From Deltaproteobacteria bacterium (lineage in GTDB: Bacteria; Desulfobacterota; Desulfobacteria; Desulfobacterales; Desulfosarcinaceae): DNA of 38,173 bases. A program made the position numbers and the translations under genes. This document shows positions 1 through 38,173 of the stretch, piece by piece. The first letter of the stretch is position 1; every line of letters begins with the position of its first letter. Under the pieces are notes generated by a model that searched no databases, was not told where the DNA came from, and saw only the letters and a program-made list of their open reading frames with translations. Location of the stretch: positions 1-38,173 of the forward strand of contig JAHLLR010000050.1 in the NCBI GenBank assembly GCA_020444075.1, read 5' to 3'.

Positions 1-117
1 TATAACCAACCATAATTAATAGATAAATCAGTTTTTGTTACGTCTTATCTCAATTTATCACCACTCGTAAAAATTATTTGATATCTAAAGAAACTGGTGT
101 GTAATCATAGCTCGCCC

Positions 118-954
118 TCAATCAATTTTATTCCCGATCGCACGGTTCTTTTTTCTTTTTGGCCAAACCCTTTGGGGCCATCTTGCCTTCAACTCATCGA
201 CCCAATCAGCACAATAGTCAGTCATTTGGAACCATGCCTGTTTGACGTATTCCGATCGATGGCGTTTGACAGGCATTCTCTTTGTTTGGGGAATGCTCGA
301 TTTTTTCTGGGGGGATAGAGCCAGCAGTGGTTTTTTGTATGGCAATACATGCTTTAACGCTGAACTGCGGCACCAAAAAGTCGTTCGATCCCATTGGGGA
401 AGAGCACGCAAGGAGTGAAGGAATTCCCTTTTGTTTTGTTGAGGATCGTCAAATTTTCTGGGACCCATGAATAGGATATCGGATTCGATCAATACAGGCC
501 CGCCGAAAATTCGGTTCGTTCCACCGCAGCTCTTCCAAGATATATCGCCGTCGGGTGCAATGGTAATCTGATATTGCCCAAGCCGAAAGGCTCTAAGATT
601 ATCACCAATCATGGTCTTGGACCCGGTGCTGATCATACTGGACAAAGAAACCCTTTTCTGTAATCGATCTTCGCGGATGTTTCGCCCTGAAGACACATCC
701 AACAAAGTGGATGCAAAACAAAAATATCGGGTTCTATTCCACAAGGGGAGTTTTTTAAGGGTTCCGTTAAATTCCAATTTCAGAAATCCGTTTTCCTCGT
801 TGCACCGGGTTCCAATCAGTAAAATGCTCCCATAAACAAAACACGGTCCGCCAATTTGCGATCCAAATCCGGAATGGGTGTCCCACCATAAGCGGCCATC
901 CGCAAACTCGGATATCCGATACTCATTTAGACGATATAGGTGCTTAGGAATCAT
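118..954 (-). CDS. Internally duplicated protein of unknown function
   Basis: I do not recognise this 278-residue protein. It contains two copies of an about 78-residue unit, residues 7-84 and 123-200. Both copies share the pattern YRLxxY.I, a DG turn, a conserved W, GGPxxxxSxILxxG near the middle, and LPxWxRTxFxC near the end. The units look beta-rich and are joined by a basic linker. The C-terminal 70 residues are Lys/Arg-rich, with no signal peptide or membrane segment. The ATG at 954 has GGGGAG five bases upstream and overlaps the end of the NfeD-like gene by 11 bases, so the two are probably co-transcribed. Codon use looks AT-richer than in the central part of the window. The coding call is well supported; the function is unknown. 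Confidence 0.7.
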   Translation of the reverse strand: MIPKHLYRLNEYRISEFADGRLWWDTHSGFGSQIGGPCFVYGSILLIGTRCNEENGFLKLEFNGTLKKLPLWNRTRYFCFASTLLDVSSGRNIREDRLQKRVSLSSMISTGSKTMIGDNLRAFRLGQYQITIAPDGDISWKSCGGTNRIFGGPVLIESDILFMGPRKFDDPQQNKREFLHSLRALPQWDRTTFWCRSSALKHVLPYKKPLLALSPQKKSSIPQTKRMPVKRHRSEYVKQAWFQMTDYCADWVDELKARWPQRVWPKRKKNRAIGNKID

Positions 955-1261
955 TTGTCTCCCCTAACAGATCCGACCTTGAAACCAGCAGTGTTAAATT
1001 GTTGATGTCCTGGATAACCATTTCACTTCCAGGAATTATCGGTGAATCACTGCTTGCATTCCACAACTCGCCGCCAACCCATACCTTGCCATGGGTACCC
1101 TTCCACTCCTTAACCACACATTTCTTCCCGATCATGCCGGACGGACCGTAGGCTGATTTGCGCTTGCGATATCGAATTGACCAGAAAAGTGGCAGAATGA
1201 CGTGCTCGAAAATTTCATAAATGACGACACAGACCAGAAGCGTGATAAAGATTTCTTTCAT
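944..1261 (-). CDS. NfeD-like membrane protein (short form)
   Basis: This is a protein of about 105 residues with one N-terminal membrane segment (roughly residues 3-24), a basic cytoplasmic stretch (RYRKRK), then a small OB-fold-like domain. The domain reads GMIGKKCVV..., GKVWVGGELWNA, and IIPGSEMVI ending in LLVS, which is the usual layout of the NfeD C-terminal domain. NfeD proteins partner with stomatin/prohibitin-type membrane proteins or their proteases, but no such partner gene is visible here. I chose the ATG at 1261 because the added upstream residues have no hydrophobic or family character; an upstream start at 1330 is possible. It overlaps the following duplicated-repeat gene by 11 bases. 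Confidence 0.7.
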   Translation of the reverse strand: MKEIFITLLVCVVIYEIFEHVILPLFWSIRYRKRKSAYGPSGMIGKKCVVKEWKGTHGKVWVGGELWNASSDSPIIPGSEMVIQDINNLTLLVSRSDLLGETNDS

Positions 1262-1405
1262 GGTGATATTTTTCCGGCCTGAGAAAGGTTGTGTTTTTGG
1301 GCGTAGGTAATTTGAGAGACGATAGTACACCCATCGTTAATCCAGAATGGATATCGATGCCGGTCTTACATAGGCAATGAATACCCTCTCATTTAGCCTC
1401 TCAGA

Positions 1406-1996
1406 CTAATCGACAATCAGATGTCCGATGGTCAGCACCATCACCATGGCAAGAAACAACAGAGGCTGGGTGTGGAGTCGATACACACTTTTTCGAAGCT
1501 GTTTGGGGCACAGCCTGAATTTCATTATCAGTCCCAAAACTATCAGGGCAATCATTACCGCAAGTCCCCATTCCGGCAGTGCCGTGGACTTGCAGCGGGA
1601 TGAGAGCCAGTGCCACAGAGCGATTCCAAGAACCAGCGGGTTGATCAAATAATGGAATCGCATGAGATGCGTCTTCTGGAAGCGATTGAACCGTGCCAGC
1701 GCACCTTTCAATCCATTCCCCATGGGGACAAACTTATTGGTCCACTTGATCAGAAGACTCAAGACAACGGGCAGGTTGGCTGCCACAAGAAGCCATGCAG
1801 CCATTTGGCCTGCCGTTTCGTTGCCTTCGTCATTCCTGCCAAAAAGGAACGAATGATGCTGTTCCTCTCGTTCAAACCAACCTTTTGACTTGCGGTGGTC
1901 ATCTGCCAGACCTTTGGTTGCGAACAGAAGACCGACGATAATCAATCCAATCGCGATTAGACCGATGCGTGATATATTTGGCTTTTTCTTTCGCAT
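1406..1996 (-). CDS. Four-helix membrane protein, probable b-type heme protein
   Basis: This 196-residue protein has about four hydrophobic helices: near residues 10-28, 66-83, 112-132 with 140-158 close behind, and 176-195. Two helices carry paired histidines. One pair is FH...LWH with 13 residues between the two His; the other is LH...GH with 16 between, close to the spacing in cytochrome-b/ferric-reductase-like proteins. After the first helix comes a charged, His-containing periplasmic segment. The ATG at 1996 follows AAAGGA closely. It lies upstream of the NfeD-like gene on the same strand with a gap of about 145 bases. Membrane location is clear; heme binding and an electron-transfer role are inferences from the His spacing. 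Confidence 0.6.
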   Translation of the reverse strand: MRKKKPNISRIGLIAIGLIIVGLLFATKGLADDHRKSKGWFEREEQHHSFLFGRNDEGNETAGQMAAWLLVAANLPVVLSLLIKWTNKFVPMGNGLKGALARFNRFQKTHLMRFHYLINPLVLGIALWHWLSSRCKSTALPEWGLAVMIALIVLGLIMKFRLCPKQLRKSVYRLHTQPLLFLAMVMVLTIGHLIVD

Positions 1997-2432
1997 TTTC
2001 CTTTGTCCAGATAGGAGTAGCTCTAATCAAAAATTCGAATCGAAATTTCATATCGCTCTACAACAATGGCAAAACAACTGGTGGTCGTTTTTCATTCCAA
2101 TATTATTTCTAACTTAAAATGGCGGCGGAACTCAAGAGAAACTAATTTTGAGGAGTGTTGAGGCGTTGCTTTTTCGTTGATGGGGTTGATATCTGCAGCA
2201 AATCAGGGCAAACGAATTTTCAAGGTAACCGCTATTCACAAAAAGCCCTTTTAAAAAAATAGCTGACCACAATTTCTGGTGATTAGCCGTTTCCTATGAT
2301 TAGTTGACTTTCAATTTGCTATCACAGGGATAAAGCGGACACAGATTCCTTGGATGCCTCCAACCTATCACTAATCAGACACCTTTTTTTAACAAAGTAC
2401 GAACTCCCATGGATTACCTACCATCAAACCAG
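1997..2432. other. AT-rich intergenic stretch without recognisable gene
   Basis: I see no convincing coding frame, RNA gene or strong hairpin here. The stretch separates the minus-strand heme-protein gene from the next minus-strand ORF. It may carry the promoter of the heme-protein group, but no good -35/-10 pair stood out. Confidence 0.4.
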
Positions 2433-2636
2433 TCATCTGCATTTCCGGTTCCGATAATCAGCCCCCACCCGGTGCCGGATCAACCTCGCCTTGTGGACCT
2501 TCCGCGCACGAGGATTTTTCGTACCTCTTTCGATCCCTAATCGACTATCCCAGAACGGGTCCACCCATGGAGGGTCATCGGTGTTAGGTTGATAGTTTAG
2601 GATACTGTCGGGGAACCGTTCCTTGTCGCGTTTCAT
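2433..2636 (-). CDS. Small hypothetical protein, possibly a remnant
   Basis: This is a 67-residue ORF, rich in Arg/Lys at its C-terminal half and in Pro/Asp/Trp at the N-terminal half (DDPPWVDPFWD). I do not recognise it. Its start is well formed: AAGGAGG lies five bases before the ATG, and the ATG overlaps the stop of the preceding ORF (ATGA), which suggests translational coupling. The preceding ORF looks frame-disrupted, so this gene may be the surviving tail of a decayed locus. Confidence 0.4.
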   Translation of the reverse strand: MKRDKERFPDSILNYQPNTDDPPWVDPFWDSRLGIERGTKNPRARKVHKARLIRHRVGADYRNRKCR

Positions 2637-2938
2637 GGTGCCTCCTTCATGGCCTCTTCAGCCAGTTCGATGATACCGCAGACCCGCAAGATCTCTTTCG
2701 GGTACAGATCCTCTATGCGCTTGAGTGCCTTTTGATAAAGCGGACCTTTATTGATCGTCACAATGCTGCTCAGATTTGCCTGCGTGACCATCTGATCCCA
2801 CGTTCGGTCCATAGGTTTGAAACAGATCGATGACTGCCTTGCTCAATTTCTTTTCCCAGCTCCATTTCCGACCACCTCATCGGCAACGGCATCACCCAAT
2901 GCTGCGTCGGTGAAAAATGGTATCCATTGACAGCCCAT
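2633..2938 (-). pseudogene. Apparently frameshifted gene fragment
   Basis: Reading the minus strand, protein-like sequence continues through three frames. The first frame (from the ATG at 2938) has [19 protein letters not shown]. The second, from about 2858, has WEKKLSKAVIDLFQTYG. The third, from about 2805 to 2633, has WDQMVTQANLSSIV and an amphipathic tail ending EEAMKEAP. Only the third part is a complete ORF (ATG at 2812, 59 residues). The simplest reading is one helical protein broken by two frameshifts; sequencing errors would look the same. The family is not recognised. It lies divergent to, and upstream of, the acyl-CoA synthetase gene. Confidence 0.4.
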
Positions 2939-3048
2939 TTGAGCTCTGCCATTCTTTTTATGAGAACAAGCGATTTTTTGCTATTGTTCTTCACTGCCTA
3001 TCCAAACAGCGCATCCTTTTATCAGGCAGTACCGAGGGAGGTGCAAAG

Positions 3049-4809
3049 TTGATCTGGAAGCCCATTCAGAAAGACCCGGAATCCTACTCAAAACGTCCGA
3101 ATCTGCTGGATTATGCCAAAACTGCGGCCGCCTTTTCCTGGGAAACCGTACGCAGCGAGTTGGATGGGTTGCCAGGGGGCGGGGGGCTCAACATCGCCCA
3201 TGAGGCAGTCGACCGTCATGCCGATGGAGGACTTTGGGACCATGTGGCCCTGCAATGGTTGTGCAGCGACGGTACCTCCCGTGCCTTTACTTACGGCGAG
3301 CTGAAAAAGCAGACCAGCCGCTTCGCCAATGTCCTCGACGGCCTGGGCATCGGCAAGGGCGATACGGTCTGCGCGCTGGCCGGCCGGATCCCCGAGTTGT
3401 ATATCGCGGCCCTGGGGACCCTCAAAAACACGAGCGTCTTCTGTCCCCTCTTCTCCGCCTTCGGTCCGGAGCCGATCTATCAGCGGTTGAGCAAGGGTGA
3501 CGCCAAAATTTTGCTGACCACCCATGGGTATTACCGCCGGAAGGTCGAGCAACTGATGGATCGACTGCCCCTGCTCAAGCATGTGCTCCTGGTGGATGTC
3601 GCGGATCATCCGGACAACGGACTCCTGTCGCTCCCCAAACTCATGGCCGCCGCTTCCGACACCTATGTTATCCCGCCCACCGACCCGGAGGATATCGCAC
3701 TGCTTCACTTCACCAGCGGCACCACCGGGATGCCCAAGGGCGCGCTGCACGCACACAACGCCGTGCTCACCCACTACCTGACCGGCAGATACGTCATGGA
3801 CTTTCACCCCGACGACGTCTTCTGGTGCACGGCCGACCCCGGTTGGGTGACCGGCACCTCCTACGGAATCATATCGCCGCTGCTGCACGGGATCACCAAC
3901 GTCGTCGACGAAGCCGATTTCGACGCCGGCCGCTGGTGCGACATCCTGGCCAAGCGGAAGGTCAGCGTCTGGTACACGGCCCCCACGGCCATCCGCCGGC
4001 TCATGCGCATGGGCATCGAACCGGCCCGGGCATACGATCTGCACCATCTGCGGGTCATTCACAGCGTCGGCGAACCGCTCAACCCCGAGGCCGTAGTCTG
4101 GGGGGTAAAAGCCATGGGAATGCCGATTCACGACAACTGGTGGCAGACGGAAACCGGCGGCATCATGATCGCCAATTTCCCGGCCATGGAGATCCGGCCC
4201 GGCTCCATGGGGCGCCCGCTGCCCGGCATCGAGTCGGCCATCGTCCGGCGCGTCGCCAAAGATGCCGTCAAGGTGATCGAGGCGCCGGACGTTCAGGGCG
4301 AACTGGCCCTTCGGCCGGGCTGGCCGTCCATGTTCCGGGGATACCTGCACGACGAGGCGCGTTACCGCAAGTGCTTCGTCGGCGGCTGGTATCTGACGGG
4401 GGACCTGGCCAAACGGGACGCGGACGGATATTTCTGGTTCGTGGGCCGCGCCGATGACATCATCAAAACCGCCGGCCACATGGTGGGCCCCTTCGAAGTC
4501 GAAAGCACCCTCATGGAGCACCCCGCCGTTGCCGAAGCCGGGGTCGTCGGAAAGCCGGATCCGCTCATGGGTGAAGTCGTCAAGGCGTTCGTCACCCTCA
4601 AACCGGGCTTCGCCCCCGGCGACGCGTTGCGCCTGGAAATCATCGGGTTCGCCCGCAAAAAACTCGGTTCGGCCGTGGCGCCCAAAGAGATCGAATTCAC
4701 GCCCGACCTTCCCAAAAACAAGGCCGGCAAAATCATGCGCCGGCTGCTCAAGGCCCGTGAATTGGGCCTGCCCGAAGGCGATCTGTCGACCCTGGAGGAC
4801 TCCCGGTGA
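3049..4809 (+). CDS. acsA: Acetyl-CoA synthetase-like AMP-forming acyl-CoA ligase
   Basis: This enzyme activates a short carboxylic acid (probably acetate or propionate) with ATP to an acyl-adenylate, then transfers it to CoA. The 586-residue protein has the ANL-family landmarks: P-loop [11 protein letters not shown] at residues 221-231, WWQTETGG at 364-371, [18 protein letters not shown] ahead of the C-terminal domain, and [10 protein letters not shown] with the catalytic Lys at 561. Length and motifs fit the AcsA type. I chose the TTG at 3049 because GGGAGGTG lies six bases upstream and the family-like sequence begins there; the ATG at 2917 would add 44 residues of unlikely sequence. The gene is convergent with the ATPase operon. 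Substrate is not fixed by the sequence. Confidence 0.85.
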
Positions 4810-4930
4810 ACCGTCCGCCCGCCGGTAAAACAGAGGCGCCGGGTTTTTCGAAATCAAGGTGACCGTTCAGGAAGTCGGGTTCGTTGATCCACGGAGTCCG
4901 GAGATTAAAGCGTATCCAGCGCAGGCTTGC

Positions 4931-5818
4931 CTACCCGATGGCAAGGTCATCGCTGAGCGCCTCGAAACCGGAGATAATATCCAGCAGCTCATTGGTGATG
5001 CCGGCCTGCCGCTGTTCCCTGAAGCGGGCCTGCAGATCGTCCAGCAGATCCAGGATGTTTTTCTCAGCGGCCTGCATGGCCATGAGCCGGGCCGCATTCT
5101 CGGCGGCCAAGGACTGGACAAAGGCGCGGTAGAACGAAATGAACAGATATTGCCGGAAGAGATGAGTGAACATGGTTTCCCGGGAAGCCCCCAGCATGGG
5201 CAGGCAGCGGTTGGGCCAGGGGGTGGATCGGCGCTCGTCGGCCCAGGAGGCATCCAGGGGCAGGACGCGCTGAAATACCGGTGCATACCCCCCGTGGTCT
5301 CCAAGCACGTGATGGCAGATGGCGAACTGCTCCAGCTTGTCGGCCGAGCGCCATCGCTCGATCATGCCGATGACCGCCCGGATCTGCTCATTGACGGCGC
5401 TCAGGCTCGCCGGGGATGGGAAATGAACATCCGCGGGAACACCCGCATCGGCCAGAACGCCGTGAATCTTCTCTCCCATGCCCCAGTAAATCCATTTCCG
5501 CCCGTCAGCCGCCTGCTCCGTGGAGCGCTCGAGAGCAAATGGCCAGAGCGATTCATTGAACTGGCCGCACATGCCCTGGTCGGATCCCACCACCAGGCAG
5601 ATGCGCTCCGGGTTGCGCGGCCGGGTATCCATCGGACGGCCCATGCGCAGAAAGACCGCCCATCCCGTGTCCACCACCAGGCGGTATTGCTCCAGCGACG
5701 CCACTGCCCGCTCGAACTGGCGGATATTGACGGCGGCCAGGCTTTTCATCATCCTGACCACGCCCAACAGGTCATGGGCGGTCTTGATCTTGCGGTTCAG
5801 GAATTCCAGTGTCGGCAT
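4931..5818 (-). CDS. atpG: N-type F-ATPase gamma subunit
   Basis: This is the central rotor stalk of the F1 part, coupling c-ring rotation to the catalytic head. The 295-residue protein begins with the usual N-terminal coiled-coil helix ([26 protein letters not shown]), has the central [11 protein letters not shown] loop, and ends with a second long helix containing [19 protein letters not shown]. The start at 5818 is marked by AAGGAGG just upstream and overlaps atpA by 47 bases. It is the last gene of the nine-gene operon. Sequence divergence from the standard ATP synthase gamma is typical for N-ATPases. Confidence 0.9.
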
Positions 5819-7361
5819 GTTCCTCCTTGAATGGCGACAGCGCCGCCGCGACCAGGCCGGTCAACCGGTTCCATACCGGATCGTCGTTTTCAGCCGCAGA
5901 CAGGGTGTGATCGTAATCGGGAATCCCGTTTTTTACCGCTTCAAGGATCATGGTTTCGGCCTGCTTCATCTTCTCCTCGGGAATGTCGTCCATCAACCCC
6001 TGGGCAACGGCAAACAGCACGGCAATCTGCTCACCGGCCCTCATGGTGAGCAGCTCCTGCTGCTTCAGCGCCTCCCGCACCCGCCGGCCGTGTCCCAGGG
6101 TTTGCTGGGTTCGCTCATCCAGGCGGGTACCGAAGCGGGCAAAGGATTCCAGTTCCTGGAACTGGGTGTAGGACAGCCGAAGGTCCCCAGCTACCCGCCG
6201 GTAGGCGGGCGGCTGGGCCTTGCCGCCCACCCGGGACACGGATTTCCCCACATCCACCGCCGGCAGGACCCCTTTTTGAAAAAGATCCGGCGACAGGTAG
6301 ATCTGACCGTCGGTAATTGAAATCAGGTTTGTGGGGATATAGGCCGAGATGTTCTGGGCCTCGGTTTCGGCAATCGGCAGGGCCGTGAGCGACCCGCCGC
6401 CCAGTTCCTGCCTGAGATGCGTGGACCGTTCCAGCAGCCTGGAGTGCACATAAAAAATGTCTCCGGGAAAGGCCTCACGCCCCGGCGGACGACGCAGCAG
6501 AAGACTGAGTTGGCGATAGGCCACGGCATGACGGGTGAGGTCATCGTAAACCACGAGCACGTCCCGTCCCTGTTCCATGAAATACTCACCCAGGGCGGTG
6601 GCCGCATACGGGGCGATGTATTGGAGCCCGGGGGGCGCATCCCCCTCCACCACGACCACCACGCTGTATCCCATGGCCCCTTCACGCTCTAAAACCCCAA
6701 CCACTTTAGCGATCCCCGAGCTGCGCTGGCCGATGGCGCAGTAAATGCAGATGACATCCTTGCCTTTCTGGTTGACCATGGCATCCAGGGCCACCGCGGT
6801 CTTGCCCGTCTGGCGGTCCCCCAGGATCAGCTCCCGCTGCCCCCGGCCGATGGGGATCAGGGCGTCCACCACCTTCAGACCGGTCTGAAGCGGCCTGACC
6901 ACCGGGGCCCGATCCATGATCGGCGGCGCTTCGCCAAGCACCGTGCGGCGCTTGCCGGTCTCGGCAAGGCCCCTGCCGTCCAGCGGTCGCCCCAGGGGGT
7001 CCACCACCCTGCCGATCAGTCCGTCACCCACGGGCACGTCCAATACGCGGCCACTGCGGCGCACCTCGTCCCCGGCACCGACCGCTTCACTGGGGCCGAA
7101 GAGGATAATCCCCACCCGGTCGGGCAGAAGGTCCAACACCATTCCGGCAATATCGGGCCCCACGGTCACGCGTTCCTCGGCCCCGACCTGTCCCAGTCCA
7201 TCGGCCCAGACGATCCCCTGCCCCACCGATTTGACGCGGCCCACTTCCGCAGTCTTCAGGTCGGGTGAAAAATCGTGCACCCCCTTCTCGACCGCCTTGT
7301 CGATGGACACCAGGACATCATCCAACCCGCTCGACTGCATGCCGTGTTCCCTTTCGTTCAT
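5772..7361 (-). CDS. atpA: N-type F-ATPase alpha subunit
   Basis: This is the non-catalytic nucleotide-binding subunit of the F1 hexamer. The 529-residue protein shows Walker A GDRQTGKT at residues 181-188, [11 protein letters not shown], and the Walker B region [20 protein letters not shown] followed by [20 protein letters not shown] and the SITDGQIYL segment. These are standard alpha-subunit blocks. The ATG at 7361 overlaps the atpF stop (ATGA). A start at residue 8 (7340) has a better ribosome site (AAAGGGA) and cannot be excluded. Its position between atpF and atpG, with no delta gene in front, matches the N-ATPase order. Confidence 0.93.
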
Positions 7362-8113
7362 GGTTTCACCCGAGGGTCGTTGAACAGGTTTTCGATGATC
7401 TCGGTCTCCAGATCCCCCAAATAGTCGACCAGATGCCAGGCGGCCTTGCGGTCGCCGACCACCAACTGGATGCCCAGCCCCAGATCCGGGGATGATTCAA
7501 AGCGGACCCCCGAGCTATCCGGAAACCATTGGCCAAGCTGCGCCCGAAGCGCCCGGGTGTCATCATCGTCCAGGGGAATCCCGGATTGAACGAGGATCTC
7601 CCTGTTCAGGGACTGATGCTTCAACCCCGCCTTGCGGGAGGCCAGTCTTTCCAGAAAAACCCGGAGCACCTGTCGGTTCAACCGCTGATCGGCCAGGTCC
7701 CGGAGTACCTTCTCACCAATGCGCATCACCTGCTGCACCAGATGCCGTTTGAGTTTTTCCAGAAAGGCCTGCCGGTCCCGGGTCATGTTGGCCATGAAAG
7801 TCTGCCGGAGGGTTTCCACCTCTTCCCGAATGGCCGATAGGGTTTGCTCGCGCCAGCGGGACACCTGGTCCTGGGCCTCGGACATGAGGCGCTCCCGGGC
7901 GTTTTCCAGGGTGCTTTTTTCTTTTTCAAGCTCCAGTGCCCTGGTTTGGGCCTGCTTTTCCGCCTGTTCAGCCCGGTTCAGGGCATCGGCCATGGATTTC
8001 TCCCGTTGATCCAGGGCCCTGCGGATCGGCTTGAACAGAAACCGATTCATGAGCCAGATCAGAATGAGGAAATTGATGATCTGGGCCATCACCGTGAACC
8101 CGTCGATCAGCAC
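7358..8113 (-). CDS. atpF: N-type F-ATPase b subunit with delta-like C-terminus
   Basis: This is the peripheral stalk linking the membrane part to F1. The 251-residue protein is much longer than a usual b subunit (about 160). It has an N-terminal membrane segment ([18 protein letters not shown]), then a long charged helix from about residue 35 to 150, then a compact domain (about 165-251). The last part ([26 protein letters not shown]) resembles the C-terminal block of the delta subunit, which has no separate gene here. The start is GTG at 8113, with GGAGG seven bases upstream. The delta resemblance is by eye. Confidence 0.88.
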
Positions 8114-8116
8114 AAT

Positions 8117-8395
8117 TTATCCTCCGGCCTGTGACAAAAAGTACTTCCAGAACGGGTTGGCGAAAAGAAGAATCATGGTCACCACAAAGCAGTAGATACC
8201 TGTCGATTCCACCATGGCCATACCTACGAACAGCGTCCGGGTGATGGTGCTGGTTTCGTCCGGCTGCTGGGCGATCGAGCTCAATGCCTGGGCCAGGGCG
8301 CGACCTTCGCCGATCGCCGGCCCGACGGCGCCGATTCCCATGCAGATACCGGCTCCCAGAACAGATGCCACCGCAACCCAACCTAATGCATCCAT
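8117..8395 (-). CDS. atpE: N-type F-ATPase c subunit with Na+-type ion site
   Basis: This is the proteolipid of the rotating c-ring. The 92-residue hairpin has helix 1 with GAGICMGIGAVGPAIGEGRA, loop AQQPD, and helix 2 with MAMVESTGIYCFVV. The E63-S64-T65 and Y68 residues match the ESTGIY block of Na+-translocating c subunits such as that of Ilyobacter. A second carboxylate, E30, stands in helix 1 where Ilyobacter has Gln. Na+ specificity is therefore likely but inferred. AAGGAGGG precedes the ATG at 8395. The start lies 98 bases beyond the atpB stop, the largest gap in the operon, as is common before this highly translated gene. Confidence 0.93.
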   Translation of the reverse strand: MDALGWVAVASVLGAGICMGIGAVGPAIGEGRALAQALSSIAQQPDETSTITRTLFVGMAMVESTGIYCFVVTMILLFANPFWKYFLSQAGG

Positions 8396-8493
8396 AGGTT
8401 TCCCTCCTTCTATTTTCCGATTATTTTCAGAGGCTTTCCGAAATTCGACGCGCTGCGCGGTCATCAACCTCCGACATCCCCCGGTATGTCCGG

Positions 8494-9174
8494 TTACTCT
8501 CCCCTCGACGGGGTCGCATCCATCCCTGCACTGATATACACGGCCGCCAAAACGGCAAAGATGTAAGCCTGCACCATTCCCGTCAGCAGCCCCAACAGCT
8601 GCATGAGAAGGGGAACGACCAGCGGCGCGATGATCAGCAGGATCGCCCCGACCATGGTGCCGCTCATCACGTTGCCGAACAGGCGCACGGAAAGCGCCAG
8701 GGTCCGGCTGAACTCGCCCAGGATATTGAATGGCAGCATGAAGGGCGTGGGCTGGAGATAGTTGCGCGCATAGCGTTTGAGTCCGATTGCCCCGATGCCA
8801 TAGGCCGGCACCGCCGTGAAGACACAAAGGGAAAGGCCCGCCGTGGTCGACAGCGATCCCGTGGGCGGGTCAAACCCGGGAATGATGGACAGGGTGTTGC
8901 AGACGGCAATGAACAGGAAAAGCGTGCCCACAAAGGGCAGCAACCCCACGGGGCGGCGCGGCGAGATCTCATTCAACTGCTTCTCGATAATCCCAACCAC
9001 CACCTCCAGCACGTGTTGCATCCGGGAGATGGGCGATCCGGCATTAAGGCGACGGGTGACCATCCAGGCCCCCGCGGTAAGAAGGGCCATCACGGCCCAG
9101 GTGAATATCATGGTGCTGTTTATTTTAACAAAACCGTACTGCCACCAAATTTGATCGTCAGGGGTAAGCTGCAT
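8494..9174 (-). CDS. atpB: N-type F-ATPase a subunit
   Basis: This is the stator ion-channel subunit in the membrane. The 226-residue protein has five to six hydrophobic helices and the diagnostic helix block FSRTLALSVRLFGNVMSG. The Arg in LSVRLFGN is the conserved residue facing the c-ring carboxylate. VPAYGIGAIGLKRYARNYLQP and the PFNILGEF segment also match the family. I chose the ATG at 9174, giving MQLTPDDQIWWQYG, because GGAGG lies nine bases upstream; an upstream in-frame start at 9201 would add nine residues. The start overlaps atpR by 17 bases. Confidence 0.9.
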   Translation of the reverse strand: MQLTPDDQIWWQYGFVKINSTMIFTWAVMALLTAGAWMVTRRLNAGSPISRMQHVLEVVVGIIEKQLNEISPRRPVGLLPFVGTLFLFIAVCNTLSIIPGFDPPTGSLSTTAGLSLCVFTAVPAYGIGAIGLKRYARNYLQPTPFMLPFNILGEFSRTLALSVRLFGNVMSGTMVGAILLIIAPLVVPLLMQLLGLLTGMVQAYIFAVLAAVYISAGMDATPSRGE

Positions 9175-9463
9175 GATAACGACCTCCGTTTCCGCGGCCA
9201 AGGACGCGGGTCAAGACGATTCTGACGAGAAAAAAACCGGCAAGCGTAAAAAAAAACAGGGAAAGCTCCATCCGCATCACCAGCCAGAAGCCTGCCAGAG
9301 CCACCGCCAGGCGAACAATCAGACTGGCGGCCAGCCGGTATTCCGGCCGAGGCTTCCCGAGAGTCGTCTTCAGGGTCATCCACAGCCCGCCGAAGTAAAA
9401 AAGCCCCAGAAACGCCCCCCACAATAGACACGCCGATCCCAGCAGGATTGCCTCAACGGTCAT
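9158..9463 (-). CDS. atpR: N-ATPase accessory membrane protein AtpR
   Basis: This is a 101-residue protein with about three hydrophobic helices: near residues 3-28, 44-61 and 68-86. It sits exactly where N-ATPase operons carry atpR, between atpQ and atpB, and has the short, hydrophobic character of that family. AtpR is thought to be needed for assembly or function of the N-ATPase membrane sector; the exact role is not known to me. It overlaps atpQ by 11 bases and atpB by 17. Identification rests mainly on position and topology. Confidence 0.8.
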   Translation of the reverse strand: MTVEAILLGSACLLWGAFLGLFYFGGLWMTLKTTLGKPRPEYRLAASLIVRLAVALAGFWLVMRMELSLFFFTLAGFFLVRIVLTRVLGRGNGGRYHAAYP

Positions 9464-9771
9464 GAGTTTCTCTTTCCCGATTGATGGTACGTCGTTCGCG
9501 GTTCAACCAGAACCAGGCATTCAGGCACCCCAGCCCCAGACCGATCACCAGCAGCATGAGTGTCCAGGATAAGGGGCCGGGCCATGAAAGGTCGATCCAA
9601 ACCCCTAAAAAGATGCCCAGGACCGTGGGAATGGCCACCGCCCAGCCCACGACGCCAAACATGCCCAAGCCGAACCAGAGGGGGTCTTTTCTTTCCTCCC
9701 GGGCTCGCAGCTTGCGTTTCTCGCAGGTCTTCACCGCATCGGAGAAACGTCTGTCATGTTCTGGCAAACGA

Positions 9772-9779
<8 letters not shown>
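9453..9779 (-). CDS. atpQ: N-ATPase accessory membrane protein AtpQ (AtpI/AtpZ-like)
   Basis: This 108-residue protein has a charged N-terminus (about residues 1-32) followed by two hydrophobic helices: LGMFGVVGWAVAIPTVLGIF, then a WIDLSWPGP turn and LSWTLMLLVIGLGLGCLNAW. That is the AtpI/AtpZ layout found for AtpQ in N-ATPase operons. The start at 9779 overlaps the atpC stop by eight bases; a longer frame from 9950 lies inside atpC and is not needed. A role in assembly or ion supply is known only by family analogy. Confidence 0.82.
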
Positions 9780-11866
<2,087 letters not shown>

Positions 11867-11867
11867 A

Positions 11868-11899
11868 AAAAGCCCGCTCCATGATTGGAGCGGGCTTTT
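11868..11899 (-). terminator. Strong intrinsic terminator of the acyl-CoA ligase gene
   Basis: There is a perfect 13-bp stem, AAAAGCCCGCTCC / GGAGCGGGCTTTT, around a six-base loop. On the minus strand it is followed by a run of six T, so it should stop transcription about 145 bases after the ligase stop and insulate the ATPase operon. The A/T ends are symmetric, so some function in the other direction is possible. Confidence 0.85.
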
Positions 11900-12043
11900 G
11901 TCTGCAGTTCCTGATTGGGCGTGGGGGTCTACGGCAAGGATAGAGAGCGGTGCGCCTGCGTTTACCCGTCGGTCGGCATCCGAGCCAATTAATTTTAAGG
12001 GTCCTGTCGAACCCGGTTCAAACCAACGCCTTCAACGGTATCG

Positions 12044-13843
12044 TTAGTTTTTACGATAGGCTTCAGCGATCATCGGCTCATATACCTTGAGCACCTCACG
12101 GCGTTTGAGTTTGAACGTCTGGGTGAGCATACCGTTTTCAATGGAAAAACCCTCACTGAGGATGATGAACTTTTTGGGGATTTCGTATGATCCGAATTTA
12201 CCTTTCAAATGGCTGAGGATCTGATTTTCGATGGTGGATATAACGGCCGGATGGGCTATCATGGCAGCCGGCTCCGTGGGCCATCCATTTTGTCGGGCCA
12301 ACTTGTCCATGACGATGAAATCCGGAAAGACAAGACAAACCGTGAACGGCCGGTTGAGTCCGTAGATCATGGTGTGCTCCACGCAGGGCAGCAGCTTGAT
12401 CTCCTCTTCCAGGGTCGCCGGAGAGACGAACTTGCCGTTTTCCAGTTTGAACTGCTCCTTGATGCGGCCGGTGATGTGCAGGTATCCATCTTCGTCGATA
12501 TAGGCCCGGTCTCCGGTTCGGAGTCCGCCGTCCTCGGTCATGGTGGCCCGGGTTTCCTCGGGTTTGTTGTGATATCCCTTCATGACATTCGGACCGTATA
12601 CGATCAGTTCACCCTCTTCCGGGTTATCGCTGTCGAAGGTCTTGTCGATCACCAGGCGCACCTTATCAATGGGTCTGCCGGCGCTGCCCAACCGGTTGTG
12701 CTGCGGACTGTTGATGGTGCCGGCCGGCGACAGTTCGGTCATTCCCCAGGCTTCATAAACAGGAATGCCCACATCTTCGAAGAATTCAGCGATGTGGGGG
12801 CTCAGCGCCGCGCTGGAACTCAACGAATACATCAGCCGGCCGCCGAATTTCTCACGGATTTTCCTGAACACGACGGCATCGGCAATTTTCAGTTTCAGAT
12901 TATTGGTGAGGCTGGTGCGACCTTCCTTTTTCAGTCGTCGCCGCTCGATCCCCGCATTGACTCCCATGTCGAACAATTTTTTGGCCAACCCGCCCTGTTC
13001 GTTCATCTTGGCGTTCAGGCCGTCGTATACGCGATTGAAGATGCGGGGCACGGCGACGAGAAATGTCGGTTTCACCAGCGCCAGGTCGTCTACGATCGTC
13101 TGGGGACTCTCCGCAAATCCGGTGGACCCTCCCAGCCGCATGAGCAGATGTAGTTCGGCCGTCTGACCGTATGAATGCGCCCAGGGCAGAAAAGAGAGAG
13201 TGCGCAGGTTTTCATCCAGCTGCGGATAGGCCTTGGTAGCCGCATGCACATTGCTGGTGAGATTGCCGTGGGAGAGCAGGACCCCTTTTGGGGCACCTGT
13301 CGTACCCGAGGTATAAATGAGTCCGGCGATGTCTTCGGCAGCTGGATAAACAGCGGTCACGGGGTTGTCCCTGCCGAGACGTTCCAATGCCGCCATGCTT
13401 CCCTCGCCTTCACCGTCGATCAGGACGACATGGTCGAGCGTTTCGATTTCATCCGGCCACCCTTTCACCTTGGCCAGGATCTCCGGTTTGGAAACAAAAA
13501 GCACCCGAACCGCCGCATCTTCGATAATATACCGCCAGGTTTTTTCGAGCTCCGCTTCATACATGGGCACATAGCGGCCGGCAAGGCTGTACGTGGCATA
13601 ACAGGCCGCCGCCCACGCCACGCGATTATTGGCGATGATGCCGACGGCATCGCCTTTCCGAATGCCCAGGTGGGCCAGGCCGCCGCGAAGGTCGGCAATC
13701 CGCTGGGCCACCTGATCGTAGGTCACCCAGTCATAGCTGTCCCCGGTTTTGTTTTTCGTCCCCATCCAAAGATTACTGCCGAATCTGGCTGCACTTTCCT
13801 CAAACATCTCAACCAGATTGTCCGGCTTATCCAACGTGACCAT
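12044..13843 (-). CDS. Long-chain fatty acid-CoA ligase (FAA1/FadD15 type)
   Basis: This enzyme activates long-chain fatty acids to acyl-CoA by an AMP intermediate. The 599-residue protein has the P-loop YTSGTTGAPKG, the YEAWGMTELSP block, TGDRAYIDEDGYLHITGR, KLENGKFVSP, and a C-terminal NGMLTQTFKLKR carrying the family Lys. The extended linker and length fit the eukaryote-like FAA1/FadD15 branch. I chose the ATG at 13843 because GGGAGGAG lies directly upstream; the frame extends to 13987 but without family sequence. It has its own promoter with an overlapping palindrome and a strong terminator, so it is probably monocistronic. The neighbouring dienoyl-CoA isomerase suggests fatty-acid or aromatic-acid degradation. 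Confidence 0.88.
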   Translation of the reverse strand: MVTLDKPDNLVEMFEESAARFGSNLWMGTKNKTGDSYDWVTYDQVAQRIADLRGGLAHLGIRKGDAVGIIANNRVAWAAACYATYSLAGRYVPMYEAELEKTWRYIIEDAAVRVLFVSKPEILAKVKGWPDEIETLDHVVLIDGEGEGSMAALERLGRDNPVTAVYPAAEDIAGLIYTSGTTGAPKGVLLSHGNLTSNVHAATKAYPQLDENLRTLSFLPWAHSYGQTAELHLLMRLGGSTGFAESPQTIVDDLALVKPTFLVAVPRIFNRVYDGLNAKMNEQGGLAKKLFDMGVNAGIERRRLKKEGRTSLTNNLKLKIADAVVFRKIREKFGGRLMYSLSSSAALSPHIAEFFEDVGIPVYEAWGMTELSPAGTINSPQHNRLGSAGRPIDKVRLVIDKTFDSDNPEEGELIVYGPNVMKGYHNKPEETRATMTEDGGLRTGDRAYIDEDGYLHITGRIKEQFKLENGKFVSPATLEEEIKLLPCVEHTMIYGLNRPFTVCLVFPDFIVMDKLARQNGWPTEPAAMIAHPAVISTIENQILSHLKGKFGSYEIPKKFIILSEGFSIENGMLTQTFKLKRREVLKVYEPMIAEAYRKN

Positions 13844-14013
13844 GACTCCTCCCTCGTCATCCGTGTTGATCTTTATCGTCCCTTCACCCGCACGAAAAGC
13901 GGTTATCCCGGCACGCTTGCCGGTCCCACCACGGCCGCCCGATGAAACCGGGCGACAATGAACCCTGTTCATTTTTTCGGTTTTCAATTATTTACGATGT
14001 GAATTTGGAAAAA

Positions 14014-14033
14014 CAATGTTTATTTACACATTG
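14014..14033. promoter_or_regulatory. Palindrome overlapping the ligase promoter, possible operator
   Basis: CAATGT and ACATTG form perfect six-base half-sites separated by eight bases. The palindrome covers the proposed -10 box, the placement expected for a repressor site. No regulator gene lies next to it; a TetR- or FadR-type fatty-acyl-CoA sensor elsewhere is a guess. Confidence 0.4.
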
Positions 14034-14049
14034 AAAGACCCTATTGCAA
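14021..14049 (-). promoter_or_regulatory. Probable promoter of the acyl-CoA ligase gene
   Basis: On the minus strand TTGCAA (14044-14049) and TAAATA (14021-14026) are spaced by exactly 17 bases, a fair sigma-70 type pair. Transcription would begin near 14014, leaving a leader of about 170 bases before the ATG at 13843. The -10 is only a partial match. Confidence 0.45.
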
Positions 14050-14278
14050 GGAAATTCATGGGTTTCAGGAGAGGTCCGCCAAAGGCAACGGATATATGTT
14101 TTCAGGCGGAAACAGTTATAACGGACAGTAACAGACGGTGGCGCTTCGAAGCGGGGACCGGCATCGGTTGACTGAAAACGGCATGGATCTGTCCGACGGA
14201 AAACAAAACAGGCGGGAACGGACAATACCATGGCCATATGTCCGATTCAGTATGATGATACGGGAAAAAGCGGCACCA

Positions 14279-15085
14279 TTATTTCCCGTGAAAAACCGGC
14301 TCCCGTTTTTCCATGAAAGCGGTGACGGCTTCCATTAAATCCTCGGAAGGCAGGGTGGCGGCATTTTTCTGGGCCACGTAGGCCAGCCCGGGATAGACAC
14401 CATTGTCCCGGCTGAAGTTAATCACCTCCTTGACGCCCTGAACGGTGAGCGGTGCCATGGCGGCAATCGCTTTCGCCAGATCATCGGCGGCCTTGATCAG
14501 CGCCTCCCGGTTCTCGCAGACCCGGGTGACAAACCCCATCTGAAGGGCCTCACCGGCAGTGAAGTCCCGGCCGGTGAGGGCCAGTTCCCTGAACCATCCC
14601 TGGCCGATAATGTGGGGCAACCGCTGCAGGGTTCCCAGATCGGCGATAATGGCGATCCGCGTTTCCCGAATACTGAACAGCGCATCTGCGGAAGCCAGCC
14701 GGATGTCGCAGGCGGACAACAGGTCAACCCCGCCGCCGATGCAGTGGCCATGAACCGCGGCGATAACCGGCTTTCTGCATCGTTCGATGGCGTTGTTGCT
14801 CTCCTGAAGATCCAGGATTTTTTTCCTCAGACGTTCCCGGTCGTCCGCACCTTTGCCGGTCAGCATGGCTCCGGCTTCCATGAGGTCCAGGCCGGCGGTG
14901 AAGCTTTTTCCCGTGGCACGGATGACCACCGCCCGCACGGCGGGGTCTTCGTCAAAGCGACGGAAATGCTCGGTCAGCTCCTTAAAAAAAGCCATGCCCA
15001 TGGCGTTTCGCCGTTCCGGTCGACATAGGGTCAGCCAGGCGACATGCCCGTCTACTTCCACGTCCATCGATTGGTTTTCACTCAT
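14279..15085 (-). CDS. Crotonase-family dienoyl-CoA isomerase
   Basis: This 268-residue enoyl-CoA hydratase/isomerase-fold protein has the oxyanion-hole segments GKSFTAGLDL (about 60-68) and HGHCIGGGVDL (112-122). Three acidic residues, D121 in GGGVDL, E141 in SIRETRI and D149 in ADLGTLQRLP, match the positions of the trio in mammalian delta3,5-delta2,4-dienoyl-CoA isomerase (ECH1). The ADxGTLQRLP block is especially close. The likely reaction is double-bond shifting during degradation of unsaturated acyl-CoAs; hydratase activity on another cyclic or aromatic substrate is possible. AAAGGAC precedes the ATG. It starts 16 bases after the SET-domain gene, so the two are probably co-transcribed. 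Confidence 0.82.
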   Translation of the reverse strand: MSENQSMDVEVDGHVAWLTLCRPERRNAMGMAFFKELTEHFRRFDEDPAVRAVVIRATGKSFTAGLDLMEAGAMLTGKGADDRERLRKKILDLQESNNAIERCRKPVIAAVHGHCIGGGVDLLSACDIRLASADALFSIRETRIAIIADLGTLQRLPHIIGQGWFRELALTGRDFTAGEALQMGFVTRVCENREALIKAADDLAKAIAAMAPLTVQGVKEVINFSRDNGVYPGLAYVAQKNAATLPSEDLMEAVTAFMEKREPVFHGK

Positions 15086-15101
15086 TCGGTAGTCCTTTTA
15101 T

Positions 15102-15503
15102 TTATTCGGGAGCCAGTTCTCTGGATTCCCACCAGTCTTTTCCGTAATTGACGAAAAGCTGTTTGCCCGCGGCCACGCCTTTGATGGTGTGAAACACAAT
15201 CAGATCCCGGTCCGTATCGTGCCAGTATTCGGTGTTGTGATTATAGGAGTGATTGAACAGGCTTCCCCATCCAAGTACCAGGGAGTAATAATCCGATTCA
15301 CCGTTTTCATCCGCTGATTCCAGGTTGAACACATAGTCATCGAGGGAAGCACCGCATTCGCCGGCTTTAATCCGAAGATAAGGGCACTCCTCAAGCGTAG
15401 TGTCCGCGGGGATATAGGTCGTCGTGAAAATCCCATGGCCAAATTCGCATGGAGAAATGACAATCTTCGGGTGTCTGAAAAGGGGCTTTCGCTTATTTTT
15501 CAT
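15102..15503 (-). CDS. SET-domain protein, putative lysine methyltransferase
   Basis: This small protein of about 133 residues consists almost only of a SET domain. It shows the N-terminal FGHGIFTTTYIPADT strand-turn, the central GSLFNHSYNHN with the NHS SAM-binding motif, and the C-terminal GKQLFVNYG with the catalytic-type Tyr. There is no Cys-rich post-SET. Such proteins use S-adenosylmethionine to methylate lysine; the bacterial substrate is unknown. I chose the ATG at 15503, although no clear ribosome site is visible and a TTG at 15515 is possible. It is followed 16 bases later by the crotonase gene. A metabolic link between them is not established. Confidence 0.72.
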   Translation of the reverse strand: MKNKRKPLFRHPKIVISPCEFGHGIFTTTYIPADTTLEECPYLRIKAGECGASLDDYVFNLESADENGESDYYSLVLGWGSLFNHSYNHNTEYWHDTDRDLIVFHTIKGVAAGKQLFVNYGKDWWESRELAPE

Positions 15504-15657
15504 CGCTCGTATCAAATTAAATTCCTATCGGTCAGGTCAGGGGTGTACCAATCGGCATGGACAAAGTCAATCCGCGGGTCATCCATGGAGGGGTGGTCGG
15601 AATTGGCCGCAAAGGTGTCGGCGAAATATACCCAAGCAAGTTCGACCGGTGAAATGT

Positions 15658-18600
15658 TCAGCAGCTTTGGTCCGAAATTTTGCCGTGAAGGCGGCGAATT
15701 CTCACACTGAGGACCCGGCAGACATGCAGGGCGATCTGGGGATACTCGCGCACGATTTCCTGAAGTTCCTGCTTGTGCAGGGTCAGGAATCGGGCATCTT
15801 TTTTTACCCGGATGGTTGCCGAGCGGCGGTCATCGCCGAAGAGGGCCATCTCCCCGAAATAGTCACCGGGTCCGATGCTGTCCAATTCGATTTCTTTGTC
15901 CGCGTTGCAGTCTTTGATCACCGCCACTTCGCCCTCCACGATCAGAAAGAGGGTGTCGCCGGTCGCTCCTTCACGGAAAACCATTTCCCCCTCACCGAAA
16001 GACGCCTCCTCGGTGACCGAAGCCACAGCCGCCAGTTCGTTGACGGACAGATCGGCAAAGATCTCGATCGTTTTCAGGTGCAATATTTTATCCGTCAAGG
16101 GAATCGTGGTCGCCGTTTTCATCGCTGCCTCCTGTCCGGACGGGGACTCCGGCCTTTTTTTAAGTAGTTCTATCGCCGCAAGAGATACGTGCGGATTTTT
16201 GTGTTCAGCGAGATCCTGAACCTGCCGGGAATAGTCGGGTGAAAGCGCCATTTGCCGAAGCAGGGTGAGGGTCAGAACCAGGGTGACCCAGTTTCGGCTG
16301 ATCAGCAGGTCGCCGATAAGGGCCGAGGCCGTCGGCTCCGGCAGTCCGCTGGGGAAAAGCCTTCGCCCCGCAGCGATACGCTCTGAAATATCCATGTCAT
16401 CAAAAAGCGGCGCCAGTATGCGGACCAGGCTGTTGTCCAGGATGTCGTCCATCGCCTCCAGGCTGTTGGCCCGCTGGCGCCTGTCCGACGAGAAGATGCT
16501 CCTGGCGACCATGTGCATCCGTCCGGATTGATCCTGGGCGGCCAGTACACGCAGCGTTGTCTTCAGGGTAAACCAGACCCGCTCGTCGAGATGGCCGGCC
16601 AGCAAGTCCCGAACAGTTCCTTCGGGAAGCGTCCGGATCCCACGGGCCTGAATCATCAGCTGGTAGCAGGCCAGGGCCTGAAGCTGAACAAAACGGAAAA
16701 CATCCAGATCCTTAATGGCCATATCCGCCAGCAGACCAAACAGGGCCTCTCTCAATTTTTTGCGGGGAAGCGAAAGGGATTTTACCAGCCGCAGGCTATT
16801 CTGGTAGTCGGCGGTCCTGATCTTCTCGCGGGCAAGCCGGGCAATTTCCCCGGAATCGTCCCCCAGCAAGGCGATCACATTTTTCAGGGAGGCTTCATCT
16901 TCGATCTGGTAGACGTCGAGCACGGCGCGACGCATGCGCGCTTCCGGGTCCCCCAGTCGGGCCTCAACCCGGGGGTTGAGGCCCCTCACGTCGATGGCGC
17001 GCAGGCTGTCCAGAACCAGAACCAGTACGGCATCATCATCGCACGTTGACAAAAGCGTTTTCAACCGCTCAGCAAAGCGCCTGTCCCGGCAGACTCCGGC
17101 AGCGATGATGCCGGCACAACGCCTGCCGGTGTCATCCGACGCCAGCCACGCATCGATGACCGGGCCGAACCGTTCCGGGTCCACCGTGTAAAGGGAGCCC
17201 ACGGCTCGTCCCTTGAGGTCTATCGGTTGAGACGATTCATAAATGCGTCGATTAAAGGGGGCGAACGTCTCCGGCGATATCCGGTGGCCGTTATCGATCA
17301 TGGACACGAGCAACTCGGGCGTCCCCGTATCGATCCGTTCGCTGAATACTTTAACCGCCGCCGATCCCGCCTGATCGGAAAGAAGGTCAATGATCCCGAT
17401 ACGGGTTTGCGCATCCTGCTCTTCCTGAAACGCCGCCAACAGATGGGCGTCCAGGTCCGGAACGGATAGGGCGCCCAGCAGACGGCCATACCACAGCCGA
17501 TTCTCACCTGACGTGTTCCTGAATCGCCGGATGAGGCCCTGTTGAACTTTCTTATCTCGGAAGACCTGACCTATCTCATTGGCGTCCAGGGAGCGAAAGT
17601 CGATCCTGTCGTCTGAAACCAGATCTAAAAGAATGCCGGCATACCGGCGTTTTAAAATAAAGGGAGTGACCACCCAGATGAGAACAAATGGCAGGGCCAC
17701 CAGGGAGAGATAGCGCGGGTGGAACATCAGGGCGTCGGAAAGAAGGATAAGTCCTGATCCGAGAAACAGACCGATGCGCACGACGGTGCCGCGCAGAAAA
17801 GGCCGGATCATGGACCGGTAGGACTCCGGAAACAGGCCGGTCACCACTGCCATAGCCGGGATGTTGATGGTGGTGCGAATGATGTTGGCGGACATGCGCG
17901 CATACATGGCTGCCACGGCATCAAACCGAAAAAGGAAGGTAATAAACACAATCACATAGTTGAAGGGGTGAAACATCAAGGCCACGGCCAGCCCGAAGCG
18001 GTCGTATAGCTTGCCCACGAAGAGCAGGATCACCAGGCTGACGATATTGAGGACACCTCTGAAATAACCGAAAAATTCGATGAGGCCCGATTCGGTGGCA
18101 AACTGCTCGTTAACGGCAAAATTGAACTGATAGTTCATGATGGGGATCACCACGTTGGGCATGAAGGTGAGCACCACGAGGATTTTTACCAGCACGGAGG
18201 ATTTCATCAGCGGCAGCACCGTCTTGAACTCCTCGATTATGGAGGTCCGCTCCGGTTTGCCATCCTCTTTTTTTTGCTGAAAGAGCAAAGTGGGATACCG
18301 CTTTCCCATCGACCGCACGGCCCATGCGCCGGCCAGCGCGGTGACCACGTATATCACCAGAAGGTTGTCCAGATAGAGCCAGCGGGACACCAGCGGGGTG
18401 GCGAAACTGCCCAGAATCTGACCGATGACCCCGCCGGCGGTGATCAGCGGGAAGAGCCGCTTGGACTGCCGGGTGTTGAACAGATCGTTGGCCAGGTTCC
18501 AGAACAACAGCGCCAGAAGCACCTCGTACTGGGATTTCAGCATAAAAAGGGCGGGGTATATCAGGTCGACGCCAAAGGGGATGACGGCACGGATGACCGC

Positions 18601-18891
18601 CACGGAGAGACCGCAGAAAATGAAAAGGCGGGACAGCAACCGGGCTCCGGGAAGGCGGTTCATGAATCCGGTCATGACCCCCATGACGAAAAAGGTCACC
18701 ACGGCGTTGATCATGTTCACGACAGGCATGTATTCCACGCCATAACGCTTTAAAAACGCCGTTTCAGCATAATTATTCAGGAAAATTCCCGAGCTGCGAA
18801 CCAGAAACAGCAGGGCGACGGTCCACATGAACAGGCCGATCTCATCCTCATGAACGTTTAACCAGCGGCTTATCTTTTTATGGATTGCCAA
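15658..18891 (-). CDS. Nucleotide-transporter-like membrane protein with HEAT and cNMP-binding domains
   Basis: This 1077-residue fusion has three parts. Residues 1 to about 430 hold around 12 hydrophobic helices resembling the ATP/ADP-antiporter (Npt/TLC) and MFS folds. About 450-920 is a helical-repeat (HEAT-like) region. Residues 935-1077 form a cyclic-nucleotide-binding domain with a clear phosphate-binding cassette (FGEMALFGDDRRSATI, Glu near 1014 and Arg near 1023). The protein therefore probably senses cAMP or cGMP and adjusts a membrane activity; the transported substrate is unknown. The start is a TTG at 18891 with AAGGG nine bases upstream; no better ATG exists. It lies 107 bases behind the SUMF1-type gene, which follows a nucleotidyl cyclase, so ligand and receptor may be made from one locus. 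Confidence 0.8.
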   Translation of the reverse strand: MAIHKKISRWLNVHEDEIGLFMWTVALLFLVRSSGIFLNNYAETAFLKRYGVEYMPVVNMINAVVTFFVMGVMTGFMNRLPGARLLSRLFIFCGLSVAVIRAVIPFGVDLIYPALFMLKSQYEVLLALLFWNLANDLFNTRQSKRLFPLITAGGVIGQILGSFATPLVSRWLYLDNLLVIYVVTALAGAWAVRSMGKRYPTLLFQQKKEDGKPERTSIIEEFKTVLPLMKSSVLVKILVVLTFMPNVVIPIMNYQFNFAVNEQFATESGLIEFFGYFRGVLNIVSLVILLFVGKLYDRFGLAVALMFHPFNYVIVFITFLFRFDAVAAMYARMSANIIRTTINIPAMAVVTGLFPESYRSMIRPFLRGTVVRIGLFLGSGLILLSDALMFHPRYLSLVALPFVLIWVVTPFILKRRYAGILLDLVSDDRIDFRSLDANEIGQVFRDKKVQQGLIRRFRNTSGENRLWYGRLLGALSVPDLDAHLLAAFQEEQDAQTRIGIIDLLSDQAGSAAVKVFSERIDTGTPELLVSMIDNGHRISPETFAPFNRRIYESSQPIDLKGRAVGSLYTVDPERFGPVIDAWLASDDTGRRCAGIIAAGVCRDRRFAERLKTLLSTCDDDAVLVLVLDSLRAIDVRGLNPRVEARLGDPEARMRRAVLDVYQIEDEASLKNVIALLGDDSGEIARLAREKIRTADYQNSLRLVKSLSLPRKKLREALFGLLADMAIKDLDVFRFVQLQALACYQLMIQARGIRTLPEGTVRDLLAGHLDERVWFTLKTTLRVLAAQDQSGRMHMVARSIFSSDRRQRANSLEAMDDILDNSLVRILAPLFDDMDISERIAAGRRLFPSGLPEPTASALIGDLLISRNWVTLVLTLTLLRQMALSPDYSRQVQDLAEHKNPHVSLAAIELLKKRPESPSGQEAAMKTATTIPLTDKILHLKTIEIFADLSVNELAAVASVTEEASFGEGEMVFREGATGDTLFLIVEGEVAVIKDCNADKEIELDSIGPGDYFGEMALFGDDRRSATIRVKKDARFLTLHKQELQEIVREYPQIALHVCRVLSVRIRRLHGKISDQSC

Positions 18892-18998
18892 TAGGGTTTT
18901 CCCTTATCAGGAGCCGAAACCTCGTCCTCGTCCAGGTCCGTTGCCAACGACGGCGAATGCTGAAGGTCGAGTGTCTGTCAATGGAAACGTCGCCCCCA

Positions 18999-19946
18999 CT
19001 ATTGGGGCTGAGAAGTGTGAATCGGCTGGTCAGGCAATACCATAACCAGCCGGAAACCGGTGTTCTGCAGCCGGCTCATCGGGTGGCCATAGGCCCGGTT
19101 GGCGCTTCGACACGAATATCCCGGACCGAACCAGCTGCCTCCGCGACGCACCCGGTCCTCGCCCGAACTGGTTTGGCAGGGATCGACCACGGAAACGGCA
19201 TCGTAGCGATCGAAGAGGTCTTCGCACCACTCCCAGACATTGCCGTGCATGTCATACAGCCCCCAGTCATTGGGGCGATAGTGCTTCACCGGTGCCGGCC
19301 CGGCGGGTTCCACTCCCGAAGACCGATTGTCGGGAACACAGGCGTCATACCTCATGGGGTTGTTGGCAAACATGGCACGGGCACAGTCAATGGTATTTCC
19401 CCAGAAATAGGCCGTCTTGCTGCCTGCCCGGGCGGCGTATTCCCACTGGGCCTCGGTGGGCAGCCGGTATTGAGCACCCGTCATCGAATTGAGTTTGCGG
19501 ATAAATTTCTTGCAGTCATACCAGGACACCTTGACCACCGGCATATCCGGGGTCCCCTTCTTTCTGGCAAAAAAGCTACGCCCCATGACCGCCCGCCACT
19601 GGTCGACGGTCACTTCGGCGGTCTGCATGTAAAAGGGTCGGGTGATGGTAACCGTATGCTGGATCTCGGACACACCCCGGTTTACTTCTTCGAGGGGGCT
19701 TCCCATAATGAACATGCCGGCGGGGATCAGCACGAACTCCATGCCGATGGCGTTGGTCACCGTTTTTTCAGGGATGCCGGCCGCCATTGCACGCTGAAAT
19801 GGAAACAGACACGCCACAATCAACAGGAAACGACAAAAAATGACGATTCCCGAGTGCGATTGACGACTCCCCGGCAGGCCACGGGAAGTAAAAAGCCCGG
19901 CCCGGGCAGAGGGATATGTGCTTGCGCAAAACCGATGGGATTTCAT
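18999..19946 (-). CDS. Secreted SUMF1/formylglycine-enzyme-like protein
   Basis: This 315-residue protein has a basic N-terminus and a hydrophobic segment at about 33-55 that looks like a signal peptide or anchor. A SUMF1 (FGE-sulfatase) domain follows from about 66 to 302. Recognisable blocks are IPAGMFIMGS, VTVDQWRAVMG, PVVKVSWYDCKKF, YRLPTEAQWEYAARAG, DMHGNVWEWCED and VRRGGSW...GFRLV. True formylglycine-generating enzymes carry two cysteines in the GGS(Y/W)xCxxxxC stretch. Here the first is missing (GGSWFGPGYSC), leaving only C279. It is therefore probably not a sulfatase-activating enzyme and more likely a binding or other oxidative member. GAGGA lies eight bases before the ATG, and the gene begins 10 bases after the cyclase stop, implying co-expression. 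Confidence 0.82.
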   Translation of the reverse strand: MKSHRFCASTYPSARAGLFTSRGLPGSRQSHSGIVIFCRFLLIVACLFPFQRAMAAGIPEKTVTNAIGMEFVLIPAGMFIMGSPLEEVNRGVSEIQHTVTITRPFYMQTAEVTVDQWRAVMGRSFFARKKGTPDMPVVKVSWYDCKKFIRKLNSMTGAQYRLPTEAQWEYAARAGSKTAYFWGNTIDCARAMFANNPMRYDACVPDNRSSGVEPAGPAPVKHYRPNDWGLYDMHGNVWEWCEDLFDRYDAVSVVDPCQTSSGEDRVRRGGSWFGPGYSCRSANRAYGHPMSRLQNTGFRLVMVLPDQPIHTSQPQ

Positions 19947-19956
19947 TCAATTATCC

Positions 19957-21402
19957 TCAGGCAGCCCGTATCCAGCGGTCCAGCAGCGCCCTGTCCTGCT
20001 GATCCATGTAAGTGATATGCAACCGATAAACGGGCGGTTGCCCGTTATTTTCCATGCCGATCACCTTGGCGTAGACGTCTGAAAAACAGTGCGCTTCCTC
20101 GCAGAACGTAAATAGGAGCTTTACATTTGTCAACGCCGCCAGGGATTCCGGGACATGAACGATAAATGTCGATGCGTTGAGCTGGTGCGTTTCCCCAACA
20201 ATGGGTCCGGCAACCACTTTTTTGCCGTCCATATGCCACAATTCAAAAGGCAATCGGATCTCCACCAGCGGATCAGGCGGTTTCAGGGCGAAGCGAATGT
20301 TGTATGGCCCGCCGATAGCTGTCACCGGGTAGCAGACCAGGGGTCGTTTGAGTCCCTTCATCATGACGGTCATGGGCGACTCTGCCGTCACCTGGGCGCT
20401 GACCCGTGCGTAAGTGGCCTCACCCACCAGCACCTGCCCGCCGACGGTATTGGATTCAATGCGCGAGGCGACATTGACCACGGCACCGACAATACCGTAT
20501 TTTGTGCGGGCTTCGGAACCCAGGTTCCCCACGACCACCGGACCGGTGTTGATCCCGATCCCCATCTCCAGAGGCGGCAGCCCATCGGCAACCAACGCCT
20601 GGTTCAAGCCGGCCAGGGTCTGCTGCATAGCCAGGGCACAGGCCACGGCCCGAGTCGGGTCGTCGGCTTTTTCTTCCGGGATACCGAACACGGTGAGAAT
20701 GGCATCGCCGATAAATTCGTCGATGACGCCGTCATATCGCTGAATGACCTGGGTCATGGCTTCCAGGTAGCGGTTGAGAATACGGACCATTTCTTCCGGA
20801 TCTCTGGAGTCGGACAGGTCTGAAAAGCCCCGCAGGTCGGACATAAGCACGGTCACCGTCTGCCGACGGCCGCCGATCCGCCGCCCGTCGGGAGACTCCA
20901 GTATTTCGTCGACGATCTTGCGGCTCAGATAACGGCCGAAGGTGTCCTTGATAAAATTGACCAACTGAAGCCGCTGGTTGGACACATTCAGGATGGCCTC
21001 CAGCATTTTGCCCCGGGTGGAAACGATCTCCCGGATTTCGACGGCCACATCCTCGTCCAGCGGAACATTGTCCACCTCAGGATGGGCAACATCCAACCGG
21101 CGATTACCCTCGGATATGGCTTCCATGGGCCGGATAATTTTTCTTTCCAGAAAACGGCGCAGGGTCACCATCATGAACAGAAGAATAACGACCACCAACA
21201 GAATGATTCGCAGCGCATACCACATAAGATCCTCGCCGCTGGCATTCTCAGAGGCCATCTTATAGACAACGGACCAAACCAGCAGGACCATCTCGATAAC
21301 GAGAATGCGCCAAAATACGCCGGCCAGCAGGATCTCGCGTATCCCCTTGTCCTTCGTGGGCGTTTCAGATTGTGGGGTCGGCGCTTCCGTTTTCATGGGC
21401 AT
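19957..21402 (-). CDS. Membrane class III nucleotidyl cyclase with PilZ-like tail
   Basis: This enzyme converts ATP or GTP to cAMP or cGMP. The 481-residue protein has two membrane helices (about 28-48 and 62-80), a linker helix, and a cyclase catalytic domain at about 180-365. The domain carries metal-binding D189 (SDLRGFS) and D233 (IGDAIL), plus N310 and R314 for catalysis. The base-selecting positions are E229 and G303, instead of the Lys and Asp/Thr of adenylyl cyclases, so cGMP production is possible. The last 110 residues (IRLPFELWHMDGK..., ending YRLHITYMDQQDRALLDRWI) resemble a PilZ domain. There is no good ribosome site before the ATG at 21402; a second ATG is at 21396. It leads the SUMF1 and transporter genes. 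Confidence 0.85.
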   Translation of the reverse strand: MPMKTEAPTPQSETPTKDKGIREILLAGVFWRILVIEMVLLVWSVVYKMASENASGEDLMWYALRIILLVVVILLFMMVTLRRFLERKIIRPMEAISEGNRRLDVAHPEVDNVPLDEDVAVEIREIVSTRGKMLEAILNVSNQRLQLVNFIKDTFGRYLSRKIVDEILESPDGRRIGGRRQTVTVLMSDLRGFSDLSDSRDPEEMVRILNRYLEAMTQVIQRYDGVIDEFIGDAILTVFGIPEEKADDPTRAVACALAMQQTLAGLNQALVADGLPPLEMGIGINTGPVVVGNLGSEARTKYGIVGAVVNVASRIESNTVGGQVLVGEATYARVSAQVTAESPMTVMMKGLKRPLVCYPVTAIGGPYNIRFALKPPDPLVEIRLPFELWHMDGKKVVAGPIVGETHQLNASTFIVHVPESLAALTNVKLLFTFCEEAHCFSDVYAKVIGMENNGQPPVYRLHITYMDQQDRALLDRWIRAA

Positions 21403-21408
21403 GATACC

Positions 21409-21423
21409 GGATAACAGTTATGG
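21409..21423. promoter_or_regulatory. Palindrome just upstream of the cyclase start
   Basis: ATAAC-A-GTTAT forms a near-perfect 11-base inverted repeat starting seven bases before the ATG at 21402, where a ribosome site would normally lie. It could be an operator or affect translation. No regulator is adjacent. Confidence 0.3.
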
Positions 21424-21443
21424 CCGTCCGGATGAGGATAAAG

Positions 21444-21459
21444 CCAATTGGTGAATTGG
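21444..21459 (-). terminator. Weak hairpin between oppF and the cyclase gene
   Basis: CCAATT and AATTGG are separated by four bases and form a six-bp stem. On the minus strand it is followed by CTTTATC, only a poor T-run. It may partly terminate the opp operon, about 60 bases after the oppF stop; support is weak. Confidence 0.25.
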
Positions 21460-21519
21460 GTTAAGATGAATCTGGTTAAAATAAGCCCAAAAACCGATCC
21501 AGGCAATGATGCGCACCTG

Positions 21520-22503
21520 TTAAAAAAGAAAACAGGAAACACGGTGGCCGGCGTCCAGGGTCTTCAGCGTCGGGGCTTGCAGATTGCAGGTATTGTCCAC
21601 GGCCAGACCGCAGCGGGGGTAGAACAGGCAGTGGTCGGTGGACGGTCGGGGGCGTTCGGTCAGGAGCAGGGTGCCGAATCGCCTGTGACCGCTGCTGCCG
21701 AAACGGGGATGGGCGTCCAGCAGCGCTTTGGTGTATGGGTGCCGGGGATGCATGATGGTTTCCTGGGCCGACCCCTGCTCCACCAGTCGCCCACGGTAGA
21801 TCACGCCCACCCGGTCGCACAGGTTCCTCGCCGCCGCCAGGCTGTGGGTGATGAACAGCATGGTGACGCCGAAGGTCTCCCGCAAACGGTTCAGCAACTG
21901 GAAAATCTGAAAGGAGATCGAGGCATCGAGCATGGAGGTCGGCTCGTCGGCGATCAGGAACCGGGGCTCAAGCACCATGGCCCGGGCGATGGCCACCCGC
22001 TGGCGCTGGCCCCCGGAAAGCTGATGGGGGTAGCGCTCCAGATACATTTCCGGCGGCGTCAGTCCGGCGGTTTCGAGGGCCTCGCAAACCCGAACCCGGC
22101 GCGCCACCCGGTCCCCGAGGCCATGAATGATCAGCGGTTCGCACACGGTGTCAAAAATGGAAAAATGAGCGTTGAGGCTCTGGTACGGATCCTGGAAGAT
22201 TACCTGGACCTGTTTCGTGAATTCCAGTCGTGCCCGTCCTTTGAGTCCCACGATGTTCTGCCCGTCAAGCTGAATACGCCCGCCATCAGGGGTTTCCAGC
22301 CCTACGATCAGCCGGCTGGCCGTGGTTTTACCGCTGCCGCTCTCACCCACCAGGCCGAATATCTCCCCGGGGTTGATCTCCAGGCTGATGTGGTCCAGGG
22401 CGACAACAGGGCTTCCGGTTTTCCCGAAAAGGGATTGCCCGGCATGATAGACCTTGGTCACGTCGGTCATCGAAAGGAGGGGAGCGATACCGGCCGTATC
22501 CAT
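21520..22503 (-). CDS. oppF: Oligopeptide/dipeptide ABC transporter ATPase (OppF/DppF type)
   Basis: This is one of the two cytoplasmic ATPases that power the peptide importer. The 327-residue protein has Walker A GESGSGKTT, the OppF-type QVIFQDPYQSLN, signature LSGGQRQRVAIARA, Walker B FLIADEPTSMLD, and the TMLFITHSLAAAR switch region. The C-terminal oligopeptide-family tail follows, with HPYTKALL and a four-Cys segment (DHCLFYPRCG...TC...SC). I chose the ATG at 22503 (AAGGGG upstream, one base after the oppD stop); the frame extends to 22599 inside oppD. It is the last gene of the six-gene run. Confidence 0.9.
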   Translation of the reverse strand: MDTAGIAPLLSMTDVTKVYHAGQSLFGKTGSPVVALDHISLEINPGEIFGLVGESGSGKTTASRLIVGLETPDGGRIQLDGQNIVGLKGRARLEFTKQVQVIFQDPYQSLNAHFSIFDTVCEPLIIHGLGDRVARRVRVCEALETAGLTPPEMYLERYPHQLSGGQRQRVAIARAMVLEPRFLIADEPTSMLDASISFQIFQLLNRLRETFGVTMLFITHSLAAARNLCDRVGVIYRGRLVEQGSAQETIMHPRHPYTKALLDAHPRFGSSGHRRFGTLLLTERPRPSTDHCLFYPRCGLAVDNTCNLQAPTLKTLDAGHRVSCFLF

Positions 22504-22504
22504 G

Positions 22505-23479
22505 TCAGCGCCCCTTTCCGGCATACGGACAGCGCACCCGGTGCGTCCCGGTAAGGTCGACCCACCCGGCCTGTTCCCGCCGGCAAACGACCGTAGCATC
22601 CGGACAGATCAGATTTAACGGGCAGCCGCCCGTGGCAGCCGCCCCGTTTTCACCGTTAGTAACAAATATCCCCGACAGGTCGGCCGGCTGGTCCGACAGG
22701 GTGAGCAGGGACCCCACCAGCATGCGGGTGTAGGGATGGCCCGGGCAGTCCAGCACCTCCTGCCGGCTGCCGTATTCGACCATGCGCCCCGCGTACATGA
22801 CCCCGATATGGGTGCACACATCCGCCACGACGGCGAGATCATGGGAAATGAAGATCATGCCGAGGTTCATCTCCTTTTGGAACGTGCCGATGGCGCTCAG
22901 GATCTGATTCTGGACGATGACGTCCAGGGCTGTGGTGGGCTCGTCGGCTATGATCAGTGACGGGTTGCAGGCCAATGCCATAGCAATAATCACCCGCTGG
23001 CGCATTCCCCCGGAGAACTGGTGGGGATAGTCCTGAAGCCGGCTTTCGGGAATTTTGACCAGGTCAAACAGGGATCGGGTCCGGTGGGCCACTGCATGAC
23101 CGGACAGATCCGGTTCATGGGTGATGATGGCTTCCGAGATCTGGTCCTGAACTCGATGCACCGGATTCAGGGCATTCATGGCGGCCTGAAAGATCATGGA
23201 AATCCGACGCCACCGGATCTGCCGCATTCTCTCTCCGCTGACGGCGATCAGGTCCTCGCCTTCAAAACGGGCCTGCCCGGAAACGATCGTCGCATTGGGC
23301 GCCAAAAGTCCCATGAGGGCCATGCCGATGGTGGTCTTCCCGCATCCGGATTCGCCCACCAGGCCCAGGGAGCCCCCCCGGTCCACGCGAAAGGAGACAT
23401 CGTCCACCGCCATGGCAATCCCTCCGGCGGTCCGGTAGCCGATGCTCAGGTTGTTCACTTCCAGCAGGGCCGGGGTCAC
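22505..23479 (-). CDS. oppD: Oligopeptide/dipeptide ABC transporter ATPase (OppD/DppD type)
   Basis: This is the second ATPase of the importer. The 324-residue protein shows Walker [11 protein letters not shown] (41-50), the [15 protein letters not shown]-loop region typical of OppD/DppD, signature [14 protein letters not shown], Walker [13 protein letters not shown] and [12 protein letters not shown]. The C-terminus has [12 protein letters not shown] and four cysteines (C286, C292, C299, C317) spaced like the metal/FeS-binding tail of DppD proteins. Its start overlaps the oppC stop by four bases. Confidence 0.9.
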
Positions 23480-24432
23480 GGCGTTGTCTCCTCTTCCCGC
23501 AATCGTGGATCCAGTACGTCATCCATGGCCCGGCCGGTCATGTAAAAGGCCATGGTGATCAGGGAAATGCAAATTCCCGGCGGCAGCATCCAGTAAGGGG
23601 CCTGAAACATGTGGCCCGTCTTCCACACCCACTGGAGCATCATCCCCCAGCTGACCGTACCCGGGTCACCGAACCCCAAAAACGCCAGGGCAGCTTCGAT
23701 GATAATGGCCGAAGTGACCCTGAAGGTCATGTAGAGCAGTGCCAGGGGCATGACGTTGGGCAGAATATGCCTGAATATGATGCGCAGGTGCGAAGCGCCG
23801 GCCACCCGTGCCGCCTCGATGAAGGGCCGGTGCCGCAGGGACAGGGTCTGAGACCGGATCACCCGGGCCACCCCGGGCCATCGGAACAGGGCGATCATCA
23901 ACACGATGATCCAGATATTCAACTGGCCGAACAGCGCCGACAAAAGCAGCACCACCAACAGGGTGGGCATGACCATGATCATATCCGCCAGCCGCATGAG
24001 AATCAGGTCGGTGTGTTTTCCCGCATATCCGGCCACCATCCCGATGGTGGTGCCGAACAGGATGCTGATCAGCGCCGATGAAATGCCCACCATGAAGGCG
24101 ATGCGGGCGCCGGCCAGCAACTGGCTGAAGATGTCCCGGCCGATAAAATCCGTGCCCAGCCAGTGGCGCAGGCTGGGACCGGTGCTGTAGGAAATCTGCG
24201 GGTCCACACCGGTCATGGGATGGTACATGGGGTCAACCCATTGCGGGATAAAGCTGGTCGTGGCCATGAGGGCAAAAAGGACCAGCAGGGCCATGCCGAT
24301 TCGGCCGATGGTGTTTTTCCGGTACACCCTCCAGCCGCCCAGAAAACGATCCACCCAATGGGGCAAGGCTCTGCCGGCTGCCATGCCGGGGGTAGTTCCC
24401 GTTTTCGGGGATGGGAGATTTGCGTCGGTCAT
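23476..24432 (-). CDS. oppC: Peptide ABC transporter permease (OppC/DppC type)
   Basis: This is one of the two membrane permeases. The 318-residue protein has an N-terminal helix (IGRIGMALLVLFALMAT), then the LGTDFIGRDIFSQLLAGARIAFMVG segment typical of OppC. About five further helices follow, and the ATPase-contacting EAA loop EAARVAGASHLRIIFRHILPN. PGICISLITMAFYMTGRAMDDVLDPRLR near the end is also characteristic. It starts one base after oppB ends. Confidence 0.9.
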   Translation of the reverse strand: MTDANLPSPKTGTTPGMAAGRALPHWVDRFLGGWRVYRKNTIGRIGMALLVLFALMATTSFIPQWVDPMYHPMTGVDPQISYSTGPSLRHWLGTDFIGRDIFSQLLAGARIAFMVGISSALISILFGTTIGMVAGYAGKHTDLILMRLADMIMVMPTLLVVLLLSALFGQLNIWIIVLMIALFRWPGVARVIRSQTLSLRHRPFIEAARVAGASHLRIIFRHILPNVMPLALLYMTFRVTSAIIIEAALAFLGFGDPGTVSWGMMLQWVWKTGHMFQAPYWMLPPGICISLITMAFYMTGRAMDDVLDPRLREEETTP

Positions 24433-24433
24433 A

Positions 24434-25411
24434 TCAGTACCGTATCCTCGGATCGAGGTAGGCGTAAAGCACGTCCACCACCAGGTTGGCCACCAGCACC
24501 ACGATGGCGATAATCAAAAAGGCGGCCTGAGCCAGCGGATAGTCGCTGTGGCTGACGGAAAAAACCAGTTCGCGCCCGATGCCCGGCCAGGTGAACACCG
24601 TCTCGGTCAATGCCCCGCCGTTGATCGAAAATGCCAGGCTCAGTCCTACGCTGGTCACCACGGGAAGGGCTGCGTTGGGCGCTGCGTGGTGGTCCCGGAT
24701 GGTCTTTTCCTCCAGGCCTTTGGCCCTGGCGGTGATGATGTAGTCGTCCTTGAGGGTATCCAACATACTGCTGCGCATCACCAGCAGGTAACTGCCGAAA
24801 TGGATCAGGATGAGCGTCATCAGCGGCAGGGCCATGTGGTGGAGCACATCCAGGGCTTTGGCCAGCCAACCGGCACCCGGGTCAATCCACACATCCGGTG
24901 AAACCATTCCGGTGATGGGGAACCAGCCGACCCGATAGGCGAAAAACCAGATCATGATCAGGGCCAGCCAGGGCAGAAACAAGGTATGGCAGAAAAGCGC
25001 CCCGATAGTCAGCAGTGTGTCGGTTCGCTGACCGCGTTTCCAGGCGGCAATTTTTCCCAGGAACACCCCCAGCAGGGCTGACAGGAGGATAGACGTCGTG
25101 AACAGCAGAACGGTGTTGGGCAGCCGGTTCATCAGGATATCGATCACCGGTTCGCCGTAGTGGAAGGAGACCCCCATGTTGCCGGTGGCCACGTTCTTCA
25201 GGTAGTACAGGTACTGCGTCCACAGGGGCTGGTCCAGGCCCATGCTCTCCATGAGCAGACGGGCGTCCTCAGGGGTCATGGAAGGATCCACCATCCGGGA
25301 AACCGGATCCCCCGGTGCCAGCCGGAAAAGGACGAAGAGCACCGTCATGATCACGAAAAAGATCACGGCGATCTCCACCAGCCGTCTGAGTACGAATCGT
25401 TTAAGCCCCAT
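24434..25411 (-). CDS. oppB: Peptide ABC transporter permease (OppB/DppB type)
   Basis: This is the first membrane permease. The 325-residue protein starts with LKRFVLRRLVEIAVIFFVIMTVLFVLFRLAPGDPV, the standard OppB start. It has six helices, the EAA loop YIITARAKGLEEKTIRDHHA, and ends in VLYAYLDPRIRY, a typical OppB terminus. It overlaps the binding-protein gene by 11 bases, consistent with coupled translation. Confidence 0.9.
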   Translation of the reverse strand: MGLKRFVLRRLVEIAVIFFVIMTVLFVLFRLAPGDPVSRMVDPSMTPEDARLLMESMGLDQPLWTQYLYYLKNVATGNMGVSFHYGEPVIDILMNRLPNTVLLFTTSILLSALLGVFLGKIAAWKRGQRTDTLLTIGALFCHTLFLPWLALIMIWFFAYRVGWFPITGMVSPDVWIDPGAGWLAKALDVLHHMALPLMTLILIHFGSYLLVMRSSMLDTLKDDYIITARAKGLEEKTIRDHHAAPNAALPVVTSVGLSLAFSINGGALTETVFTWPGIGRELVFSVSHSDYPLAQAAFLIIAIVVLVANLVVDVLYAYLDPRIRY

Positions 25412-27122
25412 CGCTGCTCACCGGTTTGACCTGGCACATGGACCAGATGTTGCCGATCCCTTCCAGCATCTCCACCCAGCCTTCGAAGCGGTCCCTGCGC
25501 ACGGCCTCCACCACGGAAGGTTTGTACAGGGGTATATAGGGCAGGTCGCGGGCGATCAGTTTCTGCATCTCCATCACCAGCGCCTGCCGCTTGACAGGGT
25601 CCATTTCGGAAATAGATCGGTCGGCCATTTCATCGAAGGCGGAGTTGCGGTATCCGCTCATGTTCCAGCCCCGGGATTTGTCGTTGGCGGAATGAAACAG
25701 GTTGCGCACATAGTCCGGATCGAGGCCCAAATGCCCGTATCCCAGGATGAAGGCGTCAAAGTCATGGTGGCCTTTTATCTGCTCCAGCATGGAGGAGAAG
25801 GCCATGGGCCGGGCGTAGGCGGGCATGCCCAGTTCCCTGAGCCACTCCTGAATCATCAATCCGCTGGTGGCCCGGTGCGGGTCGTAGTCCGCCGGCGGTG
25901 TCAGGATGGTGAACCGCTTCATGGGTTGTCCCCCGGGCAGCCGGATCTCTCTGGCGGCCTGAAGGTTGCCGGCGGCATCCACCGGCGGCACCGCCCAGCT
26001 GTAACCCGCATCGACGAGCACCTGGTAGGCGGCTTTCAGCCGGTTTTCCCGGCTCATGCCGTCTCCGTATCGCGGCAGATCGGTGCAGCACCAGAAACGG
26101 TTTTCCTCCGGAACCACCGAGAACATCTTGGTGCCCTGGCCCTGGAGGATCCGCGAGACAATAAATTTTTTGTCGATCATATACGCCACGGCCCGGCGCA
26201 GGGCCATGTCGTTGAAGGGTGGCCGCCGCAGGTTGAACCCCATGAAGTAGAGGGCGCTCTTCTCGTTGGTGAACAGGCGGATCTCCTTCCGCCGACTCAG
26301 ATCGGCCATATAGCCGGGCTGGATGGGCCACCATAACATGTCGATGTCACCCTTTATAAGGGCCAGTATGGCTACATCCGACGTACCGAACACGGTGTAG
26401 ACGAGATCGTCGACGAACGGCCCCAGGGTGCGGCCGCCGATGGTTTTGCCGATACCGAAAAAATGGGGATTCCTCTTCAGGTGCAAAAATGCCCCCCGCC
26501 GCCACTGCTCCAGCGTAAAGGGTCCGGTACCCACGGGATGCTGCATGCGGTGATTGACCAGTGCGGTCAGCGGCTTCTCGGTAGTCTGCGCTTTTTCGGC
26601 AAAGTCAGCCCACTCCTTTTCCTGGACGATGGGGGTCGACAAGGTCCCGGTGAGAAACGCCGCCATGGGTTGTTTCAAGTAAAATCTCACGGTCCGGGAA
26701 TCCGGCGTTTCAATCCGTTTGATAAAATCCCAATCTGACGCATAGCGGGGGACCTTGAAGGATTGAATCAGGCTCCCGGTAAAGGCCACATCCCGCGACG
26801 TGAAAGGGGTATCATCGGACCATCGGGCTTCCCGGAGCGTCACGGAATAGGACAAGGTCTGCGCATCATACACCGGCATGGATTCAGCCAGCCAGGGCAC
26901 CAGATCCAGGGTGTCCGGATCATACACGTACAGGGGCTGGTAGATCAGGGAAAGCACCTTGCGGGAATTGGCGTCGCTGGCCAACCATACATTGAGCGTC
27001 CGGGGTTCTTCAGCCAGACCGATGTTCAGGACGTGGTGAGTATTCTTCTCATGGCAGGCCGTCAGCATAACCGCGGTCAACAGCAGCAGGACCCCTCTTC
27101 GCCAACAGTTGCGGCCATCCAT
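25401..27122 (-). CDS. Peptide-binding lipoprotein (family 5 solute-binding protein)
   Basis: This is the extracytoplasmic receptor of the importer. The 573-residue protein has a lipoprotein signal: basic start, LLLLTAVML, and lipobox LTAC with Cys23. The OppA/DppA-type fold follows. LNIGLAEEPRTLNVWLASDANS, LVPWLAESMPVYDAQTLSYSVTLREARWSDDTPFTSRDVAFT and DMALRRAVAYMIDK are familiar blocks. The central RFWCCTDLPRYG and the C-terminal EMQKLIARDLPYIPLY also fit. The ligand cannot be read from the sequence. It starts two bases after gshB, so the binding protein is made together with a peptide-bond-forming enzyme, which hints that the ligand may be a gamma-glutamyl or other modified peptide (inference). 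Confidence 0.87.
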   Translation of the reverse strand: MDGRNCWRRGVLLLLTAVMLTACHEKNTHHVLNIGLAEEPRTLNVWLASDANSRKVLSLIYQPLYVYDPDTLDLVPWLAESMPVYDAQTLSYSVTLREARWSDDTPFTSRDVAFTGSLIQSFKVPRYASDWDFIKRIETPDSRTVRFYLKQPMAAFLTGTLSTPIVQEKEWADFAEKAQTTEKPLTALVNHRMQHPVGTGPFTLEQWRRGAFLHLKRNPHFFGIGKTIGGRTLGPFVDDLVYTVFGTSDVAILALIKGDIDMLWWPIQPGYMADLSRRKEIRLFTNEKSALYFMGFNLRRPPFNDMALRRAVAYMIDKKFIVSRILQGQGTKMFSVVPEENRFWCCTDLPRYGDGMSRENRLKAAYQVLVDAGYSWAVPPVDAAGNLQAAREIRLPGGQPMKRFTILTPPADYDPHRATSGLMIQEWLRELGMPAYARPMAFSSMLEQIKGHHDFDAFILGYGHLGLDPDYVRNLFHSANDKSRGWNMSGYRNSAFDEMADRSISEMDPVKRQALVMEMQKLIARDLPYIPLYKPSVVEAVRRDRFEGWVEMLEGIGNIWSMCQVKPVSSDGA

Positions 27123-27124
27123 GC

Positions 27125-28135
27125 TCAGACCCGCTTTCGGTGGGATTTGGGGCCGATCCCTTTGACTTTGCCCTCGATGAAATCAATGACTTTGCGCTCG
27201 AGGCGGTCATCGTTCAACCGGTTGATCCGGGGGATGCCTCCCGGGCTGACGCAATTGACCTCCACCAGCTTGTCGGCAATGATGTCGATGCCCACGAAAT
27301 AGAGTCCGTCGGCGACCAGCTTGTCCTTGATGGTCTCGCAGATATGCCGCTCACCTGCCGTCACCCGGTGGGCGAACACCTCGCCGCCGGCGTGGACATT
27401 GGTGCGGAAATCCCCTTTTTTGGGTTTCCGGCGCATGGCGCCGATGATCTCCCCGTTGAGCAGCAGGATCCGAATGTCTCCGTCCTGCTTGACGCTCTTC
27501 AGGTACTCCTGCACCATGATCGGCTCGCGGTGGGCGTAGGATTCGTAGGCCCGCACGTAGTAGTGGATCAGCGAATTCAGGTTCGTCCGGTCCCGGGTGC
27601 TCACCTTGATCACGCCCTCACCCCCGAACCGCTGCAGGGGTTTGACCACCATGGCCCCGCCGAAATCGTCGATGATTTTGCGCAGGCGGGAAGGATCCCT
27701 GGATACATGCGTCTCGGGGATGATCTCCGGAAAGTTGAGAATGTAGAGTTTGCTGTTGCCCAGGATCTGGCCGGTGGTGCTGTTGAGGATGAAGACGCGG
27801 TTGTTGGCGGTCTGCAAAAATTCCATGATCTGGTAGTTGAGCGGCGGGTTGCTGCGCAGAAACAGGGCATCGAGTTGGGTGACGGCTTCGAAAATAAGAT
27901 GGTCCTGTTTGGTGCAGCGGATAATCGCCTGCCAGTATTCCGCCATGCCCAGGCCCGGTGTTACGGTTATGTTGCGCATGCGGGCCACCACCTGGCCGTC
28001 CCGTATGTAGACATCGTGGGGTTCTAAAAAATAGATCGCATGTCCCCGCTCGTTACTTTCATACATCAGGTGGCTGGTGGTTTCGTTTTCAGGCTGGATG
28101 GCTTCCAGCGGATCCATCAGGTAAGCGATCTTCAT
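27125..28135 (-). CDS. gshB: Glutathione synthetase-like ATP-grasp ligase
   Basis: Glutathione synthetase joins gamma-glutamylcysteine to glycine using ATP. This 336-residue protein has the GshB N-terminal fold (MKIAYLMDPLEAIQPENETTS) and the ATP-grasp blocks MVVKPLQRFGGEGVIKV and MVQEYLKSVKQDGDIRILLLNGE. It also has RTNVHAGG and the metal-binding end LVEVNCVSPGGIPRIN. It is slightly longer than the E. coli enzyme (316). No gamma-glutamylcysteine ligase is in the window, and its place at the head of a peptide-transport operon is unusual, so a related non-glutathione substrate is possible. Upstream lie a good promoter and a small AAGGAC/GTCCTT palindrome (28139-28151) that includes the likely ribosome site, about ten bases before the ATG. 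Confidence 0.8.
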   Translation of the reverse strand: MKIAYLMDPLEAIQPENETTSHLMYESNERGHAIYFLEPHDVYIRDGQVVARMRNITVTPGLGMAEYWQAIIRCTKQDHLIFEAVTQLDALFLRSNPPLNYQIMEFLQTANNRVFILNSTTGQILGNSKLYILNFPEIIPETHVSRDPSRLRKIIDDFGGAMVVKPLQRFGGEGVIKVSTRDRTNLNSLIHYYVRAYESYAHREPIMVQEYLKSVKQDGDIRILLLNGEIIGAMRRKPKKGDFRTNVHAGGEVFAHRVTAGERHICETIKDKLVADGLYFVGIDIIADKLVEVNCVSPGGIPRINRLNDDRLERKVIDFIEGKVKGIGPKSHRKRV

Positions 28136-28177
28136 GGCAAGGACCGTCCTTTGTTTGTATGCATGGCAGGATGATTT

Positions 28178-28206
28178 AATTTACTTCAATTTTAGCCAAT
28201 TAGCAA
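28178..28206 (-). promoter_or_regulatory. Probable promoter of the gshB-opp operon
   Basis: On the minus strand TTGCTA (28201-28206) and TAAATT (28178-28183) are spaced by 17 bases. Transcription would start near 28170, about 35 bases before the gshB ATG. The A/T-rich spacer fits a sigma-70 promoter. Confidence 0.5.
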
Positions 28207-28254
28207 CCCTGAGCGATTGGGCGGCAAAGCAGGGGGCCAACGGGACCTTTGCAA

Positions 28255-28283
28255 TTGACACCATCGAACAAATTCCCTATGGT
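28255..28283 (+). promoter_or_regulatory. Probable promoter of the GNAT/ATP-grasp/PP-loop operon
   Basis: A perfect -35 box TTGACA (28255-28260) and TATGGT (28278-28283) are separated by 17 bases on the plus strand. The start point would be near 28290, leaving a leader of about 220 bases before the ATG at 28510. It sits back to back with the gshB promoter, so a shared regulator site between them is possible. Confidence 0.5.
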
Positions 28284-28509
28284 TCAGGCCATAGGACGGT
28301 TCGGCAAGTTTTTTTGTGGTCAACCCCTCCGATTCGGGCAAAAGGCGGCAAAAAGGGTGGAACATGCCGATGACGAACGCACGCACCGTGACTACATCCT
28401 TCGGGAGAATGAACGACTGAAGCAGAAAGGCGCCGGTTTACCGCCGGAAAGAGGTCGTTGAGGTTGTCACCGGAACTCCAATCGATTAGAGATTGCTTTC
28501 CCGAAAAAT

Positions 28510-29745
28510 ATGAATGTTACCGCCCCGTTTTCGATTCTGCTGGTTCAGCCGCCCACGGCATTGTCCGCCGGGCCGCCATCGACCATGGCCCAGGTCAGGA
28601 AGATCTTTTCCGATCGGTCGATCCAAACCCACCGATGGGATGCTCACCCGGACGGGCTCTCCCCTATCGGCAAACACGTGCTGGATCTTTTAGAGCAGTT
28701 ATCAGCGCGTCACGACACGATCCATCTGGTATGTCCGGATGAAATCGAACCGGCCGGGTTAAAAGACCTGCTGATGGTGATTAACCAGCGAAGGCCCCGG
28801 TTGCGTCTGTCCCTTTCCAGCACCATCGATCGTTCTATCGAGTCTGAAATCATGACGGTGGACAATGACAGCGCCCTCGTCCAAATCCAATGGCACGTCA
28901 GGGGGCCGCTGCCGGATGTTGGCTTCTTCAAGGCATTCTCCGGGGCCGGCATCTGGAACCACCTGGTGGTCCATGATGCAGATGCTTCATTAAAAACCTG
29001 CCGGACCATCGCCAGCCAGCCGAACATCATCCACTCCTGGGAGACAACCGGCACCGTCGATCGGGGCTGCCATGCCAATGAAGATTATGGTCAGGTGCGT
29101 CCGTTGCCCGGCCGGCCGCTGTGGCAGGCGGTGAACGACCCGGTGAACCGGTTTTTACTGGTGGACCGGTTGACCAAAGACCGGGTGCTGCGCCTTCGCC
29201 TTGATGATGATCAGGAAAGCCTCTATGCACTCGGCGATGCCCTGGAATACCACTTCCTCCCGCCGGACCGGCTGCCGGCCGGATACCTGGACGAAATCTG
29301 CGCCATGGTGGCAGCCGGGGGCACGGTGGCGACCACCCATGTCCGGTTCAATCTGGAGCGGGCTCATCTCATCGGCTATGTGCAGGAAAAAGGCGTCATC
29401 GTCGGCAATTCCAGTCTCAAGAACCCCAGGCCCGAATACATCCAGGATGTCCGCCGGCAATCAGGATTGGACCTCACCGGATACCTCGAGCGGGGATACA
29501 CCTCGGTGCGTCCCGAATACCGGGGGCTGGGCATCGGGACACGACTTTTGGAAGGACTGACCCGACGGGCCGGCGACCGGAAGATCTTTTCCGTCATCGC
29601 CGAGGACAACGCGGCCACCAAGGTCATCGCCATGCGCAACCGCACCCGCCAGGTTGCCACCTATTTCAGCGAAAAGGCCGGCAAGCCGGTGGGCATCTGG
29701 ATGCCGGAGTGGATGATCGACACCCAGGAAGGAAAGACCTCGTAA
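28510..29745 (+). CDS. GNAT-domain protein with unknown N-terminal domain
   Basis: This 411-residue protein joins two parts. Residues about 235-400 form a GNAT acyltransferase-like domain with the acetyl-CoA-binding motif RPEYRGLGIGTRLLEGL (334-350) and a following helix DNAATKVIAMRN. Residues 1-230 start with FSILLVQPP, like the N-terminus of B12-binding/radical-SAM proteins, and read as an alpha/beta fold. They lack a CxxxCxxC cluster, and I do not recognise a family. A GNAT next to an ATP-grasp ligase suggests N-acylation of an amino acid or peptide, or an acyltransferase-type peptide-bond step. There is no strong ribosome site at the ATG; the frame is closed upstream at 28459. The stop abuts the next start. 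Confidence 0.75.
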   Translation: MNVTAPFSILLVQPPTALSAGPPSTMAQVRKIFSDRSIQTHRWDAHPDGLSPIGKHVLDLLEQLSARHDTIHLVCPDEIEPAGLKDLLMVINQRRPRLRLSLSSTIDRSIESEIMTVDNDSALVQIQWHVRGPLPDVGFFKAFSGAGIWNHLVVHDADASLKTCRTIASQPNIIHSWETTGTVDRGCHANEDYGQVRPLPGRPLWQAVNDPVNRFLLVDRLTKDRVLRLRLDDDQESLYALGDALEYHFLPPDRLPAGYLDEICAMVAAGGTVATTHVRFNLERAHLIGYVQEKGVIVGNSSLKNPRPEYIQDVRRQSGLDLTGYLERGYTSVRPEYRGLGIGTRLLEGLTRRAGDRKIFSVIAEDNAATKVIAMRNRTRQVATYFSEKAGKPVGIWMPEWMIDTQEGKTS

Positions 29746-30654
29746 ATGGCCATTCGCATCGGCATCATCACGGTTCAGGAACCCGCCTACCACCCCAACC
29801 GCCGCCTGCTGGAAGCAGCCCGCCAGACCGGGCACGAGGGCATTCTCATCCATCCCTATCGCCTGTGGCCGACAACGGCGGCAGGCCAACTGGAAGTGAC
29901 CGGAGAACATTCCGCTCGCCTGCCCCAGGTGGTGCTGCCCAGGCAGGGAGCCCAGATCGGCGATGCCTGTCTGGCCCTGATCCGCCAGTTCCAGCTCATG
30001 GGCGTGTCGCTGGTCAACGATCATGACGCGGTTTCCGTCGCCCGCAATAAATTTCTCACCCAGCAGGTGCTGACCGCCGCCGGCCTGCCCTGCCCCGACA
30101 CCATTTTCGTCAACGACCCATCGGGTTTTTTTCATGCCGTTGATCAAATGGGCGGCTACCCGGTGGTGGCCAAACAGGTCAGCGAGCGTCAGGGAGACGG
30201 GGTATTACGGATCATGAACGGAAACGATGCCCGTCAGCGGGCCCTGCCCGCATTGGATCGCCGCCGGGGCCTCATGGTCCAACGCTATCTGCCGCCCGAA
30301 AAGCGCCGGGACTTTCGAGCACTGGTCATCGGCGGAGGTTTGGTCTGTGCGGTGTCCCTTATCCCGGCCCAAGGCGATTTTCGGGCCAATTACCACCTGG
30401 GAAGTGACATCAAGGCTACGGCATTAGCTCCAGAACTCGAACAAACCGCCGTCACTGCCGCGGCGGCCGTGGGATGCGATGTGGCCGGGGTGGACATGAT
30501 GGTGGACAAGGATGACCGCCCGTTTATCGTGGAGGTGAACTACTCGCCGGGGTTCAAAGGCCTGGAGGCGGCCACCGGCCTGGACATCGCCGGCCGCATC
30601 GTCCACTTTGCCATGGATCGGTACCGCGAAAAGCGAGAAAGCATGGGCCTTTGA
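29746..30654 (+). CDS. RimK-type ATP-grasp ligase
   Basis: This ATP-dependent amide-bond-forming enzyme is of the RimK/LysX/CofF group, which adds an amino acid to a peptide, protein or small acid. The 302-residue protein has ARNKFLTQQVLTAAGLPCP, YPVVAKQVSERQGDGV (nucleotide-binding loop), MVQRYLPPEKRRDFRALVIGG, and FRANYHLG. It ends with VAGVDMMVDKDDRPFIVEVN and SPGFKGLEAATG, which carries the metal-binding Glu and Asn. The closeness to RimK in all blocks makes the class sure, but not the substrate. It starts directly after the GNAT stop (TAA-ATG) and is followed after one base by the PP-loop gene, so the three are surely one transcript. Confidence 0.88.
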   Translation: MAIRIGIITVQEPAYHPNRRLLEAARQTGHEGILIHPYRLWPTTAAGQLEVTGEHSARLPQVVLPRQGAQIGDACLALIRQFQLMGVSLVNDHDAVSVARNKFLTQQVLTAAGLPCPDTIFVNDPSGFFHAVDQMGGYPVVAKQVSERQGDGVLRIMNGNDARQRALPALDRRRGLMVQRYLPPEKRRDFRALVIGGGLVCAVSLIPAQGDFRANYHLGSDIKATALAPELEQTAVTAAAAVGCDVAGVDMMVDKDDRPFIVEVNYSPGFKGLEAATGLDIAGRIVHFAMDRYREKRESMGL

Positions 30655-30655
30655 G

Positions 30656-31780
30656 ATGAGACTTTCCGACCTTCAAATGAAGAAAAACGGCGGCCTGATC
30701 CGTGCCGCGGCTACGGTGACCTTCGAGGACAGCGACCAGCCGGCGAAGGAGATCTTCATCGAAACTGAAACGGCTTATGCTGAATCGATCTTCCCCAATC
30801 CCCATGCCTTTGCCGTGGGCTGCATTATCCCTGCCCTTCACTTCGCAGAACGGCGCCTGGCTCTCGATGAAGCCATCTGTCCCCGGCTCAAGGAGGGACT
30901 GGAAACGGTCATGGTTATCATGCATCACTGGACCGACGGCCGATTTCAGCCGCTGAGCATCGATGCGCCGCTGGTCAGAACAGCTCTGCAGGATGGAAAG
31001 AATCGCCACGCAGGGATCTTCCTGTCCGGAGGCATGGATTCGCTGGCCGCCCTCAAGCGGATCAAAGACGGCTATGCCCCGACCCATCCCGCGTATCCCA
31101 GGGACGCCCTGCTGGTCCACGGCTTCGACATCGGCGGGGTGGTCGAACGGGGCGCCAAATACCACGTGTTCGAACGCGCCAAGGCGGCCATGCGACCCGT
31201 GGCGGCCGACGCCGGCCTGAACCTCATTCCCATTTATACCAACATCCGCCACCTGTGCGACAACCGCGACCTGTGGCTCAACCAGTTTTTCGGGGCCGTG
31301 CTCGCCGCCGCCGTCCACGCCTTCTCCCCGCGAATCAACCTGGCCTGGCTGGCATCCTCCTACGACATCCTCCACCTGCACCCCTGCGGCTCCCACCCCC
31401 TGCTGGACCCGGAATACGGCAGCACCGATCTTCAGATCCGCCACCGGGATGTCGGGTTGTCCCGTATGGAAAAACTGAAAATTGTATCGGACTGGGATGT
31501 GGCCTTCCAGAATTTCCGCGTCTGCCTGGCCAACGTGCCGGAAAAGCTCAACTGCGGTCGTTGTGAGAAGTGCGTGCGCACCATGCTGGAACTGGAGGCC
31601 CTGGGCCTGCTGGGCAAGACCCGGGCATTTGAGGACGATTCAGTCGACCCGGCATGGTTGGATGCCTTCAGCATCACCATCCGTGTACGCGAGCCCTTTT
31701 ATAAAGAGCTGGTTGAACCGCTTCGGAGCCGAGGCCGGGGTGACCTTGCGGAAAAGATCGAAGAGAAACTGATCGATTAG
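30656..31780 (+). CDS. QueC-like PP-loop ATPase with zinc-type cysteine cluster
   Basis: This 374-residue protein has an ATP-pyrophosphatase (PP-loop) motif LSGGMDSLAAL at 123-133. An N-terminal domain (1-115) has no recognised family. Near the C-terminus is a four-Cys cluster: C290, then NCGRCEKC with C300, C303 and C306. PP-loop plus this CxxCxxC layout is that of QueC (7-cyano-7-deazaguanine synthase), which activates a carboxylate with ATP and makes an amide/nitrile. The rest is diverged and longer, so it probably activates another carboxylic acid or forms an amide, as Asn-synthetase-type domains do. The ATG at 30656 begins one base after the ATP-grasp stop. An upstream in-frame start at 30608 lies inside that gene and is less likely. 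Confidence 0.8.
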   Translation: MRLSDLQMKKNGGLIRAAATVTFEDSDQPAKEIFIETETAYAESIFPNPHAFAVGCIIPALHFAERRLALDEAICPRLKEGLETVMVIMHHWTDGRFQPLSIDAPLVRTALQDGKNRHAGIFLSGGMDSLAALKRIKDGYAPTHPAYPRDALLVHGFDIGGVVERGAKYHVFERAKAAMRPVAADAGLNLIPIYTNIRHLCDNRDLWLNQFFGAVLAAAVHAFSPRINLAWLASSYDILHLHPCGSHPLLDPEYGSTDLQIRHRDVGLSRMEKLKIVSDWDVAFQNFRVCLANVPEKLNCGRCEKCVRTMLELEALGLLGKTRAFEDDSVDPAWLDAFSITIRVREPFYKELVEPLRSRGRGDLAEKIEEKLID

Positions 31781-31881
31781 CAGCAGGTTGAACGGCGGCC
31801 AGCCAGCCGTTCCGTGGGATCATCACCGCCAACGCCGACTCGTGGGATTAGATCCCAATCTCCAGAAAAAGCGGCGGTGCT

Positions 31882-32904
31882 TCAAAACCCTCGCTTCAAC
31901 AGCGTATTGATCTCCTCCGGGTAGGCCATGCACAGCGTTTCGTTGAACAGGTTGCGCAGGGCGCCGATGTCCGGCGTTCCCAGCTTCTGGTTGAAGAAGG
32001 TTCGAGGTGAGAAAAGCAGGTGAAAGCGGAAGTGGTCGTCCGCTCGGTCGCCGGTAAAAAAATTCATGTTGAAGCTGTAAATCCCCATCTTGTCATATTC
32101 GGCCATCAGTCTGGCCAGGCCGGTGGCGACATCCGCCAGGTCATTTTCTGTCAGATCCAGTGTGCATCGGGCACCGTCCACCACCGCGAGGACATCGCCG
32201 GCAACCCCCATGGGAGCGAAGGCGCTGAGCCAGTGTGAACGGCCGATCTGGCCCAGATAGCGGCGGCCCGATTGCTTTTCCGCGGCTACCAGGTCATCCC
32301 AGTAGGTGGATCCATGGCTGTCAAAATAGCCTTTCGATGCTTCGAGCTCTTGGTGCATGAGGTTCGGGGCCGACGAGGTGGAAAAGACCTGCAGATGCGG
32401 GTGGATCAGCGAACTGCCCGCCGGCGGCATATAGTTCCAGTTGACGATGTGGTAGACGGACTCAGGATGACCGGAAGCCTCCACGCGGCGGAAAAAATCG
32501 AGGGCGAAGCCGAATGCGGCCGCCATGTGGGCCGGCGTAAACGCCGTCATGGGGATGTAATGCCGGGATCCGAAGGTGGCCACGGCGCCGATGCTGTCGT
32601 AGGGAGCGATATTGGGAAAGATGACCATGTCGTCTTTTTGCATGCGGCCTTCGGCGATGAGGTCCTTGGGGAAGCAGGGGGTTACCTCGATCACCCTGTC
32701 ACCACAGAAGGGACACCACGCCTCGGTACCGGCCACGAGGGCTTCGAAATCCGGCTTTTCCCATTGCAGGTCCATGAAATGGCAGATCCGGGCGGTGCGG
32801 CCGGTCAGCGGGTCGACGCGGATCTCACTGGGGATGCGCTTTTCCGCCATCTCCTTTTGCGGATTGCGCATGACGGTCTCTTTCCTGATGGCCTCGAATT
32901 TCAT
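31882..32904 (-). CDS. GalT-type HIT-family nucleotidyltransferase
   Basis: This 340-residue protein resembles galactose-1-phosphate uridylyltransferase and its relatives. It has a zinc-type CPFC pair (C64, C67), NIAPYDSIGAV, and the active-site HIT motif IHPHLQV with H168 and H170. FNMNFFTG and HFRFHLLFSPRTFF lie in the C-terminal half. It would transfer a nucleotide to or from a sugar- or polyol-phosphate through a nucleotidyl-histidine; the usual Leloir partners galK and galE are not nearby. AAAGGAG lies seven bases before the ATG at 32904. It is convergent with the PP-loop gene (101 bases between stops), so a functional link to that operon is possible but unsupported. Confidence 0.75.
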   Translation of the reverse strand: MKFEAIRKETVMRNPQKEMAEKRIPSEIRVDPLTGRTARICHFMDLQWEKPDFEALVAGTEAWCPFCGDRVIEVTPCFPKDLIAEGRMQKDDMVIFPNIAPYDSIGAVATFGSRHYIPMTAFTPAHMAAAFGFALDFFRRVEASGHPESVYHIVNWNYMPPAGSSLIHPHLQVFSTSSAPNLMHQELEASKGYFDSHGSTYWDDLVAAEKQSGRRYLGQIGRSHWLSAFAPMGVAGDVLAVVDGARCTLDLTENDLADVATGLARLMAEYDKMGIYSFNMNFFTGDRADDHFRFHLLFSPRTFFNQKLGTPDIGALRNLFNETLCMAYPEEINTLLKRGF

Positions 32905-33331
32905 GGGGACTCCTTTGAAATCGCTTCACGGCAAGCCGTGAGGGATCTTCGCTGCAACGTTGACGGGATGAATGAGCGCTGTTGATGGCTGTAAGGAACA
33001 TGGGAGAGTCACTTACTTGCAGACAAGCACCCATGTACGATAGACCTGAATGCCGCAGCCACAGGATGAACACAATTTTATTTCAATGTCAACATGTTAC
33101 CTTTAGGCATGGCCCTTCACCGCCACGCCTGGCGGTTTGCTTTCGACGGATCGGCATGATCCGCACCACGATCCCCGCAACCGTCCAGGAGCGCCATCAG
33201 GGTGGCAGTTTTTTCCTATCAATGGCCCCCAATTCTAATCGCATTGAAAAATCACTGCCCACTGACAACCTTATTTTCCAGTAGCGGAGGAAATGTGTTC
33301 TTAATGCCCGCTTGAATGATGAGGTGACCAA
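32905..33331. other. Divergent intergenic region with a GC hairpin
   Basis: This region must hold promoters for the GalT-type gene (minus) and the lipid operon (plus). I see a seven-bp hairpin ACCGCCA/TGGCGGT with a four-base loop at 33119-33136 followed by TTTGCTTT. I also see a seven-base inverted repeat ACATGGG/CCCATGT near 33000-33036 and a lone TTGACA on the minus strand at 33087-33092. No coding frame looks real. Confidence 0.4.
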
Positions 33332-33913
33332 ATGGCGAATGACAGCGTGAAGATAAAGTGGACAAGATATGTCTTAATAATGACCGTGTTGATTGCGCAC
33401 CCGGCAGGAGCCACCGAAGTTGAAAACGTCGTTTTCGATAAGCAGGTGGTGATTGGCCAGCAGACGTTGGAAATCAAAGGTGCCGGGGTACTGCGCTATC
33501 TGCGGTTCATCAAGGCCTACGCAGGAGCCTTGTACACCCTGCCCGGCGTGGATCCCGCAACCGTCCTTTCCGACACCCCCAAGCGATTGGAAGTCGAGTA
33601 TTTTCACGCCCTGAAAGGCAAGGACTTCGGGCCGGCCACCTATAAGGGATTGTCAAAGAACCTGGACGCGGTGGAGATCGAACAACTGCGGCCACGAATC
33701 GACTATCACAACAGCCTCTACGTGGATGTCCAGCCAGGTGACCGCTACGCCTTGACCTATCTTCCCGGCGCAGGCACGGAACTATCCCTCAACGGCCGGT
33801 CCATGGGGGTCATCGAGGGGGCGGATTTTGCAGCGGCCATTTTCTCGCTTTGGTTGGGGAAAAATCCCTATGATCTGCAATTCAAGAACGCCCTGCTGGG
33901 AATAGGCGGTTAA
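33332..33913 (+). CDS. Chalcone-isomerase-like secreted protein
   Basis: This 193-residue protein has a signal peptide (WTRYVLIMTVLIAHPAGAT) and a chalcone-isomerase-like domain. The blocks are VVIGQQTLEIKGAGVLRYLRFIKAYAGALYTLPG, PKRLEVEYFHALKGKDF, and DRYALTYLPGAGTELSLNGRSMGVIEGADFAAAIFSLWLGKNP. Bacterial members are periplasmic, and their role is unproven; binding of fatty acids or lipids is the usual suggestion. GAGGTG lies six bases before the ATG. It is the first gene of a four-gene operon ending in a cyclopropane-fatty-acid synthase, the common setting of this family in proteobacteria. Confidence 0.83.
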   Translation: MANDSVKIKWTRYVLIMTVLIAHPAGATEVENVVFDKQVVIGQQTLEIKGAGVLRYLRFIKAYAGALYTLPGVDPATVLSDTPKRLEVEYFHALKGKDFGPATYKGLSKNLDAVEIEQLRPRIDYHNSLYVDVQPGDRYALTYLPGAGTELSLNGRSMGVIEGADFAAAIFSLWLGKNPYDLQFKNALLGIGG

Positions 33914-33918
33914 CCCTC

Positions 33919-35307
33919 ATGCAAACCGCATCCTTCAAAACGCGTTTGGCTTATGCCCTCCCGGCCTTCTCCCTGGCGATTATCGGTATACCGGTGTATG
34001 TGTACATTCCCAAATTCTACACCGATGTGGTGGGGATTGACATTGCCGTGGCGGGCGCCCTGCTCTTCGGTGTACGCCTTTTCGATGCCGTCACCGATCC
34101 GCTCATGGGGACCCTGTCCGACCGGACCCGTTCCCGTTTCGGTCGCCGCAGGCCCTATATCGTGGTCGGTTCAGTACTCATCGCCATCGCCCTGATTTTT
34201 CTTTTCAACCCCCCGGCGGCAGCGGTCACCATGAGCACGGTTTGGTTTGCCTTCTGGATCTACGCGCTGTTTTTGTTTTGGACCCTGGTCACGGTTCCTT
34301 ATGAGTCGCTGGGTCCGGAGATCACCTATGACTACGACGCAAGGACAGCCTTGTTTGCCTGGAGGGATGGTTTCCTGATCGCCGGCACCCTGGCTGCGGC
34401 GGCTTCACCGGCCCTGGTGCAGGCCATCTTCCAGACCGGTGACGATGCGGCCGGCCAACGCAGCCAATTTTTCTGGATTTCCGTAATATATGCCCCACTG
34501 GTCGTGGGAATGTGCGGGTGGTGCGTCAGGGTCATCCGCGAACGGGAATATGTCCCTTCGATAGCCGCAGCCGTGGGCTGGCGAGACCTTCGAACGGTCT
34601 TTGAGAACCGACCCTTTATGATTCTGCTGGTGGCCTATACCATCAGCGCCATCGGCAGCAACCTGCCGGCCACGTTGATCCTCTATTATGTGCAGTACGT
34701 ACTCGGTTCAAACCAGGCGGACCTGTTTCTCCTGCTCTACTTTGCGACCGGCATCCTCCTCCTTCCGGTCTGGGTCCGCCTGGCCCACCGCTTCGGTAAA
34801 AAAGAAACCTGGATTGCATCCATGGCGGTCAACACCGGGGCCTTCATGGGCGTATTTTTTCTGGGTCCGGGCGACACCGCCATCTACGCGGTTTTGGTGG
34901 GGGTGTCCGGCATCGGATTTGGGGCCACCCTGGCCCTGCCCTCGGCCATCCAGGCGGATGTAATCGATTACGACGAGTTGAAAACCGGCCGCCGCCGGGA
35001 AGGCCAGTATATCGGCCTGTGGTCCATCGCCAAGAAAATGGCCGCGGCCATTGGTGTTGGCATGGGCCTGGCCGTGCTTGGTGCCGTGGGTTACACCCCC
35101 AATGCTGTTCAGACCGACACCGTGCGCTTGACCCTGAGGATCCTTTATGCGCTGGTTCCGTCCGTTTGCAACCTGCTGGCCATTGCCATTGCAGTTTACT
35201 ACCCCATCAGCGGCGAGATCCATGGCCGCATCCGGGCGGCCATCGACCGCCGACAGGCGGGCCATAAGGTTGCAGACCCGCTTAAACCTGCGGAAATGAT
35301 CGGATAA
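33919..35307 (+). CDS. GPH-type sugar/cation symporter family MFS transporter
   Basis: This 462-residue membrane protein has about 12 helices. It carries the glycoside-pentoside-hexuronide (MelB-like) signature DAVTDPLMGTLSDRTRSRFGRRRPYIVVG (about 51-80), the VPYESLGPEITYDYDARTALFAWRD loop, and IQADVIDYDELKTGRRREGQYIGLW in the second half. The family moves sugars with Na+ or H+. In this lipid-type operon, members of the family may instead move lipid precursors; the substrate is unknown. It starts five bases after the chalcone-isomerase-like gene. Confidence 0.85.
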   Translation: MQTASFKTRLAYALPAFSLAIIGIPVYVYIPKFYTDVVGIDIAVAGALLFGVRLFDAVTDPLMGTLSDRTRSRFGRRRPYIVVGSVLIAIALIFLFNPPAAAVTMSTVWFAFWIYALFLFWTLVTVPYESLGPEITYDYDARTALFAWRDGFLIAGTLAAAASPALVQAIFQTGDDAAGQRSQFFWISVIYAPLVVGMCGWCVRVIREREYVPSIAAAVGWRDLRTVFENRPFMILLVAYTISAIGSNLPATLILYYVQYVLGSNQADLFLLLYFATGILLLPVWVRLAHRFGKKETWIASMAVNTGAFMGVFFLGPGDTAIYAVLVGVSGIGFGATLALPSAIQADVIDYDELKTGRRREGQYIGLWSIAKKMAAAIGVGMGLAVLGAVGYTPNAVQTDTVRLTLRILYALVPSVCNLLAIAIAVYYPISGEIHGRIRAAIDRRQAGHKVADPLKPAEMIG

Positions 35308-35312
35308 GAACA

Positions 35313-36113
35313 ATGACCCTGGAAAACTGGACGACCATACCGCTGATCAACCTGGCCACGGTTGCCGCAATGATGACCGTGGGCTGGATTTTCAGTGTGT
35401 TGCGGCACAACGTCACCATCGTGGACAGCCTGTGGGGCTTGGGTTTCGTGCTGGTGGCCGGCGTCACCTTTTGGACGGGGAACGGGTTTGCCGGCCGCAG
35501 CCTGCTGATCCTGATTTTAACCGCCGCCTGGGGATTGCGCCTGTCCGTGTATCTGACCTGGCGCAACTGGGGCAAAGCGGAAGACCATCGCTACGGCCAG
35601 TGGCGGGAGAAAAGCGGTCCGTATTTCTGGATTGTCAGCATCTTCAAGGTATTCTGGCTGCAGGCGTTCTTTCTGTGGGTCATCTCCCTGGTGCTGCAAA
35701 AGGCCCAACTGTCACCGGCCCCGCCCCGGTTCACTGCACTGGATGTCATTGGAACGCTGGTGTGGATGGCGGGCTTTGTTTTCGAGGTAGTCGGCGACTG
35801 GCAGTTGGCCCGGTTCAAAGCCGATCCGAAAAACCGCGGTCGGGTCATGGATCAGGGCTTGTGGGCCTGGAGTCGCCACCCCAACTACTTCGGAGAATTT
35901 TTAATCTGGTGGGGTTTCTTCCTGGTGGCCCTGCCAACGCCGGGCGGATGGTGGACGATGATCAGTCCAATTATCATTTCCATTGTACTGCTGAAAATGA
36001 CCGGCGTGCCGCTGACCGAATCGGCTCTCAAAACCCGGCGACCCGGCTACGCCGAATACATTGACCGCACCAGCACCTTCTTCCCGCGGCCTCCCCGGAG
36101 GAAAAACCGATGA
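35313..36113 (+). CDS. DUF1295 membrane protein (steroid 5-alpha-reductase-like)
   Basis: This 266-residue protein has about six hydrophobic helices. The C-terminal block has [40 protein letters not shown], followed by [24 protein letters not shown]. This is typical of DUF1295, a family related to steroid 5-alpha-reductases and isoprenylcysteine methyltransferases. It is probably an enzyme on a membrane lipid using NAD(P)H or SAM, reaction unknown. It often sits beside CFA-synthase-type genes. It begins five bases after the symporter and overlaps the next gene by four. Confidence 0.85.
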
Positions 36114-37156
36114 AAGTGCTCATTGATCTGGCCGAGCGGGCCTGGCTTCCAGACCCGCTGATACGGCTTGGCATCCGCCGCCTGAATCGCATGCGCCTCA
36201 GGGCGGAAGCCAGACAGCATGGCCTTACCCATATCCATGGGCAGGCGGTTGCCGGATTCTTGGAAACCATACCTCAGAGCCCCGTGGCCCTTGCCACGGA
36301 CAAGGCCAACGATCAGCACTACGAGGTTCCGGCCGCCTTCTTCGAGCAGGTGCTGGGGAAGCATCTGAAATACAGCAGCGGCTTCTGGAATCCCGGCGTC
36401 ACGTCCCTGGATCAGGCCGAAGCGGACATGCTGGCGGTCACCGCTGAACGCGCCGGCCTGGCCGACGGCATGGACGTCCTGGAACTGGGCTGCGGTTGGG
36501 GGTCCCTGACCCTGTGGAATGCCGCCCACTACCCCAACAGCCGCATTACGGCGGTTTCCAATTCCTCCTTCCAGCGCCGGTTCATCGAAAACCGTTGCCG
36601 GGAACGGGGCTTCGACAACGTTCAGGTGATCACCGCCGACATGAACCATTTTTCAACCGACCGGCGCTTCGATCGGGTTCTATCCGTGGAGATGTTTGAG
36701 CACATGCGCAACTGGGAGCTACTCCTATCACGCATCGACGCCTGGTTGAAAGACCGCGGACGCCTCTTCATTCATATCTTCACGCACCGCCGATTTACCT
36801 ACCCCTTCGAGATCGACGGTGACGACAACTGGATGGGACGGTACTTCTTCACCGGCGGGATGATGCCCAGCGACGACCTGATTTACCGTTTCCAGCAACA
36901 CCTCATGGTGGAAAAGCACTGGCGGGTCAGCGGCACCCATTACCGCAGGACCGCAGATGCCTGGCTGGCCAACATGGACGCCCGGAAAGATTCAATCATT
37001 ACGCTCATGGCGGATGTTTATGGGGAAAAGGATGCAGCATTGTGGTTTCAACGCTGGCGGATCTTTTTCATGGCCTGCAGTGAACTGTGGGGCTATGCCG
37101 ATGGGGAAGAGTGGATGGTCTCTCATTACCGGTTGAAAAAAGTGGCGGTGGGTTAA
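36110..37156 (+). CDS. Cyclopropane-fatty-acyl-phospholipid synthase family methyltransferase
   Basis: This enzyme transfers a methylene or methyl from S-adenosylmethionine to the double bond of phospholipid acyl chains. The 348-residue protein has [27 protein letters not shown] (68-93), SAM motif [17 protein letters not shown] (123-138), and [15 protein letters not shown]. It also has [16 protein letters not shown] and the C-terminal [18 protein letters not shown] and [20 protein letters not shown]. It is slightly shorter than E. coli Cfa (382). It overlaps DUF1295 (ATGA) and closes the operon. No clear terminator follows. Confidence 0.87.
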
Positions 37157-37401
37157 TGAAAGAATAGCTGAATCGAAGCAGATTACCAAATTTTTATTGT
37201 ATGTCTTCTTTCATTGTTGAGGTAGGAGGACTGGCAGGGCACCTTGCTCTTTAAGAAGGAAAAATAGATACAGTTCTTGTGATGAGCATGATTCTATCTG
37301 TTGCAGTTGTGACAGTCTGCCGAAATTCTATGATCAGATATTATAGCTTTAAAAGATTGAAGGCATCGTTCGCGCAACTGTCCGATTTTGCATATTTTTA
37401 G

Positions 37402-37457
37402 GCAACAATTAATTTTTAATAAAAATAACAAATATTTACCCTTGCTATAATTGTTGC
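37402..37457. repeat. Ten-base perfect inverted repeat
   Basis: GCAACAATTA (37402-37411) and TAATTGTTGC (37448-37457) are perfect inverted copies 36 bases apart in AT-rich sequence. The right arm covers the end of the proposed -10 box, so the pair could be operator half-sites for DNA looping. Confidence 0.5.
37443..37451 (+). promoter_or_regulatory. Extended -10 promoter
   Basis: TGCTATAAT matches the extended -10 consensus (TGnTATAAT) exactly. There is no good -35, which such promoters do not need. Transcription would start near 37458, about 200 bases before the small gene at 37659. Confidence 0.45.
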
Positions 37458-37658
37458 ATATGTTATTATAACCCCATTCAAACAAGTCCCGGCAAATTCA
37501 GGGATGGTTTCTTTCTGCAGGATAAATCCACTCGTCTAAATGGTACCCTCCAGTTTGTGACGTTGATATTCTGTCTGTTATTCAGTCTTCGATAAACTTT
37601 GATTATTTGTAACACAAAAAAAGATTCGAATTTCATCTTTAAGCAAATAGGATATGAA

Positions 37659-38024
37659 ATGAAAAAACTTATCAAGAGACTTAAATCAGAAAAAACCGTG
37701 ACTGCAGGCGAGGATGCAGATCGTTATGACAGAGAAGCAGAAGGAAGGAAACATGCTTATATCAGTGGGAAAGGTGTCGCGAAAATATGGATCAATAGTG
37801 CTTCCTATCAGGAAATAAAAGATGTTCTTCATTATAACGATGGCCATCGCGATGCCAACCGCTTTGCGTACATGCGCAATAACTATTTCAAATCGATAGA
37901 TAAGGTTTGCCCCAAAGAAGCGCAGAAATTCCAATGGACCTATAATGATTCATTTATGGAAGGATGGCAGGAAGGGGTAAATATAATATGGGATTCCATT
38001 AAAGGAGAGGTTGATGAAAACTAA
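37659..38024 (+). CDS. Small hypothetical protein in AT-rich accessory sequence
   Basis: I do not recognise this 121-residue soluble protein. The N-terminus is Lys-rich (MKKLIKRLKSEK), the middle has several Tyr/Asn/His residues (LHYNDGHRDANRFAYMRNNYF), and the C-terminus is acidic with Trp (WTYNDSFMEGWQEGVNIIWDSIKGE). There is no signal peptide or membrane helix. AGGAT lies seven bases before the ATG at 37659. Codon use is AT-rich, unlike the preceding operon, suggesting transfer. It sits just before an insertion element. Confidence 0.6.
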   Translation: MKKLIKRLKSEKTVTAGEDADRYDREAEGRKHAYISGKGVAKIWINSASYQEIKDVLHYNDGHRDANRFAYMRNNYFKSIDKVCPKEAQKFQWTYNDSFMEGWQEGVNIIWDSIKGEVDEN

Positions 38025-38123
38025 TTATTATATCTTGGTAAACTTAAAATTTAGATTTTCAATTTCCACGGAATATTCTTAAACTGGGAACCTACTATTT
38101 TTCCATACGGAAACACTAGGCGG

Positions 38124-38173
38124 TGGACCCCAAAAACTGGACAATGTGCTAAGCTATGAGTCAGACCAAAAAT
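38124..38173 (+). mobile_element. Left end of a probable IS3-family element
   Basis: From 38124 the sequence TGGACCCCAAAAACTGGACA resembles the terminal inverted repeats of many IS3-family elements. An ATG follows at 38156, reading MSQTKN to the window edge, the right distance for the transposase orfA. Only 50 bases are visible, so the assignment is by terminal motif. Confidence 0.6.
38156..38173 (+). CDS. Start of putative IS3 transposase orfA (cut by window edge)
   Basis: Six codons (MSQTKN) are visible. Short IS3 OrfA proteins often begin in this way, 30-40 bases inside the left repeat. The reading frame is open at the edge. Confidence 0.4.

Follow-up and report, generated by a model that had tools for sequence, protein, structure and literature searches.

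The locus and its surroundings

The window, by which we mean the whole stretch of 38,173 nt that was analysed and within which all positions are counted, carries two divergent gene arms. The plus arm encodes a GNAT acetyltransferase, a RimK-type ATP-grasp ligase and a PP-loop protein (PPL), while the minus arm encodes a GshB-like ligase, a solute-binding protein (SBP) and OppBCDF. The features are as follows.

15658..18891, minus strand: NTT, 1077 aa, with an ATP/ADP-translocase-like membrane domain, HEAT-like repeats and a cNMP-binding domain (PF03219, PF00027)
18999..19946, minus strand: FGE/SUMF1-domain protein (PF03781, E 1e-48), with a probable signal sequence by eye
19957..21402, minus strand: membrane nucleotide cyclase (Guanylate_cyc domain)
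21520..22599, minus strand: OppF-type ATPase (NCBIfam and Pfam searches)
22505..23479, minus strand: OppD-type ATPase (NCBIfam and Pfam searches)
23476..24432, minus strand: OppC-type permease (NCBIfam and Pfam searches)
24434..25411, minus strand: OppB-type permease (NCBIfam and Pfam searches)
25401..27122, minus strand: family 5 solute-binding protein, SBP (Pfam SBP_bac_5)
27125..28135, minus strand: GshB-like ATP-grasp ligase, 336 aa (Pfam GSH-S_N, GSH-S_ATP)
28136..28509, no strand: divergent intergenic region of 374 bases between gshB and GNAT
28510..29745, plus strand: 411-aa GNAT acetyltransferase whose N-terminal extension is of medium length (Pfam Acetyltransf_1)
29746..30654, plus strand: RimK-type ATP-grasp ligase, 302 aa (TIGR00768 above cut-off; Pfam RimK and Rimk_N)
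30656..31780, plus strand: PPL, a 374-aa PP-loop protein (SGGxDS and C(x)9CxxCxxC)

ORF coordinates, together with NCBIfam and Pfam searches, confirm the divergent layout, positions and gene types proposed in an initial annotation, as well as its run of six minus-strand genes (gshB-SBP-oppBCDF) sharing one intergenic region with the plus arm. The plus-strand genes are, as it described, packed head to tail with gaps of 0-1 base: the GNAT stop abuts the RimK start (0 bases), and one base separates the RimK stop from the PPL start. Since the oppF ORF overlaps oppD, the real start of oppF probably lies further inside the annotated ORF. The intergenic region holds one sigma-70-like match, at 28255-28283; over positions 27100-31900 there are three, against a shuffle mean of 2.1, which is not an enrichment.

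The genes named in that annotation stand, but the extent it gave the locus was too narrow, as the NTT, FGE-like and cyclase genes (15658-21402) were overlooked. All three belong to a recurring island; of the 24 well-flanked loci, 15 have relatives of the cyclase (counting paralogues) and 14 have the FGE-like protein. The NTT protein scores 35.9 bits on PF03219 (cut-off 21) and 73.3 bits on PF00027 (cut-off 27.5); its HEAT_2 score of 23.5 is below the cut-off of 27.7, and a sub-threshold MFS match accompanies its similarity to TLC transporters. The SBP and permeases score on nickel, opine and peptide importer models of NCBIfam, all under cut-off.

The PP-loop protein and its partner enzymes

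SGGxDS and C(x)9CxxCxxC are present in 60 of 60 aligned PPL proteins, and the zinc-type cysteines C290, C300, C303 and C306 are invariant among them. With no glutaminase domain found, the earlier description of a zinc-type cysteine cluster in the place of such a domain is borne out. The QueC-like identity assigned to the same protein does not survive. PPL has no match in NCBIfam and scores 13.5 of 22 bits on Pfam QueC (PF06508), below the gathering score (E 0.051). None of the 60 aligned proteins contains the QueC zinc motif C(x)8CxxCxxC, nor any of YxQxHxxE, VPxRN and YPDC, the motifs described as canonical for QueC in the accessible text of a 2026 survey of PF06508 members (PMC13329287). An hhalign comparison with 10 QueC proteins aligned only a 57-column segment around the cysteines (E 0.0095, probability 4.3), and the window genome has a separate QueC above cut-off. 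Judged by motifs, Pfam score and hhalign, PPL is not a QueC member, although it shares the SGGxDS loop and a four-cysteine cluster with QueC, QatC and Cap9 and, like QatC as portrayed in the accessible part of PMC12424860, has sequence on both sides of the core. In the accessible main text of the PF06508 survey (PMC13329287) the words "ATP-grasp" and "acetyltransferase" are absent, and a literature search lying mostly outside subscription journals yielded no publication that we recognised as describing this gene set.

Structure prediction, which had been suggested as a check, gave a confident AlphaFold model of PPL (mean pLDDT 93.4) with no PDB fold match at E 0.001; the best, at 0.073, stands among unrelated chains. 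Asparagine synthetase and the PP-loop enzyme NcsA are among the first of the non-significant rows, and ArtA is at rank 26. A single-sequence search of the PDB found nothing, and a profile search found one chance-like match (E 1.2). The AsnB-like and ArtA/PesC amide or nitrile synthetases, so far as the accessible sources describe them, carry out ATP-dependent work at a carboxylate or amide and so resemble the reaction presumed for PPL, but PPL has a cysteine cluster and no glutaminase domain that we could find, and NCBIfam and Pfam searches of this protein detected no asparagine-synthase domain. We propose PPL as a candidate synthase that uses ATP and ammonia to turn a carboxylate into an amide (or nitrile).

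The GNAT protein matches Pfam Acetyltransf_1 (24.5 bits, cut-off 20.7) over residues 291-368 only. Its 64 homologous ORFs vary widely in length: 18 are of at most 230 aa, 17 of 231-460 aa and 29 longer, one of the last group (1649 aa, L136) being surely a wrong frame join by a simple ORF script. The fold comparison, made on the 664-aa homologue of locus L083 rather than on the window protein, found a GNAT fold; acetyltransferases dominate among the 50 matches listed, with a domain resembling ArsN, RimI and Naa50 among many others, but the best two matches are a tRNA cytidine acetyltransferase and the substrate class is thus not fixed. By eye, the long GNAT N-terminus raised the suspicion of a degenerate B12-binding or radical-SAM origin; Pfam found neither domain there in L061 and L047.

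The RimK protein lies above the cut-off of the TIGR00768 family model (164.8 of 143.4 bits) and below that of the S6-specific equivalog PRK10446 (149.7 of 331 bits). The gshB product resembles glutathione synthetase in its full-length match to PRK05246 and PRK12458, but it falls below every NCBIfam glutathione synthetase cut-off (284 of 408, 266 of 272 and 245 of 299 bits).

Recurrence and co-inheritance

The initial annotation would have failed had the plus-strand genes never occurred together elsewhere. A neighbourhood survey of 80 named PPL loci, with counts restricted by the available flank length, shows clear co-occurrence. Where at least 1.2 kb of upstream sequence is available (72 loci), a same-strand RimK gene precedes PPL in 65; where at least 3 kb is available (58 loci), GNAT does so in 53; and of the 24 loci flanked by 9 kb on each side, 17 have gshB within the stretch. 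Five of those 58 loci (L134, L139, L148, L149, L150) lack a GNAT match, and four of the five have RimK; the PPL of L149 (50% identity) is isolated among signalling and ABC-F type genes. A smaller form, in Geothermobacter and similar loci (L141, L143, L144, L136), comprises NTT, GNAT, PPL and gshB. RimK is missing from the stretch, which leaves a single acetyltransferase, a single ATP-grasp ligase and a single presumed amide synthase; in L141 and L144 the genes run NTT-GNAT-PPL. Genes of the FGase family (N-formylglutamate amidohydrolase) adjoin the island in L141, L143 and L144, with a weak relative (29%) in L076. The carriers are sulfate-reducing and related bacteria, among them the isolates Desulfocicer vacuolatum, Desulfosarcina widdelii and Geothermobacter hydrogeniphilus. 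Record titles, read alone and with no background comparison, hint at many saline sites among the carriers.

More distant PPL relatives (24-44% identity) occur as tandem pairs near polysaccharide genes in L050 (ABC-2 exporter and PGA_cap), L051, L052 (sulfotransferase) and L151 (pyruvyl transferase, glycosyltransferases and O-antigen ligase), and a pyruvyl transferase adjoins PPL in two of the three plasmid loci examined out of 17 records. Such settings raise the prospect that PPL forms amides on the carboxylates of a glycan or of a peptide at the cell surface, with GNAT, RimK and the GshB-like enzyme building the peptide part and SBP-Opp recycling fragments, as might also be expected from the probable signal sequence of the FGE-like protein. 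The distant type has no nearby GNAT or RimK match, and among the recurring neighbour clusters of the window type no glycosyltransferase was recognised by eye; we regard envelope decoration as unlikely, if still worth considering.

Co-inheritance was examined in 291 genomes of the window organism's class. PPL, gshB, GNAT, SBP and NTT are all present in 52 of the 67 genomes having any of them. Of the 58 PPL genomes, gshB is found in 56 (62 of all 291), SBP in 54 (61 of 291) and NTT, the most constant partner, in 57 (65 of 291). The association persists within nine genera of mixed PPL status (65 genomes; p ~5e-5 per partner, the floor of 20000 shuffles) and includes three genomes (G064, G131, G110) in which PPL and gshB lie more than 1 Mb apart on one contig. 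In G030, PPL and GNAT are in broken pieces and gshB, NTT and SBP are unmatched at the thresholds used, which is parallel decay of the module genes. Three other genomes (G105, G223, G259) have gshB, NTT and SBP with PPL and GNAT unmatched. The two arms are co-inherited, and therefore very probably form one functional unit, so that their grouping in the initial annotation is well founded. A chance juxtaposition of housekeeping genes is contradicted by this recurrence and by the co-inheritance, also within the nine genera; nothing was found in its favour, and we consider it scarcely credible.

The same data bear on glutathione. The gshA models PF04107 and PF04262 are both silent in the window genome, and glutathione is for this reason an unlikely product of the locus. 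Among 10 genomes tested, a GCS2 gene is present in two and absent in eight, the window genome included, and Glu_cys_ligase is absent from all 10; PF08886 is silent in tested genomes and controls alike and is uninformative. Ordinary glutathione metabolism beside unrelated neighbours would fit the Pfam assignment of gshB and the two GCS2 genomes, but as gshB tracks PPL and all glutathione models fall below cut-off, that explanation is very improbable, and glutathione synthesis as the main role was rejected on account of the silent gshA models and the tracking of PPL by gshB.

Modification of a protein was also considered, with RimK adding glutamates to a protein end and PPL, in the manner of Cap9 or perhaps QatC, acting on a protein N-terminus. 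Judging by its model name, the E. coli form of RimK has ribosomal protein S6 as its substrate, and in the accessible part of PMC12424860 the QueC-fold protein Cap9 acts on a partner protein, as QatC is thought to. Yet no widely recurring small partner is seen among ORFs of at least 90 aa: recurring neighbours of 116, 121 and 105 aa, in 6, 4 and 4 of 41 loci, resemble, by eye, ribosomal, DsrE-like and thioredoxin-like proteins. PADLOC gives no match for PPL, RimK, gshB or GNAT, and co-inheritance of an importer suits a small molecule better, leaving protein modification with a low probability. Likeness to QatC or Cap9 might suggest defence against phage, but such a role was rejected, there being no PADLOC and no phage match.

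A proposed capped peptide-like metabolite

We favour, tentatively, a co-inherited module that makes, and probably recovers, a small peptide-like metabolite with a cap at either end. The reactions and their order, like the product itself, would be as follows. GNAT would acetylate an amino acid at its alpha-amine; RimK and the GshB-like enzyme would each use ATP to activate a carboxylate and join an amino acid to it; and PPL would adenylate the last carboxylate and add ammonia, giving an amide. The NTT-HEAT-cNMP protein may be the transporter or sensor of the module, tuned by a cyclic nucleotide from the nearby cyclase, and SBP-OppBCDF may take up the product or a precursor.

This proposal draws on the co-inheritance of five genes, its persistence in mixed genera and across more than 1 Mb, and the decay in G030. 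The smaller form with its FGase-family neighbours, the acetyltransferase likeness of the L083 GNAT domain, the RimK family score, the PP-loop enzymes among the non-significant PPL matches and the silent gshA models are all consistent with it, and amidation of a sugar acid would fit the polysaccharide loci of the distant PPL relatives. Against it stand the lack of a significant PPL fold match, the tRNA acetyltransferase matches of GNAT, the loci and genomes in which PPL or GNAT is missing and the isolated L149. Two ATP-grasp enzymes per one GNAT leave residue number and order unfixed, and a simple solute pathway offers no evident role for NTT, the FGE-like protein or the cyclase.

The importer and NTT could instead serve a peptide metallophore or signal that is secreted by way of NTT and taken back up by SBP-Opp. 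The nickel and opine scores of the importer, and the transporter similarities and constancy of NTT, would suit such a role, but inspection of the recurring clusters by eye revealed neither an outer-membrane receptor nor a metal regulator, and the TLC family takes its name from ATP/ADP exchange. We think this improbable.

The N-acetylglutaminylglutamine amide (NAGGN) pathway runs through an N-acetyltransferase, an ATP-grasp ligase and an amide-forming enzyme. The likeness to it drawn in the initial annotation is reasonable for this three-step logic (the TIGR03103 enzyme with AsnO), while the parts differ. The window has separate proteins, RimK- and GshB-like ligases, an added importer and NTT, and, for the presumed amide step, a PP-loop protein in which no glutaminase domain was seen. 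NAGGN synthase (TIGR03103) is above cut-off in 33 of 291 genomes, 12 of which are among the 58 with PPL. The module is therefore no simple substitute for the NAGGN pathway; this coexistence, with a weakly positive association (p 0.019), leaves a straight replacement unsupported and also counts against a capped metabolite. In the window genome the best match (E 1.4e-9) is not above cut-off, and G158 and G288 have partial matches under cut-off.

A bolder version, which we hold to be doubtful, is that PPL is the founding member of a new family of synthases that use ammonia to make peptide C-terminal amides (or nitriles). The island product would then be an N-acetylated peptide amide or nitrile, moved by an NTT-type transporter gated by a cyclic nucleotide, with a dedicated Opp importer for its recovery, and the module would be a second, independently assembled route to an N-acetylated peptide amide, here mainly in Desulfobacterota.

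Across Desulfobacterota, five families that are at times widely separated on the chromosome occur or are lacking together, pointing to a pathway whose product is unnamed. As carriers and non-carriers occur in one genus, the metabolite can be searched for by comparison. The module includes an enzyme family that clears none of the family cut-offs searched and has an obvious testable reaction, and NTT proteins fused to HEAT and cNMP-binding domains are now tied to biosynthetic genes.

The divergent locus and its recurrence

In the window, whose source genome comprises 5.59 Mb in 173 contigs, the minus strand carries gshB-SBP-oppB-oppC-oppD-oppF (a GshB-like ligase, a family 5 solute-binding protein and Opp genes), while the plus strand carries the acetyltransferase GNAT, the RimK-type ATP-grasp ligase and the PP-loop protein PPL. 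The two arms are 374 bases apart, GNAT abuts RimK, and one base separates RimK from PPL. The divergent locus claimed in the initial annotation is thus borne out in gene types, order, strands, gap and tight junctions. Its list of genes is correct as given and omits an NTT-HEAT-cNMP protein (NTT), an FGE-like protein and a cyclase (15658-21402), which adjoin the opp genes and are part of the recurring island.

RimK scores above its family cut-off, and the GNAT-family match is restricted to residues 291-368 of 411. Glutathione synthetase domains are recognisable in the GshB-like protein, which lies below every curated NCBIfam glutathione synthetase cut-off. PPL has no NCBIfam match and only a sub-threshold Pfam match to QueC; its closest named relatives are from Desulfosarcina (77-90% identity). 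By eye, and from open reading frames only, window positions 4931-11591 resemble the second-type F-ATPase gene run called N-ATPase. Elsewhere in this genome, outside the window, G000:C81:19099-22221 encodes a further NTT-like protein, similar in length to NTT (30% identity).

Searching genome contigs with PPL found 87 relatives, from which 80 loci were kept. Most are from Desulfobacteraceae, Desulfobacterales, their genera or unplaced Deltaproteobacteria; the few in other taxa include Geothermobacter hydrogeniphilus, a Deferrisomatales MAG, Dethiosulfatarculus and a Thermoflexales MAG. RimK lies upstream of PPL on the same strand in 65 of the 72 loci that extend 1.2 kb or more in that direction, within 100 bases in 54 of these 65; L129, L136, L141, L143, L144, L149 and L151 lack an upstream match. 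GNAT is present in 53 of 58 loci with at least 3 kb upstream, and unmatched in L134, L139, L148, L149 and L150. Where 9 kb or more is available on each side (24 loci), gshB occurs in 17, SBP in 13, oppB in 9, NTT in 17, FGE-like in 14 and cyclase relatives in 15 (cyclase and oppF counts take in paralogues). A second sample of 40 stretches plus the window, seven or eight of the 40 picked as distant or partial PPL relatives, gave RimK family 34, GNAT 32, NTT 25, FGE-like 21, gshB 17 and SBP 16 (n = 41). The genes 3' of PPL in the window, galT-like (3/80), a 193-aa gene (2/80) and MFS (2/80), rarely recur, each being present in 1 of the 24 well-flanked loci, so the recurring unit there ends at PPL. 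In L042 (3907-9149) we noticed by eye sigma-54 type regulator, thioredoxin-like and multihaem cytochrome-like genes between GNAT and RimK.

A smaller form has the run NTT-GNAT-PPL, with a 4-base overlap of GNAT and PPL and gshB nearby (L141, L144); RimK was unmatched within these two stretches. By tblastn, L143 and L136 show this set of partners too. Close to the locus in L141, L143 and L144 is a gene of the FGase family (PF05013; E 1e-17 in L141), a finding that would suit, without proving, an N-acylated amino-acid product. In a Desulfosarcina MAG, a weak FGase relative (29%; L076, 11238-12011) sits directly downstream of PPL.

Co-inheritance across the class

Of the 291 genomes surveyed in the class, 66 have a PPL match, which is strong (E <= 1e-90) in 58; the genomes of the 80 loci overlap this set in part, so the two samples are not independent. 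All five of PPL, gshB, GNAT, NTT and SBP are found in 52 of the 67 genomes having any, with pairwise Jaccard values of 0.83 to 0.94 and Fisher p of 6e-46 to 2e-58, which ignores kinship. As a kinship control we shuffled PPL labels 20000 times within nine genera mixed for PPL (65 genomes); observed co-occurrence exceeded every shuffle.

Presence of four genes, and their within-genus co-occurrence with PPL
Gene; E threshold; genomes of 291; observed; shuffled mean; shuffled maximum
gshB; 1e-60; 62; 29; 16.5; 24
GNAT; 1e-15; 57; 26; 13.9; 22
NTT; 1e-80; 65; 29; 16.8; 24
SBP; 1e-120; 61; 27; 15.4; 24

Several of the 15 genomes with an incomplete set are incomplete assemblies. Examples of the 15 are as follows: G105, G223 and G259 have gshB, NTT and SBP and no PPL or GNAT match; G135 has GNAT and NTT, G141 and G205 have NTT and SBP, and G222 has only a distant gshB (40%). 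In G064, G131 and G110, PPL and gshB lie more than 1 Mb apart on one contig, and thus their link persists without proximity. G030, given as 98% complete, holds PPL and GNAT pieces with stops and a short RimK remnant (broken PPL and RimK at L064, 9269-10607); gshB, NTT and SBP are unmatched at our thresholds in this draft genome, where sequence errors are possible. The module genes there appear to have decayed in parallel.

The PP-loop protein and the acetyltransferase

All 60 aligned PPL proteins contain SGGxDS and C(x)9CxxCxxC, and none has any of the three motifs canonical for QueC; a profile compared with 10 QueC proteins joined the cysteine region alone. AlphaFold gave a good model (mean pLDDT 93.4), and no PDB chain matched its fold at E 0.001. 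Among the matches listed are asparagine synthetase (0.073), thiolase NcsA (0.085) and nitrile synthetase ArtA (0.71), none significant, and PP-loop enzymes are intermixed with deacetylases, helicases and other chains; QueC is absent from the best 50 listed.

Distant PPL relatives lie close to polysaccharide genes in L050, L052, L151 and two of three plasmid loci examined; in the third (Nostoc) such genes are ~5 kb off, beyond transposases. Those in L050, L051, L052 and L151 are tandem pairs, and Pfam searches found glycan genes among the neighbours in L050, L052 and L151; each pair may serve to amidate surface glycans. L149 is out of line with this context, with ABC-F type, TPR/response-regulator, histidine-kinase and chemoreceptor genes around it. 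For the family's reaction, carboxylate amidation is the most economical guess. Nitrile formation is possible as well: published accounts describe QueC as converting an acid, and ArtA an amide, into a nitrile.

GNAT open reading frames (ACETYLTRANSFERASE; n = 64, some ending at contig ends) comprise 18 of at most 230 aa, 17 of 231 to 460 aa, including that of the window, and 29 longer. Many genomes have the short form, and thus the extension is dispensable for association with the module. For the 664-aa L083 homologue (mean pLDDT 89.2), the top two PDB matches are tRNA cytidine acetyltransferase; next come ArsN, RimI, Naa50-type enzymes and many other GNAT members, several of which acetylate alpha-amines. 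Long GNAT proteins (L061, 11321-13315; L083, 6859-8853) have ~500 residues ahead of the domain; to the eye, their ILLVHPP start and YDANLDF stretch recall B12-binding radical SAM proteins. Pfam matched no such domain in L061 and L047.

Proposed function

Together with one or two ATP-grasp ligases, GNAT and PPL could cap and extend an amino acid to give an N-acetylated peptide amide, and SBP-Opp could take up this compound or its precursor. We guess, from its domains, that NTT may be a cyclic-nucleotide-gated transporter. N-acetylglutaminylglutamine amide (NAGGN) synthesis follows the same logic, built from other parts. The likeness to that pathway proposed earlier holds for the logic of the steps and not for the pathway itself: the NAGGN synthase (TIGR03103) is above cut-off in 33 of 291 genomes, is below it in the window genome, and coexists with PPL in 12 genomes. 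Glutathione was also considered as the product, and is unlikely because two gshA models have no match in the window genome or in 8 of 10 genomes of this kind (GCS2 is present in G118 and G137); a third model was uninformative.

The module is real, recurrent and co-inherited, and its chemistry is what we infer. We found no published description of it in the literature searched, and the PPL enzyme family may prove more novel than the module as a whole.
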